The notes under the pieces are model-generated. The model was given only the letters and a program-made list of their open reading frames with translations. It had not been told where the DNA came from and made no database searches. The position numbers and the translations under genes are program-made. Positions 1 to 64,000 of a stretch of DNA of 64,000 bases are shown piece by piece; the first letter of the stretch is position 1, and each line of letters opens with the position of its first letter. The stretch comes from Leadbetterella byssophila DSM 17132 (GTDB lineage: Bacteria > Bacteroidota > Bacteroidia > Cytophagales > Spirosomataceae), in NCBI RefSeq assembly GCF_000166395.1, contig NC_014655.1:248001-312000 (forward strand), written 5' to 3'.

Positions 1-531
1 CACTTTGGAGTTGATGTGCGGGTTACCTACCCCTACTTCTCCACCATAACCGAAAGCCGCCCTTTGACCTATAACATACAAGGGGTTTTGGCTTACATAA
101 TACATTAATGATATGGCGCTCAAAGTAGAAAGGAGTATGCAGAGATATATAAATCTGCGATTTATGGCCTCGTTCCGCATAAAAACGGTGGAGAATGCCA
201 CAAATACAATGATAATATAGGTTAGGATCTCTGTATAAAAGCTGACTGTCAGATAATACCTGTCTTTAAGAAAAAAGTAGGCAAAAAGATAGATCAGAAA
301 GAAAGTGAGATATGGAAAGGTTACTTTATTCGGTAAATCGAAAAACCTGAAATTCTTAAAAGGTATGGTTAAAGCAAAGGGAAAGAAGATTAAGCCAATG
401 GAAAACATGGTGTTTCCCGGCGCTACCCCAAGGCCATCTCTTAAATAATAAATAAGCGGTACCCCCGTGAGGAAGATGGCCAATGCCATGGCGTCTCTAT
501 ACTTTAAGAAGATGTTGACTAAAAACCGCAT
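1..531 (-). CDS. Polytopic membrane protein, O-antigen ligase/polymerase-like (C-terminus off the left edge)
   Basis: Reading the minus strand from the ATG at 531 gives 177 open codons that run off the window, so the stop is not seen. The protein starts with MRFLVNIFLKYRDAMALAIF and continues as closely spaced hydrophobic segments separated by short basic loops, with a Gly-rich stretch ending GNPHINSK near the edge. Serial membrane helices followed by such a loop resemble Wzy/WaaL-type O-antigen ligases, but no catalytic motif lies in the visible part. It is separated from the downstream GT117 gene by a terminator hairpin. The family call is an inference; a coding membrane protein is well supported. 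Confidence 0.6.
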   Translation of the reverse strand, partial: MRFLVNIFLKYRDAMALAIFLTGVPLIYYLRDGLGVAPGNTMFSIGLIFFPFALTIPFKNFRFFDLPNKVTFPYLTFFLIYLFAYFFLKDRYYLTVSFYTEILTYIIIVFVAFSTVFMRNEAINRRFIYLCILLSTLSAISLMYYVSQNPLYVIGQRAAFGYGGEVGVGNPHINSKV

Positions 532-570
532 TCAGAAAAAATTTCTCAAAGATAGACGAATGCACATTTA

Positions 571-598
571 AAACCAAAAGAAGGCCCGGAGGCCTTCT
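571..598 (-). terminator. Rho-independent terminator after the GT117 gene
   Basis: An 8-bp perfect stem, AGAAGGCC/GGCCTTCT with a four-base loop, lies at 579-598 just past the stop of the gene ending at 605. Read on the minus strand the hairpin runs into a T-rich tract (571-579). It separates that gene from the membrane protein at the left edge. Confidence 0.75.
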
Positions 599-604
599 TC
601 TGTA

Positions 605-3592
605 TTATTGTAATTTACTCAAATGCTTTTCGTAAATCTGACGGTATCGTGCCGCAGCGTCTTTGTCGTATTGTTCTGCTGCCTGGTAGAGCATCTGAAT
701 GGTCCGCATATTGGATTGGACAAATTGTCTGATGTTATCATCGCCCCATTGCTTATCACCTGATTTCGCAAATTTAGGTCCGAAGTAGGCTAATTCTTTA
801 TCAGCTTTATTTACAATCTCGTCAGCCAATTTCGTACCTTTTTCTTTGCTTCCAATCTCGTAGTAGAAGATAGGGAAGTTAGTAACCAACTGGTCATACG
901 GTACCGAAGCATCCGGCATTATTTCTAAACTTTTGTCCAATACTTCTTCCGCTTCTTTTTTCTTGTTTTCTCTCAGTAGTTCATCGGCTAAACGAAGGAA
1001 AGCATAGCGAGCGGTTATGAATGGAACACGGAATGACTCAGTATCGTAATAAACGTCTGTATTGTTCAGGTTCGTCCACTTCATTTGGGTCATCAGCTTC
1101 TTCTTCAAGATATCTGAATTCACAAAACCATCTTTGGCACCTTCTATTTTGAAAGGCATCAATCTGTAAGCATAACCTTCTAGTTGCATAAACTCTTTTA
1201 GTCCCAAATACTGGTTTTGAGGAAGAGTTCCTCCAAAATAGATAGGACGTTTCCAGTTGTTATTTGAAATGATATCCAAAACGATCAAATCGTTTTTCAA
1301 GATATCTCTTTCCCCGAAACTCCACTCGAATCTGTCCGTGATCAAGGCTTTTTGCTCTTCTCCAATAAATGGCATTTTAGCAATCTCTTCTGCATTTTGA
1401 GAGAAGAAGAAATTAGCAGAAGGCAAGATATTGATCATATCTCCGGTAGAAACCATTCTTTGAATAGCTTGATCTTTCTTACGGATCAAGTTGATGTATT
1501 CACGCAAATCTATACCGGCTTTGATTTGTGGATTTGGATTTGCCACATACGGTATGTGATCATTGATTCCTTTGTAGTAGTTCTCTGAGTTCAAAGTAAT
1601 AGGCAAAGCCTCTGATTCGTAAGTCTTACGTTTCATTTGCTCTATGTACCAGTCGGTACCCAAAAGACTTAGGTTACAAACACGAACGTCTGTACGGAAA
1701 CCTTCTACTTCCTGCACATACCACAGAGGGAAGGTGTCATTGTCTCCACCCGTAAATAGGATGGCGTTCGGTTCACAGGTAGCCAACATATTTCTGGCAA
1801 AGTCTATCTGATGAACGCGTCCTGTACGGTCATGGCCTTCCCAAGACGAAGCACCCATGATCACAGGTACCACCAGACCTAATGCGGAGGCTATACCAGC
1901 TTGGGCCATACGATTCTTTAGGAACTTCAGAACATAGGTATATATGGCCATTACTCCTAATCCTATCCATATAGTGAAGAAATAGAAGGAACCTGCATAG
2001 ATATAGTCTCTTTCTCTAGGCTCAATAGGAGGGGAGTTCAAGTACACTACCAAAGCTAGGCCCGTTAGGAAGAACATCAAGAACGTTACTATGGCGTCCT
2101 TTTCTCTTCTGAAATACAGGAATAGGAATCCTGCAATACCTAGTATTAACGGAAGACCAAAGAAGTTTGTTCTAGCCTTGTTACTCGCTATAGAGGGTGG
2201 AAGGTCATTCTTAGATTCAAAGATATTAGTAAATCCGGTATCCTGAATGTCTGAAGTACGTCCCCAGAAGTTCCACATGAAATATCTCCAATACATGTGT
2301 CCGAACTGATGGGAAATCATGAATCGGATATTATCAGCGAAAGTAGGGTTTTGGCCTTCAGGTAGGTTTAACTTCGCTCTGTAAAGTGAAATGTGTCCCG
2401 GATCCTGGCTCCAGATTCTAGGCAAAAGCATCTTTCCTTTACTATCCCAGGTATATTCAGGATTATAATCATAGATCTCGTATTTCTTTTCACCTTGTAT
2501 GTAGTTAGGTGTACCTCTTTCTATACCTGCTAATTGAGCCGTGAAGATAGGGCCGTAAAGCAAAGGTCTGGAACCGTATTGTTCCCTTTTTAGATAGGAA
2601 GTAAAGTTCAGTACATTAGACGGATTGTTCTCGTTTAACGGTGGGTTAAAGTTGGAACGGATCAAGGCTATGGTATAGGTGGAGAAACCAATCAAAACAA
2701 AGGCGAAACACAGCAATATGGTATTTTGCAATGCCTTGCCTTTTTGATGTGTATAGCGAATGCCATAGACCAATGCAGTCACTAGTACTAGGATAAAGAA
2801 CACCATACCAGATCCGAATGGCAAACCGAAGCTATTGACGAACAATAATTCAAACCAGAAAGATATGCTAGGAATACCAGTAATTACACCTACATTGATA
2901 ATTCCTAGAACCACCATACCTACCATAAAGGAGATGAAACCTCCGGTGATGGTAGGTTTGTTTTCCTTTTTAAAATAATACAATAAGGCTAATGCAGGAA
3001 TGGTTACCAAGTTCAATAAGTGTACACCAATGGAAACGCCCACCAGATAAGCCAAGAAGATTAGCCAACGGTTTTGTTTAACCGGATCTTCAATCCTTTC
3101 CCATTTAAAGGCTGCCCATACTACTATGGCAGTGAAAAAAGATGACATTCCGTACACCTCTGCTTCAACTGCGGAGAACCAGAAGGACTCGGAGAAGTTG
3201 TAGGCTAAGGCACCCACCATAGATGAACCTAGAATGAGAAAGCTTTCAGGGTTACTTAAGTCTTCGTCTCCTTTGCCCACTACTTTTCTGGCAATCATAG
3301 ATATGGTCCAGAAAAGGAATAAAATGGTAAAGGCACTGGCTAAAACAGACACCATGTTCACCATAAAGGCCACACTTTCCAGATTTGAGCCTGCAAATAG
3401 AGAGAAGATTCTACCTATCAATAGGAAGAAAGGAGCTCCCGCAGGGTGAGGTACTTGCAGTTTATAGGCGCAAGCGATAAACTCTCCACAGTCCCAGAAA
3501 CTGGCCGTGGGTTCTACGGTCAGGGTAAATGTAATCAGGGAGATGAGGAAGGCCAACCACCCAGCAAGATTATTCAGTTTTTTAAAACTCAT
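605..3592 (-). CDS. DUF2723 / GT117-family membrane protein with C-terminal repeat region
   Basis: This 995-residue protein opens with the family signature TVEPTASFWDCGEFIACAYK at about residues 25-45, followed by roughly a dozen hydrophobic segments up to about residue 590, a soluble domain, and a helical TPR-like tail (about residues 880-995). DUF2723 proteins are widespread in Bacteroidota and are placed among GT-C type glycosyltransferases (GT117), thought to act in protein O-glycosylation or envelope glycan transfer at the inner membrane. Its length is normal for the family and it appears intact. It is probably transcribed alone: a terminator follows and the kinase gene upstream on the same strand is 65 bp away. 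Substrate is unknown. Confidence 0.88.
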   Translation of the reverse strand: MSFKKLNNLAGWLAFLISLITFTLTVEPTASFWDCGEFIACAYKLQVPHPAGAPFFLLIGRIFSLFAGSNLESVAFMVNMVSVLASAFTILFLFWTISMIARKVVGKGDEDLSNPESFLILGSSMVGALAYNFSESFWFSAVEAEVYGMSSFFTAIVVWAAFKWERIEDPVKQNRWLIFLAYLVGVSIGVHLLNLVTIPALALLYYFKKENKPTITGGFISFMVGMVVLGIINVGVITGIPSISFWFELLFVNSFGLPFGSGMVFFILVLVTALVYGIRYTHQKGKALQNTILLCFAFVLIGFSTYTIALIRSNFNPPLNENNPSNVLNFTSYLKREQYGSRPLLYGPIFTAQLAGIERGTPNYIQGEKKYEIYDYNPEYTWDSKGKMLLPRIWSQDPGHISLYRAKLNLPEGQNPTFADNIRFMISHQFGHMYWRYFMWNFWGRTSDIQDTGFTNIFESKNDLPPSIASNKARTNFFGLPLILGIAGFLFLYFRREKDAIVTFLMFFLTGLALVVYLNSPPIEPRERDYIYAGSFYFFTIWIGLGVMAIYTYVLKFLKNRMAQAGIASALGLVVPVIMGASSWEGHDRTGRVHQIDFARNMLATCEPNAILFTGGDNDTFPLWYVQEVEGFRTDVRVCNLSLLGTDWYIEQMKRKTYESEALPITLNSENYYKGINDHIPYVANPNPQIKAGIDLREYINLIRKKDQAIQRMVSTGDMINILPSANFFFSQNAEEIAKMPFIGEEQKALITDRFEWSFGERDILKNDLIVLDIISNNNWKRPIYFGGTLPQNQYLGLKEFMQLEGYAYRLMPFKIEGAKDGFVNSDILKKKLMTQMKWTNLNNTDVYYDTESFRVPFITARYAFLRLADELLRENKKKEAEEVLDKSLEIMPDASVPYDQLVTNFPIFYYEIGSKEKGTKLADEIVNKADKELAYFGPKFAKSGDKQWGDDNIRQFVQSNMRTIQMLYQAAEQYDKDAAARYRQIYEKHLSKLQ

Positions 3593-3657
3593 AGGATAAA
3601 TAGATATTGTTCAGGCAAAATAACTAAATTAATAGATAGTAAGATTTATAAATAAAG

Positions 3658-4287
3658 TTAAATCTTAAGTTGGGTACCAATGTTGATGTTCTTTTCCAAA
3701 AGATCTGTAATCTTCCTAAAGTCAGCTTCATTTTCCACGAAGTCCAGATCATTTACATCAATTTCAAGGAATTTCCCGTGATGGTACTGTTGGGCAAACT
3801 TAGAGTATAATTCATTCAGACCCAACAAGTAGTTCGGATCTATATTCTGTTCGTATTCTCTACCTCTTTTTCTTATCCCTTTTTGCAGTCTAGGTAAATC
3901 TGCCTTTAGGTAGATCATTAAATCAGGTGGAGAGATGGCGCGCATTATGGTGTTAAACAAACTTTTGTAGGTGGTGAAGTCTGTTTCATTCATGTGTCCG
4001 CTTTCATATAGATTCTGAGCGAAGATGTAAGCGTCCTCATAGATGGTGCGGTCCTGAATAATGGTTTTGTCAGAGCGTTCCTTGATTTTAAGTACCTGTT
4101 CGAAGCGGGTATTCAAAAAGAAGATTTGAAGATGAAACGACCATAGGGGCATGTCATCGTAAAAGGGTGCTAGATAAGGATTTCCGTCTACGGCTTCATA
4201 ATACACTTCCCATCCGTAATGGGAAGCCAGTTTTTCGGCGAGGGTAGTTTTTCCTGCGCCAATGTTGCCTGTTATGGCTATGTGCAT
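3658..4287 (-). CDS. Deoxynucleoside kinase (dAK/dGK/dCK family)
   Basis: The protein (209 aa) phosphorylates deoxynucleosides in the salvage pathway. It begins with the P-loop GNIGAGKTT (residues 7-15), has the family's YYEAVDGNPYL segment for substrate binding, a DRTIYED motif near residue 80, and an Arg-rich lid (GIRKRGREYEQ) near residue 140. Length matches bacterial dNKs of the dAK/dGK type. The gene is divergent from surE, another nucleotide-metabolism gene, with 106 bp between the starts. Substrate preference among dA, dG and dC cannot be read from sequence. Confidence 0.9.
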   Translation of the reverse strand: MHIAITGNIGAGKTTLAEKLASHYGWEVYYEAVDGNPYLAPFYDDMPLWSFHLQIFFLNTRFEQVLKIKERSDKTIIQDRTIYEDAYIFAQNLYESGHMNETDFTTYKSLFNTIMRAISPPDLMIYLKADLPRLQKGIRKRGREYEQNIDPNYLLGLNELYSKFAQQYHHGKFLEIDVNDLDFVENEADFRKITDLLEKNINIGTQLKI

Positions 4288-4364
4288 GATATGGAGTTAA
4301 AAAAATTGCTTTGCAAAGATAGAAATAATAAAAGTTTCTTAACTCGAAGGCTTAGCGTTTTCTC

Positions 4365-4372
4365 TATCTTTG
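4365..4372 (+). promoter_or_regulatory. Bacteroidota -7 element (TATCTTTG) upstream of surE
   Basis: TATCTTTG fits the TAnnTTTG consensus used by the primary sigma factor of Bacteroidota and lies 22 bp before the surE ATG. No clean TTTG -33 box is seen at the usual spacing, so this is a partial match. Confidence 0.45.
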
Positions 4373-4393
4373 TAAAAAAACAAAGGGCTAAAC

Positions 4394-5167
4394 ATGAAAC
4401 CATTGATTTTGGTTACGAATGACGACGGCATTACTTCGAAAGGCATTAAAGTCTTGATCGAAGAGATGTCTGAACTAGGTGAAGTTTTTGTAGTTGCGCC
4501 GGACAGTCCGAACTCAGGAATGGGCCATGCCATTACGGTAGCTTCCACTATTCACATAAAAAAATCTCCCATTTTTGGTAGCATTGAATCTTACGAATGT
4601 TCCGGGACACCAGCAGACTGCGTAAAACTTGCCAAACATGAATTTTTGAAAGACAGAAAGATAGATTTGCTGGTGAGTGGTATCAATCATGGAGCAAATT
4701 CTTCCATTTCTGTCATCTACTCAGGAACCATGTCTGCCGCTATAGAAGGGGCTATAGAGGGCATACCTTCCATAGGGTTCTCTCTGGATGATTTCGATTA
4801 CAATGCAGACTTTGGACATATTAGAAAATATGTTCGCGAAATAGCTGCACATGTTTTGAAGAATGGATTACCCGCTGATACGGCATTGAATGTCAACTTT
4901 CCCAAAGCAAGTGCTGGCCCTATCAAGGGTGTGAAAGTGGGCAGACAAACGCGTGGATATTGGCACGAAGAATTTGATTCCAGAGTAGATCCAAGCGGAA
5001 GACCTTACTTCTGGATGGGGGGACATTACGTAAATTCAGAACCTAAGGCTGAAGATACTGATGTGTGGGCCCTAGAGAATAATTATGTCTCTGTATTCCC
5101 ATGCCACTTTGACCTCACCCACTACAAAGCACTGGCTGAGATCAAAGGTCTTGAAGATATCATTTAG
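4394..5167 (+). CDS. surE: 5'/3'-nucleotidase SurE
   Basis: SurE removes phosphate from nucleoside monophosphates and short polyphosphates in the cytoplasm. The 257-aa product has the diagnostic N-terminus ILVTNDDGI with the metal-binding Asp pair at residues 10-11, then VVAPDSPNSGMGHAIT, CSGTPADCVK and LLVSGINHGAN (metal Asn), and YSGTMSAA, all in family order. Length is typical. Its 3' end overlaps the convergent cytochrome gene by 4 bp. A TATCTTTG -7 box precedes the start. No anomaly seen. Confidence 0.97.
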   Translation: MKPLILVTNDDGITSKGIKVLIEEMSELGEVFVVAPDSPNSGMGHAITVASTIHIKKSPIFGSIESYECSGTPADCVKLAKHEFLKDRKIDLLVSGINHGANSSISVIYSGTMSAAIEGAIEGIPSIGFSLDDFDYNADFGHIRKYVREIAAHVLKNGLPADTALNVNFPKASAGPIKGVKVGRQTRGYWHEEFDSRVDPSGRPYFWMGGHYVNSEPKAEDTDVWALENNYVSVFPCHFDLTHYKALAEIKGLEDII

Positions 5168-6141
5168 TTCTTTGGAACGAACTTTTGAACGGTTCTCTCA
5201 ATAGGAGGAAGGGATTTTAGGTAAGCAAAAATAGCTCTTAAGTCCTCTTCCTTCATGGTACTGTACATCATCCACGGCATGAGGGTATTCATATCTGTGG
5301 CACCTAATTTTGGAGAAACGTAAGTGGAATCCTGATACTGTTTGAAGGTGCTGATGAACTGAGCCTCTGTCCAATTAGCAATACCTGTATTATGTGGGGT
5401 AAGGTTTGAAGACACTAAAGTGCCCCCAGGCATTTCAAATGCCCTACCTCCAGAAAAAATTTCTTCAAGAATTATGTTCCCCTTTTTGACAGGGGTGTGG
5501 CAATCGATACAGCCGGCCATAGTGGTAACATATCTACCGTAAGCTACCTTATCTGCCTTGTCCGGTATTTGGTCCACTTGATTGCGTTTGTTAGGGAAGG
5601 TACGAACCAATAAGTTGACAGGGAAATCTACCGTTCTTTCCGGAATTTCATTCTCTATAGGATCTAAACTTCTGATATAAGCTATGATGGAAAAGATATC
5701 CTCATCATGCAGCTGGTTATACGAGTGAAAAGGCATTACAGGGAAAAGTGCTTTTCCTTCTCTGTCAACTCCACTGGTAATGGTTCTATAGATCTCACCG
5801 TCTGTCCAGCCGGACAAAGCAGCGGGAGTGATGTTTTTGGAGTAAAAAACACCAGGGAAACCCATTTCTCTCGAAAATCTTTCACCTCCCATACCCAGCG
5901 TTCCGGGCACCATGGGGCCTGAGTAACTGCTCCAGTCCCTTTGGGAATGACAATCCATACAAACGGCAACTGCATTTGCGATATATCTACCCCTTTCTAT
6001 TCTTTCAGGAGTACGTTCTACTGTTAATTCAGGTGCAGTGTCAACCTTAGGGAATAAGGTGAAAAGAACTATTATGGCTAGGATTAATAATAAAGAAAAT
6101 ATGCCTAGTACATATAGGCCAGTTTTTTTTAAGGTTTTCAT
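5164..6141 (-). CDS. Membrane-anchored dihaem c-type cytochrome
   Basis: The 325-aa protein has an N-terminal membrane anchor (about residues 8-30) and two haem c attachment motifs, CMDCH at 61-65 and CIDCH at 211-215, each starting a cytochrome c domain of about 110-150 residues with Met candidates downstream. It is expected to sit on the periplasmic face and carry electrons. Related two-domain cytochromes often serve dehydrogenases or terminal oxidases, but no such partner lies next to it, so its redox partner is unknown. It is convergent with surE. Confidence 0.88.
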   Translation of the reverse strand: MKTLKKTGLYVLGIFSLLLILAIIVLFTLFPKVDTAPELTVERTPERIERGRYIANAVAVCMDCHSQRDWSSYSGPMVPGTLGMGGERFSREMGFPGVFYSKNITPAALSGWTDGEIYRTITSGVDREGKALFPVMPFHSYNQLHDEDIFSIIAYIRSLDPIENEIPERTVDFPVNLLVRTFPNKRNQVDQIPDKADKVAYGRYVTTMAGCIDCHTPVKKGNIILEEIFSGGRAFEMPGGTLVSSNLTPHNTGIANWTEAQFISTFKQYQDSTYVSPKLGATDMNTLMPWMMYSTMKEEDLRAIFAYLKSLPPIERTVQKFVPKN

Positions 6142-6252
6142 TAGCGTTATGGTTATAAGGGGTAAATGTATTGATACCCAAGTGATTCCGCCGCGAATAT
6201 AGTCCCTTAATTTGGCCTATTTTTTAGATTCCTAAATAAATTTATTAAATGG

Positions 6253-6792
6253 TCAATATTTCCTTAATAATCTGGTTTTCAATATTCCTGCTATAGAAAG
6301 GGAATCCGTGATTTCATCCTTCATAACCATTTGGAAAGCCTCTTCTAAAGAAACTTTTCTAACCACGAGATCTTCTGTCTCCTCAGGTTCCGCTTCGCCT
6401 TGGGTTAATTCTTCGGCCAGAAAGATGAATCCCGTTTCATTACAGACCGAGTTAGACGTATGTATCTTGGAGATTTGTGTCCATTTTTCAGCACGAAGTC
6501 CTGTCTCCTCTAGAAGTTCCCTTTTAGCACAATCAAGAATGTCTTCGTCATGTGGGCATCCACCTTCAGGAATTTCCCAACTGTATTCATCTATAGGAAA
6601 TCTATGTTGTCCTACTAAGTAGGTATTACCCTCTTTATCCAAAGGTACTATTCCTATGGCCAGATTCTTAAAATTGACTTGTCCATAGATGCCTTTCCCT
6701 CCTGAAGGATTTATTACTTCATGGTGCTGCACTTCTATCCATGGATTCTCGTATACAGTTTGAGAATCTAATTTTTTCCACTTATTGCTCAT
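6253..6792 (-). CDS. NUDIX hydrolase, ADP-ribose pyrophosphatase-like
   Basis: The protein has 179 residues with the NUDIX box centred on AKRELLEETG (about residue 95), preceded by PEGGC and followed by an acidic loop. The N-terminal WIEVQHHEV strand and overall length resemble ADP-sugar/ADP-ribose pyrophosphatases. Its ATG overlaps the stop of the MBL-rhodanese gene (ATGA), so it is the third gene of an operon with the sulfur genes. Whether it serves that pathway or is a housekeeping passenger is unclear. Confidence 0.87.
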   Translation of the reverse strand: MSNKWKKLDSQTVYENPWIEVQHHEVINPSGGKGIYGQVNFKNLAIGIVPLDKEGNTYLVGQHRFPIDEYSWEIPEGGCPHDEDILDCAKRELLEETGLRAEKWTQISKIHTSNSVCNETGFIFLAEELTQGEAEPEETEDLVVRKVSLEEAFQMVMKDEITDSLSIAGILKTRLLRKY

Positions 6793-8171
6793 ACGGTAGT
6801 AGGCGTTCCGGTTTCTACTAAAGCTTTGTAGCCTCCTTGTATATCTACTACATTTTCAAAGCCTCTGGATTTTAATATGGATGCGAAGATCATGGACCTG
6901 TAACCTCCTGCGCAATGGATATAATAAGTCTGATCCTTGTCCAGTTCAGATAGGTTTTCATTGATGAAATCCAAAGGAACATTCTTTGCGGTCTCTAGAT
7001 GTCCTGTTTGGAATTCTGTAGGTTTTCTAACATCCAAAATATTTTCTACCGGAAAGTGATTATCTACAAAGTCTTGAGGGCTGATAGAGGTGATATGGTC
7101 CATTTCTTTGCCTTTCCAACTTTCAATACCTCCTTTCAGATAGCCGATAGTTTTATCATAACCCACGCGAGCCAGACGCGTGATGACTTCTTGTTCTCTG
7201 CCTGGTTCGGTCACTAGTAGAATTTCTTGTCGGATATCCGGAATAAGTGCACCTACCCAAGGTGCAAAGCTTCCATCTATTCCAATATTGATGGAATTTG
7301 GAATAAATCCTTTCGCAAATTCTTGAGGACTTCTGGTGTCTAAGATGAGTGCTCCAGTAGCATTTGCAGCGGTTTCAAAACCTTCAGCATCCAGGGCTTG
7401 TAAGCCTCTCTCCATCACCGTATCTAAGCTTTCGTATCCACTGATGTTCATTTTTACGTTCTCAGGGAAATAGATAGGCGGAGGCAGGAGTCCATCTGTA
7501 ACTTCTTTGATAAACTGCTCCTTAGTGATATCCCTTAATGCGTAGTTGGTCTGTTTTTGATGGCCTAGAGTGTCAGAAGTTTCTTTACTCATGTTTTTTC
7601 CACAGGCAGAACCGGCACCATGAGCCGGATATATGATGATGTCATCCGGTAAAGGCATGATTTTGTTTCTCAAAGAATCATAGAGCATGCCGGCTAATTT
7701 ATCTTGAGTCAGATCCTCCACTACCTTTTGTGCCAGGTCAGGTCTGCCCACGTCACCTATAAATAGGGTGTCACCGGTAAAGAGTGCTTTTGGCTTATCT
7801 TCCTCATCGATGAGTAGATAGCATGTGCTCTCTAAGGTGTGTCCCGGTGTATGTATGGCTTGGATCTTTATCTTTCCTATGGTGAAGATCTCTCCATCTT
7901 CAGCTATTTTGGCAGGGAAATTAGGTTTTGCAGTGGGACCGTAAACGATTGGCGCTCCCGTTTTCTTCGAAAGGTCCAGGTGTCCACTGACAAAATCGGC
8001 ATGAAAATGAGTTTCAAAAACATATTTAATGGTAGATTGATCCTTTTCTGCACGTTGGAGGTAGGGGCCAACTTCGCGTAATGGATCAATGATGGCCGCT
8101 TCGCCCTCTGAGCAGATATAATATGCTCCTTGAGCTAAACAACCCGTATAAATCTGTTCTACTTTCATCAC
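6789..8171 (-). CDS. MBL-fold hydrolase with two rhodanese domains (persulfide dioxygenase-like)
   Basis: The protein (460 aa) has an N-terminal metallo-beta-lactamase domain with ETHFHADFVSGH (HxHxD at 55-59, His64), resembling ETHE1-type glutathione persulfide dioxygenases. Two rhodanese domains follow. In the first (about 250-350) the catalytic-loop position reads VTEPGREQE and lacks Cys, so it is probably inactive. The second (about 365-455) has HCAGGYRS with the expected Cys. The architecture is typical of sulfur-oxidation or detoxification proteins. It overlaps the TauE-like gene upstream and the NUDIX gene downstream by ATGA, indicating translational coupling. Confidence 0.9.
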   Translation of the reverse strand: MMKVEQIYTGCLAQGAYYICSEGEAAIIDPLREVGPYLQRAEKDQSTIKYVFETHFHADFVSGHLDLSKKTGAPIVYGPTAKPNFPAKIAEDGEIFTIGKIKIQAIHTPGHTLESTCYLLIDEEDKPKALFTGDTLFIGDVGRPDLAQKVVEDLTQDKLAGMLYDSLRNKIMPLPDDIIIYPAHGAGSACGKNMSKETSDTLGHQKQTNYALRDITKEQFIKEVTDGLLPPPIYFPENVKMNISGYESLDTVMERGLQALDAEGFETAANATGALILDTRSPQEFAKGFIPNSINIGIDGSFAPWVGALIPDIRQEILLVTEPGREQEVITRLARVGYDKTIGYLKGGIESWKGKEMDHITSISPQDFVDNHFPVENILDVRKPTEFQTGHLETAKNVPLDFINENLSELDKDQTYYIHCAGGYRSMIFASILKSRGFENVVDIQGGYKALVETGTPTTV

Positions 8172-8983
8172 ATTTTAATTATTTTAATTCCCTCCAAAAC
8201 CAGGATCGTTATACCTAAAACCAAAATCAAGCGCCCAAAGTTTTTTTTCAGTCGCTCTCCATCCCATTTTTTTGAAATTCTATGTCCCAAGAAGATACCT
8301 ATAATGGCTAATGCAGTTAATGTCAAGAGGAATTTCCAGTCTATTTCTTCCGCATGATGACTTAGGCCACTCAAGAATCCTATAGAAGAATTTGCTGCAA
8401 TGATAATGAGGGAAGTTCCCACTGCAATCTTCATGGGTAATTTGCCGAATAGGATCAGGGCTGGGATGATCAAAAAGCCTCCACCCGCACCTACAAGGCC
8501 GGTCAAAATACCCACCATTACTCCTTCCAGCATGATTCGGGTAGTCTTAACCTCAGCTGATTTAGATCGCATCATGTTCCTGCGGATTCTTTTATCCTTA
8601 ATCATAGATAAGGATGCACCTATCATCAGAGATGCGAAAAGTAGCATGAGGAATACGGATTTTTCCAATTGGAAATTCCCAATTCTCAATATGGTATTCG
8701 GTATAGCCGGAGCTATAAATGCACGTGTAAGTAAAACGGATATGATGGATGGAATACCGAATAATAAGGCCGTACGGAGGTTCACCAATCCTTGCGTGTA
8801 TTTAGGGATTCCACCTACCCAACTGGTTGAGCCTACTATAAATAGGGAATAAAGGGTAGCCAAGATGGGGTCAATCCCAAATACATATACAAGAAGAGGA
8901 ATAGTGAGTATAGAGCCTCCTCCTCCAATCATTCCCAAGGTAATTCCTATGGCAATGGCGGCCAGGTATCCAAATGCTTCCAT
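8168..8983 (-). CDS. TauE/SafE-family sulfite/anion permease
   Basis: This 271-residue protein has about eight membrane segments and the family's duplicated Gly-rich signatures, IGMIGGGGSILTIP near the N-terminus and GLVGAGGGFLIIPAL in the middle. TauE/SafE proteins move sulfite, sulfonates or related small anions across the inner membrane. As first gene of the operon with the persulfide-dioxygenase-like MBL-rhodanese protein, export of sulfite made downstream of persulfide oxidation is a reasonable role (inference). A minus-strand TATATTTG box lies upstream at 9074-9081. Confidence 0.9.
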   Translation of the reverse strand: MEAFGYLAAIAIGITLGMIGGGGSILTIPLLVYVFGIDPILATLYSLFIVGSTSWVGGIPKYTQGLVNLRTALLFGIPSIISVLLTRAFIAPAIPNTILRIGNFQLEKSVFLMLLFASLMIGASLSMIKDKRIRRNMMRSKSAEVKTTRIMLEGVMVGILTGLVGAGGGFLIIPALILFGKLPMKIAVGTSLIIIAANSSIGFLSGLSHHAEEIDWKFLLTLTALAIIGIFLGHRISKKWDGERLKKNFGRLILVLGITILVLEGIKIIKM

Positions 8984-9073
8984 GGAGTGTGTGTATGTTT
9001 TCCAGCCTAGGCAGGAAGTTTATTCGATGGTATTTTGCCGCAGACTAGCATTTATGCCGTACTTTTGGCACTG

Positions 9074-9081
9074 CAAATATA
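9074..9081 (-). promoter_or_regulatory. Bacteroidota -7 element upstream of the sulfur operon
   Basis: The minus strand reads TATATTTG about 90 bp upstream of the TauE-like start, with an imperfect TTTA at -33-like spacing. It would drive the permease, MBL-rhodanese and NUDIX genes. Based on consensus match only. Confidence 0.4.
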
Positions 9082-9097
9082 GAGATATTCACGGATT

Positions 9098-10000
9098 ATG
9101 AATAAAGCCATTATAGATCTTGGTACGAATACCTTCCACGTGTTGATTTTCAATGAAAAGGAGGTGGTTTATAAGCAGTCCACGGCTGCTAAACTGGGTA
9201 TGGGAGGTATAAACCAAGGTCTGATTACAGAGGAGGGGATAGAAAGAGGAGTAAAAGTACTTCAACAATTCCGTGAGAAATTAGATCAGTTTCAGGTAGA
9301 GAAAATCTTTGCTTTCGGCACTTCGGCCTTGCGTGTTGCTAAGAACCAGGCGCAAGTTCTGCAGGCATTTGAAGACAGGACCGGAATTAAAGTCTCAGTA
9401 ATTGATGGGGAAGAAGAGGCTCAATTGATTTACGAAGGAGTCAGGAAGGCGGTACCTATAGAGAAGGTTTCTTTGATTGTAGATATTGGAGGAGGAAGTG
9501 TAGAGTTTATCTTGTGCAATCCTGATAAGATACTTTGGAAGCAAAGTTTTGAGATAGGAGGGCAGAGACTAGTGGAGAAATACATGAATAAAGACCCCTT
9601 GCCTATGCAAGAGATTCCTAGAATGCAAAGTTACTTTAGAGAAGCTCTTTTGCCTTTAACGAACGCCATACATCAATATTCTCCCGAAGTACTGATTGGC
9701 TCAAGTGGTAGTTTCGACACCTTGAATGATATGTACTTTCAGAGGACAAAAGGCACTTGGCCTCCACAGGATCAGGCCGGGTTTGATTATCCTTTGTCGG
9801 AATTTCAATCTGCATACGAGCAATTAGTTTTTCAGGATAGAGAAAAGAGGATGGCCATTCCTGGCATGCGTGAGCTTAGGGTGGACATGATTGTAGTAGC
9901 CATGGTTTTGATCCGGTTCCTGATTGAAGAGTATAAGATCAGTGAGGTCAAGATTTCCAATTATGCATTGAAAGAAGGAGCAATGAATTATGCACAATAA
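9098..10000 (+). CDS. Ppx/GppA-family phosphatase
   Basis: The protein (300 aa) belongs to the ASKHA fold: it opens with IDLGTNTFHVLIF (phosphate-1 loop) and has FGTSALRVAKN, the acidic DGEEEAQLIYEGV and DIGGGSVEF (phosphate-2 loop). These families hydrolyse polyphosphate or pppGpp. At 300 residues it has only the catalytic two-domain core, the short form common in Bacteroidota, so exopolyphosphatase and pppGpp phosphatase cannot be told apart. The next gene starts inside its last codons. Confidence 0.9.
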   Translation: MNKAIIDLGTNTFHVLIFNEKEVVYKQSTAAKLGMGGINQGLITEEGIERGVKVLQQFREKLDQFQVEKIFAFGTSALRVAKNQAQVLQAFEDRTGIKVSVIDGEEEAQLIYEGVRKAVPIEKVSLIVDIGGGSVEFILCNPDKILWKQSFEIGGQRLVEKYMNKDPLPMQEIPRMQSYFREALLPLTNAIHQYSPEVLIGSSGSFDTLNDMYFQRTKGTWPPQDQAGFDYPLSEFQSAYEQLVFQDREKRMAIPGMRELRVDMIVVAMVLIRFLIEEYKISEVKISNYALKEGAMNYAQ

Positions 10001-11456
10001 TTATTTCTTTTTAAGGCGATATGCCCCGGAGTTAAATGAGAAATTGAGGGGTAAAATCTTGACTTCCGCGTTTTCTCAGGATAAAGACGAGGTCATTCTG
10101 GAATTTTCGGAGGAGGAATACTTGAAATGTATCTTGAAGCCAGAATTCTCTGTGGTCATTCTTATGCCTGAATTTCATAGAGCTAAAAGGAATTCCGCTA
10201 CTCTTTGGGAGGATTTGTATGGCCAAAAGGTGGTAAGTGTTAGAGTGGGAAAAAATGAAAGGGCTATCAGAATTGACCTTGAACAGGCTACATTAGTGCT
10301 TAAGCTTTTCCGACCTAACTTGATGATCTTTGATGGGAATTTGCGCATGTTCAATCAAAGACTGATTACGGATAGAGAATTGACTTTGGATTCCTTTGAT
10401 CGTGATATCTCTGATGATAAAGAGACCTTTATCCGCGTGGGTTACAAAAAGCAATTTTATACCTTAGGTAAAGACCTTATCGCTTATCTGGATGAAAAAA
10501 CCAGAGGCCTGGATGCAGATCAGACCTGGGAAGAAATACAAGCACTGTTAGCCTATCTAGAGCATCCCAAAATTTATCTAAATCGAACTTTACCTGCGAT
10601 CTCCCTTCTTGAGGGGGAAGAAATGAACTCAGCATCCCAGGCTATTCAGGTTTTCGCTCAACTCTATTTGAAGTCGAATGGCCTAGAGCGCTTGAGGCAG
10701 CAACGTTTGCAAATCAATGCCCGGGATCTAGCTAAAACCACGGCTTATATAGAGGAGCTGGAGAGAAAGAAGGCCAAGTGGGAAAGCGGATTGAAAAATG
10801 AGGAAATTGGGCATTTGATCATGGCACATTTGCATCTTATTCCTGATGGGGCCACAGAAGTTAGTCTTCCTAATTTCTATGGAACCGGAGAGGTGAAGGT
10901 GAAGTTGAAAAAGGAATTATCTGCTCAAAAGAATGCAGAATCTTACTACAGAAAAAGTAAGAACGAACGTATTGAACAAGAAAATCTAGAAAGGAATATT
11001 GAAAGGGCCTATGGCCGCTTGGAAGCATTGGAAGAAGAGCGAGAGTTGATTTCCTCAACAGAAGATCCCAAAGTACTTAGAAGGGTAGAAAAGGCAAAAG
11101 AGATTGAATTTCCGTTTAAGGAATTTATTTACAAAAAAGTAAAGATTTGGGTGGGCAAAAACGCGAAGAATAATGATTTGCTTATCACCCGATATGCACA
11201 TAAAGATGAATGGTGGCTTCATGCAAGAGATACTACTGGTTCACATGTCATCATTAAACATGTTTCTCCAAGCGCGGAGATCCTAGAATACGCCGCTAGA
11301 ATAGCAGCTTATTATTCAAAAAGAAAATCTGAGGGTTTAGTGCCCGTTCAGGTAACCCAAAGGAAATTTATACGAAAAGGGAAAAATTTACCAGCAGGAC
11401 AGGTTATTGTAGACAAAGAACAAACTTTGCTAGTAGAACCGCACCCCGGATTATAA
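9990..11456 (+). CDS. rqcH: NFACT-family protein, RqcH-like ribosome quality-control factor
   Basis: This 488-aa protein has an N-terminal NFACT-N domain (about 1-220), a central charged coiled-coil region (about 230-360) and a C-terminal NFACT-R domain carrying DEWWLHARDTTGSHVII, the family's best conserved motif. RqcH recruits tRNA-Ala to stalled 50S subunits and adds C-terminal alanine tails. It overlaps the ppx-like gene by 11 bp, so the two are probably co-transcribed. It is shorter than Bacillus RqcH (about 570 aa), as is usual in this phylum. The symbol is given by homology; activity is not shown. Confidence 0.85.
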   Translation: MHNNYFFLRRYAPELNEKLRGKILTSAFSQDKDEVILEFSEEEYLKCILKPEFSVVILMPEFHRAKRNSATLWEDLYGQKVVSVRVGKNERAIRIDLEQATLVLKLFRPNLMIFDGNLRMFNQRLITDRELTLDSFDRDISDDKETFIRVGYKKQFYTLGKDLIAYLDEKTRGLDADQTWEEIQALLAYLEHPKIYLNRTLPAISLLEGEEMNSASQAIQVFAQLYLKSNGLERLRQQRLQINARDLAKTTAYIEELERKKAKWESGLKNEEIGHLIMAHLHLIPDGATEVSLPNFYGTGEVKVKLKKELSAQKNAESYYRKSKNERIEQENLERNIERAYGRLEALEEERELISSTEDPKVLRRVEKAKEIEFPFKEFIYKKVKIWVGKNAKNNDLLITRYAHKDEWWLHARDTTGSHVIIKHVSPSAEILEYAARIAAYYSKRKSEGLVPVQVTQRKFIRKGKNLPAGQVIVDKEQTLLVEPHPGL

Positions 11457-11699
11457 CATCCAGTTTCTAAAATAGAAGTAATACAGGATTGTGGCAACCG
11501 TAGCCAATGCCACTATTACCGATAACCAAAAGTTTCGGAAGTTATCTTTGGAATACAGATAATAAATGATACCTACAACTATCCAGATGGCATATAAGGC
11601 AGTCTGGAAGTTATCATTTCTATCGTCCAGTATGAGGTATAGCCCTAAAAGGATAAAGGCTATCCATGCCGTACGGATAAAGTAAAATCTCATTGCCAT
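11451..11699 (-). CDS. Small three-helix membrane protein, unknown function
   Basis: An 82-residue product with three hydrophobic segments (about 5-22, 31-49 and 57-76) separated by short charged turns such as DDRNDN and SKDNFRN. It is convergent with the NFACT gene, overlapping its stop by 6 bp. No family recognised; the regular helix-turn pattern supports a real gene. Confidence 0.65.
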   Translation of the reverse strand: MAMRFYFIRTAWIAFILLGLYLILDDRNDNFQTALYAIWIVVGIIYYLYSKDNFRNFWLSVIVALATVATILYYFYFRNWML

Positions 11700-11824
11700 G
11701 AAGGGTCCTATCTAACACCAGGACAAATTAACACATTATTTCCCTACTCCGAAATCTTTTTTGGGAAAACAAATAATCATTTGTATTATTTGCTTTAGCA
11801 ATAAAATTGTATAACTTAGTGACC

Positions 11825-13510
11825 ATGAAGCAGATCAATACCTTTGGCAATGCTGCTGTGGCCGCTTTGCCTGCACATTTACTTCGTTATGTGGTGGACC
11901 AAAATTACGAAAGGTACACTTGGATAGATCAGGCGGTATGGCGATACGTCATGCGTCAAAATTATAATTACCTTAAAGAGATAGCCTATTATCCTTATAT
12001 CAGGGGACTTCATCAAGCCGGTTTAAGCATTGAGAGAATTCCAGATCTTCAGACCATAAATGATCATCTAGGAAAGATAGGCTGGGGCGCGGTCACGGTA
12101 GATGGATTTATTCCCCCTTCCGCATTTATGGAATACCAGGCTCACCGGGTCTTGGTCATTGCAGCAGACATTAGGCGTTTAGAACATATTGAATATACGC
12201 CTGCACCGGATATAATACATGAGAGTGCCGGACATGCCCCCATCATAGCAGAGCCGGAATATCATGCTTATCTAAGTTATTTTGGAAGCATTGGAGCTAA
12301 AGCCATGTTTTCTGCCAAGGATTTTGAACTGTATGAGTCCATCAGAGAGGTAAGTATACTAAAAGAGAGTGAGGACAAGGAAGCTTTGAAAGCAGCAGAA
12401 GAAAAGCTTCAATACATTTCAGAAAACATGGGTGAACCATCAGAAATGGCTTTGCTGAGCCGTTTGCACTGGTGGACAGTAGAATATGGCTTGATTGGAA
12501 CTCTGGAAGATCCGAAGATTTATGGTGCCGGTCTTTTGTCGTCTATAGGAGAAAGTAAGTCGTGTATGCGTCCGGAGGTGAAGAAACTACCTTATACCAT
12601 AGACGCTATAAATTATGCTTATGATATTACTAAGCCACAACCTCAATTGTTCGTAACACCCCATTTCAACAGGCTATTAGAAGTCCTAGAAGAATTTGCA
12701 TCAACGATGGCATTTAGAAGAGGAGGAGCTGAAAGTTTGAAAAAAGCGGTGGACTGCGGTCAGGTGTGTACCGTAAGCTTGGATTCTGGGGTGGAGATCA
12801 GCGGTAAGTTTATTTCATATTCCGGAGATGTAGACTTTATAAAGACAGAAGGACCTACAGCTTTGGCGTATGGTGGTAGGCAACTGCCCGGGCATGATAA
12901 GACTCTGCATAAAGAAGGTTATTCTAGTCCAATAGGTGAATACTTTATTCAAAAAGGTAGTTTATCTGTAGGAGAAGATGTTCTTCTTCAATATGCTTCT
13001 GGCTACACGGTAGAAGGAAGAGTAACGGAAACCTTGTTTCAGGAGGGGAGATTGATAGTTGCAACCTTAATGGAATGTACTGTACGTACTCCAACCGCTG
13101 AGATTTGCTATAGACCAGAGTGGGGAAGGTTTGATTTAGTTTTAGGTATCAAAGTGATAAGCGTCTACAGTGGAGCCGCTGATAAGAGTGCTTATGAGAC
13201 GGATGTATATCTTAGCGAACAAAGCACGAAAAAAGAGGAGTATTCTAGTAAATTGCACGAAATTTACGGCGGGATTCGGCAGATAAGGGAAGGCGGTTGG
13301 GATATAAGCCCTTTAAAAGATTACTTTGCCATATTACAAAATGAATTTCCGGAAGATTGGCTTGCATCTTTAGAGATCTTGGAGTTGTGGCCTGATCCAG
13401 CCGTGGAAGCACATTTGAATCAGTTGAAAGAACGTTTTCCGGAATATAGGCAAGTGATAGAGGACGGATTAAGATTACATTATGAACATAGTAGTTACAG
13501 GAGCAAGTAG
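11825..13510 (+). CDS. Aromatic amino acid hydroxylase (phenylalanine-4-hydroxylase-like) with long C-terminal extension
   Basis: Pterin-dependent, iron-containing monooxygenase that probably converts phenylalanine to tyrosine. The iron-binding triad is visible: HESAGH gives His132 and His137, and WWTVEYG gives Glu220. I start at the ATG at 11825 rather than the in-frame TTG at 11807 because the protein then begins with its conserved region. The catalytic core ends near residue 300, yet the protein runs to 561 residues; bacterial PhhA is usually 260-300 aa. The extra 260 residues have beta-rich then helical character and no recognised motif. It overlaps the SDR gene by 29 bp. Confidence 0.9.
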   Translation: MKQINTFGNAAVAALPAHLLRYVVDQNYERYTWIDQAVWRYVMRQNYNYLKEIAYYPYIRGLHQAGLSIERIPDLQTINDHLGKIGWGAVTVDGFIPPSAFMEYQAHRVLVIAADIRRLEHIEYTPAPDIIHESAGHAPIIAEPEYHAYLSYFGSIGAKAMFSAKDFELYESIREVSILKESEDKEALKAAEEKLQYISENMGEPSEMALLSRLHWWTVEYGLIGTLEDPKIYGAGLLSSIGESKSCMRPEVKKLPYTIDAINYAYDITKPQPQLFVTPHFNRLLEVLEEFASTMAFRRGGAESLKKAVDCGQVCTVSLDSGVEISGKFISYSGDVDFIKTEGPTALAYGGRQLPGHDKTLHKEGYSSPIGEYFIQKGSLSVGEDVLLQYASGYTVEGRVTETLFQEGRLIVATLMECTVRTPTAEICYRPEWGRFDLVLGIKVISVYSGAADKSAYETDVYLSEQSTKKEEYSSKLHEIYGGIRQIREGGWDISPLKDYFAILQNEFPEDWLASLEILELWPDPAVEAHLNQLKERFPEYRQVIEDGLRLHYEHSSYRSK

Positions 13511-14183
13511 TGGATTAGGGTTTGAGACAGCCTTAGAACTGAGTAAGAAAGGGGAACATAGGGTGGTGGCTATTTCCAGGAATACGGATAAATTGAAAAG
13601 ATTATTGGAAATAGGTCGGAGTCTGAATCCCGATATACAATTGATCCCGGTTAGTTTTGATCTGGTGAATGATGATATCAAGCTCCTTCAAGATTTTATT
13701 ATTCGTACCTTGGGTTCTGTAGATATATTGATCAATAATGCAGGGCAATTGATCAATAAACCCTTTATGAAAACTACTTCTGAAGAGTTTTTGGGTTTAT
13801 TGCAAGCTAATGTTCTTAGTCATTTTTCCATTTCCAAAGCATTGGTTCCTTTTATGAATAAAGGAGCCCATATCCTCAACATAGGTAGCATGGGAGGTTA
13901 CGGGGGATCAGTTAAATTTCCGGGACTTTCGGCCTATTCTGCCTCAAAAGGGGCACTACATATTCTAACAGAATGCATGGCGGTAGAACTTCAGGAATAT
14001 GAGATCAAAGTCAACTGTCTGGCCCTAGGTTCTGTTCAAACAGAAATGCTTGAAGAGGCATTTCCAGGATACACTAGTCCGGTAATGGCATTTGAAATGG
14101 GAGAATATGTGGCAGACTTCGCTTTAAACGGCAGTAGGTTCTATAACGGTAAAGTGTTGACTGTAGCTTTGACTACTCCCTAG
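13482..14183 (+). CDS. Short-chain dehydrogenase/reductase
   Basis: Classical SDR of 233 aa. The NAD(P)-binding motif TGASSGLG lies at residues 6-13, NNAG near residue 87, the catalytic Ser in NIGSMGGYGG and the YSASKGA Tyr-Lys pair near residue 155. Its start lies 29 bp inside the hydroxylase gene, suggesting co-transcription; a pterin-recycling role is tempting, since dihydropteridine reductases can be SDRs, but substrate cannot be read from sequence. Confidence 0.88.
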   Translation: MNIVVTGASSGLGFETALELSKKGEHRVVAISRNTDKLKRLLEIGRSLNPDIQLIPVSFDLVNDDIKLLQDFIIRTLGSVDILINNAGQLINKPFMKTTSEEFLGLLQANVLSHFSISKALVPFMNKGAHILNIGSMGGYGGSVKFPGLSAYSASKGALHILTECMAVELQEYEIKVNCLALGSVQTEMLEEAFPGYTSPVMAFEMGEYVADFALNGSRFYNGKVLTVALTTP

Positions 14184-15405
14184 GACTATAGAAAAGGGTA
14201 CAGCTATTATTGGCATGTAAATAGGTTTTTGCTTGATGTTTCATGAAATCTTCATCTACTTGTAGGAGTAGATCAAGGGCTGTATTACAAAGGTTGGGAT
14301 TTCCGAACGTTGCAGCAAAAGCTAATTTCATGGCCCGATTCAGGATCTCAGTTTCTCCGAACTTGTCTAATGACAGGGCCTGGGTTTTTACTTTTTGAAG
14401 TTTTTTGGAGTAATCAGCTCTTGCGATTTCACTTTGAAGTAAAGCATTAATAGCATGGTCTGCATCCTCAAACGAGACCTCATTTGCTAGTGTGCCATGA
14501 ATAACAAATAAGCCTCCATCGTGGTAGGCGGTATGGGAAGCACCTGCACTTGTGAAAATGCCTTGATCCTTTACAAGCTTTTGATATAAAGCGGAGGTTT
14601 GTCCCCTACCAAAGGCATCAGCGAAAATATCTAAAGCATAGGCTTCTGAAGAGTATTTTGCAGGAGTTTTAAAGGCCTTGTAAAGGGTTTTTACGGGGAC
14701 ATTAGCATGCACCGTTTTATACCTTGCTTGCGTTTGGGGTATCTCCATAGGGTAATTTCTTGGAATCTTAGGACCGGCAGGTATTGGTCCAAACCATTTT
14801 TCTGCCCAATCTCTTGCCTTGGAAGTTTCACCAGCCACCACAAGGACCGCATTGTTTGGTCTGTAAAATCTAAAAAAGAAATCCTTCACATCCTCCATGC
14901 TGGCATTTTCTATGTGTGAAGTTTCCTTGCCTATAGTTGGCCAAGAATAAGGATGCTGTTGATAAAGCATGGGTCTAAGATGTAGCCAAACATCTCCATA
15001 CGGCTGGTTCAAATACCTTTGTTTGAATTCTTCAATCACCACACTTTTTTGGGTAACTAATACCTTAGGATCAAAAGAAAGGCTATGCATCCGATCAGAC
15101 TCTAACCAGAAAGCGGTTTCCAAATTCTGATTTGGAAGGGTAATGTAATAGTTGGTTATATCAAGTGAAGTAAAGGCATTATTGCTTCCTCCGGCTCTTT
15201 GAACCGGTTCATCAAAGGACGGGACATTTTTTGAGCCTCCAAACATCAGATGCTCAAATAGGTGGGCAAAGCCCGTTTTTTCTGGATGTTCATCTCTGGA
15301 ACCTACATGGTAACATAGATTGAAGGCAGAAGTAAGACTCTTAGAGTCTTGATGCACAAATACTTGTAAGCCATTGCTTAGTGTGAAATGTTCAAAATTG
15401 ATCAT
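14173..15405 (-). CDS. M16-family zinc metallopeptidase
   Basis: With the ATG at 15405 the protein has 410 residues beginning MINFEHFTLSNGLQVFV, the usual first strand of M16 proteases; the longer in-frame start at 15456 would add a 17-residue unconserved lead. The inverted zinc motif HLFEH is at 48-52, with a further conserved Glu in VVIEEFKQRY. No export signal is evident. M16 enzymes often act as pairs of active and inactive halves; only the active one is here. Convergent overlap with the SDR gene is 11 bp. Confidence 0.9.
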   Translation of the reverse strand: MINFEHFTLSNGLQVFVHQDSKSLTSAFNLCYHVGSRDEHPEKTGFAHLFEHLMFGGSKNVPSFDEPVQRAGGSNNAFTSLDITNYYITLPNQNLETAFWLESDRMHSLSFDPKVLVTQKSVVIEEFKQRYLNQPYGDVWLHLRPMLYQQHPYSWPTIGKETSHIENASMEDVKDFFFRFYRPNNAVLVVAGETSKARDWAEKWFGPIPAGPKIPRNYPMEIPQTQARYKTVHANVPVKTLYKAFKTPAKYSSEAYALDIFADAFGRGQTSALYQKLVKDQGIFTSAGASHTAYHDGGLFVIHGTLANEVSFEDADHAINALLQSEIARADYSKKLQKVKTQALSLDKFGETEILNRAMKLAFAATFGNPNLCNTALDLLLQVDEDFMKHQAKTYLHANNSCTLFYSPRE

Positions 15406-15434
15406 AAGGTGGCATTGATGCCCAAAATTATGCC

Positions 15435-15442
15435 TAAATTTG
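15435..15442 (+). promoter_or_regulatory. Bacteroidota -7 element (TAAATTTG) upstream of ispF
   Basis: TAAATTTG lies 20 bp before the ispF ATG and fits TAnnTTTG. The -33 position is not a clean TTTG. It overlaps the possible long start of the divergent M16 gene, which favours the shorter M16 start. Confidence 0.4.
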
Positions 15443-15461
15443 GATATTAATACCATTACAA

Positions 15462-15947
15462 ATGCAAATTAGAATAGGGCATGGCTACGATGTGCACCAA
15501 CTGAGTGCAGGGTATGCTTTGACCATTGGTGGGGTTCAGATTCCTCATGAAGTAGGTTCCATGGGGCATTCAGATGCAGACGTTTTACTGCATGCTTTAT
15601 GTGATGCTCTTTTGGGCGCTTTGTCATTAGGCGATATTGGACAACATTTTAAGAATACGGATCCTCGTTGGAAGGGCATGGATAGCAAGCATTTCCTTAG
15701 GGAAGTGTATAAGATGATTAGTGAGAAAGGATATAGGGTGGGAAATGTAGATTCCTCATTGATCCTGGAAGCACCAAAGATCGGAAAATATATCCCCCAA
15801 ATGAAAACAGAGATTGCGACTTGTTTAGGGATTTCTCCTGAAGATGTGTCTATCAAAGCCACTACCTCTGAAACCATGGGTTTTGTAGGAAGAAAAGAGG
15901 GGCTGGAAGCGCATGCCGTTTGTTTATTGTATAAAAAAGAAGACTAA
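15462..15947 (+). CDS. ispF: 2-C-methyl-D-erythritol 2,4-cyclodiphosphate synthase
   Basis: IspF closes the cyclodiphosphate ring in the MEP isoprenoid pathway. The 161-aa product has GHGYDVHQL with the zinc-binding DxH, GGVQIPHEVGSMGHSDADVLLHALCDALLGA split around the third ligand, and the C-terminal KATTSETMGFVGRKEGLEAHA. Length is exactly typical. A TAAATTTG -7 box lies just upstream. Its presence means the organism uses the MEP route. Confidence 0.97.
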   Translation: MQIRIGHGYDVHQLSAGYALTIGGVQIPHEVGSMGHSDADVLLHALCDALLGALSLGDIGQHFKNTDPRWKGMDSKHFLREVYKMISEKGYRVGNVDSSLILEAPKIGKYIPQMKTEIATCLGISPEDVSIKATTSETMGFVGRKEGLEAHAVCLLYKKED

Positions 15948-15981
15948 TTTGTCTGCTTAACTTAGAAAGAATCTAAATTTG
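15948..15981 (+). promoter_or_regulatory. Promoter of the dapA operon
   Basis: TTTG at 15948-15951 and TAAATTTG at 15974-15981 are separated by 22 bp, a full match to the Bacteroidota -33/-7 pattern, ending 19 bp before the dapA ATG. Confidence 0.6.
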
Positions 15982-16000
15982 TAAAAAACTTATTTCAAAC

Positions 16001-16882
16001 ATGAAAGAATTGTACGGATTGGGTACGGCCTTAACCACTCCATTTACCGAAGATAATCAGGTAGATTATCCCGCATTAAAAAAACATCTTGATTACATCA
16101 ATGAGGAAGGAGTTGACTACTATGTAGTGAACGGAACCACCGGCGAATCTGCTACTTTAAGTAAGGCAGAAAGCGCTGAGATTTTATCTTTTGTCAAGAA
16201 GTACAATGCGGGTAAACGGGCCATCGTGTTTGGGATAGGTGGAAATAATACTCAAGCCGTTTTAGATACTATTTCGCAGACAGATTTTGAAGGGGTTACG
16301 GCTATACTTTCCGTTTGTCCGTATTACAATAAGCCTTCTCAAAGAGGTATTTATCTCCATTTCAAAGCCATCGCAGATGCTAGTCCGGTTCCTGTTATTC
16401 TTTACAATGTACCCGGTAGGACGGTTATCTCCATGAGCGTAGAGACTATTGCTGAATTAGCTAAACATCCGAATATCATAGGTCTTAAAGATGCTTCAAG
16501 TAGCATAGAGGTAGCTATTGACCTTTCCAGAACCTTGCCTGATGATTTCTTATTGCTTTCAGGTGATGATAACCTGTTCACTGCTCAAGCCAGTTTGGGC
16601 TACAAAGGAGTGATCTCCGTAATCGGTAATGGATTCCCTAAAGAATTCTATGAACTGGTTCACTCAGCCATGGAAGGTGATTTTGATAATGCGAAGCGTC
16701 TTCAGGGCAAGTTCCTGGACTTTGATACCTTGCTGTATATCGAATCAAATCCTGTAGGTATCAAGTGTGTGCTAGATATTAAAGGCATCTATGACGGTAG
16801 AGTCAGATTGCCTTTGGCGAAAGCCTCTGATGAACTTTACCAGAAGATGGAAACATCTATGCGTAAAGAAGGCTTTTTATGA
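16001..16882 (+). CDS. dapA: 4-hydroxy-tetrahydrodipicolinate synthase
   Basis: DapA condenses pyruvate with aspartate semialdehyde in lysine and diaminopimelate synthesis. The 293-residue TIM barrel shows GTTGESATL, YYNKPSQRG, YNVPGRT (catalytic Tyr-Arg region) and the Schiff-base Lys163 in IGLKDASSS. Full length and intact. It has its own promoter and overlaps the PAP2 gene downstream by ATGA, forming an operon with it and the 45-codon ORF. Confidence 0.96.
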   Translation: MKELYGLGTALTTPFTEDNQVDYPALKKHLDYINEEGVDYYVVNGTTGESATLSKAESAEILSFVKKYNAGKRAIVFGIGGNNTQAVLDTISQTDFEGVTAILSVCPYYNKPSQRGIYLHFKAIADASPVPVILYNVPGRTVISMSVETIAELAKHPNIIGLKDASSSIEVAIDLSRTLPDDFLLLSGDDNLFTAQASLGYKGVISVIGNGFPKEFYELVHSAMEGDFDNAKRLQGKFLDFDTLLYIESNPVGIKCVLDIKGIYDGRVRLPLAKASDELYQKMETSMRKEGFL

Positions 16883-17499
16883 AAAGGATCTTTGCTATAA
16901 CATTCCTGACCTGTGCTAGTCTTTCCGGACTTGCACAAGGTTGGGATTTGAAGAAATTAGAGGATATCAATCTGGGTAGAAACACGGACATGGATAAGCC
17001 TTTGAATTTCTTGAGTAACTCCACTGACTACCTAGCTGTAGGATTTCCTGTAGGAATGTTAGCTGTAGGTTTTGCAAAAGACGATGCATCCTTGAAGCAG
17101 GAAGGGTTTCAAATGGCCACGACTACCGTAATGACTTATGGTTTAGGTTATGTACTGAAGAAGGTCATAGATAAAGAAAGGCCCTATGTCACTCATCCTC
17201 ATATCCAAAACTACAAGGAGTTTTCCGGAGGTTCTTTTCCCAGTGGTAGCACTGCCTTGGCCTTTGCAACGGGTACAAGCCTATCTTTGTCGTATCCTAA
17301 ATGGTATGTGATTCTCCCTTCTACTTTGTATGCTTGTACAGTAGGTTATTCCCGCCTGCATTTAGGAGCACATTATCCTAGTGATGTATTTGCGGGAGCG
17401 GCATTAGGAATCGGAACGGCATTCGCTTCCAGGAAGCTCAATCAATGGGTTAGGAACGAAGGGAAAAAGAAGAAACTTAAGCAACAAATGCATGAATAA
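16879..17499 (+). CDS. PAP2-superfamily phosphatase, exported, with atypical motif 2
   Basis: The product (206 aa) has an N-terminal signal peptide (MKRIFAITFLTCASLSGLAQ) and the acid-phosphatase motifs: KKVIDKERP, SFPSGST and SRLHLGAHYPSD. Motif 2 is normally PSGH, where His is the general acid; here that position is Ser. Motif 3 His is kept, so the nucleophile is present, but activity may be reduced or altered. It is coupled to dapA by ATGA. Possible roles are lipid or undecaprenyl pyrophosphate dephosphorylation. Confidence 0.88.
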   Translation: MKRIFAITFLTCASLSGLAQGWDLKKLEDINLGRNTDMDKPLNFLSNSTDYLAVGFPVGMLAVGFAKDDASLKQEGFQMATTTVMTYGLGYVLKKVIDKERPYVTHPHIQNYKEFSGGSFPSGSTALAFATGTSLSLSYPKWYVILPSTLYACTVGYSRLHLGAHYPSDVFAGAALGIGTAFASRKLNQWVRNEGKKKKLKQQMHE

Positions 17500-17629
17500 G
17501 GACAAACTCATCGCTTACTTCAAGAAATTGGGCTGGGCCGGTTTCTTCTTCTTCTTGATTAAAGGTCTAACCCTTTATGTGATCTTGCCATTTTTAATAG
17601 CCAAAGGGGTGATCGACTGTAAAGGTTGA
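17492..17629 (+). CDS. Small conserved-looking membrane protein, 45 aa
   Basis: A 45-codon ORF starts ATGAATAAGGAC, overlapping the PAP2 stop by 8 bp, and ends TGA at 17627-17629. The product MNKDKLIAYFKKLGWAGFFF has a basic N-terminal helix followed by a hydrophobic segment and the pattern LIKGLTLYVILPF. Similar short proteins with a KxxGxxGFxFFLxKG core are common in Bacteroidota and are sometimes mislabelled alanyl-tRNA synthetase. Overlap and pattern support a translated gene; function unknown. Confidence 0.65.
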   Translation: MNKDKLIAYFKKLGWAGFFFFLIKGLTLYVILPFLIAKGVIDCKG

Positions 17630-19138
17630 TTACAAGTCAAATTTTATTCCTTGTGCCAAAGGAAGAGTAGTGCCATAATTGATGGTATTGGTCTGTCTTC
17701 TCATGTACGCTTTCCAAGCGTCTGATCCACTTTCTCTACCACCACCGGTCTCTTTTTCTCCTCCAAATGCTCCTCCAATTTCAGCCCCCGATGTACCTAT
17801 ATTTACGTTGGCGATGCCACAATCGGAGCCATTAGCCGACAAAAACCGTTCAGCTTCTCGGATATTTTGTGTAAACACCGCGGAAGACAAGCCTTGCGGA
17901 ACATCATTTTGTAGGAAAATGGCGTCGTTCCAATCTTCGTAAGTTAAGATATATAGGATAGGTGCGAAGGTTTCGTGCTTTACTATTTCGGTCTGAGCCG
18001 GCATATCAATGATAGTAGGAAGTACGTAGTTCCCTTCCAGAACTTCTCCTCCGAATAGTATTTCCCCTCCTTGTGCTACGGCAGCTTCAATGGCGTTAGT
18101 ATAGTTCAATACGGCATCCTGATCAATTAGTGGACCTACGTGGTGGGCGGGATCCAGTGGATCACCGATTTTTAATTGGCCATAGGCCTTCACTAGTCTT
18201 TGCGTTAATTCTTCTTTTACAGATTGGTGCACAATCAATCTACGTGTTGTAGTACATCTCTGGCCGGCGGTTCCTACTGCCCCAAAGACTACTGCAGGTA
18301 CCGTTAGATTCAAATCTGCATTTTCTGTAACTATGATGGAATTGTTACCCCCTAGTTCTAAGAGATATTTTCCAAGACGGGAGGCTACCGTTTTTGCCAC
18401 TGCCTTACCCATTCTTGTGCTTCCCGTTGCGGAAACCAGGGCTACATCTTCGTGAGAAGACAGGGCTTGGCCAATTTCAGGCCCACCGATCAATAAGGTG
18501 GAGAGCCCTTCTGGAAGTTGGTTACTCTCTATTACAGATGAGATAATATTTTGACAGGCTATAGCTGATAATGGTGTTTTTTCTGATGGTTTCCAGATAC
18601 AAACGTTCCCGCAGACCCATGCTATCATGGCGTTCCAAGACCATACAGCTACGGGAAAATTGAATGCTGATATGATACCAACAATTCCTAATGGATGATA
18701 TTGTTCATACATTCTATGTTCAGGACGCTCAGAATGCATGGTTAGGCCGTATAATTGACGGGAAAGTCCAACGGCAAAATCACATATATCGATGATCTCT
18801 TGTACTTCTCCTAAGCCTTCTTGCAGGCTTTTTCCCATTTCATAGGATACCAGTTGGCCCAAAGCTTGTTTGTTCTTTCTAAAGGCTTCGCCCATTTGTC
18901 GGACTATCTCTCCGCGTTTTGGGGCGGGAACATTTCTCCATTGTACATAGGCACTTTTGGCTGCTTGTATCGCTTCCTCAAAGTCTGTTGTGGTACATAG
19001 GGTAGTTGAGGCAATGGGTGTTTGATCTGCAGGACTATAGGAGATTAACTCTTCCCCTGCTCCTGCTCTGTTTTTTAATCCGGTTGAATATCCGTAGTTA
19101 ATGTTCTCCAGGCCTAAATCCCGTATGAATTCTTTCAT
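17630..19138 (-). CDS. Aldehyde dehydrogenase, ALDH7 type (aminoadipate-semialdehyde dehydrogenase-like)
   Basis: I use the ATG at 19138, giving 502 residues starting MKEFIRDLGLENINYGYSTG; the upstream in-frame extension to 19198 is not conserved in character. Motifs are FNFPVAVWSWN, WKPSEKTPLSA (NAD), ELGGNNSIIV (general base Glu) and GTAGQRCTTTRR (catalytic Cys). The GAVGTAGQRCTTTRR segment and GGEKETGGGRESGSDAWK tail are characteristic of the antiquitin/ALDH7 group, which oxidises alpha-aminoadipate semialdehyde in lysine catabolism. A minus-strand TATATTTG lies at 19155-19162. Confidence 0.92.
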   Translation of the reverse strand: MKEFIRDLGLENINYGYSTGLKNRAGAGEELISYSPADQTPIASTTLCTTTDFEEAIQAAKSAYVQWRNVPAPKRGEIVRQMGEAFRKNKQALGQLVSYEMGKSLQEGLGEVQEIIDICDFAVGLSRQLYGLTMHSERPEHRMYEQYHPLGIVGIISAFNFPVAVWSWNAMIAWVCGNVCIWKPSEKTPLSAIACQNIISSVIESNQLPEGLSTLLIGGPEIGQALSSHEDVALVSATGSTRMGKAVAKTVASRLGKYLLELGGNNSIIVTENADLNLTVPAVVFGAVGTAGQRCTTTRRLIVHQSVKEELTQRLVKAYGQLKIGDPLDPAHHVGPLIDQDAVLNYTNAIEAAVAQGGEILFGGEVLEGNYVLPTIIDMPAQTEIVKHETFAPILYILTYEDWNDAIFLQNDVPQGLSSAVFTQNIREAERFLSANGSDCGIANVNIGTSGAEIGGAFGGEKETGGGRESGSDAWKAYMRRQTNTINYGTTLPLAQGIKFDL

Positions 19139-19154
19139 GTTGATGCTTTTTTTA

Positions 19155-19162
19155 CAAATATA
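19155..19162 (-). promoter_or_regulatory. Bacteroidota -7 element (TATATTTG) upstream of the aldehyde dehydrogenase
   Basis: The minus strand reads TATATTTG 17 bp before the chosen ATG at 19138, which supports that start over the longer one, since the longer start would place the box inside the coding region. Confidence 0.5.
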
Positions 19163-19302
19163 AAGGCTGGAGCTCATTTGGAAAAGTCTTGAAATCAAGG
19201 GGCTTAAAAACTTATCTTTGGATAAGAAAAAATCAGATTTCCATCTCTTGTGGTATCAATGATCAGCCCGTCGACCTATGTTTGCTCCAAAATTCCACAC
19301 TC

Positions 19303-20211
19303 ATGAAATTGCTTTGTTTTTATTTATTGTTGTTAGTGCCTCCTTGGGGCTTTTATGCGCACAAGTGGATTAATCGAATGGCCGTTTTTCTTCAGCCTCC
19401 GGAACTATTTGTGTTTCTTAAGAAGCACATTCATTACATTTCTGACCATGCAGTGAATCCCGATAAACGTAGATATGCAGTAGTGGGTGAAGCTGAAAGG
19501 CATTATATAGATCTAGATGAGTATAATGCAGAAGAAAAGCTAGTATTGCCTTCTTTGACGTGGGAGAAGGCGGTGGAAAGGTACACGGAGGACAGCTTGA
19601 GAGCTAGAGGAATTGTACCTTGGCAAATTATTAGAATGAAACATCAGTTGACAGAAGCCTTTATGCACAGAGATGTTTCGCGTATTGTTAAACTGTGTAC
19701 AGACCTTGGTCATTATATTGCAGATGCTCATGTGCCTCTGCATACCACTAAGAATTACAATGGACAGTTAACGGGCCAAAACGGTATACATGGTTTGTGG
19801 GAATCAAGATTACCTGAATTGTATTTGCAAGGGTACGATATGTGGATAGGTAGAGCTGCATATGAACCTCGGATTCAGGAACGAGTATGGAGAACCGTAT
19901 TTGATTCTCACGCTGCTGTAGATTCTGTGTTGAGTTTTGAGAAGCGACTCTCAGAAGATAAAAAATATACCATTGAAGAAAGAAATGGGGTTTTGGTTAA
20001 AACCTATTCATCATTATTTTCTGCTCAGTATCATAAAGCTTTGCAGGACCAGGTGGAAAGAAGAATGCGAGCGGCCATTCAGACGGTGGCAGATATATGG
20101 TACACGGCCTGGTCAGATGCCGGTAAGCCGGATTTAGGAGATGAGATATTTGAGATTCAGGCAGATACTATTCCTCGCGCTCAGGTGTTGAAAGTCAGGG
20201 AAGAGAATTAA
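19303..20211 (+). CDS. Secreted zinc-dependent phospholipase C / S1-P1 nuclease-like protein
   Basis: The ATG at 19303 gives 302 residues with a signal peptide (MKLLCFYLLLLVPPWGFYAH); the 38-codon upstream extension has no coding character. The mature N-terminus begins with WGFYAHKWINR, and later segments DLGHYIADAHVPLHTT and NGIHGLWESRLPEL contain the His and Asp ligands expected of the alpha-helical trinuclear-zinc fold shared by phospholipase C and S1/P1 nucleases. It should act in the periplasm or outside. Substrate (nucleic acid or phospholipid) cannot be decided. Confidence 0.83.
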   Translation: MKLLCFYLLLLVPPWGFYAHKWINRMAVFLQPPELFVFLKKHIHYISDHAVNPDKRRYAVVGEAERHYIDLDEYNAEEKLVLPSLTWEKAVERYTEDSLRARGIVPWQIIRMKHQLTEAFMHRDVSRIVKLCTDLGHYIADAHVPLHTTKNYNGQLTGQNGIHGLWESRLPELYLQGYDMWIGRAAYEPRIQERVWRTVFDSHAAVDSVLSFEKRLSEDKKYTIEERNGVLVKTYSSLFSAQYHKALQDQVERRMRAAIQTVADIWYTAWSDAGKPDLGDEIFEIQADTIPRAQVLKVREEN

Positions 20212-20798
20212 GGTAAGGCTTCGAACCTATATCCTTTTTCCGAAAAATGCTTCAGGTAGCGAGGTAATACATAAGACATGTTTTTCCAGGCTTTGAGGCT
20301 GTCATGTAGGAGAACTATTGCTCCGGGACTAGTACGTTTGATTGCATTATTTAGGCATGAATCCTCCCTGTATGAGGCGTCATAGTCTCTGGTAAGAACA
20401 GACCACATTACTATTTGTCGCGCGGGTAATAAAGCGTCTGCTTGTGAGCGTTTGATTCTGCCGTAAGGCGGACGGAAGAGTGGGGTTTGATACATTTGGT
20501 CAAACTTTTCAATGTCTTCCAAATATTGGGCTAGTGGCGTTTTCCATCCGTTGATATGATGGAAGGTGTGGTTGCCCACTGAATGTCCGGCATCTAGTAT
20601 ACTTTGGAAGGTCTCTGGATGTTTACGGATATTATCTCCCACGCAAAAAAAGGTAGCTTTGGCATGGTAGGCAGCTAACTGTTCCAAGACCCAAGGGGTA
20701 ACTTCGGGGATAGGGCCATCGTCAAAAGTGAGGTAAATCACTTTTTCGGCGGTGGGAACCTTCCAGAGGTAGCGGGGAAATATCCATTCTAATATCAT
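20208..20798 (-). CDS. Polysaccharide deacetylase (NodB-homology domain)
   Basis: A 196-aa single-domain CE4 enzyme: motif 1 TFDDGP at 24-29, motif 2 GNHTFHH near residue 76, motif 3 RPPYGR, and the C-terminal VLLHDS. These supply the catalytic Asp pair and metal-binding Asp-His-His. No export signal is visible, as in many Bacteroidota homologues. It is coupled by ATGA to the glycosyltransferase upstream, suggesting both modify one envelope polysaccharide or lipid-linked glycan. Confidence 0.92.
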   Translation of the reverse strand: MILEWIFPRYLWKVPTAEKVIYLTFDDGPIPEVTPWVLEQLAAYHAKATFFCVGDNIRKHPETFQSILDAGHSVGNHTFHHINGWKTPLAQYLEDIEKFDQMYQTPLFRPPYGRIKRSQADALLPARQIVMWSVLTRDYDASYREDSCLNNAIKRTSPGAIVLLHDSLKAWKNMSYVLPRYLKHFSEKGYRFEALP

Positions 20799-21856
20799 CG
20801 CAAAGTTCTGTCTTTCCAGCGGTACGTTCCGGGGAAAAGCGAAACGATTCCGAAAAATACGACATAAAGACTATATATGCATTGGGTGATAGGGATGTAT
20901 AAAATACTTTTCTTCCGATTCAAGAAGATTTGTACAGAAGAAAGAAAAACAGCCTCTGTCAGGAAGCGGACAATCAGGGGTGTCCATTCCCCTTGCAAAG
21001 CTAGAATTATTGTGGCTAAGTTTACAGCAAAGATGAAAATGGCAGTTAGTTTAGAATTAAGGTGTTGATTCCATTTTCCGGCCCATCGTTTTCTTTGTCG
21101 GTAGAAAGCAGAAAGCGTTGGTGAAGCCTCCGTTTCTACAATACAGTTTGCATCTTTGACAAAGGAAGTACTTCCAGGGAAAGACTTGTGGATCTTATTC
21201 ATCAGGAATTCGTCGTCTCCGGAAGCTAAGTTGAGATTATCTGAGTAACCTCCCACTTCTAAGAACGTCTGTTTTCTGTAGAAAAGGTTGGCTGCTGAGC
21301 ACATGATGGGGCTGCCTAAGTCCATGGCAACTGCTGAAGATCCGAGTAGAGATGCGAACTCTACCGTTTGAATGTTATTCCAGATTTGGTTGTTTTTCTT
21401 GAAGGTTACCGGTCCGGAAAGGAAATGCTTATTCCCTATGGAATTAACATACGTTTCTATGAGTTGCGGAGGCAGGGTGCAATCTCCGTCCGTTGTGAAA
21501 ATGTATTCGCCTTTGGCTTTATGTATGGCAAAACTTATTCCTTCTTTTTTGGGTGCGGTACTGACCTGCGGAAGGGGGAGGATTTGTAAGCCTTCCCATG
21601 CGACTTCTTCTGCGAGTGCAAGGGTATTGTCAGTAGAATGGTCATCTACTAATAGGACTTCCAAATGAGGATAAGTCTGAGATTTAAGGCTATTAAGAAG
21701 GTCCTTGATGTTTTCTGATTCATTTCTGACTACCACAATGGCTGTGACCCAAGGCTTATGCACGGAGTATTTTTCAGCCTTTATGTTGATCCAGATTCCT
21801 GTGCTGAAAAGTACTATTAGAACGTAAATGAGCAATATACTAGACAGCAGAATCAT
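20795..21856 (-). CDS. Family 2 glycosyltransferase, membrane-anchored
   Basis: A GT2 enzyme with an N-terminal membrane helix, a GT-A domain (VTAIVVVRNESENIKDLLNS, LLVDDHSTDNT, TTDGDCTLPP as DxD region, GDDEFLM and QRKRWAGKW) and two to three C-terminal helices. The QRKRW motif marks processive-type GT2 relatives. I favour the ATG at 21856; a TTG at 21868 would add four residues. It overlaps the flippase-like gene by about 17 bp and the deacetylase by 4 bp, forming a three-gene envelope operon. Confidence 0.9.
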   Translation of the reverse strand: MILLSSILLIYVLIVLFSTGIWINIKAEKYSVHKPWVTAIVVVRNESENIKDLLNSLKSQTYPHLEVLLVDDHSTDNTLALAEEVAWEGLQILPLPQVSTAPKKEGISFAIHKAKGEYIFTTDGDCTLPPQLIETYVNSIGNKHFLSGPVTFKKNNQIWNNIQTVEFASLLGSSAVAMDLGSPIMCSAANLFYRKQTFLEVGGYSDNLNLASGDDEFLMNKIHKSFPGSTSFVKDANCIVETEASPTLSAFYRQRKRWAGKWNQHLNSKLTAIFIFAVNLATIILALQGEWTPLIVRFLTEAVFLSSVQIFLNRKKSILYIPITQCIYSLYVVFFGIVSLFPGTYRWKDRTLR

Positions 21857-22748
21857 GTTTTTTGGCAAAGATACTGTAAAAGACAGGAAGGAAAACGCTG
21901 ATTAACCATACCACGAAGGTAGCCACTATTATCTTCTCTTCCGAAATGCCTAGAGGTGCGAAGAAGAAAATACTTACGACTTGTCTAAGGGTCAAATCAC
22001 CAATGGCATTGAGACCTCCACCGATGGTTTTGGCGAGTAAGAGCAAGTTGGTTCCTATAAACAGATCCATATACGTAACCTGTATATCGAAAGCCAAATA
22101 GACGAAATAGTATTGTAAAAGGTAGGTTAGCGTTCGCAAAAGAGATAAGTAGATCACCTCCCATTTTAATTTTAGGGGAAGGTCTAGGGCTGTTTGGTAT
22201 TTCTTCCAAATGGTCACTTTAAGCCCTAAGAGCAAGGCCAGGGAAAAAGTGGAGATCATGAGTAGGATTATGCCTGCTACTCTAGTGTTTATTTCCCATA
22301 ATTCTATGTTCCAAAGGATCAAAGCCATACTTCCGAAAAAGAGAGCAGTCCATGTTTGGGTAATGCTATTGAAGAAATTAAGTAGGGCGGCATTAGTTCT
22401 TTGGCCTTTGTTAAATCCCATGCTTCTTCCTAGGTAATCTCCACTCATGAAAGGAGTGAGTATGCCTAATTTAAGCCCGCGAAGCACTTCGGTCTTCGCT
22501 TGCAAGAAGGTTCGTTCCTGAATTTGGGCACTGAGGAGTTGCCATTTATAGATCTCAAGGGCGTAGTTAGGAATGACGCAAAGTATCCCCAAGAGCAAAT
22601 AAATAGGAGAGGGGAAGCTAATTTCAGTAAGATTTGGGTATTTTTGATAGAGGAGGTAAAAGAGAAAAACCAACAAAACACCGTTGAAAAGCCCTCTCAA
22701 ATTAGGTTTCGAGAGAAAGGATACGGTATTTTGCGTAGGAAACTTCAA
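21840..22748 (-). CDS. Flippase-like integral membrane protein (LPG synthase TM-domain family)
   Basis: This 302-aa polytopic protein has about eight hydrophobic segments, the GDYLGRSMGFNKGQ segment typical of the UPF0104/AglD-MprF membrane domain, and TIGGGLNAIGDLTLRQ near the end. Family members are thought to move lipid-linked sugars or aminoacyl lipids. It leads an operon with the GT2 and deacetylase genes. The start is a TTG at 22748, only 11 bp from the divergent ruvC start; no ATG or GTG nearby gives a better N-terminus. Confidence 0.85.
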   Translation of the reverse strand: MKFPTQNTVSFLSKPNLRGLFNGVLLVFLFYLLYQKYPNLTEISFPSPIYLLLGILCVIPNYALEIYKWQLLSAQIQERTFLQAKTEVLRGLKLGILTPFMSGDYLGRSMGFNKGQRTNAALLNFFNSITQTWTALFFGSMALILWNIELWEINTRVAGIILLMISTFSLALLLGLKVTIWKKYQTALDLPLKLKWEVIYLSLLRTLTYLLQYYFVYLAFDIQVTYMDLFIGTNLLLLAKTIGGGLNAIGDLTLRQVVSIFFFAPLGISEEKIIVATFVVWLISVFLPVFYSIFAKKHDSAV

Positions 22749-22759
22749 ATCTTAAGAAT

Positions 22760-23329
22760 TTGCAAGCAAAGGTAAGTGAAAAAATCATATTAGGGGTAGA
22801 CCCGGGAACTCGGGTGATGGGGTATGGCATCATTGAAGTGAAGAACTCTCAATTGAAGGTGATCCAGTATGGGGTGTTGCGGTTGGAGAAGTTGACTTCG
22901 CATGAGTTGAAGTTGAAAAGGATCTTCGAGCGTATCACTCAATTGATCAATGAATACCTTCCGGATGAGATGGCCATTGAGGCTCCCTTTTATGGTGAGA
23001 ACGTGCAGTCCATGTTGAAGTTAGGAAGAGCACAGGGGGTGGCCATGGCTGCAGCTTTGGCGAAAGATATCAATATTGTAGAATATCTACCTAAAAAAGT
23101 GAAGCAAAGTGTAACAGGTAACGGTAATGCCACGAAGGAGCAGGTAGCGTATATGTTAGAGAAATTATTCAATCATCCCTTAGAAAGAACCTTTCTAGAT
23201 GCTACAGACGCCTTAGCTGTGGGAGTCTGTCATTTTATGCATAGCGGGACAAAAGCATTGACAGGGAATAATTCAAAGAAAAATGGATGGGGGGCATTTC
23301 TGCAAGAAAATCCAGATAGGATTAAGTGA
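22760..23329 (+). CDS. ruvC: Holliday junction resolvase RuvC
   Basis: RuvC cuts Holliday junctions resolved by RuvAB. The 189-aa product has the RNase H-like core with catalytic Asp in ILGVDPGTRVMGYG, Glu in AIEAPF, the LGRAQGVAMAAA helix and the acidic pair near DATDALAVGVCH. The only sensible start is the TTG at 22760. A short tail of about 25 residues follows the core. Divergent from the flippase-like gene. Confidence 0.95.
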   Translation: MQAKVSEKIILGVDPGTRVMGYGIIEVKNSQLKVIQYGVLRLEKLTSHELKLKRIFERITQLINEYLPDEMAIEAPFYGENVQSMLKLGRAQGVAMAAALAKDINIVEYLPKKVKQSVTGNGNATKEQVAYMLEKLFNHPLERTFLDATDALAVGVCHFMHSGTKALTGNNSKKNGWGAFLQENPDRIK

Positions 23330-23390
23330 TTTATTTCCAAAATCTTAGTAAATTTCAGAAAAAAATCTTCAAAAAATATCCCGTTGATGT

Positions 23391-23421
23391 TTTGCAGAGC
23401 CATAAAATAGGTCTATATTTG
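23391..23421 (+). promoter_or_regulatory. Promoter of the tRNA cluster
   Basis: TTTG at 23391-23394 and TATATTTG at 23414-23421 with a 19-bp spacer match the Bacteroidota housekeeping promoter exactly. It lies 20 bp upstream of tRNA-Ser, placing the transcription start just before the gene. Confidence 0.75.
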
Positions 23422-23440
23422 CAAACCTTTTCGGAGAGAC

Positions 23441-23527
23441 GGAGAGATGGGTGAGTGGCTGAAACCACCAGTTTGCTAAACTGACGTACTGGAAACGGTA
23501 CCGCGGGTTCGAATCCCGCTCTCTCCG
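23441..23527 (+). tRNA. tRNA-Ser (GCT anticodon)
   Basis: Acceptor arms GGAGAGA and TCTCTCC pair fully; the anticodon loop TTGCTAA gives GCT; a long variable arm and GGTTCGAATCCC T-arm are present. Length 87 nt with discriminator G suits class II serine tRNA. CCA is not encoded. Confidence 0.95.
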
Positions 23528-23540
23528 CTGAACGAATTTT

Positions 23541-23615
23541 CGGGGTGTAGCGTAGCCCGGTCATCGCGTCTGCTTTGGGAGCAGAAGGTCGCAAGTTCGA
23601 ATCTTGCCACCCCGA
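23541..23615 (+). tRNA. tRNA-Pro (TGG anticodon), copy 1
   Basis: Acceptor CGGGGTG pairs with CACCCCG; the anticodon loop TTTGGGA gives TGG; the T-arm contains AGTTCGAATCTT. 75 nt including the discriminator A. Identical to the copy at 23753-23827. Confidence 0.95.
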
Positions 23616-23643
23616 CGAGGCAGCTTTAGCTGTAAATTCATAA

Positions 23644-23717
23644 GGTTCCGTAGCTCAGCTGGATAGAGCAACAGATTTCTAATCTGTGGGTCATAGGTTC
23701 GAATCCTATCGGGATCA
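23644..23717 (+). tRNA. tRNA-Arg (TCT anticodon)
   Basis: Acceptor GGTTCCG pairs with CGGGATC using two G-T wobbles; the anticodon stem ACAGA/TCTGT encloses TTTCTAA, anticodon TCT. 74 nt with discriminator A. Confidence 0.94.
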
Positions 23718-23721
23718 CAAG

Positions 23722-23752
23722 GCAAGTCTGAAACACGACTTGCATTTTTTTT
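23722..23752 (+). terminator. Terminator-like hairpin inside the tRNA cluster
   Basis: GCAAGTC and GACTTGC form a 7-bp stem with an 8-base loop, followed by A and a run of eight Ts. It would separate the first three tRNAs from the last two, or attenuate read-through. Confidence 0.6.
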
Positions 23753-23827
23753 CGGGGTGTAGCGTAGCCCGGTCATCGCGTCTGCTTTGGGAGCAGAAGG
23801 TCGCAAGTTCGAATCTTGCCACCCCGA
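23753..23827 (+). tRNA. tRNA-Pro (TGG anticodon), copy 2
   Basis: Base-for-base repeat of the tRNA-Pro at 23541-23615. It directly follows the T-run of the internal hairpin, which suggests local tandem duplication of a tRNA segment. Confidence 0.95.
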
Positions 23828-23835
23828 CACGGATC

Positions 23836-23908
23836 GATTCCGTAGCTCAGCTGGTAGAGCAATACACTTTTAATGTATGGGTCCTGGGTTCGAATCCCAG
23901 CGGGATCA
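23836..23908 (+). tRNA. tRNA-Lys (TTT anticodon)
   Basis: Acceptor GATTCCG pairs with CGGGATC; the anticodon stem ATACA/TGTAT encloses CTTTTAA, anticodon TTT. 73 nt with discriminator A. It is the last gene of the cluster and borders the accessory region. Confidence 0.95.
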
Positions 23909-23910
23909 CA

Positions 23911-23938
23911 AAGACAAGTCGAAAGGCTTGTCTTTTTC
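23911..23938 (+). terminator. Terminator of the tRNA cluster
   Basis: AAGACAAG and CTTGTCTT form an 8-bp stem around TCGAAAGG, followed by TTT. The group II intron begins 3-4 bases after this hairpin. Confidence 0.8.
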
Positions 23939-23941
23939 GTT

Positions 23942-25881
23942 GTGTGCCCAGCATGTGCAATAACTCTAGGGTGTAAGTCCCGAACACGCCTTTACAGTGG
24001 GAAGTGTTAGCTTATGACAAGGGTGTCCACCGTGAGGTGGAATCTGAAGGAAGTCTGAGGCAAAACCTCGATCCGACGAACAGAAACTACATACAAGGCC
24101 GCAAGTGTTGGGTGAGGCTGCAAAACAAGCCAAAGCCCTAAACTGTACGGAAACACTATGGTAAATGTAGCGGATATATGAGGTGAAAGTTATTGTTCTT
24201 ACCTGGGGAGATCTGACTAAACTCTGTCAAAGGTATACGCGAATGCCCGCGAAGAAACATATAGCAGAATAATAATGCTAGTATGCTTTAGTCAGAAGTC
24301 AGCAGAGGACATAGTACCCTGCTTCTCTACTTTATACAGGGGAAGGTCTGAATGTTAGAATGGCAAAGGAACCATGAAGTTTATGACGAAGTGTTAAAAG
24401 CCGAACCACATAAGAGAACTGCTTGCATGAGGGTAGGTCGGAAACTGATAGTAAAATGCAAGAGGAGCTTAGCTGAGTCGTGCAACGAAGTGGACACAAT
24501 GCCTGAGGTTTTTTTTTTAGTAATACTATGTTGGAAGAGATATTACACATCCGAAATGTCAAACACGCAGTTGATCGTGTCATCTCTAATGGAGGTGCTA
24601 GCGGAGTTGATGGTATGCAGATCGATAATCTTCGTGACTACCTTAACACGCACTGGCAATCCCTGCGATCGGATATTCTCTCTGGCACTTACCGCCCACA
24701 AGCTGTTCGGAAAGTAGAGATTCCCAAAGCAAGTGGCGGCAAGCGTATGCTGGGTATCCCAACGGTCATCGACCGTGTTATTCAGCAAAGCATTTCCCAA
24801 TGGCTTGGGTTAAAGTATGAGGGTGATTTTCACGATAACAGCTACGGCTTCCGTCCGAATCGTAATGCTCATCAGGCCGTCATTAAAGCGCAAGAGTATC
24901 TGAACTTGGGCTACACGTGGGTCGTTGAACTTGATTTGGAACAATTCTTCGATCAAGTGAACCACGACATACTGATGCATCTTTGAGCAAGAAGATTACG
25001 GATCGTCGAGTCCTAGCGCTGATCGGGAAATACCTTCGTTGTGGGATTATGGATCATGGTCTTGAACAAAAGCGAACCAAGGGCACACCACAGGGCAGTC
25101 CTTTAAGTCCACTTTTGTCAAACATCATCCTGAACGAACTGGATACGGAACTCAGCTCCCGTGGACATCGATTTGTACGTTATGCGGATGACTGTAGTAT
25201 CTACGCGAAGAGCAATAAATCCGCCACTCGTATTATGCGCAACATCACCAGTTACATCGAATCTACACTAAAACTGAAAGTGAACCGTGAAAAGAGTAAG
25301 GTAAGCAAACCTTCCCAAAGTAGTTTACTCGGCTTTAGTTTCTTCAAAACTCAAGGAGATTGGCAGATTCGTATCTCTGCAAAGAGTATCGAACGAATCC
25401 GAGAGAAGTTACGTCAAAATACTCGACGTAATACAGCTACTCCTATGCATGAGCGACTGACTAAACTACGGCAAATTATTCACGGCTGGGTGGATTACTT
25501 TCGTATAGCAACGAATAAGAAGGTGATGGTAACACTAGATGAACTAGTGCGAAGACGCTTGCGTGTTCTGCTTTGGAAGCAATGGAAGACCGCAGGTAAT
25601 CGAATTCGGAACTTAATGAAACTGGGAGCCAAACGCTGGCTTGCCTACCAACATGCGAACACCCGTAAATCCTATACTCGGACAGGGACAAGCCCTATCG
25701 TTCAAACAACGCTAACAAACTCATACTTTACTAAATTAGGTTACGAAGGATTTGCAGACTACTATTACTGGAGAACAACGCATCAAACGACGTTATTCTA
25801 ACAAACCGCCTTGGTACGGATCCGTATGCCGGGTGGTGTGAGAGGACAGATAGGGAAATAATCCCTATCTTCCTACTCGAT
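23942..25881 (+). mobile_element. Group II intron inserted behind the tRNA-Lys terminator
   Basis: The 5' end GTGTGCCCAGCATG fits the GUGYG intron start and is followed by structured domain I-III sequence (CTCTAGGGTGTAAGTCCCG). At the 3' end domain V is plain at 25806-25845 (CCGCC, TACGGATCCGTA, GGGTGGTG arms), and domain VI is an 8-bp GATAGGGA/TCCCTATC hairpin before CCTACTCGAT, the likely 3' boundary. Total about 1.94 kb with a reverse transcriptase that lacks an HNH domain. The position just past a rho-independent terminator and the missing endonuclease are traits of class C introns; the class is inferred. The encoded protein is frameshifted, so movement would need help in trans. Confidence 0.85.
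24528..25801 (+). pseudogene. ltrA: Group II intron reverse transcriptase/maturase, frameshifted
   Basis: Two reading frames together encode about 424 residues: 24528-24986 starts MLEEILHIRNVKHAVDRVIS and carries RT0-RT3 (GVDGM, RRVEIPK-like, YGFRPNRNAHQA, VELDLEQFFDQVNHD); 24983-25801 continues with GTPQGSPLSPLLSN, the catalytic RYADDCSIYAKS and the maturase domain, ending in a KSYTRTGTSPIVQTTLTN tail. No HNH endonuclease follows. The break is near 24981: the frame would be restored if CATCTTTGAGC had one more base (as CATCGTTTGAGC), so a single deletion after the DILMH segment fits. Catalytic residues are otherwise intact. A sequencing error remains possible. Confidence 0.85.
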
Positions 25882-25902
25882 TGTAACCTTCTCAGGGAAA
25901 AA

Positions 25903-25972
25903 AAGGATCAACGACAAAACTTGTGGGGTGCTTGGGAAAAATTAAGGATCAACGACAAAACTTGTGGGGTGC
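25903..25972 (+). repeat. Tandem copy of an insertion-sequence end (29 bp twice, 41-bp period)
   Basis: Two identical 29-bp units start at 25903 and 25944 (AAGGATCAACGACAAAACTT and so on). The second, and hence also the first, matches the inverted right end of the ISAon1-type element at 27347-27375 (GGATCAACG...TTGTGGGGC). So one terminal repeat occurs twice at the left side and once at the right. Confidence 0.85.
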
Positions 25973-27375
25973 ATTGTATTTTTTTAAGTTTGTAGATATT
26001 TTAATTTGTCGATTTTGGAAAGCTTTCTACCTCTTGTTGAATTTTTGTTGCCCGATTTTATTTTGACCTATTTTCACTTGAAGAAAGTGGATAATGTTCT
26101 TGGTACACTTCACGTTTATCTAGAGGAGAAAAATTATGATCCTTCAGATCCTATCAAAGTAGATTTAGAATCTAAGGTTTTTTTACCTGAGAGTACTATT
26201 CAGGACTTTCCCATTCGTGACAAGCGCGTTTTTCTACATGTGAGTAGAAGACGCTGGCTCAATACCAAAACTGGGCAGATGCACCATAGGGATTGGGACG
26301 AGGTAGCAAAAGGGACGCGGATGACTAAGGAGTTTTCCGCTTTTTATCCATTGATTCCAACCCCCATAGTGCTAAAAGCATTGCTGAACTTTATGGTGTA
26401 AGCGGACATCATTTTCAGCGTCAATACCGAAGTCATTTGTCCGATTTTTTGAGTTGGAATCAGCGTTCACATGCTAAAGAATGGCTTTTATTTCCTGAGA
26501 ATCTAGGCACACACCTGTCGATTGATGAAACCAGTCTATCTCATGGTGAGCTTTATACAATTTTAAAGCTGCAAAAGGCCTGAAAGGTAGCGTTGTTGCC
26601 ATTGTAGCAGGCACTAAGGTCGATGTAGTAATAAAAGTGCTTCAACAGCTACCGGAAAAAAAGCGAAAAAAGGTTCAGGAAATTACACTAGATATGGCTC
26701 CGAATATGGAGCAAATAGCAAAACGTTGTTTCCCCAAGGCAAGCCGAGTGACAGACCGATTTCATGTGCAACGACTAGCTATTGACGCATTACAAGACAT
26801 CCGCATTCAACATAGATGGGAGGCCATAGACAAGGAAAATGAAGCGATAGAACAAGCTAAATCAAGCGGCACGGATTACCAAGTACCAATATTGTCTAAC
26901 GGAGACACCCTGCGTCAGCTACTGGCGAGAAGCAGATATTTGCTATACAAAAAACAAAAAAACTGGACCGAAAGCCAGCAGCAGCGCGCTAAAATTCTAT
27001 TTGATATATATCCAGACTTAAAAATAGCTTACGATTTAACCAACCAACTAAGTCAAATATTTACAAAATCTCCCGACAAAATCTGGGGCCTAACTCGACT
27101 GGCCAAATGGCATGAAAAAGTCAGGCAGATGGGATTTAAAACATTTAATTCCGTCGCAAAATCAATAGAAAATCACTACCAAACTATTCTAAACTACTTT
27201 GACAACCGGTCAACCAATGCTGCAGCAGAATCCTTCAATCGCAACGGCGAACCGTGCAAAGATCAAGGCATTTAGAGCACAATTTCGTGGCGTCAAAAAC
27301 ACCGAATTCTTTTTGTATAGGCTTACTCAATTATATGCTTAATCCAAGATGCCCCACAAAAATTTACGTTGATCC
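25905..27375 (+). mobile_element. ISAon1-type (ISL3-like) insertion sequence, decayed
   Basis: The element is bounded by imperfect inverted repeats beginning GGATCAACG with a shared TTGTGGGG block. Its left end is duplicated (25905 or 25946). It contains a single transposase gene broken by several frameshifts. The right end directly abuts a C-terminal gene fragment at 27378. It follows the group II intron by about 20 bp. A diverged relative lies at 55139-56180. Confidence 0.8.
26006..27342 (+). pseudogene. ISAon1-family transposase, multiply frameshifted
   Basis: The reconstructed protein spans about 430 residues: an N-terminal part (26006 to about 26370) with FLLPDFILTYFHLKKVDNVL and DFPIRDKRVFLHVSRRRW; a middle segment with HFQRQYRSHL and THLSIDETSLSHGEL (first catalytic Asp region); and a third with QEITLDMAPNMEQIAKRCFP and DRFHVQRLAIDALQD. 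Frames change near 26370, near 26560 and at 27240-27255, where 16 extra bases split SFN from AKIKAFRAQFRGV. Not functional. Confidence 0.85.
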
Positions 27376-27377
27376 GA

Positions 27378-27488
27378 AACTACCTGCAGGTGAAGCAGGA
27401 CATACAGGATATTATTCAGTCGGAAATGGAAAGACTCTTAAATGACCCCGACCTGGAGTACCTGGTACTTAAGAAACCTAAAAGTTAG
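27378..27488 (+). pseudogene. C-terminal fragment of an unidentified protein cut by the IS
   Basis: The frame entering from the IS right end encodes 36 residues, with the acidic, helical segment SEMERLLNDPDLEYLVLKK before the stop at 27486-27488, followed by a strong terminator. A coherent ending plus terminator suggests the real 3' end of a gene whose 5' part was lost. Family not recognised. Confidence 0.5.
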
Positions 27489-27500
27489 TTGCACTATAAT

Positions 27501-27534
27501 GATAAAGGCAGTCCATTTTCGGACTGTCTTTATC
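27501..27534 (+). terminator. Rho-independent terminator
   Basis: A 14-bp stem (GATAAAGGCAGTCC with GGACTGTCTTTATC, one G-T pair) and a six-base loop lie 12 bp after the fragment's stop. T-rich flanks are weak but the stem is strong and nearly symmetrical, so it may work both ways. Confidence 0.75.
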
Positions 27535-27549
27535 ATTTGAAAATTCAGG

Positions 27550-27724
27550 TTAAAAATATGAATGCTCAGCGATAATCATTTGATCAGAAGGTTTAATTGC
27601 TTTTAAGCTGACAGGAACTACAGCTACCAACCTCGCACCAATAGGCCCTTCCAATAAGAGCATTTCTCGATTGTAATTTACATCCACTGGATTCGGAGAG
27701 ACATGTACAGCTATAACTGGCTGC
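27550..27724 (-). pseudogene. Unidentified C-terminal protein fragment
   Basis: The minus frame ending at the TAA at 27550-27552 is open for 57 codons and contains IAVHVSPNPVDVNYNREM and a beta-strand pattern (GARLVAVVPVSLKAI), with no start codon before an in-frame stop at about 27725. It reads like the end of a secreted or beta-rich protein. Identity unknown. Confidence 0.3.
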
Positions 27725-27733
27725 TACCCACCA

Positions 27734-27903
27734 ATGAAAGAAATAGAGAAGCTACTTGATAAAGCGCTGGATAGTGGTGCGGTAGACTATGAAAATGAGA
27801 TGCAGCGGGATTACAGGCTTGCCAAAATCATTTATCATGCGATCCTATGTACGAATGGCCTACAGATGATTACCTTCAATTGTTTTGGATACTTCAACGA
27901 TAG
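27734..27903 (+). pseudogene. Small hypothetical gene, probably frameshifted
   Basis: From the ATG at 27734 the frame encodes MKEIEKLLDKALDSGAVDYE and the helical segment NEMQRDYRLAKIIYHAI. Near 27840 the sensible sequence moves to another frame, giving DPMYEWPTDDYLQLFWILQR and a TAG at 27901. The joined product would be about 56 residues. No family recognised. The uninterrupted frame runs to 27928 but its tail looks random. Confidence 0.35.
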
Positions 27904-27951
27904 CTGCAATAATCATTCTATAACGTGATATTTAGTATTAAGTAAATAGGA

Positions 27952-27984
27952 AAACCCCGGCTAAGCTTATTTTAGCCAGGGTCT
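27952..27984 (-). terminator. Terminator downstream of the LRR-like lipoprotein gene
   Basis: ACCCTGGCTAA and TTAGCCGGGGT pair with one G-T wobble around a short loop; on the minus strand the stem is followed by TTTT. It lies about 35 bp past the stop of the gene at 28017. Confidence 0.6.
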
Positions 27985-28016
27985 GAGCCTTCTGCATTTT
28001 CGTACTATCTAAACCT

Positions 28017-28880
28017 TTAACCTCTTACCGTCCATATTGCCGTTTCAGGAATATGGAAATTGGACGGATTAGTTTTGATTTTCTCCATGGTCTGAGGAGA
28101 GACAAGAACTTTCACTCCCTTTCTATTCGTGATTCCAATGTGAACTTTATCTAAATGAGTTGTATTCAAAAGATTCACCACAGAATCCTGATATGACCAG
28201 GAATTAAATATCAGGATCTTCAAATTCGGAGCCTGCGAAAGGTCAATACTATTGGCATGACCGTAATACTCAAATACCTCTAAAGAGGTATTGTTCTTCA
28301 ACTGCACTTCACCCGGATCTCCTGACGCGTGCGGCATCATTGGAGCATAGCACTGCACTATTTTCAGTTTGTCAAGATTGGTTAAGTTTAGCGTTTCAAA
28401 ACCTAACCCTCCCGTCCACTCGATTTTTTCCAAGTTAGCATTCAAGCTTAAATCTATCGTCTTGCCACCATGTACACCCAGGTTTTGAAGATTTTTAAAA
28501 TGCCTGATATCGTCAAAGTCCTTGATAGTGGGCATCGCTCCATATTTTTGCTTGATAAATTCAGCTTTCAAATTTGGAGAGCCATTCAAATTATGACGTA
28601 AGTCTTTAACATTTAAAACGTCAGCCTGAGATACCTTGCCATTTATTTGGTTATCAGTATCAATGTTCAAAACGATTAGTAATGCTTCAAAACCTTTATC
28701 TGCTATAGTAAAGTAGGGCTCCTTTGTTTCTGTCACCTGAAAATCAACAGGATCCGGCTCATCTACAATTTGAACAGGATTTTCTGGCTTTGGTTCTTCC
28801 GGCACGAATGGATTTTCCGTCTCTGCGCAAGAAGTGATTAAAATGGCTAATAGTAGAGCCATTAAATATGCACTTTTCAT
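28017..28880 (-). CDS. Lipoprotein with leucine-rich-repeat-like region
   Basis: A 287-aa protein with a lipoprotein signal (MKSAYLMALLLAILITSCAE, lipobox ITSC), a Pro/Glu-rich linker, then an EF-hand-like loop (IDTDNQINGKVSQADV) followed by irregular repeats of the type LKNLQNLGVHG, NANLEKIEW, LTNLDKLKI, NTSLEVFEY and APNLKILIF. Such EF-hand plus LRR lipoproteins are frequent on Bacteroidota surfaces. Role unknown, possibly binding. It sits alone between the IS clusters and appears intact. Confidence 0.75.
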   Translation of the reverse strand: MKSAYLMALLLAILITSCAETENPFVPEEPKPENPVQIVDEPDPVDFQVTETKEPYFTIADKGFEALLIVLNIDTDNQINGKVSQADVLNVKDLRHNLNGSPNLKAEFIKQKYGAMPTIKDFDDIRHFKNLQNLGVHGGKTIDLSLNANLEKIEWTGGLGFETLNLTNLDKLKIVQCYAPMMPHASGDPGEVQLKNNTSLEVFEYYGHANSIDLSQAPNLKILIFNSWSYQDSVVNLLNTTHLDKVHIGITNRKGVKVLVSPQTMEKIKTNPSNFHIPETAIWTVRG

Positions 28881-29022
28881 AACGTTAATTTATTTAATTA
28901 GGACTTTGATTTTATTGATTTCCTCATTGCTAATAAGATGTATGTAAATAAAATTGAATGGGTAAGAACCTAATAGCTCGATAAAAACTTGGACACAAAA
29001 CTAAGTTAACAATTAATTAGAT

Positions 29023-29337
29023 TTGTGTATGTCAAAACATCGAAAAACATGGAGTTTGGAGGAGAAAGAGAAGATTGTACTTCATTCTATCCAGCACGGC
29101 GTAAGTTATTCATCGCGAGAATTTGGGGTTTCTACTGTGAGTATTTATAATTGGAAAGAGAAATTTGAGAAGTTAGGCAAAAGTGGCTTGGAAGCAGGAG
29201 CAATGACAGATGCCGAGCGTGAACTCAAACAATTACGTCGTGAAAACGAAGCTCTAAAAAGGATAGTTGCTGAAAAAGAGTTAGCTATTCAAATTAAAGA
29301 TTCCCTTTTAAAAAAAAGTCAATCTCTAAAGAAATAA
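29023..29337 (+). CDS. IS3-family transposase OrfA (helix-turn-helix)
   Basis: The product (104 aa) has an N-terminal helix-turn-helix (WSLEEKEKIVLHSIQHGVSY, then SREFGVSTVSIYNWKEKFE) and a C-terminal leucine-zipper-like coiled coil (ELKQLRRENEALKRIVAEKE). It ends in an A8 run at 29310-29317, a slippery sequence where a -1 shift would join it to OrfB, the usual IS3 expression mode. Confidence 0.85.
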   Translation: MCMSKHRKTWSLEEKEKIVLHSIQHGVSYSSREFGVSTVSIYNWKEKFEKLGKSGLEAGAMTDAERELKQLRRENEALKRIVAEKELAIQIKDSLLKKSQSLKK

Positions 29338-30232
29338 AAATCCAGGTAGTTGACGAATTTCTAGAGCAAGGGAGGCCTAAATATCTAGTATTAAAGCATG
29401 TAGATTTACCTCGAAGCAGCTACTATTACATTTCTACAGGTACAAAACCGGGGAAAAGGGCCTCAGGTTATGTATATGATATGGAAAATAATAGGTTTGA
29501 TATGGATTATATTTTACAAGAAACTAAAACACTTCTGGAGGGCGAATTTGTGGATTATGGGTATTATAAAACCTACCGCTATTTAAACCAAGAAAAGGGA
29601 TTGAGAATTGGGGCTTATAGAACCTATAAGCTCATGAAGGAAAACAATTTATTAAAATTTCAACGCAGTAATACCAAGAGAATAAGTAGGAACTGGGTAA
29701 AAGAACTCGTTCCCATTGTACAAAGAGAATTTGCATTCCTAGAATTTGATATTAAATATGTATATATCCAAGGAAAACGCACAAATGCGCAAGTACTGAC
29801 AATTTTGGATGTTTTTTCGAGATGGCAATTGGGACAATACATCGCAAATTCTATTAAATCTGAAGATGTAATAAATCTATTTGAACAAATTTACAAACTT
29901 ATCCGATACCAAAGCAATTTATAGTAAGAAACGATAATGGCTCACAATTCGAAGCTTTAATAGTTCAAGAATATCTAAAACAAAAAGGTATAACTCAGGA
30001 ATTTACAAAACCGGCAACACCTCAACAGAATGGACATATAGAAGCCTACCATTCAATTCTGGAAAGTGCTGTATGTCAACGATTTGAATTTGAAAGCCTA
30101 CAAGAATTTAAACAAGTAATGATAAGATGGAAAAAATTCTATAATTTCGAAAGAATACATGGCGGTCTTCACTATAAGTCCCCTAGAAAATTCCTCGAAT
30201 CAATTGGTGTAAAAATTGATCCGAATTGGTGA
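29311..30232 (+). pseudogene. IS3-family transposase OrfB, frameshifted
   Basis: Reached by a -1 shift at the A8 run, the frame continues as IQVVDEFLEQGRPKYLVLKH, then EFAFLEFDIKYVYI with the first catalytic Asp. Near 29905 the frame breaks: coherent sequence resumes as IVRNDNGSQFEALI (second Asp) and QQNGHIEAYHSILES (Glu), ending at 30232. One extra or missing base around 29900 explains it. DDE residues are all present, but the gene cannot make full transposase as read. Confidence 0.8.
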
Positions 30233-30257
30233 AATAAATTAAAAATAGTGTCCAAGT

Positions 30258-31202
30258 AATTGCGTTTAAGACAAAAGTTTTACCGTTATATTTCCAAGCT
30301 CCTGTATATACATCTCCAAACCAAATATTGCCTTCTGAATCTTCTTCAATAGCAAAAGGGTGTTCAAGTGTACCTGGTTCTGATTTATTTCCATTTCTTT
30401 TACTTGTTGGATGGATTAAATTATTCTTTTCAGAAAAATTTATGATTGAATTACCTTCCATTAGCAAAACGCCAATCCCATTATTTCCTATCCAAATTCG
30501 ACCTTTTGAATCTGCTAATACACTTCTGATATGCAGCAGCTCATTATCTTTTAGGTTTAATTTTTCATGATCAAAGATATTTACCATTTTACCATCATAG
30601 TTAAATAGTGCTGCATAAGTCGCAATCCAAACCTTACCGTCTTTATCTTTTGAGATACCCGTAACACCGTAAGTATTGTCAGCATTATCAGCATTTTTAT
30701 TTTTGGGTTTTGGGAAAATCAAATAGTTCATATTTATTCCGTCAAAACGATTTATTCCGTCTTCCTCACCCGCATTAAACCATAAATCTCCATTGGTTTT
30801 ATTCCAATCAAATATTGGGTTGTTATTTATAGACGGATAATTAGTAAACTTTACTTTGTCATATACACTAACACCTCTTGCAGTTCCAAACCAAATTTTC
30901 CCATTCTTGTCCTCTTGGATTGAACGGATTTGATTGTCAGATAAACCTTCATTAGTTGTAAAGTATTCAAATGATTTTCCATTATAAAAACTTACACCTT
31001 CATTATGACTTCCAAACCAATAGTTACCTTTACTGTCTTGAAAGATAGCACGTATTCCCGAAGTAAATTTCAAAGTGTCAGTTTTTGAAGTTGCCTCCAA
31101 TTCAGACTTGTTAGTTTCTCCTTCTTTTGATTTTTTCTCAACGCAAGAAAAGTTTAGGGTCAATATGATTATTAGATAAATCAAAATTATTTTTCTATTC
31201 AT
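30258..31202 (-). pseudogene. Two-component-type beta-propeller lipoprotein, 3' end cut by IS3
   Basis: The intact part encodes about 315 residues: a lipoprotein signal (LTLNFSCVEKK) and propeller blades with repeated DSKGNYWFGSHNEGVSFYNG, DKNGKIWFGTARGVSVYD, DKDGKVWIATYAALFNYDG and DSEGNIWFGDVYTGAWKYNG units, the same blade type as the sensor domain of the hybrid kinase at 36.5 kb. The frame runs into the IS3 end, adding about 25 foreign residues (to 30183). The native C-terminus is lost, perhaps only the last part of a blade. Confidence 0.75.
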
Positions 31203-31247
31203 TTCGGGTTTTTATAATATGACGCACAACTCGTTTATACATGCAAC

Positions 31248-31292
31248 AAAACTACACAAATCTCCCAATTACGGCTGGCTTGGTGTAGTTTT
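31248..31292 (-). terminator. Terminator behind the tyrosine recombinase remnant
   Basis: AAAACTACAC and GTGTAGTTTT form a perfect 10-bp inverted repeat separated by 25 bases; on the minus strand it lies just after the recombinase stop and ends in GTAGTTTTGTT. Confidence 0.5.
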
Positions 31293-31297
31293 CATCA

Positions 31298-31415
31298 CTA
31301 CAAATCGTCAAACGGACTTTTAATGTTTTGCAGGCTCTTAAGGTTTACGTGGTTGTAAATTTCGGTGGCTTTACTGCTGTTGTGTCCCACTTTCCAAATA
31401 CCGTCAACTTTCCTG
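31298..31415 (-). pseudogene. Tyrosine recombinase/integrase, C-terminal remnant
   Basis: The minus frame encodes VGHNSSKATEIYNHVN and KSLQNIKSPFDDL before the TAG at 31298-31300. GHxxxxTxxIYxH is the final catalytic box of XerD-type integrases (His and nucleophilic Tyr), and the KSLQNIKSPFDDL tail is typical of Bacteroidota integrases. Upstream sequence has no further coding similarity, so only the last 40 residues remain. It indicates that an integrative element once lay here. Confidence 0.7.
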
Positions 31416-31559
31416 TCGTTAGTAGCGGAGAAACAGGGGCACAGTTATTCAACAATTATTGACGCAACGATAGTGCCATTGCTAACATTATGCTAACTTT
31501 GGACTAATGCAATACTTATACCACCACAGACGCCAGGGGCATGCCTAAACGCCAGCGAA

Positions 31560-31915
31560 ATGAAAAAATATGTTTGGATACTTTTATTCCTGGTAATATT
31601 GGTCCGCCCGGCCCACCCCTGTTCAGCATTTGTATTGAAGAACGGAAAGAGCATCCTATAGGGTAAGAACTTTGACTGGATGTTAGACAATGGGTATCTT
31701 GTCAAAAATTTGAAGAATACTGCTAAATTGGCTTATTTCACGCATACCGGTACGAGGTATGGACAAGTAAATACGGAAGCATTACATTCAACCAAAACGG
31801 AAAAGAAATGCCATATGGTGGAATGAATGAGAAAGGGTTTGTAGTGGAAATGCTTTTGCTGGATGATACCCGGTTTGATATTCCCGAAACTAACGGCACA
31901 TTTATTACGTATTAA
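31560..31915 (+). pseudogene. Linear-amide C-N hydrolase (choloylglycine hydrolase family), broken
   Basis: The ATG at 31560 opens a signal peptide (MKKYVWILLFLVILVRPAHP) followed by CSAF, the N-terminal nucleophile Cys of Ntn choloylglycine-type amidases. After NGKSIL an in-frame TAG stands where GKNFDWMLDNG continues, the family's conserved segment. A second lesion near 31755 shifts the frame; sequence resumes as WTSKYGSITFNQNGKEMPYG and GMNEKGFVVEMLLL. The frame ends where the sucrose-phosphate synthase 3' end begins, so about two thirds are missing. Confidence 0.75.
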
Positions 31916-34106
31916 TATTTTCCTCCAATATTTTATAAAGATGTTTCCTGTTTTTAATATAATGCCGGATACCCTCCAATACCCCTTCCGCCAAAGGATT
32001 TTTCGAAAAATAGACGTTGGAGTTTTCTTTCAATACCACCAGCTCAGGGCTGTGGTTACTGACTACTATTCCGTTTGTTCTGCCTCCCAGCATTCCAATA
32101 TCATTTCCGCCATTTCCGGAAACTATAAAATTCTGAATCGGCTTTTTCCATTTGTAGCTCAGATAATGCAGTGCTTTACCTTTACCGGAACGCACAGGTA
32201 CCAGATCCAGGTGAGTATTGTCCGTTACAAATATTTTGGCTCTTAATTGTTTGTCGTCCAGCATTTTGTATAGTTCTGCCAACTGGTCATCTCCGAATAC
32301 TCCTTTTATATAATAGCTTAGTTTATGCGGAGTTTGAGCTTCTTCCTCCTGGAGTTCAAGAGCAGAGTGGTCATTTAATGCTTCCAGCAGTTTTTTACGT
32401 TCCCACTGATAATTAATGTGTTTTTCCCAACCTTTATCGGCTATAAAATCTGACGTATAATAGATCTCGGTACCTACAGAGCATATGATAATTTCTGCCC
32501 TGGAAAGTAACGGATGCTGAGATAGGGCTTCCCGGGTTAATTGCACATTTCTGCCAGTGGATATACCAAATACTACCCGGTTATTATTTTCTTTTAAAAA
32601 GTCGACAAGCTCAGATAAGCCGGGCGCTTCCTCTCCTTCTATTAACGTTCCGTCCAGATCAGAAATAAAATACACCGGCGTTTTCAGAAGCGTATTTCCA
32701 GGGGCTTTTCCCGTTTCAGTTTTCTGCTCTTTTTCAGATATGGAATCTAAAAGCTGTATGTATTTTTTTGCGTGAGCATCCCAGGAGTACATTTCCTTGC
32801 TCCTTATTATTCCCTTTTCTGAATATTCCTCCCATTGCTGCCCATCGGCCAGAACAGATTTAAGCCCGTTCGCGATTTCTTCCGGTTTTTCTACATTTAC
32901 TAGCAAGCCGTTTTCCAAATTTTCCACTATATCCTTTGGGCCGCCCGTAGGTGAGGCTACAACTGGTAAACCACACGCCGCAGATTCTACTATGGTCAGA
33001 CCGAAGTTTTCTCCGGGCGTGGCATTGATAAAAACCCCTTTTTTTCTGGCGGCTATCCGGTAAATTTCGGGAACTTCATTAAAAGGATCATTCTTTTTAG
33101 GAATAGCCATCTTCCCGTAAAGGTCATATTTGTCCATTAAAAGCAGCAGGTTCGTAAGGGTTTCCTGTTCGTCAGGCGACATTAAGCTAATGTCTTTTCT
33201 AACTCCTGCGAAAATAGCCAGGTTAGCCATGGCCTGTAGTTCCTTGTCTTTGCCGTAACTATTAATGATGGTTTCAAAATTCTTGCGTTTATCAGCCCGG
33301 CCAATAGACAGTATTAACGGTTTTTCCGGTGAAAATAAAAACCGCTCTATTTCGGAATTTATACGGAAAGTGGCAATCTCCTCTTCCGTGCTCATGGTAA
33401 AACCGGGCATAACTGCCCTGAAATACGGATAAAAAATGTGGTGATTTATGCCGGGAGGAATAACCTGGAATCTAGCTTTACCATTATTTTCATACAGTTT
33501 ATATTGTGACGCTATTTCATGTTGCGTACTAACAATAATAGCATCCGCCATTGAAAGGGTGTTTTCTTCTACCTGGATGCGTTTTTCAATATTAAACCGG
33601 GTGTTTATTTTTTCAGCAGAGAGGCCTTCCCGGAGCAGAATGTTTTTTTTATTCCGGCCTAAAGAGTGCCCGGTAGCTATAAATATAGTGTTAAAAACCT
33701 TGCTCAGCTCCCCCGCAATATAATTACCGTCTGCATAGTGCCCGTGTACAACATCGGGAAAATCCTCCTGGGCCTCAGTGAAGCGTATCACTTTGTCGAC
33801 AAATTCATCCAGGTGATTCCAGAGTGACTCCTTTTCTTTATATAAGAGCCCGCCACACTGGATTCTGACAATACGCGCTTTGTCATTGACGATCTCTATT
33901 TCCCTGCCATAATCGGAAGGCACCCTTTTATCCACTATTTTCCGGGTAACTAAATCTATTTTCCGGATTCGGTGATCATGGGAAAGGGCTTCCAGAAGCT
34001 CCAAAACATATTTCACTTGCCCCCCGGTATCTTTATCACGACCTATTTCCGCATTTTTGTGCCGGATAAGACCATGAGGGCTAAATAATTGTACATAATA
34101 TTTCAT
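31905..34106 (-). CDS. Bifunctional sucrose-phosphate synthase / sucrose-phosphatase
   Basis: The protein has 733 residues in two domains. Residues 1 to about 460 are a GT4 enzyme with FSPHGLIRHKNAEIGRDKDT, GGQVKYVLELLEAL, the DVVHGHYADG donor-acceptor region and the E-x7-E signature GENFGLTIVESAACG, matching plant and cyanobacterial sucrose-phosphate synthases. Residues about 478-733 are a HAD domain with DLDGTL (Asp483, Asp485), GISTGRN and SGNGGNDIGM, matching sucrose-phosphate phosphatase. Together they would make sucrose from UDP-glucose and fructose 6-phosphate in the cytoplasm. The gene appears intact although all its neighbours are debris, which suggests acquisition with an element and retention. 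It overlaps the amidase relic by 11 bp. Confidence 0.9.
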   Translation of the reverse strand: MKYYVQLFSPHGLIRHKNAEIGRDKDTGGQVKYVLELLEALSHDHRIRKIDLVTRKIVDKRVPSDYGREIEIVNDKARIVRIQCGGLLYKEKESLWNHLDEFVDKVIRFTEAQEDFPDVVHGHYADGNYIAGELSKVFNTIFIATGHSLGRNKKNILLREGLSAEKINTRFNIEKRIQVEENTLSMADAIIVSTQHEIASQYKLYENNGKARFQVIPPGINHHIFYPYFRAVMPGFTMSTEEEIATFRINSEIERFLFSPEKPLILSIGRADKRKNFETIINSYGKDKELQAMANLAIFAGVRKDISLMSPDEQETLTNLLLLMDKYDLYGKMAIPKKNDPFNEVPEIYRIAARKKGVFINATPGENFGLTIVESAACGLPVVASPTGGPKDIVENLENGLLVNVEKPEEIANGLKSVLADGQQWEEYSEKGIIRSKEMYSWDAHAKKYIQLLDSISEKEQKTETGKAPGNTLLKTPVYFISDLDGTLIEGEEAPGLSELVDFLKENNNRVVFGISTGRNVQLTREALSQHPLLSRAEIIICSVGTEIYYTSDFIADKGWEKHINYQWERKKLLEALNDHSALELQEEEAQTPHKLSYYIKGVFGDDQLAELYKMLDDKQLRAKIFVTDNTHLDLVPVRSGKGKALHYLSYKWKKPIQNFIVSGNGGNDIGMLGGRTNGIVVSNHSPELVVLKENSNVYFSKNPLAEGVLEGIRHYIKNRKHLYKILEENINT

Positions 34107-34327
34107 AACGATACAGGATTAGTATTTACTAGTCCCATTAAATTTAATCTGTAAAGATTCATGAACCCATACGGGCTTTGGAAGATAAAGAGCCGCAGCA
34201 AAAATTGTTTGACAATTAGAATGAGAAAGTATATTTCTCCCGTAAGCAGCATGTAAATCTACAGTATTTTGGTAGGAATACAAAATTGAAACATGCATTC
34301 AGACCTTTTAAGTGCTAATTTTGATTT

Positions 34328-34501
34328 ATGGAGCGATACAGAAATTTTAAGCTTTTTCATGACATTAGTACGGAAGACTATAGTTTGCTCACCGACAAAC
34401 TTAAACCAAAGACTTTTAAGAAAGGACAACTTATTAATGTTCCCGGACAAGTTCAAAAGGAACTTTATTTTGTGAAAAGCGGTGTACAAATGTCTTACTT
34501 T
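34328..34501 (+). pseudogene. Crp/Fnr-family regulator, N-terminal fragment cut by IS3
   Basis: The first 58 codons encode MERYRNFKLFHDISTEDYSL, KTFKKGQLINVPGQ and KELYFVKSGVQMSYF, the cyclic-nucleotide-binding beta-roll of Bacteroidota Crp/Fnr proteins. The IS begins at 34501 and the frame ends inside it (34534). The rest of the gene is not found on the far side of the IS, so the locus was also deleted or rearranged. Confidence 0.8.
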
Positions 34502-34554
34502 GAAGTACTCCCGATTTTCTGGACAGCCGAATAAGTAATAACTTAGAGGTTGAT

Positions 34555-34836
34555 ATGAAAAAAGAACGACGTAAATTTTCGGCTGATTTTAAAGCCAAGG
34601 TGGCACTTGAGGCTATCAAGGAACGAAATACTGTACTTCAGATTTCGAGCAAGTACAAGATTTCACCTGCACAGGTAACGAAATGGAAGCACGAATTTTT
34701 GGAGAAAGCGACAACGGTTTTTGAGAAGGAAAGCCCGAACCAGAAAGAGTCTGAGAAAAAAGAGCAGGAACTTTATTCCAAAATCGGAGAACTTCAAGTG
34801 CAGGTAGACTTTTTAAAAAAAGTCTTGGGGAAATGA
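34555..34836 (+). CDS. IS3-family transposase OrfA
   Basis: A 93-aa HTH protein (RRKFSADFKAKVALEAIKER, ISSKYKISPAQVTKWKHEFL) with a C-terminal coiled coil (KKEQELYSKIGELQVQVDFL). Its stop overlaps the OrfB start (ATGA at 34833-34836). This OrfA type belongs to the IS3 groups that start RRxFSxxFK. Confidence 0.88.
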   Translation: MKKERRKFSADFKAKVALEAIKERNTVLQISSKYKISPAQVTKWKHEFLEKATTVFEKESPNQKESEKKEQELYSKIGELQVQVDFLKKVLGK

Positions 34837-35705
34837 GTGTGCACCAAAAGAGGAGTCTGATAGTTCGGTCTTACCGGAAGCTCTCGGTTAGTAAACAATG
34901 TGCTTTACTGGAACTTCCCCGTAGCAGCTACTACTTTAAATCACGAGGAGAGAATCTTCTTAATCAATTTCTTATGAATAAGATAGATGCCAAGTTTACA
35001 GAATGTCCTTTTTATGGAGTAGAGCGTATGACCGATTATATCAATTATAATTATGGGCTGGGAGTAAATGTAAAACGTATCCGCAGGCTGTATAAAATAA
35101 TGGCTTTAGATACACTTATGCCGAAACCCGGTCTAAGTAAAAAGGCTAAAGACGCATTCATTTTCCCCTATTTACTCAATAATCTGACCATTGACAGGCC
35201 GAATCAGGTGTGGCAGGCTGATATAACCTACATAGCTATGCAAAGGGGCTTCATGCGGGCGGCGTTCCGCTATAAATTTGCAATCATTGATGTTCATTCT
35301 CGTAAGATCCTGGGCTGGGGAACTTCCAATACTATGAGTGTAGCCTGGATGATTGAGGTACTTGAATCGGTTATCCGAAAATACGGAAAACCCGAAATCT
35401 TCAACTCGGACCAGAGGAGTCAGTTTACTAGTATAAAGTTCGTGAGTTTGCTCAAAAAACACAAAATAAAACAGTCTGTGGACGGAAAAGGAAGAGCTTT
35501 GGATAACGTCTTCATTGAAAGGTATTGGAGGAGTTATAAGTACGAATATCTCTTCCTGAATCCTCCTAAAGATGCGTGGGAATTATTCTCCGAAACAGAA
35601 AAATATGTGAAATTTTACAACAAAGAAAGAAGGCATGAGGCTCTTGAACGCCTTACTCCCAATGAAGTATATTTTAACTATAGAAAACTACCAAATGTTT
35701 CTTAA
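34833..35705 (+). CDS. IS3-family transposase OrfB (rve/DDE integrase domain)
   Basis: The product (290 aa) has catalytic residues in VWQADITYIAM, EIFNSDQRSQFTS and ALDNVFIERYWRS. Two oddities: the usual DQGSQFT reads DQRSQFT, and five residues RAAFR are inserted between RGFM and YKFAIIDVHSRKI, caused by a GC-rich 15-bp hairpin-forming insertion at 35256-35270. The frame is open throughout, but these changes lie in the core and may reduce activity. Confidence 0.85.
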   Translation: MSVHQKRSLIVRSYRKLSVSKQCALLELPRSSYYFKSRGENLLNQFLMNKIDAKFTECPFYGVERMTDYINYNYGLGVNVKRIRRLYKIMALDTLMPKPGLSKKAKDAFIFPYLLNNLTIDRPNQVWQADITYIAMQRGFMRAAFRYKFAIIDVHSRKILGWGTSNTMSVAWMIEVLESVIRKYGKPEIFNSDQRSQFTSIKFVSLLKKHKIKQSVDGKGRALDNVFIERYWRSYKYEYLFLNPPKDAWELFSETEKYVKFYNKERRHEALERLTPNEVYFNYRKLPNVS

Positions 35706-35744
35706 TTTTGAATAAGTGCTGTCCAAGATATGGGGAGTACTTCA

Positions 35745-35820
35745 GTTTCTTACTCTTCCCACTTTCCCGCCAATCCGATATCAAAGACAGCATTCGTGCA
35801 CGTTTCTCTTCTTTACTCAT
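35745..35820 (-). pseudogene. IS66 accessory protein (TnpA) N-terminal fragment
   Basis: The minus frame from the ATG at 35820 reads MSKEEKRARMLSLISDWRES and GKSKK, the usual N-terminus of the small IS66 accessory protein, then enters the IS3 end. About 25 codons remain; no other IS66 genes are present. Confidence 0.65.
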
Positions 35821-36482
35821 GCCACAAAATTATAGACTATGAGTAGCATTTTAAATATGTACTTCGTAGGGCGGATACATCAAATCGATAGAGTCCCTTG
35901 TCCGGTGCCCCACCACATATTTCCTGATCTGTATTGATACATACTTTTAACACAACAGTTAATCCTGTCTACTTCTATAAACACGGTAAATGCTTTTGGA
36001 TTTGAAATGTTGATAGAAGGGTCGTACCTGCGGGTAATACTGCCTCTGGCTGTAATCCATATAATACCCGATTTTCTACCAGAACATTGAAAGAATACAC
36101 TAAAAAGGGTAAGTAGATTTTTCTTCTTATCCTCTTTGTATTTTTAACTTATGCCTGGAAGGCCAATCTCGTGCTCTTGTGGGTAGGGTTTGCAGTGGGT
36201 CATACTTACTTCTTCTTTAATATGGCGGTACACAACAAAAGCCAGTTTCTCATCAACCGCAAAGCGAGGAATGTGAAAAAAGGCATTTTGGCCATCTTGG
36301 AGTTTGTGATGATAGAGAAAGAAAAGTCTACTTCTACCTTGCCAAACAGCAGATACCCCCTGAAAGGGATAGCTTTGCAGGGAGTCGAAAAAATGTACGA
36401 TGTTAAAATAGGTATCCTCTACATATTCCGATGTCCTCAAATGCTACAATTCTAAATAAGTACACGCTAATTTTAGAAAGTC
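35821..36482. other. Unassigned 660-bp stretch with decayed coding traces
   Basis: No convincing gene. A minus frame ending at about 35851 carries VVGHRTRDSIDLMYPPYEVH without a start, and another minus frame nearby contains SGNMWWGTGQGTLS, which resembles a propeller blade; both cannot be real as read. Overlapping ORFs on opposite strands at 36144-36440 and 36171-36455 (about 95 aa each) have no recognisable family. I take this as rearranged remains between the IS zone and the utilisation locus. Confidence 0.4.
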
Positions 36483-39400
36483 CTACTTAAACTCGCTGGG
36501 TGATACCCCAAACTGTTTTTTGAAACTAATGGAGAAATGAGACAAGGTGTTAAAACCGGTCATATATGCGATCTCTGAGATATTGTACTGACCTGTTTTA
36601 ATATATTCAGCGGCCTTGTTTAACTTGTAAGTTTTGAAGAAAGATGCAGGGTTTTCTCCGGTTAAAGATTTTATCTTGTAGTAAAACTTAGTTCTGCTAA
36701 GATTAAGTCTTTCTGTCATTTTTACAATGTTCAGTTCAGAGTTGTCCAACTCTTCGTTCATGAGTGCATAAAATTCATTTAGCAGGACTTTGTCATGAGG
36801 TGAAATGCCTGCTTCTGACAACATTCTTTTGGTAGTAGTGGTAGTGGTTAAAATTTCCCGGACTTTCTTTCTGTTATTAATTTGAGATTTTACTACTGCA
36901 ATTAGATATAATGGATCAAAGGGTTTTACGATATACGCATCGGCCCCTTTGTACAATCCTTTGACCTGCTCCTGGGTAGTACTTTTGGCCGTTAGTAAAA
37001 TTACCGGAATATGGCTGTATTCTATGTTTTCTTTAAGATACTGACAGAAGTCGTATCCGCTCATACCGGGCATGAGAACATCGGAGATAATCAAATCGGC
37101 CTCAAAGGTTTCCATAGTTTTTATCGCGTCTTCTGCATTAAAAACAGATTCGATTGTAAAATCAGCTGAGAGAATGGTTTTCAGAAAGTGAGTTATTTCT
37201 GGTTCATCGTCTACTATGAGTATTTTCTCTTTTTTTCCTAATAGTGTTTCAATTTCATTATCTGCAGGAGAAGAAATGGAAGAGTCCTGTGGTTTGTCCA
37301 CAGAATCTTCACTTATGATTTCAGAAGGGGAGTAGTTTTGGTTTCCTAGAGGAAGTACAATCGAAATTGTGGTTCCGCCTGTCTCATTCTGAAAAGCTTC
37401 AATCTCTCCATGATGAGCTCTGATTAATCTTTGGCTGTAATTTAAGCCGATTCCTGTACCGTAATGGTTTAAGCCATTGTGGTGATTAACCTGATAGAAG
37501 CGTTCAAAAACCCTTTTTAGATCCTTTTTCGGAATTCCTATTCCTGTGTCCTTTATGTCCACTTTTACCAGTTTTGTTTCTGTTGAAGGAGTGTTTGGGT
37601 ACTCATTATCCGTTATACTAACAAGAACTTCTATATTTCCACCTGCCGGAGTGTATTTTATAGCATTTGAGAGAATGTTAGACAGTATTTTATCAAATTT
37701 ATCTCTATCCAGATAAAGCATAATAGGTCCGCTTTCAATTTGAACAGAAAGCCTGATATTCTTTTCTTTAGCTGAAAAAGAGAATAAGTCCACGTTTCGT
37801 CTTATTTCAGGAATAATGTCTAAGTAGATGGTTTTAAGGGGAGAATCGCCATCTTTCAGGTTATTAAAGTCCAGAATTTGATTTACGAGTCCCAGCATTT
37901 TATCTACGTTACGCTGGATGATAGAAAGCAGGTTTAATGTTTCCGGATTTAAATTTTGAGCGGAAAGCATGGTTACCGGCCCTTTAATCATGGTAAGCGG
38001 TGTTCTGAATTCGTGCGATATATTTGAAAAGTAATTGAAATTGAGCTCATTAATTCTTATAGCCTCCTGTTTTTCTCTCTCTGCAAGTAAGGTCTTGTCT
38101 TTGTCCGTTTTCCAGGAAGAATAAAGTCTGAAGAATACATAGCTTACACCACCTAAAGTTAAAACATAAAGTAAAATCATAGGTGAAGATGCCCACCAGG
38201 GAGGAAGCATTTTTAAGGAAATAGCAGTTTCGAAAATTTCGCCCTGACTATTACTGGAAGCCCGCACTTTAAAAATATAGTTACCGGGAGGAATTTTGTA
38301 GAAATTAGCCTGACGGCTTTTTCCCGCATCAGTCCAGTCGTCGTTGTATCCCTCTAATTTGTATTCGTATTTGTAGTTTTTCAGCTGGCTATAATTAAGA
38401 ATAGTATAGTGAATACTAAAGGAATTGTTCCAATTCTTAAGCTGAATACGCTTTACCGGAGTACTTTGGCTACTTGTTTCAAATAGTTTGTGTTTATCCG
38501 AAGTGACTTTTTCGATGACTATCTTGTTAGATTGTTCAGGAATGGCTTTCAATGGGTTAATTTCGGTAATACCGTGAGTTCCGCCGAAATAGAGTCTGCC
38601 TTCATCATCTTTGGCTAATGCATTGAAGTTGTACTGATTTCCTCCGGTGCCGTCCTCACTAAAATAGACGATGGCTTTGTCTGTTTTAGGATCTAGTTTT
38701 GACAATCCGTTTTGGGTAGGTATCCAAAGATAGCCCTGACTGTCTTCAATAATGCCGGATGCATCATTGCAGATGGCTTTAGCATTCAGATAATTTTTTG
38801 TTTGTCTGGTTGTGGGTGAATAAGTGAAGAGGCCATTAAGGTGTGTGGGTATCCATAAGTTTCCATTCGAATCTTCAAAGACCTGATTGGGTAGGAAAGG
38901 CGTAACAGAAGGTTTGATTTCGATATTTTTCGTGGTTAATGTGTTAGGATTTATCAGGAATACTCCTCTGCCAAGAGCAGAAACAGCTATTTCACCACTT
39001 CTTAGTTTGGTTAAACCCGTAGTATAGTTATAGCCCGGTTTATAAAACTGTTTCTTCTCAAAGGTATCTCCCTTTTTGTAATAGATGTACTCTCCAAATC
39101 CAGCCACCCAGATATTGCCATTGTCATCTTCTGCAATAGAAGACATGGTTTCCTCAAATTTGTAGCTTTTGACTATGGATACGGTGGAATTGTGTACAGA
39201 GCATTGATAAAGATCATTACCAGAGTTTACCCAAAGATATCCGTTGCTATCAAAAAAAAGGTTTCCGTTTTTGCCAAATCCGGTGTGTGGCAAGGTTGCC
39301 TTTGTGACCTGACCGTCACTTACTGTGTATTTGTATATACCGTCTTTGCTGGTAAGAATCCACAGGTTTTTGTCTTTAGCCTGAACAATTTTCATGATAG

Positions 39401-40439
39401 ATTTTCCTTGAAGAGCATTTTCCAAAAGATATTTTTCATTGAAAATCTTCTCTGACTTTCTAACCATTTCAAATCCTTTGTCCGTAGATCCAAACCAAAG
39501 ATTGTTGCGAGAGTCCGTAAAGACGGTAGTTAGTTCAAAATCGGGAGCAGCGAAGGGAAAGTCTTTGTGTGACTGATGAACCAATGTATTGGTAACAAAA
39601 TCAAAGTAAAAGAGCTCATTCTGAAAAGTCTTTAGAATCACAGCCCTTTGATTGTACCTGAATATATTCGAAATGCCTGAGGCGGGAAAATCAGTATAGG
39701 TGGCTATTTTTTCGGGAAGTTGTTTAAATTCAATAGTGTCTGTATCAACTATGCTTATTCCATTAGAATGAGACAGCCACAGTTCTCCAAATTCATTAAT
39801 ATATAAACTATGGATTAGCTTAACAGCTGGAATCTCCAGTTTTTTGATAAGTTTAAAATCAGGGTCATAAACGGAGATATTGTTTTGTGTGGCTACCCAT
39901 AATCTATTATTAGAATCAAATGCTTCCAGATTAAGAACAGTTGGGTTAGGAAATTTAGAGAAGTAAGTAAGTTTACTTTCAAATGTATTCTTTTCAGGAT
40001 TGAATACACAGATGTCATTGCTTGTGTTGATGATTATTTTGCCGGACTTGTCTTCCAGAATCTGAGCTATAAAATTACTGGAGCTACCGGTAGGGATTAT
40101 TTTAAATTTTCCGTTTTCGTACAATGAAACTCCATGAGTTGAAGTTCCTACCCAAAGTCTGTTTTTAGAGTCGTATAAAAGTGCACTTACCACGTTAGCC
40201 TGTAAGCTAACGCTGTCGTTGTTAAAAGTAAATTGTGTAAACTCATGCCCGTTATACCGGTTTAGTCCTCGTGTTGTACCCAGCCAGATATATCCGTACT
40301 GGTCTTCTACAATAGAGGTTATAAACTTATTTGAAATTGCTTGCCCTTCAGTTTCTACCGCGGCGTTTTCCAGATAGTTCTCAGGAGAGTGGCATGCTGA
40401 TAAAAGTAGAAGGAGAATTGCAGATATTATACGAGACAT
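36483..40439 (-). CDS. Hybrid two-component system sensor/regulator (HTCS) of the utilisation locus
   Basis: The protein has 1318 residues: a lipoprotein-like signal (LLLLLSACHS), a periplasmic double beta-propeller (about 30-640) with DQYGYIWLGTTRGLNRYNG-type blades, a Y_Y_Y domain (about 670-745), one membrane helix (about 750-775), a histidine kinase with ISHEFRTPL (His809) and GTGIGLNYSQRL, a receiver domain with SDVLMPGMSG (Asp1120), and a C-terminal AraC DNA-binding domain (about 1215-1318). In this class the propeller binds an oligosaccharide cue and the AraC domain activates the neighbouring susC-susD operon, which is divergent here. All key residues are present and the gene is intact. 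Confidence 0.95.
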   Translation of the reverse strand: MSRIISAILLLLLSACHSPENYLENAAVETEGQAISNKFITSIVEDQYGYIWLGTTRGLNRYNGHEFTQFTFNNDSVSLQANVVSALLYDSKNRLWVGTSTHGVSLYENGKFKIIPTGSSSNFIAQILEDKSGKIIINTSNDICVFNPEKNTFESKLTYFSKFPNPTVLNLEAFDSNNRLWVATQNNISVYDPDFKLIKKLEIPAVKLIHSLYINEFGELWLSHSNGISIVDTDTIEFKQLPEKIATYTDFPASGISNIFRYNQRAVILKTFQNELFYFDFVTNTLVHQSHKDFPFAAPDFELTTVFTDSRNNLWFGSTDKGFEMVRKSEKIFNEKYLLENALQGKSIMKIVQAKDKNLWILTSKDGIYKYTVSDGQVTKATLPHTGFGKNGNLFFDSNGYLWVNSGNDLYQCSVHNSTVSIVKSYKFEETMSSIAEDDNGNIWVAGFGEYIYYKKGDTFEKKQFYKPGYNYTTGLTKLRSGEIAVSALGRGVFLINPNTLTTKNIEIKPSVTPFLPNQVFEDSNGNLWIPTHLNGLFTYSPTTRQTKNYLNAKAICNDASGIIEDSQGYLWIPTQNGLSKLDPKTDKAIVYFSEDGTGGNQYNFNALAKDDEGRLYFGGTHGITEINPLKAIPEQSNKIVIEKVTSDKHKLFETSSQSTPVKRIQLKNWNNSFSIHYTILNYSQLKNYKYEYKLEGYNDDWTDAGKSRQANFYKIPPGNYIFKVRASSNSQGEIFETAISLKMLPPWWASSPMILLYVLTLGGVSYVFFRLYSSWKTDKDKTLLAEREKQEAIRINELNFNYFSNISHEFRTPLTMIKGPVTMLSAQNLNPETLNLLSIIQRNVDKMLGLVNQILDFNNLKDGDSPLKTIYLDIIPEIRRNVDLFSFSAKEKNIRLSVQIESGPIMLYLDRDKFDKILSNILSNAIKYTPAGGNIEVLVSITDNEYPNTPSTETKLVKVDIKDTGIGIPKKDLKRVFERFYQVNHHNGLNHYGTGIGLNYSQRLIRAHHGEIEAFQNETGGTTISIVLPLGNQNYSPSEIISEDSVDKPQDSSISSPADNEIETLLGKKEKILIVDDEPEITHFLKTILSADFTIESVFNAEDAIKTMETFEADLIISDVLMPGMSGYDFCQYLKENIEYSHIPVILLTAKSTTQEQVKGLYKGADAYIVKPFDPLYLIAVVKSQINNRKKVREILTTTTTTKRMLSEAGISPHDKVLLNEFYALMNEELDNSELNIVKMTERLNLSRTKFYYKIKSLTGENPASFFKTYKLNKAAEYIKTGQYNISEIAYMTGFNTLSHFSISFKKQFGVSPSEFK

Positions 40440-40686
40440 AGAACGATGATGAGGGTTGAAGTAATTATTCGTAATAATAGGTTAGTCGGTACTCATTTCA
40501 ACCATTTGGGGGCGTTTATGAACAAAAATATAAATATTTGAACAAATTTTAAAAATAATTTAATGAGTCTGGCGAAATAGAAAAGCATTTGTAAAAATGT
40601 AATAATGGTTAAGGTGAGAACTTGCGGTGAAATGTTTTAGAGCAAAATGAACCCTAAAGCATCTGCCAAAATCAACCTTAATACAT
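40440..40686. promoter_or_regulatory. Divergent control region between the HTCS and susC genes
   Basis: This 247-bp A+T-rich intergenic region separates the sensor from its predicted target operon and should hold the AraC-type operator. A minus-strand TATTTTTG (40523-40530) could be the -7 box for the sensor gene. AAATATTTGAACAAATTTT at about 40531-40550 is partly palindromic. I see no clear plus-strand -33/-7 pair, which fits an activator-dependent susC promoter. Confidence 0.45.
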
Positions 40687-43600
40687 ATGAAAAATGTTTT
40701 GTCTCAAGCAAGATGGAGGCTTTGTTATAGCCTCTTTAAATTTCTTCTATTTTTTATTTTACCGCTTGCGGCGAGTGCCCAGCAATCTTTTAAAGGCAAA
40801 GTCACCGACGGCAAAGAACCTCTCATCGGGGTATCGGTTACTGTTAAAGGTACAAGTACAGGAGGTTTTACAGATGCAGAAGGAAATTTTGAAGTAAAGA
40901 CCTCCTTAGAAAAGCCGGTGCTGGTTTTTTCTATGGTGGGATATTCTACTAAAGAGGTGGCAGCTGTTTCTTCTGGCAACATAGAGGTGGTCATGGAAGA
41001 AAGCAATATTGGTCTGGATGAAGTAGTGGTAGTGGGATACGGTGTTCAGCGAAAAAGTGATTTAACCGGAGCGATATCGCAGGTAAAAACGGAAGATATA
41101 GAAAACCGAACGGTAGTAAATGCTCAGCAGGCATTGCAAGGAAAGGCCGCCGGAGTGCAGGTAATACAAACCTCAGGTGCCCCGGGCAGTAACCCTACTA
41201 TTCGTATAAGAGGTTTTAGTTCTAACTCATCCTCAGACCCCCTGTATGTAGTTGATGGACTAAGAACTTCTAATATTGCGGGAATTGACCCTAACAATAT
41301 TGAAAGTATGGAGGTGTTAAAAGATGCTGCTTCCGCTGCTATATACGGTGCTCAGGCGGGAAATGGTGTAATATTAATTACGACAAAAAAAGGGAAATCA
41401 GGTGTAGCTAAAATTACGTATGACTACCAAATGTCCACAAGCGAATTAAATCGGATTCCTAAGGTGATGAATGCTCAGCAGTATGTCAGCTATATGACAG
41501 AAGCTAATTTTATCACCCCGAATGAAGTGAATACCTTGTGGGACGGTGTAACCAATACGAATTGGGCGGATATTGCTTTCGAAAAATCACTGATGCACAG
41601 GCATAATCTTGGGTTACAGGGAGGTAATGAAAAAGGCACCTATTTTGTAGGGCTTTCTTACCTGGATCAGGACGGTATAGTTGTTGGCAATCAGGATGTT
41701 TATAATCGTGTTTCGGGGATGATTAACGGAGACTACAAGATACGGCCATGGCTTAAAATCGGAACTACAAATACACTGGAAAAATGGACAAGTCAGACAG
41801 TATCAGAAAACTCTGAGTACGGAAGTTTGCTGGCCGCTGTACTTACCATGGATCCGCTTACTCCCAATCTTTATTCAGAGAATAATCTGCCTGATTTTAT
41901 GAAAAGCCATCTGCAGGTAGGCAGGGCGTTAATAAGAAACAGTTCTAGAGACTACTATGGTGTGTCAAGAATTTTTGAATCGGAGCAGATTCATCCGGGC
42001 ATTATGAGGGATGTTAATCAAAACAAGAACTCCGGTGCAAATATATTGGGTACCATGTTTATGGATATCATGCCTTTGAAAGGTCTGGTTTTTACGTCCA
42101 AGTTCGGTTATAGAGGAGCTTTCTCCAATAATCATACTTTTCAGGATATGTATTATGCCAATGCGGTAGCCTACAGAGACAAGATTAATATGAGCAGAAC
42201 AAACTCAAACAGCATTTATTATCAGTGGGAAAATTTTGCCAACTATCATTTCAAATTAAAGTCGCATGACTTTACAGTGATGGCGGGTACATCATATCAG
42301 CACACAGAAACCGCTAGTGTGAATGCCGCTGGAAATGAACTTATTAAGAATGATCTTCCCTACAGGGATCTGGACTTTCTGGCACCAACAGCTACGAGAA
42401 CTATCGGTGGTATTCAGCTTTATACAAGGCAATTGTCCTACTTTGGACGTTTGAGTTATAACTATCTTGATAAACTATTGTTTCAGGCTTCGTTACGAAG
42501 AGATGCAAGTGACAACTCGATTTTACCCTACGAAAACAGATGGGGTACCTTTCCGGCCATGTCACTTGGATATGTAATTTCAAAAGAGAAGTTTTTTCCC
42601 AAGACCGATTGGATATCTTTTCTTAAAGTGAGGGCGAGTTGGGGGCAAAACGGAAGTACGGGACCACTTGGCGGTTATGCGTATCTGGCTTCTATTATGT
42701 CCGGAGGAATGTATCCTTACTCATCGGATATCAATTATCAGGTGGCTTCTTCTCCCAATACATTAACTAACCCAAATTTAAAATGGGAAACCTCAGAGCA
42801 GACAGACTTTGGTATCGACCTCAGAGCTTTTGATAATCGATTTTCTGCAACTCTCGACTATTTCCATAAAAAGACGAGCGGGTTACTTGTAGCTATTACA
42901 CCGCCTTATGAGACAGGTGTGACATCAACGGTAGTTAATGCAGGGAATGTAACTAATAAAGGCTTTGAGGCAGAATTAGGCTGGGAAGATCAGTTTAGCA
43001 GCGGTTTTAAATACGGAATCAAAGGTAATATAGCTACACTTAAGAACAAGGTAACCTATCTTGATCCGAGTATTTCAAGAATCAGTGGGGCTTCTTATCA
43101 TACGTTTACAGGAATTACTGCATTTGAGCAAGGACTTCCGGTGTGGTATTTCAGAGGGTATGAATTACAAGGAATTAACAGAGAAACCGGTGACCCGATA
43201 TTCAAAGACCAGTTTACGGTTGATACCAACGGTGATGGAATTCCGGATCAGGGCGATGGCATAATTAACGATCAGGACATGGCCATGATTGGCAGTGCAA
43301 TTCCTGATTTTACGTATGGTATTACATTGACAGGCTCATTCAAAGGATTTGACTTAACGGTCTTCGGAGCGGGATCACAAGGCAATCAAATTTACAATGC
43401 CTTAACCCGTATAGACAGACCAAGAGGGAACAAACTAAGTATATTCTATGATGAAAGATGGACACCGACCAATCAGGATGCTCCAAGGCCAAGACCGAAT
43501 GCAAACGGAGAAGACAAGTACTGGATTAGTGATGCCGCGATATTTGATGCTTCTTTCTTTAAAATTAAGCAGCTTCAGATAGGCTATAGATTACCTTCTT

Positions 43601-43788
43601 CTCTTTTGAGTAAATTAAAGGTAGACAACTGCAGAGTTTATACTTCTCTGGATGACTGGTTTGTGTTTACTAAGTATCCGGGAATGGATCCGGAAGCTTC
43701 AGCAGGGTCAACTTCCGCTTTGGGAGTAGATAAAGGAGCATATCCTATTGCAAAAAAACTGGTTTTTGGTATTAACCTTTCCTTTTAA
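40687..43788 (+). CDS. SusC/RagA-family TonB-dependent outer-membrane transporter
   Basis: The protein (1033 aa) has a signal peptide, an N-terminal carboxypeptidase-regulatory-like domain (FKGKVTDGKEPLIGVSVTVK, residues about 35-110), the TonB-box/plug junction DEVVVVGYGVQRKSDLTGAI (about 113-132), a plug with GFSSNSSSDPLYVVDGLR, and a 22-strand barrel ending in the outer-membrane C-terminal strand KLVFGINLSF. It imports oligosaccharides or other large ligands with the SusD partner. It appears full length and is followed within 6 bp by susD. Confidence 0.95.
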   Translation: MKNVLSQARWRLCYSLFKFLLFFILPLAASAQQSFKGKVTDGKEPLIGVSVTVKGTSTGGFTDAEGNFEVKTSLEKPVLVFSMVGYSTKEVAAVSSGNIEVVMEESNIGLDEVVVVGYGVQRKSDLTGAISQVKTEDIENRTVVNAQQALQGKAAGVQVIQTSGAPGSNPTIRIRGFSSNSSSDPLYVVDGLRTSNIAGIDPNNIESMEVLKDAASAAIYGAQAGNGVILITTKKGKSGVAKITYDYQMSTSELNRIPKVMNAQQYVSYMTEANFITPNEVNTLWDGVTNTNWADIAFEKSLMHRHNLGLQGGNEKGTYFVGLSYLDQDGIVVGNQDVYNRVSGMINGDYKIRPWLKIGTTNTLEKWTSQTVSENSEYGSLLAAVLTMDPLTPNLYSENNLPDFMKSHLQVGRALIRNSSRDYYGVSRIFESEQIHPGIMRDVNQNKNSGANILGTMFMDIMPLKGLVFTSKFGYRGAFSNNHTFQDMYYANAVAYRDKINMSRTNSNSIYYQWENFANYHFKLKSHDFTVMAGTSYQHTETASVNAAGNELIKNDLPYRDLDFLAPTATRTIGGIQLYTRQLSYFGRLSYNYLDKLLFQASLRRDASDNSILPYENRWGTFPAMSLGYVISKEKFFPKTDWISFLKVRASWGQNGSTGPLGGYAYLASIMSGGMYPYSSDINYQVASSPNTLTNPNLKWETSEQTDFGIDLRAFDNRFSATLDYFHKKTSGLLVAITPPYETGVTSTVVNAGNVTNKGFEAELGWEDQFSSGFKYGIKGNIATLKNKVTYLDPSISRISGASYHTFTGITAFEQGLPVWYFRGYELQGINRETGDPIFKDQFTVDTNGDGIPDQGDGIINDQDMAMIGSAIPDFTYGITLTGSFKGFDLTVFGAGSQGNQIYNALTRIDRPRGNKLSIFYDERWTPTNQDAPRPRPNANGEDKYWISDAAIFDASFFKIKQLQIGYRLPSSLLSKLKVDNCRVYTSLDDWFVFTKYPGMDPEASAGSTSALGVDKGAYPIAKKLVFGINLSF

Positions 43789-43793
43789 AAATC

Positions 43794-45371
43794 ATGAAGA
43801 ACATTGTATACAAAATAGCAATAATAATAGTCGTTGCAGTCTCATCGGCATGTGAGAATCATCTTAGAATCGTACAGCCGGGAGCAACCAGTGTAGAGAA
43901 TTTTTATAAGACCGATAAAGATGCTGAAGAGGCCATTGCTGCTGTTTATGCTTCATGGCGGGCTTCCTTGTATGGTCAGTTCTGGTTAAAAAACCTGCTC
44001 TCTGATGATGTCATTTGTGGTGGCGGATCAAGAGGCGATAACAGTATGTATGAGCAAATTAATGAATACAATTTTGGAGCGGCAAATACTACAGTAAGTA
44101 GCACTTTTGCACAATATTACAATGCCATTTACCTCGCAAACCTTATTATAAATCGAATTGAGCCGGATTCCGATGTCAAGAAGCGAGCAGTAGCGGAAGC
44201 TAAGACTATCCGTGCTGCAGTCTATTTCGATCTGGTCACCTTGTGGGGAAATGTACCTCTGGTTACTATGGAGTTGTCACCTGACGAATATCAACAGCCC
44301 AACGGAGACAAAAACGCTCTCTGGAACTTGATAGAAACTGACTACAAGGATGCATTGCAGAGTAATAGCCTTCCTCAGAAGGGAAGTGCTGCCAATACAG
44401 CCCAACCTGCAAGACTTACATCAGACGCAGCCAGAGCGTTTTTAGGAAAAGCTCAGTTATTTCAAGGTAAAAATGAAGAAGCGTTTGAGAACTTGTCAAC
44501 GGTAATCAACGATGGAAAACATGGTTTGGTAGCAGACTATGAAAACGTACTTAGAGCTGTCTCTGATTTTTCTTCAGAGTCTGTCTTTGAGTTTAACTCT
44601 ATAGGTGATGATAATAACGCCTTTGAGCAGGGAAACACCCTTTGGGGAATCATGAACGGCTATAGAAGTGATAAGCTGAATCTTTCCGGGTATTTTACAG
44701 GTTTACATGGTATCTATCCTTCGGGTTGGGGTTTCGGAAATCCTACGTCAGCATTGTATCAGGCATTTCTTGCGGAGGAGGGGGCAGAAGGTTACCGGCT
44801 AAATAACACCATCAAGACTTACAAACAGCTGAATAATGTGGGCATTGCACTTAATCCGGGAAGCTCCTTATATGGAAATGAAGGCTATTTTAATTGGAAG
44901 CACAGATACTTGGGTTCTGAAGTACTTGTGGCATCTTTTGGTTTTTCTACCACAGCCAATTTCAGAGTTTTAAGATATGCTGAAGTTCTTCTTTTAGCTG
45001 CGGAAGCTGCTGTTCAAACCGGAAGGAATGCTCAGGCTCTTTCCTACATCAATCAAATCAGAAGCAGAGCAAAACTAAAAGCTCTTGACAATGTTTCACT
45101 GGATAATATCAAGACAGAAAAGAGACTTGAGCTCTGTTTTGAAGGAGTTCGTTTTCAGGATCTGGTACGCTGGGGAGATACTCACTTTTTAGAGAAACAA
45201 GGTGAAAAAGTACCCACTTTTACTGGATTGAATAACGACGGAAGTCATACCATCATCTACCCCTATAGCAATCAAACTTTTGGTTTCAAAAAGGGGAAGA
45301 ATGAGCTGCTCCCTTTTCCTGAACATGAAATGAATGTGAACAAGAATATTAAACAAAATCCGGGATGGTAA
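43794..45371 (+). CDS. SusD/RagB-family nutrient-binding lipoprotein
   Basis: The product (525 aa) has a lipobox (VAVSSACENH), the N-terminal FYKTDKDAEEAIAAVYASW segment, TPR-like helices in the first half (AEAKTIRAAVYFDLVTLWGN, RAFLGKAQLFQGKN) and the C-terminal family signature RLELCFEGVRFQDLVRWGD followed by LLPFPEHEMNVNKNIKQNPG. It caps the SusC barrel and binds ligand on the cell surface. Its last codons overlap the start of esterase 1 by 7 bp, so expression is coupled. Confidence 0.95.
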   Translation: MKNIVYKIAIIIVVAVSSACENHLRIVQPGATSVENFYKTDKDAEEAIAAVYASWRASLYGQFWLKNLLSDDVICGGGSRGDNSMYEQINEYNFGAANTTVSSTFAQYYNAIYLANLIINRIEPDSDVKKRAVAEAKTIRAAVYFDLVTLWGNVPLVTMELSPDEYQQPNGDKNALWNLIETDYKDALQSNSLPQKGSAANTAQPARLTSDAARAFLGKAQLFQGKNEEAFENLSTVINDGKHGLVADYENVLRAVSDFSSESVFEFNSIGDDNNAFEQGNTLWGIMNGYRSDKLNLSGYFTGLHGIYPSGWGFGNPTSALYQAFLAEEGAEGYRLNNTIKTYKQLNNVGIALNPGSSLYGNEGYFNWKHRYLGSEVLVASFGFSTTANFRVLRYAEVLLLAAEAAVQTGRNAQALSYINQIRSRAKLKALDNVSLDNIKTEKRLELCFEGVRFQDLVRWGDTHFLEKQGEKVPTFTGLNNDGSHTIIYPYSNQTFGFKKGKNELLPFPEHEMNVNKNIKQNPGW

Positions 45372-46168
45372 CACAGAAGATTGTAGTAGCTGTTGTTTTA
45401 TTATTAGCCTCTCTAAATAGCCAAGGGCAAGGTTTTATTATGCCTCCTCAAGGTAAGATAGAATACGAAGTAATAGAAAGTAAGGTATTGAACACCACAA
45501 GAAATTACTCTATTTATCTGCCCAAATCTTACAAGACAGAAGAATCGAGACAATATCCCATATTGTATCTATTGCATGGTATGAACGATACCCACAAAGG
45601 CTGGCCAACCCGTGGACACGTAGAAGACGTGGCCAATCAGCTGATAGATGGAGGGGAGGTTAGAGAGATGATTATTGTTACCCCCGATGCCGGCACAGAC
45701 TGGAACGGTTATTTTGACATGGAAGGTTGGAGCTATGAGCGGTTTTTCTTCGAAGAGTTTTTACCTCATATAGAGGGAAAGTACAGAGTAAGTAGAGGTA
45801 AAGAAGAGAGAGCTATAGCAGGACTATCAATGGGAGGTGGTGGATCTACAGTTTATGCACAAAAGCATCCTGAACTGTTTTCTTCGGTTTACGCGATGAG
45901 TGCTCTGATGAATATCCCATTTGTCGGTGGCCCTCCTGGTCTGGATAAAAAGTTGGATCTGTTAACCCAAAGTGTCATTGCCAATAGCTCTATTGCCTTT
46001 GTTGAAAAAGCCGATGCTGCCACTTTAGAAAAGTTGAAAGCTGTGAACTGGTTTGTGGATTGCGGCGACGATGACTTTTTGCTGGATGTTAACATAGATT
46101 ATGTCAGAGCGATGAAAAAGGTTGGTATACCGCTTCAGTTTAGAATCCGTGACGGAGGACATACCTAG
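45365..46168 (+). CDS. Secreted alpha/beta esterase 1 (CE1/esterase D-like), ended by an amber codon
   Basis: A signal peptide (VVAVVLLLASLNSQGQ) precedes an esterase D-type domain: YPILYLLHGMNDTHKGW, the nucleophile Ser155 in IAGLSMGGG, an acidic DCGDDDFLLD and His266 in RDGGHT. Directly after GGHT comes TAG at 46166-46168; the same frame continues EYWHSALYEALRFPSRNFKK to a TGA at 46229. Relatives, including the next gene, have Trp at this point (GGHTW), so TGG-to-TAG is the simplest reading. The triad survives, but the last helix of 20 residues is lost unless the stop is read through. Role: removing acyl or feruloyl-like groups from the imported glycan. Confidence 0.85.
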   Translation: MVTQKIVVAVVLLLASLNSQGQGFIMPPQGKIEYEVIESKVLNTTRNYSIYLPKSYKTEESRQYPILYLLHGMNDTHKGWPTRGHVEDVANQLIDGGEVREMIIVTPDAGTDWNGYFDMEGWSYERFFFEEFLPHIEGKYRVSRGKEERAIAGLSMGGGGSTVYAQKHPELFSSVYAMSALMNIPFVGGPPGLDKKLDLLTQSVIANSSIAFVEKADAATLEKLKAVNWFVDCGDDDFLLDVNIDYVRAMKKVGIPLQFRIRDGGHT

Positions 46169-46249
46169 GAGTATTGGCATTCTGCACTTTATGAGGCTCT
46201 CAGATTCCCTTCAAGAAATTTCAAAAAATGAATTTTAAGTAAATAAAAA

Positions 46250-47434
46250 ATGAAAAAAACAATTCTAACCTTAAGTATTCTGATCATGAGTGTAATTATG
46301 CTTCATGCCCAGCAAAATCTTGATTTCTCTGGTGCACAGGGAATAATTTCACCGCAGGTAAATGATAACAATACCGTTACTTTCAAGCTCGATGCTCCTA
46401 AAGCTGCAGAGGTTTTTTTACAGGGAGATTGGATGCCGGCAGAAGGATGGGTTCCGGGCAAAGTGGCAATGAAAAAGGATGAAAAAGGAATATGGACATA
46501 TACTTCGGAGTCTTTGAAGTCAGATTTATTCATGTACAATTACATAGTGGATGGGCTGAAAATTACAGACCCGAATAACGTATACCAAATCAGAGACATT
46601 GCCAATATGTTCAGCATATTCATTACCAATGGTGATCAGTCTTCAGCCTATAAGGTAGCTGATGTACCTCATGGGACAGTCTCGCGTACCTGGTACGACT
46701 CCCCTGGTTTAAAGGCTACCAGACGTTTAACGGTTTATACACCGCCGGGCTATGAACGCAGTAAAGAGAGCTATCCGGTGCTTTATCTTCTTCACGGTGT
46801 GGGAGGTGACGAAGAGGCCTGGATTTCCTTGGGAAGGACGGCTCAGATTCTGGATAATCTGATTGCAGCAGGCAAAGCCAAGCCTATGCTTGTGGTGATG
46901 ACTAACGGGCACACCAGTAATGCAGCCGCACCGGGTGAATCAAGCAAGGGACTTTACAAACCAATAATGATGACGCCCGATGTAGGCTCTGGTAATATGG
47001 AGAGTACTTTCCAGGATGTAGTTGACTTTGTAGAGAAGACTTACCGTGTTAAGAAAAACAAGGCAGATCGTGCTATTGCAGGTTTGTCAATGGGCGGTTC
47101 TCACACCTTGTTTATTTCAGCCAATTTGAACAATACATTTGATTATGTAGGACTTTTTTCTGCTGCATATCGTCTGAACAGACCAGATGCAAAGCAAGTA
47201 CCTGCTGTTTATGAAAACTACGAAAAGAACCTTGAAAAACAGCGTGATAATGGGTACAAACTGTACTGGATTGGTATGGGAAAAACAGATTTTCTGTATC
47301 AGAGCGGAGTAGATTTTAGAAAACTTTTAGACGATAAGAAAGTAAAGTATACTTACAGAGAATCAGAAGGAGGACATACCTGGTCAAACTGGAGACTTTA
47401 CCTGTCAGAGTTTGTCCCACTTTTATTTAAATAG
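46250..47434 (+). CDS. Secreted esterase 2 with N-terminal E-set (CBM48-like) domain
   Basis: The protein (394 aa) has a signal peptide ending at about LHAQQ, an immunoglobulin-like E-set domain related to CBM48/isoamylase-N (FKLDAPKAAEVFLQGDWMPA, about 30-125) and a CE1-type esterase domain with LYLLHGVGGDEEAW, nucleophile Ser280 in IAGLSMGGS and His375 in EGGHTWSNW. This two-domain layout is common in Bacteroidota feruloyl/acetyl xylan esterases. It appears intact and lies 18 bp past the extended frame of esterase 1, in the same operon. Confidence 0.92.
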   Translation: MKKTILTLSILIMSVIMLHAQQNLDFSGAQGIISPQVNDNNTVTFKLDAPKAAEVFLQGDWMPAEGWVPGKVAMKKDEKGIWTYTSESLKSDLFMYNYIVDGLKITDPNNVYQIRDIANMFSIFITNGDQSSAYKVADVPHGTVSRTWYDSPGLKATRRLTVYTPPGYERSKESYPVLYLLHGVGGDEEAWISLGRTAQILDNLIAAGKAKPMLVVMTNGHTSNAAAPGESSKGLYKPIMMTPDVGSGNMESTFQDVVDFVEKTYRVKKNKADRAIAGLSMGGSHTLFISANLNNTFDYVGLFSAAYRLNRPDAKQVPAVYENYEKNLEKQRDNGYKLYWIGMGKTDFLYQSGVDFRKLLDDKKVKYTYRESEGGHTWSNWRLYLSEFVPLLFK

Positions 47435-47532
47435 ATTGATTGTTGGCCCTAAATAATCACTTTTTTCAAGCATGTTCTGTTCGGGAATGTGCTTGAATTT
47501 TCAAAATTCAACGAAAATCATTCTTAACACCC

Positions 47533-49829
47533 ATGAAAAAACTATATATATCAGTAGGCATATTTTTCTTCTCATTTCGGCTCTCCGGCCAGCAAGCCCC
47601 CAGCTTGGTAAGAATTCCGTACAGGAGGTGTTAAATGCGATGACGTTAGAAGAAAAGGTAGATTTATTGGTTGGTGCAGGAATGCCCGGTTTTGGTGGGC
47701 CAACAGTAGGACAAACTGAAAACCTCGTTCCGGGTGCGGCTGGTACCACTAAAGCTATTCCAAGGTTGGGAATTCCGGCTATAGTTCTGGCGGACGGCCC
47801 TGCTGGAATAAGGATAAGTCCAACTCGTCAAAATGACACACAAACGTTTTACGCAACAGCCTTTCCAATTGCTACATTGATTGCTTCTTCATGGAACCTT
47901 GAACTGGCTGAGAATATAGGTAAAGCTATGGGTAAAGAGGCTCTTGAATATGGAGCAGATGTACTTTTGGCTCCTGCTTTAAATTTGCATCGACATCCGC
48001 TTAACGGAAGAAATTTTGAATATTATTCTGAAGATCCAATTATTTCAGGGAAAATGACAGCGGCAGCCGTTAATGGTATCCAGTCTAATGGGGTGGGAAC
48101 TTCGATCAAACATTTTGCTGCGAATAATCAGGAAAGCCTTCGTTCAAAAAATGATGTCAGAATAAAAAACCGGACATTGAGAGAGCTATATCTTAAAGGT
48201 TTTGAAATTGCGGTTAAAGAATCATCACCATGGACTGTGATGTCATCCTATAATAAAATTAATGGGACTTACACTTCAGAAAGTAGGGAGCTATTAACAA
48301 CTGTGTTGCGGGACGAATGGAAGTTTGACGGAATAGTTATGACTGACTGGTTTGGTGGAACAAACATTGTAAAGCAGGTTCATGCTGGAAACGATTTACT
48401 AATGCCCGGAATTAAACCACAGAAAGATGCAATTCTTCAGAATGTCAAAGATGGTAAACTGGATGTGAAAGATGTGGATGTTAATGTTAGAAGAATCCTG
48501 GACTTAATTCTGAAAACTCCGAGGTTTAAAAAGTATCCTTACTCCAATAAACCAGATCTGAAAGCTCATGCTTTGATTGCCAGAGAAGCCGCAGCCGAGG
48601 GAATGATATTACTTAAAAATGAAAAACTGACGTTGCCAATATCTTCAGAAACAAAGATTGCTGCTTTTGGTGTTACCTCCTACGATTTTATTAGTGGTGG
48701 GACAGGCAGTGGAGATGTCAACGAGGCGTATATCATTTCACTAATGGACGGGCTATCAGCTTTCAGTGTTGAAAGAAAACTCGCTGAGAAGTATTCGGTC
48801 TACGTTGGAGACTACAAGGAAAAAAACAAACCCGACCCAAATAACCCAATGGCTGCATTTCTAAATAAACCAAGAATGCCTGAGTTGGAGTTGTCAGAGT
48901 CTGAAATTGGAGAATACGCTAAATCTACAGATATGGCTATCATTACAATTGGTAGAAATTCCGGCGAGTTTGAAGATAGAAAGACTACAAATGATTTTTA
49001 TCTCAGTGATGAAGAACAGAATTTGATTTCAAAAGTAGCGAAGGCTTATCATTCTAAAGGTAAAAAAGTTGTAGTAATACTTAACGTTGGAGGAGTGATA
49101 GAAACGGCTTCGTGGAAAGAAAAACCAGATGCTATTTTACTGGCCTGGCAGGCGGGACAGGAAGGTGGAAATTCAGTTGCGGATATTTTAAGTGGTAAAG
49201 TGGGACCTTCAGGAAAGTTGACCATGTCATTCCCAAATGATCTGAAAGATGTAGCATCAAATAACAATTTCCCAATTGATATAGAGTTGAATTTTCAAGA
49301 AATGATGGGAGGAGGCCCACCTAATTCTGCACAGGAACCTCGTAAGAATTTAGAATTCACCACGTATGAGGAAGATCTGCACGTAGGATACAGAGATTAT
49401 ATCACCAATAAAAAACAAGTTTCTTTTCCATTTGGATTCGGGCTTTCTTACACTTCATTCGATTTTAGAAATAGTAAGATTTCTGGAGATTCTAAAGTTG
49501 GGTTTACATTGAAGGTAACCGTAAAGAATACGGGTAAAGCAAAAGGAAAAGAAATTGTTCAGATTTATCGCTCTAATCTAAACAAAGATCCTGACAGGGA
49601 ACTAATTTCCTTTGGTAAAACTAAAGAATTAGCCCCTGGAGAAGTGCAAATATTAACGTTTAAAATTAACTCAGAAGACTTCTCCATTTTTGATGAATCT
49701 ATAAATGCCTGGGTAACAAAGGCAGGTAATTATCACCTTTTAATAGGTAAAAGTGTTTCGGATATTATCCTCACAGAAAATGTGGAGATAAAAGAGAAAT
49801 TTGAGAGGCGGGTGATTGCCAGATTTTGA
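47533..49829 (+). CDS. Family 3 glycoside hydrolase (beta-glucosidase/xylosidase-like), frameshifted in the signal peptide
   Basis: The enzyme body (about 750 aa) has the GH3 N-terminal barrel (MTLEEKVDLLVGAG, ADGPAGIRIS, GTSIKHFAANNQE), the nucleophile Asp in GIVMTDWFGG (codon 48345-48347), the C-terminal domain (LLKNEKLTLPIS, NSVADILSGKVGPSGKL) and a fibronectin-III-like tail (FPFGFGLSYTSF onward). The natural start is the ATG at 47533, which encodes a signal peptide MKKLYISVGIFFFSFRLSGQ, but its frame leaves the enzyme frame at a run of five Cs (47597-47601). One more C would join QQAP to QLGKNSVQEVLNAMT. As read, the enzyme can only start from an unconvincing upstream codon (47472) without an export signal. 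Confidence 0.85.
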
Positions 49830-49879
49830 AAATAAAGGTCTAATATTTAGTCATTCAACTACTTAATTACGAGAAAATT

Positions 49880-50899
49880 ATGAAACAGGCTCTCAGTATT
49901 ATATTTCTATTGGTATCAATTTTCGGATTTGCTCAAAAAGGAAGCGTTCAGACGTTTACAATAAATTCAAAAGCCTTGATCAATAAAGGAGGAGAAAATC
50001 CAAACAGAAGTTGCTCTGTTTATTTACCCCCCGGATATGAAGGAGGCAAAGAACGTTATCCTGTAATCTATTTTCTACATGGTTTCACAGGTACGGACGC
50101 TATTTCTCCGGAAATTAAAAAAGTGCTGGATGAAGGGATAGTCAGAAAGAAAATCAAACCGTATATTTTGGTTATTCCTAATCACTACACACTTTATCAG
50201 GGTAGTTTTTATACTGATTCGGAGTTAACAGGAAACTGGGAGACATTTACTTCTAAGGAGCTGGTCGACTATATGGATAAAAACTTCCGTACGTTGGCTA
50301 CAAAAGAGTCGCGTGGAATTGCCGGGCACTCTATGGGTGGTTATGGAGCAATTAAAATAGCGATGCGTCATCCCGAAGTGTTTAGTTCAGTGTATGGTCT
50401 AAGCCCCGGGCTAATGTCATTTGTTAAGGAGTTTGGCCCCAATAGCCCTTACTTTAAAATCTATCAAAACGCCAGGACGGAAGAAGAACTTACAAGAGCC
50501 TATTATCCGAAAGTTTTGGCAGCTGTAGGCCGGGCTTGGTCTCCTAATCCAAACAATCCTCCATTTTACGCTGATATGCCATTTACGTATAAAGGTGACT
50601 CCTTGATTGTAAACCAAAAGGTTTTAGAAAAATGGCACAGGAATATGCCGGTTGAAATGGTAAATGACTATGCAGACAATTTGAGAAAGTTGACAGCCAT
50701 AAAGTTGGACTGGGGTAGAAATGATTCTCCAAGATTTCCGGTTCAGAATATGGCATTTAGTCAGAAACTGGAAAATCTCGGGATCAATCATTATGCCGAA
50801 GAGTATATCGGTACACACGTAGATAAAATCTGGACACTTGACGGGCGGGTGTTAAACGCTATGCTTCCTTTCTTTAATGATTACCTGAAATTTGAATAA
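49880..50899 (+). CDS. Secreted alpha/beta esterase 3
   Basis: The protein (339 aa) has a signal peptide (IIFLLVSIFGFAQK) and an esterase D-like domain: YPVIYFLHGFTGTDA, nucleophile Ser151 in IAGHSMGGYGA, and a C-terminal acid and His (GTHVDKIWTL). It belongs to the same broad clan as esterases 1 and 2 but is clearly distinct in sequence. It lies 50 bp after the GH3 gene, and the transporter gene begins at or inside its last codons. A third esterase points to a heavily or diversely acylated substrate. Confidence 0.9.
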   Translation: MKQALSIIFLLVSIFGFAQKGSVQTFTINSKALINKGGENPNRSCSVYLPPGYEGGKERYPVIYFLHGFTGTDAISPEIKKVLDEGIVRKKIKPYILVIPNHYTLYQGSFYTDSELTGNWETFTSKELVDYMDKNFRTLATKESRGIAGHSMGGYGAIKIAMRHPEVFSSVYGLSPGLMSFVKEFGPNSPYFKIYQNARTEEELTRAYYPKVLAAVGRAWSPNPNNPPFYADMPFTYKGDSLIVNQKVLEKWHRNMPVEMVNDYADNLRKLTAIKLDWGRNDSPRFPVQNMAFSQKLENLGINHYAEEYIGTHVDKIWTLDGRVLNAMLPFFNDYLKFE

Positions 50900-50903
50900 C
50901 TCT

Positions 50904-52199
50904 ATGCTCGTACTCTATGGTTTACTAATCATTGGGCTATTTCTCGTCTTGATATGGAGTAAGAGAGTTCCAGTGATGATAGCCCTGGTTATGACTCCTG
51001 TTCTGGTGGCAGTGATTGCCGGCTTTTCTGTAGCTGATATTGGTACTTTTGCTTTAAGCGGAATTCGCCAGGTGGCCCCTACAGCTGTGCTTTTGATGTT
51101 TGCTGTACTTTATTTTTCAATCATGTTAGATTCAGGATTGTTTGATCCTGTGATAAAGACGGTGTTGAAGCTTGTAAAGGGCGATCCCTTAAAAGTAGTT
51201 ATCGGTACTGCTTTGCTTACGATGCTTGTACATTTGGATGGCGATGGTACCGCTACTTTTATGATTGTGATTACTGCTTTTTTGCCTATCTACAAGGCAT
51301 TGAAGATGAGTAAACTTGTTCTTGCGGGGATAGTTGCTTTAAGCGTTGGGCCTATTCATCTGGTGCCGTGGTCAGGTACGTCAGCCAGAGCATTGTCCGT
51401 CTTTGAGGCAAGCAGTGCTCAGCTTTTTGTTCCTAATTTACCTGCCATAGGGGCTGGAATACTTTGGGTACTTTTTGTAGCCTGGTATTGGGGACGGGCT
51501 GAGAAAAGACGCCTAGGAGTGTTGGATTTTAGTTATACTTTTGGTGAGGATTTTTCTAAAGATAAACGTCTGTTAAGAAGACCCAAATTAGTATTGGTTA
51601 ATGCTGTTTTGACGGTCACGGTTATTGTTTTACTAACTCTGGAGATAGTGCCTTCGTCGGTTTTGTTTGTGCTGGCTTCTTTACTGGTACTTCAAATTAA
51701 TTACCCTAAGCTACAGGAGCAAAAAATGGTTTTGAGCAGGCATGGGAATAATATCTTTATGGTAGTGAGTATGATTTTTGCAGCCGGAGTTTTCTCAGGA
51801 ATTTTAACAAACGGGGGGATGACTGAAGCTATGGCAACCTCATTGGTAAGCGGTATGAAGTCCGAAAACTCGGGTTTACTTGTTTTGCTTACTGCCATAA
51901 CCAGTATGCCTGCGAGTATTATTTTTACACCTGATGCCTATTATTTTGGTGTTTTACCCATCATCAAAGAGTCAGCGAGCCAGCTTAATATAGACGCAGT
52001 TCAGTTTGGGAGAGCAGCCCTTCTAGGGCAAATGACGGTCGGCTTTCCGTTGAGTCCGTTAACGGCTTCTACATTTTTGCTGATTGGTATGGCTGAGGTG
52101 GATCTGGGAGATCACCAAAAACATACATTTTTTTGGGCATGGGGTACTACTTTGGTTATGACGCTAGTAGCGATTTTGACCGGTTCAATATTTTTATAG
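50904..52199 (+). CDS. CitMHS-type carboxylate:cation symporter
   Basis: The product (431 aa from the ATG at 50904; a TTG at 50892 would add four residues and overlap esterase 3) is a polytopic inner-membrane protein of about twelve helices. Family traits are LIWSKRVPVMIALVMTPVLV, MLVHLDGDGTATFMIVITA, GPIHLVPWSGTSARAL, and VGFPLSPLTASTFLLIG near the end. CitMHS proteins import citrate or related tri- and dicarboxylates as metal complexes. Its place behind three esterases suggests uptake of a released organic acid. The stop abuts the AtuA-like ATG without a gap. Confidence 0.88.
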   Translation: MLVLYGLLIIGLFLVLIWSKRVPVMIALVMTPVLVAVIAGFSVADIGTFALSGIRQVAPTAVLLMFAVLYFSIMLDSGLFDPVIKTVLKLVKGDPLKVVIGTALLTMLVHLDGDGTATFMIVITAFLPIYKALKMSKLVLAGIVALSVGPIHLVPWSGTSARALSVFEASSAQLFVPNLPAIGAGILWVLFVAWYWGRAEKRRLGVLDFSYTFGEDFSKDKRLLRRPKLVLVNAVLTVTVIVLLTLEIVPSSVLFVLASLLVLQINYPKLQEQKMVLSRHGNNIFMVVSMIFAAGVFSGILTNGGMTEAMATSLVSGMKSENSGLLVLLTAITSMPASIIFTPDAYYFGVLPIIKESASQLNIDAVQFGRAALLGQMTVGFPLSPLTASTFLLIGMAEVDLGDHQKHTFFWAWGTTLVMTLVAILTGSIFL

Positions 52200-53513
52200 A
52201 TGAAAGAAACAATTAGAATAGGGTGTGGTGCGGGATTTTCAGGCGACAGGTTTGAACCCGCAGTTATTTTAGCTGAGAAGGGACAATTGGATTACCTTGT
52301 TCTGGAATGCCTGGCAGAGAGAACAATTGCTTTGGCTCAACAGCAAAAGCAAATTAACCCTGATCTGGGCTATGATCCGTTTTTAGAAAGGAGAATAAGC
52401 TCTCTCTTGCCTTTTTTAGAAAAGAAGAAGATCCGGTTAATCACAAATATGGGAGCGGCCAATCCTATTGCTGCAGCTCGTAAAGTAAAGGAATTATGTT
52501 TAGAACAGGGACTTGATCTTAAGGTTGCAGCTGTAACGGGAGATGATGTTTTAGGTTTAATTACAGGAAACGAAATGGCAATTGAAACCAATAAGCCTAT
52601 TTCAGAGTCCGGCAGTTTGGTTTCAGCAAATGCGTACTTAGGTATAGAAGGAATCATAGAATCTCTCGCAGCAGATTCAGATATCATAATCACCGGACGT
52701 GTGGCAGACCCATCGTTGTTCCTGGCTCCTATGGTATTTGAGTTTGGCTGGACGGATGCTGAGCAGTTTGGACAAGGTACCGTTATTGGACACTTATTAG
52801 AATGTGGAGGCCAATTGACAGGGGGGTACTTTATGGATGTTTCCAGAAAGAAGATAGCTGATCCAGCAAACCTGGGTTTCCCAATAGCAGAGGTTAGCAG
52901 AAATGGTGCTGCTATTCTTTCTAAGGTCGATGGAACCGGGGGAAATCTGAATTTAAGAACAGTGAAGGAACAATTGCTTTATGAAGTGTTAAATCCCTAT
53001 AAGTACATAACTCCTGACGTTATAGCTGATTTTAGTAAAGTGAGATTAACGGAACTCAGAAAGGATGAGGTTCTTGTAGAAGGCGGTATCGGGGCGGAAG
53101 CCAGTAACTACTTAAAAGTAAGTGTAGGATATAAAGCATATCATCTTGGAGAAGGTGAGATTTCATATACGGGGTATGATGCCGTTGATAGATCAAAACT
53201 AGCTATTACTATTCTTGAAGAAAGATTGAAATCAGATGGTGTGCAGGAAGTGCGTTACGATCTGATTGGGCTTAACTCTATCAATGAAGACAAGTTTAGT
53301 GTAAACAGTTTTCCTTATGATGTAAGATTAAGAGTAGCTGCAAAGTGTTCTTCAAAAATTGAGGCTCAAAGAATTGGTGAAGAAGTGGAAGCACTTTATA
53401 CCAATGGACCCGCCGGAGGAGGTGGCTCTAGGAAGTATTATAAAGAAGTAATAGGTATTCACTCCATTTTTGTGAGAAAAGAAGATGTATCATTTAAAGT
53501 AACCATTTTATGA
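52200..53513 (+). CDS. AtuA-domain protein (DUF1446 family)
   Basis: The protein has 437 residues, the large AtuA domain: IRIGCGAGFSGDRFEPAVIL at the N-terminus, LDYLVLECLAERTIALAQ, LITNMGAANPIAAARKVKEL, IIITGRVADPSLFLAPM and GHLLECGGQLTGGYF. AtuA is part of the acyclic-terpene (citronellol/geraniol) utilisation cluster of Pseudomonas, where its exact biochemical role is unsettled. Many homologues occur outside terpene degraders beside acid transporters. It starts at the base after the CitMHS stop and overlaps the AtuA-C gene by 4 bp, so the three are translationally coupled. Confidence 0.88.
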   Translation: MKETIRIGCGAGFSGDRFEPAVILAEKGQLDYLVLECLAERTIALAQQQKQINPDLGYDPFLERRISSLLPFLEKKKIRLITNMGAANPIAAARKVKELCLEQGLDLKVAAVTGDDVLGLITGNEMAIETNKPISESGSLVSANAYLGIEGIIESLAADSDIIITGRVADPSLFLAPMVFEFGWTDAEQFGQGTVIGHLLECGGQLTGGYFMDVSRKKIADPANLGFPIAEVSRNGAAILSKVDGTGGNLNLRTVKEQLLYEVLNPYKYITPDVIADFSKVRLTELRKDEVLVEGGIGAEASNYLKVSVGYKAYHLGEGEISYTGYDAVDRSKLAITILEERLKSDGVQEVRYDLIGLNSINEDKFSVNSFPYDVRLRVAAKCSSKIEAQRIGEEVEALYTNGPAGGGGSRKYYKEVIGIHSIFVRKEDVSFKVTIL

Positions 53514-53812
53514 CAAAACTATACCATCTGGCTCATAGCAGAGCCGGAGATAAAGGAAATACGTCAACCTTATCACTGATTCCTTTTAAGGAAGAAGATT
53601 ATCCGCTTTTATGCGAAAAAGTTACAGTTGAAAAAGTAAGAGAACATTTATGGTCTTTTTTACAGGGAAGTATTACACGCTATGAGTTGTATAATATTAA
53701 AAGCCTCTTGTTTGTGTGTGAAGGTGCTTTGTCAGGAGGTGTTACTACGTCTTTATCATTAGATCCACATGGAAAGTGCTTGAGCTCTTTATTGCTAGAA
53801 ATGGAGATATAG
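53510..53812 (+). CDS. AtuA C-terminal-domain protein
   Basis: This 100-aa protein starts LYHLAHSRAGDKGNTSTLSL and ends with a segment containing VCEGALSGGVTTSLSLDPHG, the pattern of the AtuA C-terminal domain that in many bacteria is fused to the large domain. Here the two are separate genes overlapping by ATGA, so they probably form one complex. It is the last gene of the locus. Confidence 0.85.
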   Translation: MTKLYHLAHSRAGDKGNTSTLSLIPFKEEDYPLLCEKVTVEKVREHLWSFLQGSITRYELYNIKSLLFVCEGALSGGVTTSLSLDPHGKCLSSLLLEMEI

Positions 53813-53994
53813 TAAGAAGATAGAACTCTATCCCTAATTTATACAAATATGAAATTTTAGCATTATCTTTTTATGCTATAGGAGTCATTATTTTAACATA
53901 AATATTGTAACCCTCCCCTTTTTAGGACATAGTATAATTAAACAAAGATATTGATTTATTGTTCTTCCAGCAGGGGGTGCTAGCTCCCCCTGCT

Positions 53995-54787
53995 GGAAAT
54001 GAAGTGCTCAAATTTTTAAACTTTTCCGGGGTGAATCCTCCTAGTGATTCATGCGGTCTTTGGGTATGATAATCCTTCATAAATTCTTCTGCCAGGATTC
54101 TGACCTGATGGATATTTTCAAACACATAAGCGTCCCGTATAGATTCTCTAAAAGTTCGGTTAAAACGTTATCCATTCTGAAAGGGCTTTCCGGGCTGGAT
54201 ATAAAGGAGTCTGATGTCATTCTCTCTACACCAGTCAGCCAACACCTTTGCAATATATTCAGGGCCGTTATCAACTCTGATTTGGGTAGGCTTACCTCTA
54301 TATGCGATTAGATCCTCCAGACTTTGAACTACCATGTTCGACTGTATACTGAAATGAGCCTCTACGGCCAGAGCTTCCCGGTTATAATCATCGATGATAT
54401 TCAAAATTCTGATCTTCCGGCCATTGTCAAGAACATCATGCATGAAGTCCATGCTCCAGGTATGATTGATACCTTCCGGCTGAATCAACGGTACTTTAAC
54501 ACGTGCAGGAAGCCTCTTGCGAGTCTTTTGACGAAGGTTTAGACCCAATGAAGGTAAATCCTGCGGACACGCTTGTAATTCCATTTAAGGCCCTGATTCC
54601 GTATCCTTTGATACATCTTATCCTGACCCTCCTTCGGATGATTTTCGGCTAGACCTAGTAGCTTTCCTCTTACTTCTGTATCGTCTTTTACAGAAGAATA
54701 GTAATAAACGGAACGACTTAAATCCATGATCTTACAGGCCTTTTGCATGCTCATGCCATACTCGTTTACGATATAATTCACCACCAC
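53995..54787 (-). pseudogene. IS3-family transposase OrfB, broken
   Basis: Read on the minus strand: MVVNYIVNEYGMSMQKACKI to RRIYL, a one-base deletion near 54555, then LGLNLRQKTRKRLPARVKVP, NHTWSMDFMHDVL (Asp), IRVDNGPEYIAKVL (Asp), and KPFQNG followed directly by TAA and RFNRTFRES. The family usually reads QNGFIERFN there, so a 6-base deletion both made the stop and removed the catalytic Glu. The tail continues to HESLGGFTPEKF. Clearly inactive. Confidence 0.82.
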
Positions 54788-54804
54788 TCGCTTTTCAAAA
54801 GGTC

Positions 54805-55071
54805 CTAAAACTTTTTTGATAGTACGTCCTTGAGAACGGCGTGATCCAGGGCCAGATCAGCATACATCTTCTTTAATCTGGCATTCTCCTGTTGAAGAGA
54901 TTTTAGTTCTGCCAGATCCGTCCCACTCATCCCTGAATACTTCTTCTTCCAGTTATGGAAAGTGGCTTTGTGAATATTTAATTCCCGGAAGATGTCTTCT
55001 ACCTTACGACCGTTCTCGTACTCTCCCACTACTTTCACAATCTGATGTTCTGAGTGCTTACTCTTTTTCAT
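54805..55071 (-). CDS. IS3-family transposase OrfA
   Basis: A product of 88 aa: KSKHSEHQIVKVVGEYENGR and VEDIFRELNIHKATFHNWKK form the HTH, followed by a coiled coil (ELKSLQQENARLKKMYADLA). Intact, but its partner OrfB is dead. Confidence 0.85.
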   Translation of the reverse strand: MKKSKHSEHQIVKVVGEYENGRKVEDIFRELNIHKATFHNWKKKYSGMSGTDLAELKSLQQENARLKKMYADLALDHAVLKDVLSKKF

Positions 55072-55138
55072 TGTTACAAGTTAATGTTAAACCTTTATTG
55101 TTGCGTTTTAACTTGTCCTATTTTTGGGGAGGGTTACA

Positions 55139-56180
55139 ACAGGAAAGTCGCTCGTTCAAGTTGGGATAATGTCCATTTACTCTGGTGTTTAAATAGTAAA
55201 AATCTGCTACGCGCTAATACTTGTTTTAATGTATCTCCGTTTGGAAAAATTTCCGGCTCGTATGTTTCCTTGTTCAGTTTCGCTTTCGCAATGGCTTCAT
55301 TCTCTTGGTCTATAGCCTCCCATCGGTACTTTATGCGTAATTCTTGAACTGCATCGAAGGCTAGTTTTTGTACGTGAAAGCGGTCTATTACCCTAGATGC
55401 ATGGGGGAAACTGAGTCTGACGGCCTTTATCATGTTAGCCGCCATGTCTAAAGTTACCTCCTTTGCCTTTTTGCGAAGATGCCACGGAATCTTTTGCATT
55501 ACCGCACCAATATCTTCTGCTCGGGTACCTTTAATCATGGCTACTAAAGCCCCTTTTCGCCCCGCTGCAGCCTTATTGGTAACGATGGTATGAGTTCACC
55601 ATGGGATAGCGCGGTTTCATCAATACTTAAGCGCTCGCCAATATGGTCTACAAACAACATCCACTCTTGAGCGTGTTCCTTCTGATCCCAATCGTGGTAA
55701 TCGCTAAAATGATCTTTGTATTGCTGGCCCAATTGTTTTCCATCAACATGAAAGAAATGGCCTAATTGATGACTACTTACCGGATTGTGGTCCAAATATT
55801 TTTTTTAAGAACAACCCAAATTCTTGTGTCATTCTTAACTAGGCGTCCCCGATCCCTTTGCAACCAAAGCCCAATCTCTGCTAATCGTCTCACCACTCGA
55901 TATTACGCGCCATCTACGTCTAAGTATATGATAATAGACTTTTTTACTCCGAATGGGGAAATTCTGAACCCGTATTTCAAGAAGAAAACCTTTAAACTCT
56001 AATTACTCAGGCAAATATTCAGTCGGAGCTAGATTGAGCTCTTTCAAATGAAAATTGAGCGTCCCCTCTACTTCCTCAACTTTGGTCAAGTCAAAATATT
56101 CAACCATTTCTTTGGGAAACAATAACTCCTCCTGCGCGCTCAATTTCTTCTAGTTTTTTCTCGCAAAGAAACTACAAAAT
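55139..56180 (-). pseudogene. ISAon1-type transposase relic, truncated by the IS3
   Basis: Minus-strand fragments in order: LLFPKEMVEYFDLTKVEEVE and GTLNFHLKELNLAPTEYLPE (about 56000-56140), NFPIRSKKVYYHILRRRWRV (about 55920-55970), SHQLGHFFHVDGKQLGQQYK and ERLSIDETALSHGEL (55544-55795), then AKEVTLDMAANMIKAVRLSF and DRFHVQKLAFDAVQELRIKY (55139-55538). Several frameshifts and stops separate them, and the C-terminal third is missing where the IS3 starts. It aligns with the element at 26.0-27.3 kb but differs at many residues, so it is a separate family member. Confidence 0.8.
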
Positions 56181-56699
56181 TCATCTCCCCCCAAGAATTT
56201 CACTTGATCCAGGAAAAGTGGATAGCTTACATTGGGAGTTTTATCTGACATGTAGGGGAAAATCTAGTGTTTGGCGGCAGGTAGACCAAGAAGCTCAAAT
56301 TATTGAACTTCGTATTTGGTGGAGGGATCTGAGCCGGAGGTAGCGTTTTTTGAAAAGATTAGGAAGGGTTTTAGCTTGTAAATCAATAACGATCCATGGA
56401 TCAGATACTTTCCAGTTTTACGACTTAATGGATGTGCAGGCACTTTTACCTTAAAAGAGAAAGCTAGGCAATGCATTTTGTAATGATTTCATGACCATTG
56501 TTGGTGTCAAACGGAAAGAGAAAATTTACGAGTATTTTCCTTTTTTAGTTTGCTAGCTTGCTACTGATGAAGGATGATAAGGCACGTAGATTGATTCGAA
56601 AAACTGTATTAAGGCGAGGTGGACTAACATGATGTTTATCCAGGTTATGCTTAACACAGGTTCTGACTTTTTTTTAGGTGATACGAATATGGCCTTTAA
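56181..56699. other. Non-coding or decayed stretch with a possible RelE/ParE toxin remnant
   Basis: At 56191-56343 (plus) a start-less frame of 50 codons contains SLHWEFYLTCRGKSSVWRQV, followed by DQEAQIIELRIWWRDLSRR and a stop. The pattern of a short strand, VDxExxxIxxLRIWWRxRDL and a basic end recalls RelE/ParE-type toxins, but the N-terminal half is not seen. The rest of the interval has no frame with coding character. Confidence 0.25.
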
Positions 56700-57851
56700 T
56701 TAGTTATCTTTTGAGAGGTGGAGTGCAGCCTCTAAAATTTCCTTGCTGTTTCCTCCTCCGTAATTTGAAAAGAGGACGAGCGTACATTTCTGTTCAGGAA
56801 AATACAAGAGGTTAGCGTCTACTCCTAGGGAACTGCCATTCATGCCATATCCAGTATATGAGCCAAGTTTCCACTTTTCCAATCCCAGACCATACCCACA
56901 GTCTTTGCAGTGCGGGTCTTCAAAAATAGCTGTCATAGCCTTCAGGGTTTCGGAATTTAGTAGCTTGCCACTAAAGAGCCCTTCTCCGAAGATCAAGAGT
57001 TCCTCAGCGGTACTGATGATACCGGCGGCGGGGTCACCGTCACTGTCTGCTGCGTCCCAACGGGTGACATCTTGGAGGTATGGCCCGGAACTGTTGTATC
57101 CTCGTGCTACGTTGTGGTTCTCCTTTCTGTGTATATAGGTTTCTTTAAGGCCTAGAGGTGTAAGTATATGCTCCTGCAGACATTCTGCAAATCGCTTTCC
57201 TGTGACTGATTCTATGATCCATTCCAATAGCCAGTATCCGGCATTGCTATACTGGGTCATGCTTCCGGGCGTATACTTAAGAGGTTCATTATAGATGTAG
57301 CGCTGTAGCCTTTGCCTAGAAGTGAGACTAGCAAAATACTCTGCGTTATTGATCAAGCCCAATTGGTATTCCAAATTGTCGTCTGTTGGGTGGGATAAGC
57401 CGCTAGTATGATTTAACAAGTTGCGTATGATGATTTCATCCACTTGTGGAATTTTACCTTGTAGCGCTGGCAAGTGCGTAGTTACTTTGTCATCCAAGTC
57501 AATAAGCCCATTTTCGACGAGCTTCAGAATCAATGCCGCCGTGTACATCTTCGTCACGCTGCCCGTGCGGAACGGTGTACATACCATCATTTTTGTCATG
57601 TGGTCTAAGTTGCTGTATCCCGTTGCTCCTATCCAGGGCTCTTTTCCGTTTTGTTTTATGGCAAGGATACTGCCGGGTGCTATGGTGCCTTTTTGATAAA
57701 TGTCAAGGAGCTTCATGTAGGGTTCGTGCAAAGGGTGATGAGTGTACTCCGAAGCACAAGTTGCTAAGGTTGGAGCAGTTATATCATCCTGTTGACAAGA
57801 CGCTGTATGAAATGCTATAAAGAAAATTCTTGCTACTATTTTCGTTCTCAT
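56700..57851 (-). CDS. Serine hydrolase, beta-lactamase/DD-peptidase family
   Basis: The product is 383 aa from the ATG at 57851 (387 from 57863). A lipoprotein-like signal (FFIAFHTASCQQ) is followed by a class C beta-lactamase-type fold: SxxK in TGSVTKMYTAAL, the Tyr motif YSNAGYWLLEWI and NHTSGLSHP. Such proteins are periplasmic esterases, D-amino peptidases or D-Ala-D-Ala carboxypeptidases rather than resistance enzymes. It is followed closely upstream by the barrel-like gene on the same strand. Confidence 0.88.
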   Translation of the reverse strand: MRTKIVARIFFIAFHTASCQQDDITAPTLATCASEYTHHPLHEPYMKLLDIYQKGTIAPGSILAIKQNGKEPWIGATGYSNLDHMTKMMVCTPFRTGSVTKMYTAALILKLVENGLIDLDDKVTTHLPALQGKIPQVDEIIIRNLLNHTSGLSHPTDDNLEYQLGLINNAEYFASLTSRQRLQRYIYNEPLKYTPGSMTQYSNAGYWLLEWIIESVTGKRFAECLQEHILTPLGLKETYIHRKENHNVARGYNSSGPYLQDVTRWDAADSDGDPAAGIISTAEELLIFGEGLFSGKLLNSETLKAMTAIFEDPHCKDCGYGLGLEKWKLGSYTGYGMNGSSLGVDANLLYFPEQKCTLVLFSNYGGGNSKEILEAALHLSKDN

Positions 57852-57866
57852 AACTTTCAACATAAT

Positions 57867-58466
57867 TTATGAACCAGCCATTTTTAGGCCCACCTGAATA
57901 AACTGGTGTGGCAGAATTGAGGAACTAGAATTTAGGAAAGGAGTATCCACATAACATCCATAACTGGCGTAAGGTATATACTTGCCGAACTGATGTCCAT
58001 ATTTAACCGTGGCGCCCGCTAACCACTTGCCCTGGGTAGCTTTACGGACGTAGTCTGTCTGTTTGTTTTGATAGAGGGGATTAGCTGGTCGGAAGAGATT
58101 GAATCCTCCGCCCACTCCTAAACTAATTTGGTTATCCTTATTTACAAATCGCGGCCCGAAATAGGTAGAGAATACATTGTTCGCGCCGTAAGATTTATTA
58201 GCTGAGACAGAATATTCTAGGGAATGAAATAGCGTTACCTTACCAGTACTTTTGTATTGGTATTCTGCACCAATGAGAATTCCGGGATTTAGGCCATATT
58301 TTAACCCTGAAACTCCTGGCAGTGCCACCTGCTCCAAATGTAGTCCTATTTTTAACAACAGTCCAGGTAAATTTGACTGAGCTTGTGCGGTACTCTGGCT
58401 AAATAGCAGCGCTCCCACGCTTAGTATTGCTGAACATACTTTTTGCCACAGTTTTCTTTTTTTCAT
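57867..58466 (-). CDS. Secreted protein, predicted small outer-membrane beta-barrel
   Basis: A 199-aa protein with a signal peptide (AILSVGALLFSQSTAQAQ) and alternating amphipathic strands such as GILIGAEYQYKSTGKVTLFH, YFGPRFVNKDNQISLGVGGG and ATVKYGHQFGKYIPYASYG, ending FIQVGLKMAGS. The strand pattern fits an eight-stranded barrel with a C-terminal hydrophobic strand. No specific family recognised. It lies 16 bp before the serine hydrolase start, probably co-transcribed. Confidence 0.65.
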   Translation of the reverse strand: MKKRKLWQKVCSAILSVGALLFSQSTAQAQSNLPGLLLKIGLHLEQVALPGVSGLKYGLNPGILIGAEYQYKSTGKVTLFHSLEYSVSANKSYGANNVFSTYFGPRFVNKDNQISLGVGGGFNLFRPANPLYQNKQTDYVRKATQGKWLAGATVKYGHQFGKYIPYASYGCYVDTPFLNSSSSILPHQFIQVGLKMAGS

Positions 58467-59166
58467 ATCGATTACTATACTGCAATTTTAATTGGTTTGT
58501 GAAAATTGGTGTCTTGTACTCCTATTTCCCTATATAGGTCTAAAATTGAATAGGTTAAGTTGATATCGAAGGCTTAGCCAGTTACTTGGGTAAAGTTATA
58601 CGAATCATAGAAAGGGGTTTAGTAAGGAAAATTTACTCTCCGAAGCCTAGGATTCAACCTTTATGCATTGATTGAAAGCAGCGGGTTCGGTAGAAAGTAT
58701 GCTAATACTATAACTAGCAACGCCAATAGATCCGTGGCTTATACGTCTTTGTGTGGTACTGATAGTGCTAAAATTAATATAGTTACATGGCTGCAAATTT
58801 AGAGGCTTTTCAACCTATATGGATGAACTTTTCTACTAACAGTCTTATTGTTCAACGAAGACCCTTATTCATCGATGAACGATTAGCTGATGGGTGTTCC
58901 TAAGGAAAGGAGTATATACCAATCATTTCGTTGCAAATTTATCCAGCGATACTTTGTTTCCTCCTGTAGGTTGGAGTAACCTATGTGGTATTTTGAGGAG
59001 GTAAAATAGGATTTCTTACTTCCCTATAATGGGTTAGAATGGGCACTTCTCTTTAGTCCAGCTTTCCTTTTGAAGCTCTTTGTCGATGATAGCAGTTATA
59101 TGTCGACCGAATTTGATTCTCCCTCCTTTGCATTCTACTTTTATTCCAGTGAAAAAGTATTACCCA
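58467..59166. other. 700-bp intergenic stretch
   Basis: I see no convincing ORF, RNA gene or repeat. It separates the divergently placed barrel gene and cupin gene and must hold both promoters; no clean TTTG/TAnnTTTG pair stands out. The short frames that cross its right end are upstream extensions of the cupin gene without coding character. Confidence 0.4.
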
Positions 59167-59706
59167 ATGAAAGAAACAATTATCAATCCGGTCATCAAAG
59201 ACCAAGTTACCTTTATGCAAACCGCTGCCGCCAGCCAAGGTAGAATCACCACCCTACAAGTAAGTCTTATGCCAGGAGGCGGAACTCCCATGCATTACCA
59301 TAAAAACTTCACAGAGACCTTTGTAGTTGTTGAAGGTATCTTGACCCTTAAATTAAGCTCCTCAACCATTCATCTATTTCCCGGAGAAAAATATACCGTG
59401 GAAATCGGACAAGTGCATGCCTTTGCCAATGAATCTTCCGAACCCGTGGTTTTTACCACTGTGGTATCTCCAGGATGCGAAGGATTTGAATTTGCTTTGC
59501 GCATACTTTATGGTCTTGCGGCCGACGGGCAAACCGACAAGAAAGGACTACCCAAAAGCCTCCTTGCATTAGCAGTAGTTTCCAAAATTAGTGATATTCG
59601 ACCAGCCGGGGCCGGAGCCCTCATGATTCCACTCTTCGGACTTCTAAACCTTATCGCCCAATTAAATGGATTTAAAAAGGAACTCCTGCGAAGGTATTGT
59701 TCGTAA
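59167..59706 (+). CDS. Cupin-domain protein
   Basis: With the ATG at 59167 the protein has 179 residues and begins MKETIINPVIKDQVTFMQTA. The cupin core shows GGTPMHYHKNFTETFVVVEG (motif 1 with His and Glu ligands) and PGEKYTVEIGQVHAFANES (motif 2 His). A C-terminal segment of about 60 residues with two hydrophobic stretches follows. The upstream in-frame start at 59080 adds unconserved residues. Function could be a small-molecule-binding or enzymatic cupin. Confidence 0.85.
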   Translation: MKETIINPVIKDQVTFMQTAAASQGRITTLQVSLMPGGGTPMHYHKNFTETFVVVEGILTLKLSSSTIHLFPGEKYTVEIGQVHAFANESSEPVVFTTVVSPGCEGFEFALRILYGLAADGQTDKKGLPKSLLALAVVSKISDIRPAGAGALMIPLFGLLNLIAQLNGFKKELLRRYCS

Positions 59707-59757
59707 AACCATCTATAGGTTTAACTGGTTTATTCAATGAGTTTTTGAAGAAGTCCT

Positions 59758-61209
59758 ATGAAAGAATTTTGTTTTTTACTTCTCTTCCTGCCAAACGCCT
59801 TGCATGCACAAGTTAGAGTAAACGTGCACTTGGCGCCGAATCTAATGGGTCCGTACTCCGGTCAGTTGCTGGTTTATACTCTGAGTGATACTTCTAAGCA
59901 TTTCAGTGATGATACATTCGAAAATGAGGCGGCTTTTACTATGCAGGTTCCAGAATGGACTCAAGGGAAAGTTATCACTCTACCACCAGACGTTCCATTT
60001 TTCAACATAGGTCTTAAGGATTTGAAAGATGGATATTATAGAATGGTGGCTATTCTTCGTACCAATACATCAGAACATAGGAAACTTTCCGTAGGGAATC
60101 TTTATACACGAAAAGAAGTCATACTAAAAGTTCAAAAGGGCCAAGACTCCTCTGTAGATTTGGAACTTAATGCGGCCATTCCCGACCAAGTCTTTAGGGA
60201 GGATGAACATACAAAATTGCTTAAGTTCTTGTCTCCTTCCCTGAGTACACAAAAGAAGAAGGATACCTACATTTTAGCTGGTATCTATCTGCCACCAAGT
60301 TTTTATAGGGATACTGATAGAAACTATCCCGTAGTATTTGTCCATCCCGGCTGGGGTGGGACTCATTTCCAGGCCACTAATCCTAGTATAAGGAAGCTTT
60401 ATGGAGTTGGCCTTGGGGAAGAAAAGATTTTCGTATTTATGAATCCTGAAGCCCAGACTCCTTACGGTTTACATGCTTTTGTTGACTCCAGAGTAAACGG
60501 AGATTGGGGTACAGCTTTTGTTCAAGAATTTATACCGTATTTAGTGAAACAGTATCGAGTAAATCCTGACCCCAAGCTCCACTTTTTAACGGGTCAAAGT
60601 AGCGGTGGATACGGAGCTTTGTGGTTGGCTTTGCATTTCTCTACGAGTTTTGGAGGAACATGGGTAACTTCCCCTGATCCTATTGATTTTACCCATTTTA
60701 CAGGAGTGGATATTTATCATGATCAAAATTACTACTATGATCAGAATGGAAAGGAAAGGGGATTTATGACGGTGGAGGGGACTTTTAAATCAACTTTGAA
60801 GAAAACCATCCAATTGGAGAGATTTGAGGGAGATGGTGGTCAACAGCAATCTTTTGAAGCTGAATTCGGATTGCCGGATGAAAAGGGGAGACCTGTTCAT
60901 TTAATGGATGTTTTAACAGGAGAAATCAATAAAGAGGTTGCTGAATCCTGGAAACCCTATGATTTGGCTCTATACACTTTAAATAATATAGAGAAGCTTA
61001 AAAAGTTGGCTGGACCGGTGAAGATATTTGTTGGCGGGAAAGATAACTTCTTGCTCCATAAGTCGGCTCAAGCCTTTCAAGAAAAGACAAAAAATCTAGG
61101 CTTAAACATTCATGTCATCACACTACCTGAGGCGGATCATTTTAATGTTCGGACCGTGGAATTATCTGCTGAAATGCAATCAGAAATAGATCAGTTGATC
61201 AAGAACTAA
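59758..61209 (+). CDS. Secreted alpha/beta esterase with N-terminal beta domain
   Basis: The product (483 aa) has a signal peptide (FCFLLLFLPNALHAQV), a beta-rich N-terminal domain (about 20-165) and an esterase domain from about 175 with YPVVFVHPGWGGTHFQ, nucleophile Ser281 in LTGQSSGGYGALW, an acid in FVGGKDNFLL and His in LPEADHFNVRT. It resembles the esterase D/PHB-depolymerase-like group, related in fold to the esterases of the utilisation locus but not adjacent to it. Substrate unknown. Confidence 0.85.
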   Translation: MKEFCFLLLFLPNALHAQVRVNVHLAPNLMGPYSGQLLVYTLSDTSKHFSDDTFENEAAFTMQVPEWTQGKVITLPPDVPFFNIGLKDLKDGYYRMVAILRTNTSEHRKLSVGNLYTRKEVILKVQKGQDSSVDLELNAAIPDQVFREDEHTKLLKFLSPSLSTQKKKDTYILAGIYLPPSFYRDTDRNYPVVFVHPGWGGTHFQATNPSIRKLYGVGLGEEKIFVFMNPEAQTPYGLHAFVDSRVNGDWGTAFVQEFIPYLVKQYRVNPDPKLHFLTGQSSGGYGALWLALHFSTSFGGTWVTSPDPIDFTHFTGVDIYHDQNYYYDQNGKERGFMTVEGTFKSTLKKTIQLERFEGDGGQQQSFEAEFGLPDEKGRPVHLMDVLTGEINKEVAESWKPYDLALYTLNNIEKLKKLAGPVKIFVGGKDNFLLHKSAQAFQEKTKNLGLNIHVITLPEADHFNVRTVELSAEMQSEIDQLIKN

Positions 61210-61233
61210 AGGAGGAGAGATACTCCTTTTATT

Positions 61234-61728
61234 ATGAAAAGAATATTGGTAATAAACGGTAGCGCTTCAGAGCACTCTTCGAACGGACTTCTTATTGAAC
61301 AATTGATCTCTCTTGGATCTTCTTTTTTTGAATTTGAAAAATTTGAAAGCTTGAAATCCCTGCCTCATTTTGACCCTAAACCAGTGGAGATTCCTGATGC
61401 AGTGGTTTTATTTTGGAAAAAGGTAGAAGAGGCTGATAAAGTTTTATTTTGTACCCCTGAATATATATTTAGTATACCTAGTGGATTGAAAAATGCTTTG
61501 GAATGGAGTGTCTCCACTACCATTTTTTCTGGCAAATCCATAGGTATAATTACGGCCTCTGCCAGCGGAGTGCTAGGTCATGAGGAATTGCAAAGAATAA
61601 TGAAAACCTTAGGAGCTCATTTTTCGCCGGAAAATACGCTATTAATTTCGGGGATTAAGGGAAAAGCTGGTGTGGATCCTGAATTAGACGAAAAGCTTTC
61701 CTTGTTTCTATCCTCTTGGGAAAATTAA
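61234..61728 (+). CDS. NAD(P)H-dependent FMN reductase
   Basis: A flavodoxin-fold protein of 164 aa. The FMN-phosphate loop is ILVINGSASEHSSNG (residues 3-17), and TPEYIFSIPSGLKNALEWS is the family's second signature, giving dimer and isoalloxazine contacts. It reduces flavin or quinones with NAD(P)H in the cytoplasm. It lies 24 bp after the esterase gene; the association is probably incidental. Confidence 0.9.
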   Translation: MKRILVINGSASEHSSNGLLIEQLISLGSSFFEFEKFESLKSLPHFDPKPVEIPDAVVLFWKKVEEADKVLFCTPEYIFSIPSGLKNALEWSVSTTIFSGKSIGIITASASGVLGHEELQRIMKTLGAHFSPENTLLISGIKGKAGVDPELDEKLSLFLSSWEN

Positions 61729-62153
61729 TCTAGGACCAATTTCCATTCCCTTTGGATCTTCTTCCAAATGGAACTGTATAAACCCTTCTTTATTTTGATG
61801 TTTCCAAGACTGTCATTTTGGGACAAGGTGTACCATCCGTAAGTATATCCTAAGTCTCCTGACCTGGCTACATCAACTTTTTCTGGTTTCCAGGTCAAAG
61901 TGTAGGGAGGAGTAGGACTTTCTAAGAACTTTTGAATGTTTTTATGAATATGGGGGAGTCCGTTAATCACGGTATCTCCTGTATCAAAGAGGGCGATTTC
62001 TTCCGATGCCACGTCAAGCATGGCAGCGTAGAACCCTTTTTGAGCCGAGGAAGCGGAAAAGGCAAGTTCTGCCTGGTATAACTCATTCTTTAATTTTTGA
62101 GGTGTCTTACAAGCCATGCATAAAATGACTAAAAGGGAAAGGGGGGATTTCAT
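61725..62153 (-). CDS. NTF2-like / DUF4440-type lipoprotein
   Basis: A 142-aa protein with a lipobox (LVILCMACKT) and a SnoaL/DUF4440-like cone fold: AELAFSASSAQKGFYAAMLD, then ALFDTGDTVINGLPHIHKNI and the terminal GWYTLSQNDSLGNIKIKKGL with a WKLVLD ending. Such proteins are often secreted ligand-binding or isomerase-like modules. Its ATG lies one base after the stop of the ZU5-like gene, so it is the third gene of the operon. Confidence 0.82.
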   Translation of the reverse strand: MKSPLSLLVILCMACKTPQKLKNELYQAELAFSASSAQKGFYAAMLDVASEEIALFDTGDTVINGLPHIHKNIQKFLESPTPPYTLTWKPEKVDVARSGDLGYTYGWYTLSQNDSLGNIKIKKGLYSSIWKKIQREWKLVLD

Positions 62154-62154
62154 T

Positions 62155-63390
62155 TTAGTAGGTTCGTTTTATTCTAAAGGTTCCATAAATGTGTTTATTG
62201 GATACATCGCAATCTCCTAGTTTATATAGGACTCCTTCAAAGGTTCCTTGCACAATACCTCCGCCGCTTTCTCCAAATATTTCAAATACAACGGAGCCTT
62301 CTCCGTACACTTTTTTGAAAGTATTGCATTCTGTGTATTCACTTAGGTAAGAGACCAGGTTGAATGAGCCTGTAAATTGCGAGGACTGAGGATCTGTCAA
62401 TTTTCCGAAACTGTATTTGCCCAGCTTGGTGCCGTTAGCTCGAAAACCTATTTCACTCTCCACTGCTGTGGCTGTTAAGATAGATTCTCCATTAAATACT
62501 CCTAATGCGTGGAATTTTGATGTAAATTTTTTGCCTCCAATAGTCCATATAACGTATTCTTCCGGTAAAATGGTTAGTGTTTTTCTGATGATCACCATCC
62601 CTCCACTTCCAGGCCTGTCTGGGTGAGATTTGCTGATTAGATTTTTTGCAGTTACTTCTATAATTACTTCGATTTTACTATCCGTTTCTGGTGCTGTGAA
62701 TCTCACCTTTGAACTCTTGCCACCACTGATGGTGCCACCGCCAGATATCACTTTCCATTCCATTATTTTGTCTGATGATATGGCACTGGCAGTGAGTAGA
62801 TAATCATCTGCATCAGCCGTTTCAGCGTACATATCCTGTGCAAAGAGTTCCAATTCTACTTCTTCTTTAGAGCCTATTTCATCCTTAGGAGAGTGTATTC
62901 TTATTTCTCTAAAGATACCCCAGTCGCTAAAGTGTTTAGTTTTTACTTTTAACTCTTTCTTTCCTTTGTCCAAGGTACAGTTCATCATTTTATGCCAAAG
63001 TCCTTCTGCATCTTGGTAACCAGGGAAAAGGAAGTCTTCGTCACTTCCTGCATAGTCTTCTTCGGTATAAGATAAAGTAATCTCTACCTCTTTCTTCAGA
63101 ACGATGTCCTCAGGTAGTATTCTATACACTTTTACTATACTCAGATTGGGGTTAGGTGCCACCTCTTGGATCATGAATTGGGTTTCTTTCTCTACTGCGC
63201 TTTTAGGAATGGAGACAGTAATCCCAGGTGATTTCATAAGTCCTCCTTCAGGGCCTATCATGGCCTGGAGTAAGGTTCCTATGAATTCTCCATGGGAGGT
63301 TTTTAGCGGTTCTTTCGGACTGTCTTCAATGTCCGGATCTTTGCATGACACGAAGAGTAATGCTATTGTTATGCCTAAAAAATATTTCAT
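62155..63390 (-). CDS. Lipoprotein with ZU5-like N-terminal domain
   Basis: The ATG at 63390 gives 411 residues with a lipobox (IALLFVSCKD) and overlaps the previous stop (ATGA), which settles the start over 63426. A ZU5-like segment, GPEGGLMKSPGITVSIPKSA (about 45-130), is followed by an Ig-like domain (KVISGGGTISGGKSSKVRFT) and a C-terminal beta domain. ZU5-type modules occur in many secreted Bacteroidota proteins. Role unknown. Confidence 0.75.
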   Translation of the reverse strand: MKYFLGITIALLFVSCKDPDIEDSPKEPLKTSHGEFIGTLLQAMIGPEGGLMKSPGITVSIPKSAVEKETQFMIQEVAPNPNLSIVKVYRILPEDIVLKKEVEITLSYTEEDYAGSDEDFLFPGYQDAEGLWHKMMNCTLDKGKKELKVKTKHFSDWGIFREIRIHSPKDEIGSKEEVELELFAQDMYAETADADDYLLTASAISSDKIMEWKVISGGGTISGGKSSKVRFTAPETDSKIEVIIEVTAKNLISKSHPDRPGSGGMVIIRKTLTILPEEYVIWTIGGKKFTSKFHALGVFNGESILTATAVESEIGFRANGTKLGKYSFGKLTDPQSSQFTGSFNLVSYLSEYTECNTFKKVYGEGSVVFEIFGESGGGIVQGTFEGVLYKLGDCDVSNKHIYGTFRIKRTY

Positions 63391-64000
63391 TGTGCTATTC
63401 TTAAGTCGATTTCTAATGCGTCCCAATTGCTCTTAAAGGAACTCACCATTACCGGTGTGTACTTGTAATTTGGAGTGAATGTTACGGTAGAAGTCCCTAT
63501 GGCTTCATCCGGACTTAATCCTAGTTTCTCGAAAACATTGGCCAATGGACCCACTGCCCTCATTTTTAATTTTCTTCCGTCACTCATCTGCGCTTTGATA
63601 CTGTATTTACCGATAGGGATGTTGTGAATGCTGAATAGGGTAGTATTACCTATTTTCTTCCTGATCTTAAAGGATCTTTTTTCCCCATACATTCCCGGTT
63701 CTATAGGTACAAGTTCTATTTCGATGGTGCCGTCACTAGGTAGGTATTCCGGATCTTGAAAGGGATCTCCCGGGTAGTTTAGTTGGAAACCAAAAGACAA
63801 AGCTCCACCATAGTAGTTACTTTCATTGCTTGGCTGTGCAGCTAACTCATCTGGATTTCCCGTTCCGTATGAAAGTAAAACGAAATTTTTTACCACACCA
63901 TTTCCGGATGGAAAGGAACTGGTGCCGCCCACCGGATAGAGCGCCATAACTGTGGGAGTATCATTATAATTCACTGTGATAGCTGTGCCAAAGAAGTAGG
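63387..64000 (-). CDS. Hypothetical beta-rich protein (5' end off the right edge)
   Basis: The frame is open to the window edge: codons before the GTG at 63972-63974 read YFFGTAIT, so the gene starts outside and about 204 residues are visible. The protein is strand-rich with segments GGTSSFPSGNGVVKNFVLLS, GTIEIELVPIEPGMYGEKRS and KYSIKAQMSDGRKLKMRAVG. No family recognised. It overlaps the ZU5-like lipoprotein gene by 4 bp and is the upstream member of the three-gene operon. Confidence 0.65.
   Translation of the reverse strand, partial: YFFGTAITVNYNDTPTVMALYPVGGTSSFPSGNGVVKNFVLLSYGTGNPDELAAQPSNESNYYGGALSFGFQLNYPGDPFQDPEYLPSDGTIEIELVPIEPGMYGEKRSFKIRKKIGNTTLFSIHNIPIGKYSIKAQMSDGRKLKMRAVGPLANVFEKLGLSPDEAIGTSTVTFTPNYKYTPVMVSSFKSNWDALEIDLRIAQ

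Follow-up and report, generated by a model that had tools for sequence, protein, structure and literature searches.

The window analysed here is a 64,000-nucleotide stretch of the genome of the soil bacterium Leadbetterella byssophila, and its positions 40687-53812 hold one co-directional cluster of SusC, SusD, CE1, CBM48-CE1, GH3, CE1, CitMHS, AtuA and AtuA-C genes. On balance, this gene content speaks for a PUL-type locus for an acylated beta-glucoside with built-in salvage of the acyl group, with 3-hydroxy-3-methylglutarate (HMG) as the best guess for the acid. Judged from sequence, it is likely that an acid is imported and then cleaved in its free form; its identification as HMG is tentative. 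The substrate would probably be a plant phenylpropanoid or flavonoid glycoside. That SusC/D, three esterases, GH3, CitMHS and a split AtuA share one locus was part of the original prediction, and coordinates, strand and family matches were confirmed:

36483-40439, - strand, divergent: hybrid two-component sensor/regulator (Pfam: Reg_prop, Y_Y_Y, HisKA, HATPase, receiver, AraC HTH)
40687-43788, + strand: SusC-type TonB-dependent outer-membrane transporter (TIGR04056, 810.8 bits)
43794-45371, + strand: SusD-type surface lipoprotein (PF07980, E 1e-37; PF14322)
45365-46168, + strand: CE1a, truncated CE1-type esterase (PF00756, E 4e-25; N-terminus looks secreted)
46250-47434, + strand: CE1b, CBM48-CE1 esterase (PF00756; closest solved structures: ferulic acid esterases, 6rzn, E 1e-100)
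47472-49829, + strand: GH3 beta-glucosidase-type enzyme (PF00933 and PF01915; best solved relatives 8idz and 2x40)
49880-50899, + strand: CE1c, CE1-type esterase (PF00756, E 2e-29; esterase 8z91, E 8e-60)
50904-52199, + strand: CitMHS, carboxylate importer of the citrate:proton symporter family (TIGR00784, 452.2 bits vs. a cut-off of 259.7)
52200-53513, + strand: AtuA-family protein, putative large subunit of a C-C lyase for hydroxy acids (PF07287, E 1e-143)
53510-53812, + strand: AtuA-C (AtuA ferredoxin-like domain), putative small subunit of this lyase (PF23544, E 6e-33)

From these genes we infer the following steps and localisations. SusC/D would take up the acylated compound, secreted CE1 esterases would release the acid and, in part, hydroxycinnamate, and GH3 would release glucose. 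The freed tertiary 3-hydroxy acid would be brought in by CitMHS, and AtuA and AtuA-C, acting as a two-subunit lyase, would split the free acid in a retro-aldol-type reaction without CoA, so that HMG would yield acetoacetate and acetate.

Adjacent susC and susD genes, GH3, three CE1 esterases and the divergent hybrid two-component regulator were all found, and the locus resembles SusC/SusD PULs of Bacteroidota in its clustering of an HTCS sensor, a SusC/D pair and secreted CE1 and GH3 enzymes. It differs from these PULs in its downstream part, which encodes a carboxylate importer and a putative lyase of hydroxy acids, and no endo-glycanase was recognised in it. The available parts of the literature found on AtuA, CitMHS, citramalate lyase, HMG, PULs and lignans describe no PUL of this make-up. 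The genes had been predicted to follow each other by ATGA or zero-gap junctions. This applies to the end of the cluster, where CE1c and CitMHS are 4 nt apart (counted from ATG 50904, the preferred start of an ORF listed from TTG 50892), CitMHS and AtuA 0 nt, and AtuA and AtuA-C overlap by 4 nt, but not to the earlier genes, with gaps from SusC to CE1c of 5, -7, 81, 37 and 50 nt. Terminator-like hits (17 vs. a shuffle mean of 10.9) included none on the + strand within the gaps between operon genes; promoter-like hits were about as frequent as in shuffled sequence (35 vs. 33.3 in one scan and 30 vs. 33.2 in a second).

CE1a carries an in-frame stop just past its GGHT motif, and the esterase-like frame runs on to about 46230. 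The GH3 ORF (785 aa) has an unlikely N-terminus as listed; a plausible signal peptide begins at ATG 47533 in another frame, with a frame change near 47600, and an intact relative is present in a Leadbetterella MAG (L018). The frame break may reflect either a genuine mutation or an error in the sequence. In CE1b the CBM48 match is marginal (22.5 vs. 22.4 bits). CE1c is closest to an unspecified esterase (8z91), with ferulic acid esterases next, and its relatives adjoin or lie near CitMHS-AtuA in other genomes (L022, L028, L037). All three esterases match the PHA depolymerase model NF050058 weakly, far under its cut-off. Together with a 3HB-oligomer hydrolase near AtuA in Microvirga, these matches could indicate that the esterases cut 3-hydroxybutyrate-type oligoesters and that acetoacetate arises by oxidation of 3-hydroxybutyrate, which would account for the acetoacetate genes described below too. 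We regard this as very improbable, considering that the operon has no recognisable gene for a hydroxybutyrate dehydrogenase, that ferulic acid esterases are the nearest or next-nearest solved relatives of CE1b and CE1c, and that the CitMHS family (TIGR00784) favours citrate-like acids.

In the Leadbetterella MAG the order SusC-SusD-CE1-GH3-CE1-CitMHS-AtuA-AtuA-C was found, its last three junctions being the same as in the window (4, 0 and -4 nt); a CE1a counterpart was not found in the MAG. Comparison of the two gave dN/dS values of 0.02-0.08 in the six genes with unsaturated dS. With order and junctions kept and dN/dS low, the gene association is more than chance.

Recurrence in further genomes was analysed with triad loci, defined by a CitMHS gene at most four genes upstream of AtuA on the same strand (n=66 loci, other genomes). 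According to HMM classes that were seeded in part from those same loci, a secreted-type esterase lies at most four genes upstream on the same strand in 58/66 and is absent in 8/66, and AtuA-C adjoins AtuA in 63/66. Of the 405 genes close to the triad, 139 belong to esterase families, vs. 40 of 496 genes in the remainder of these loci. The unit of esterase, CitMHS, AtuA and AtuA-C thus recurs, and for this core the original prediction withstands the check by which a lack of recurrence would have refuted it. The whole make-up gained no such support: SusC or SusD is within reach in 5/66 loci, and SusC/D and GH3 occur in one run with the triad in a single other genome, the Leadbetterella MAG.

Each of 16 picked, annotated plasmid records has a transporter gene next to AtuA and its small partner (7 CitMHS, 5 TRAP, 3 TTT components, 1 ABC). 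CitMHS-AtuA-AtuA-C is a recurrent free-standing module, and the AtuA carboxylate module spans Bacteroidota to a haloarchaeon, the non-Bacteroidota AtuA proteins in the examined records being 43-55% identical to the window AtuA. These operons, from Proteobacteria and a haloarchaeon, combine a regulator or transporter with AtuA and a small partner, and several share the order CitMHS-AtuA-small partner with the window; in contrast to it, many have TRAP or TTT transporters, and none has a PUL part except that of Sphingomonas parapaucimobilis. Only three of the 16 plasmid stretches have an annotated CoA ligase or CoA transferase, the other 13 having none near AtuA (gene tables incomplete), so the free acid is probably the substrate of the AtuA pair.

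The frequency of free-standing triads among the records examined, the confinement of the SusC/D and GH3 run with the triad to Leadbetterella, and the insertion-sequence genes and remnants seen by eye on the flanks of the region would also suit a ready-made acid module that landed by an unrelated PUL, in which case co-transcription would be incidental and the acid would not come from the PUL substrate. Such an incidental landing appears improbable to us, though less so than the oligoester reading. The CE1c-CitMHS-AtuA-AtuA-C junctions are identical in the MAG, a CE1 gene lies at most four genes upstream of CitMHS in 42/66 triad loci (same HMM classes), and an independent case is known from Sphingomonas parapaucimobilis, where an alpha/beta hydrolase and a TonB receptor gene lie beside the triad, with a GH3 gene there on the opposite strand.

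PF07287 was the only match of AtuA (full-length, residues 5-435, 479.5 bits, above the gathering score), and PF23544 was the sole Pfam match of AtuA-C. The only solved AtuA relative found by sequence search was citramalate lyase subunit A, CmlA (PDB 9erq). A profile comparison gave E 2e-8 and hhalign a probability of 93% (E 3e-7), with E 0.26 in a single-sequence phmmer search; AtuA is thus homologous, distantly, to citramalate lyase subunit A. This relationship suggests that AtuA takes part in splitting a hydroxy acid directly, in its free form. ECs_0760 of E. coli O157 matches CmlA over its whole length, shares 4 bp with the gene of a 105-aa partner and sits within a glutamate/mesaconate cluster. 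The CmlA/DUF4387 pair (PDB 9erq, 9evf; ECs_0760/ECs_0759) and the window pair have in common an AtuA-family large subunit, a partner of about 100 aa and the 4-bp overlap. They differ in that the window AtuA is distant, its partner is PF23544 instead of DUF4387, and mal/glutamate mutase genes are missing. AtuA-C had no detectable similarity to the E. coli DUF4387 partner (E 0.37, single-sequence template), and DUF4387 had 0 matches across a 375-genome phylum sample, in a search that gave no match anywhere. In the accessible parts of the literature on citramalate lyase, no publication on CmlA was found.

The original prediction had left room for a terpenoid acid, and the acyl group could in principle be one that, like the substrates of the atu pathway, is processed as its CoA thioester. 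The family name points there, and so does an AtuA gene with hydratase, carboxyltransferase and acyl-CoA-dehydrogenase-like neighbours (L041) and another with a hydratase (L042), both hydratases scoring under the curated cut-off. AtuA and AtuA-C domains are shared with the atu/liu acyclic terpene and leucine pathways, AtuA-C being fused to AtuA in L042 and, by alignment, in L041. The window differs from these pathways in having a transporter and in lacking acyl-CoA enzymes, including geranyl-CoA carboxylase and hydratase. Since the operon has no CoA ligase or carboxylase, and no carboxyltransferase, hydratase or acyl-CoA dehydrogenase of the kind seen in L041, a terpenoid acid was rejected as hardly credible. 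CitMHS-linked AtuA proteins also form a clade of their own, in which the window and MAG proteins are sister to L047 (support 0.997), followed by L048 and L051 (0.904); the window AtuA is 33% identical to those of L041 and L042.

The choice of HMG comes from acetoacetate-activating genes beside the module. An acetoacetate-CoA ligase gene immediately follows AtuA-C in L047 and L064, and a 3-oxoacid CoA-transferase gene lies two genes past the module in L048; these three loci share one 26-member AtuA clade with the window (support 0.956). The chance expectation for such neighbours was 0.07 (P 6e-5, the link having been noticed post hoc). Because the L048 and L064 genomes have no HMG-CoA-lyase-like protein, their acetoacetate should have another source, and HMG is thus our best guess. 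This link involves only 3/66 triad loci, of which L064 has no esterase beside it; a fourth listed hit (L089) belongs to a lower-scoring CoA-transferase group and is read as pcaIJ. In L. byssophila itself, the acetoacetate-CoA ligase gene is remote from the locus and has an HMG-CoA-lyase-like gene about 9 kb away, and no TIGR02428 CoA-transferase match was found in the genome. In five loci of the window's AtuA clade the triad is joined to hydroxycinnamate-type genes. HMG is known as an ester linker of the flax lignan complex (PMC6270660, PMC5116464). The second oxoacid CoA-transferase group, separated from the first at a bit score of about 292 chosen by us, was found in 49/75 AtuA-bearing genomes vs. 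10/147 others, kinship being ignored. It was dropped as acetoacetate support and is taken only to tie the module to the breakdown of aromatics, as it corresponds to pcaIJ of the protocatechuate pathway in L088, the one cluster checked.

The main rival to HMG keeps the same scaffold with another acid: AtuA/AtuA-C would be a citramalate lyase, cleaving citramalate into pyruvate and acetate, or act on another citrate-like acid. These products require no extra genes, in line with the 63/66 triad loci that have no linked acetoacetate gene. The name of CmlA, the setting of its E. coli homologue and the CoA transferases, MaoC dehydratase and CoA ester lyase that adjoin TRAP-AtuA-AtuA-C in Salipiger, which suit C5 acids, also point this way. 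We nevertheless judge it unlikely, albeit the strongest of the alternatives, given that three loci of the subclade to which the window belongs have acetoacetate-CoA ligase or SCOT genes next to the module, and given the distance of the window AtuA from CmlA. HMG esters of plant glycosides are also more familiar than citramalate esters. Citrate was rejected on general biochemistry: it enters the TCA cycle directly in aerobes, so an aerobe needs no citrate lyase to use it.

With HMG as the acid, the AtuA/AtuA-C pair of this clade might be a CoA-independent lyase of free HMG, and the PUL would consume both sugar and HMG of plant HMG-glycosides. By extension, the pair might replace HMG-CoA lyase in some leucine/terpene-type operons; the L041 and L042 genomes have no HMG-CoA-lyase-like protein. 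We put this wider proposal forward more cautiously than HMG itself. Its likeness to HMG-CoA lyase (HMGL TIM barrel) is one of function only, an HMGL-like domain having not been found in AtuA. Ester decorations of plant glycans and glycosides are usually seen as obstacles for a PUL to remove; judging by this locus, some PULs may take up and catabolise the acyl decoration besides the sugar. The substrate of such a PUL could be an acylated phenolic glycoside instead of a polysaccharide, and AtuA, a family named after terpenes, gains a testable function.

Nine genes, all read in one direction, fill the locus, which lies on the single 4,059,653-bp contig of the genome. Leadbetterella byssophila 4M15 is described as a free-living aerobe from cotton-waste compost (PMC3072089).

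Window 36483-40439, divergent from the nine-gene run: hybrid two-component sensor
Window 40687-53812, co-directional, in gene order: SusC, SusD, first esterase (CE1a), CBM48 with second esterase (CE1b), GH3, third esterase (CE1c), CitMHS, AtuA, AtuA-C (AtuA ferredoxin-like small protein)

If CitMHS starts at ATG 50904, the junctions CE1c-CitMHS, CitMHS-AtuA and AtuA/AtuA-C measure 4, 0 and -4 nt; the gaps ahead of CE1c are, in gene order, 5, -7, 81, 37 and 50 nt. Judged by eye, SusD and all three esterases start with a signal or lipoprotein peptide and neither AtuA nor AtuA-C does, which places ester cleavage outside and AtuA inside the cell. Insertion-sequence genes or remnants lie on both flanks (34530-35700, IS3-like; 53950-56100, IS3-like plus a second, ISL3-like; names by eye), and the two flanks gave no match to each other by blastn or tblastx. 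Downstream, outside the locus, an ORF of 483 aa (59758-61209) looks by eye like a secreted esterase.

An in-frame stop closes CE1a right behind its GGHT motif, with an esterase-like frame running on to about 46230, and the GH3 open frame lacks a signal peptide of its own, one beginning at 47533 in a different frame. Both may be real lesions or sequencing errors; 148 pseudogenes are given for the published genome (PMC3072089). In a close version of the locus, on a 212,562-base contig of a Leadbetterella metagenome-assembled genome (MAG; L018 and L046 are this same contig), GH3 is intact and the CE1a gene is absent. Identity to the MAG is 76% for GH3 and 83-93% for the other seven genes compared. 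The dN/dS ratio is 0.02-0.08 for SusD, CE1b, CE1c, CitMHS, AtuA and AtuA-C, dS being saturated for SusC and GH3.

AtuA-family matches were found in 16 of 148 genomes of the order sample, and an AtuA close to that of the window in 75 of 222 genomes of the family (the window's own counted in both; a 76th match, a weak fragment in genome G714, was left out). Surroundings were read for the window and 55 others of the 75 genomes, plus loci of other groups, giving 78 AtuA loci from other genomes after omission of L018 as the same genome as L046. In 66 of the 78, the triad loci, CitMHS precedes AtuA on the same strand by at most four genes; two of the remaining 12, L059 and L093, are nevertheless of triad type by AtuA sequence. 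AtuA-C adjoins AtuA in 63/66, and 58/66 have a same-strand esterase of secreted type no more than four genes upstream (none in L034, L054, L062, L064, L097, L099, L102 and L104), CE1 being present there in 42 and carboxylesterase in 33. The classes counted (CE1, carboxylesterase, Abhydrolase_10, beta-lactamase-like, BD-FAE) account for 139 of the 405 genes close to the triad, against 40 of the 496 in the rest of those loci, an odds ratio of 6 that is somewhat inflated because some class seeds were taken from these loci. Same-strand SusC or SusD is within reach in five triad loci, and among all 66 the window's GH3 type is near the triad only in the MAG; L048 has another GH3. AtuA-C-like proteins also occur in genomes of other classes (L080:5063-5428, L081:4523-4837, L082:4816-5235), AtuA not being found there within the 20 kb read. 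In the phylum sample, 153 of 395 genomes have a PF23544 match.

Outside Bacteroidota, 161 plasmid records yielded an AtuA relative in a protein search, 53 of them at E below 1e-100. Eighteen hand-picked records were opened. All 16 that are annotated at the place have a transporter gene next to AtuA or next to its small partner, the latter annotated as hypothetical and assigned by size and place.

Transporters beside AtuA in plasmid records
CitMHS: Spirosoma, Roseomonas, two Mycetohabitans, Azospirillum B510, Sphingomonas, the haloarchaeon Haladaptatus
TRAP-TAXI: Alloyangia, Salipiger, Thalassospira, Thioclava, Pseudosulfitobacter
TTT components: a Comamonadaceae strain, Microvirga, A. argentinense (LysR gene between the AtuA side and the TTT components; ABC set on the opposite side)
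ABC transporter: Tistrella

The small partner in L108 matches the AtuA-C model built here. By HMM, CitMHS was found in the unannotated record L112 and not in the other, L113. Thirteen of the 16 stretches are annotated with neither a CoA ligase nor a CoA transferase; the other three are those of the Comamonadaceae strain, Salipiger and Pseudosulfitobacter. An enzyme encoded by two genes behind an importer, with no CoA ligase, suggests that the free acid is attacked directly. The stretch of Sphingomonas parapaucimobilis (L120), with GH3 on the other strand, LysR, CitMHS, AtuA, small partner, Abhydrolase_10 and a TonB receptor, is an independent alphaproteobacterial assembly much like that of Leadbetterella.

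The sole solved AtuA relative found by sequence is citramalate lyase subunit A (PDB 9erq/9evf; phmmer E 0.26, profile of 22 sequences E 2e-8). E. coli O157:H7 ECs_0760 (L107:26934-28618) matches 9erq along its entire length (970 bits) and overlaps by 4 bp a 105-aa DUF4387 gene, like AtuA and AtuA-C in the window. ECs_0760 is annotated as 3-methylaspartate ammonia-lyase, and its neighbour ECs_0759 as acyl-CoA synthetase although it is DUF4387; ECs_0760 belongs to a glutamate/mesaconate cluster (PMC4682846). AtuA-C has no detectable similarity to the E. coli DUF4387 protein. AtuA therefore resembles a subunit of a hydroxy-acid lyase, while the pair is at most a candidate member of the citramalate lyase family.

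A FastTree phylogeny was built from 79 AtuA sequences, with L041-L044 as root. In it the CitMHS-linked AtuA, L059 and L093 included, group in a 70-member clade (support 0.896), where L023 is the only other sequence. Window and MAG are sister to L047 (0.997), followed by L048 and L051 (0.904). Acetoacetate-CoA ligase directly follows AtuA-C in L047 and L064, and 3-oxoacid CoA-transferase lies two genes past the triad in L048, all above curated NCBIfam cut-offs. AtuA and ligase matches are ~340 bases apart in 2 of 58 genomes with both, and the higher-scoring transferase is 2.5 kb from AtuA in 1 of 19 genomes with it; for such genes within 3 kb of AtuA the combined chance expectation is 0.07 (P 6e-5, assuming uniform placement and for a link spotted post hoc). 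Ligase or higher-scoring transferase occurs in 72 of 75 AtuA-bearing genomes versus 110 of 147 without AtuA. The L. byssophila ligase gene is elsewhere in the genome, some 9 kb away from an HMG-CoA-lyase-like gene, and its linkage in this species therefore adds nothing to the argument.

An acetoacetate product would point to 3-hydroxy-3-methylglutarate (HMG) as the putative substrate of AtuA/AtuA-C. An HMG-CoA-lyase-like protein of about 280-310 aa, so named by likeness since all scores (164-212 bits) are below the curated cut-off of 246, was found in 27 of 32 genomes searched, and not in G590 (L048), G566 (L064), G049, G051 and G002. In G049 and G051 a fused AtuA-AtuA-C adjoins a crotonase (L041:8411-11170, L042:6837-9552) whose best model, gamma-carboxygeranoyl-CoA hydratase, scores below cut-off; G049 additionally has a carboxyltransferase-like and an acyl-CoA-dehydrogenase-like gene there. 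Non-orthologous replacement of HMG-CoA lyase by the fused protein is possible in these two genomes.

As to the glycoside, ferulic acid esterases are the nearest relatives of CE1b (6rzn) and the next nearest of CE1c, behind an unspecified esterase (8z91); GH3 comes closest to beta-glucosidases (8idz, 2x40). Five of the 66 triad loci (L047, L056, L074, L079, L106) have beside them an AMP-binding ligase, a crotonase, an SDR and an amidohydrolase, joined in four cases by an aromatic-acid-type MFS transporter; we take this set to be hydroxycinnamate catabolism, the ligases and MFS scoring under their best cut-offs. The window, all five of these loci and all three acetoacetate-linked ones fall within a single AtuA clade of 26 (0.956). 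In flax, HMG is the ester linker of secoisolariciresinol and herbacetin diglucosides (PMC5116464, PMC6270660). Taken together, the esterase and GH3 relatives, these neighbours and HMG in flax fit an HMG- or hydroxycinnamoyl-decorated plant glucoside, a candidate that agrees with all parts of the locus.

The original prediction of a polysaccharide utilisation locus (PUL) that also salvages the acyl acid has support as a hypothesis, and its option of a terpenoid acid is unsupported. PULs as a kind and the CitMHS-AtuA-AtuA-C module are known already; what would be new is the fusion of the two, together with the hypothesis that AtuA/AtuA-C acts as a putative free-acid lyase.
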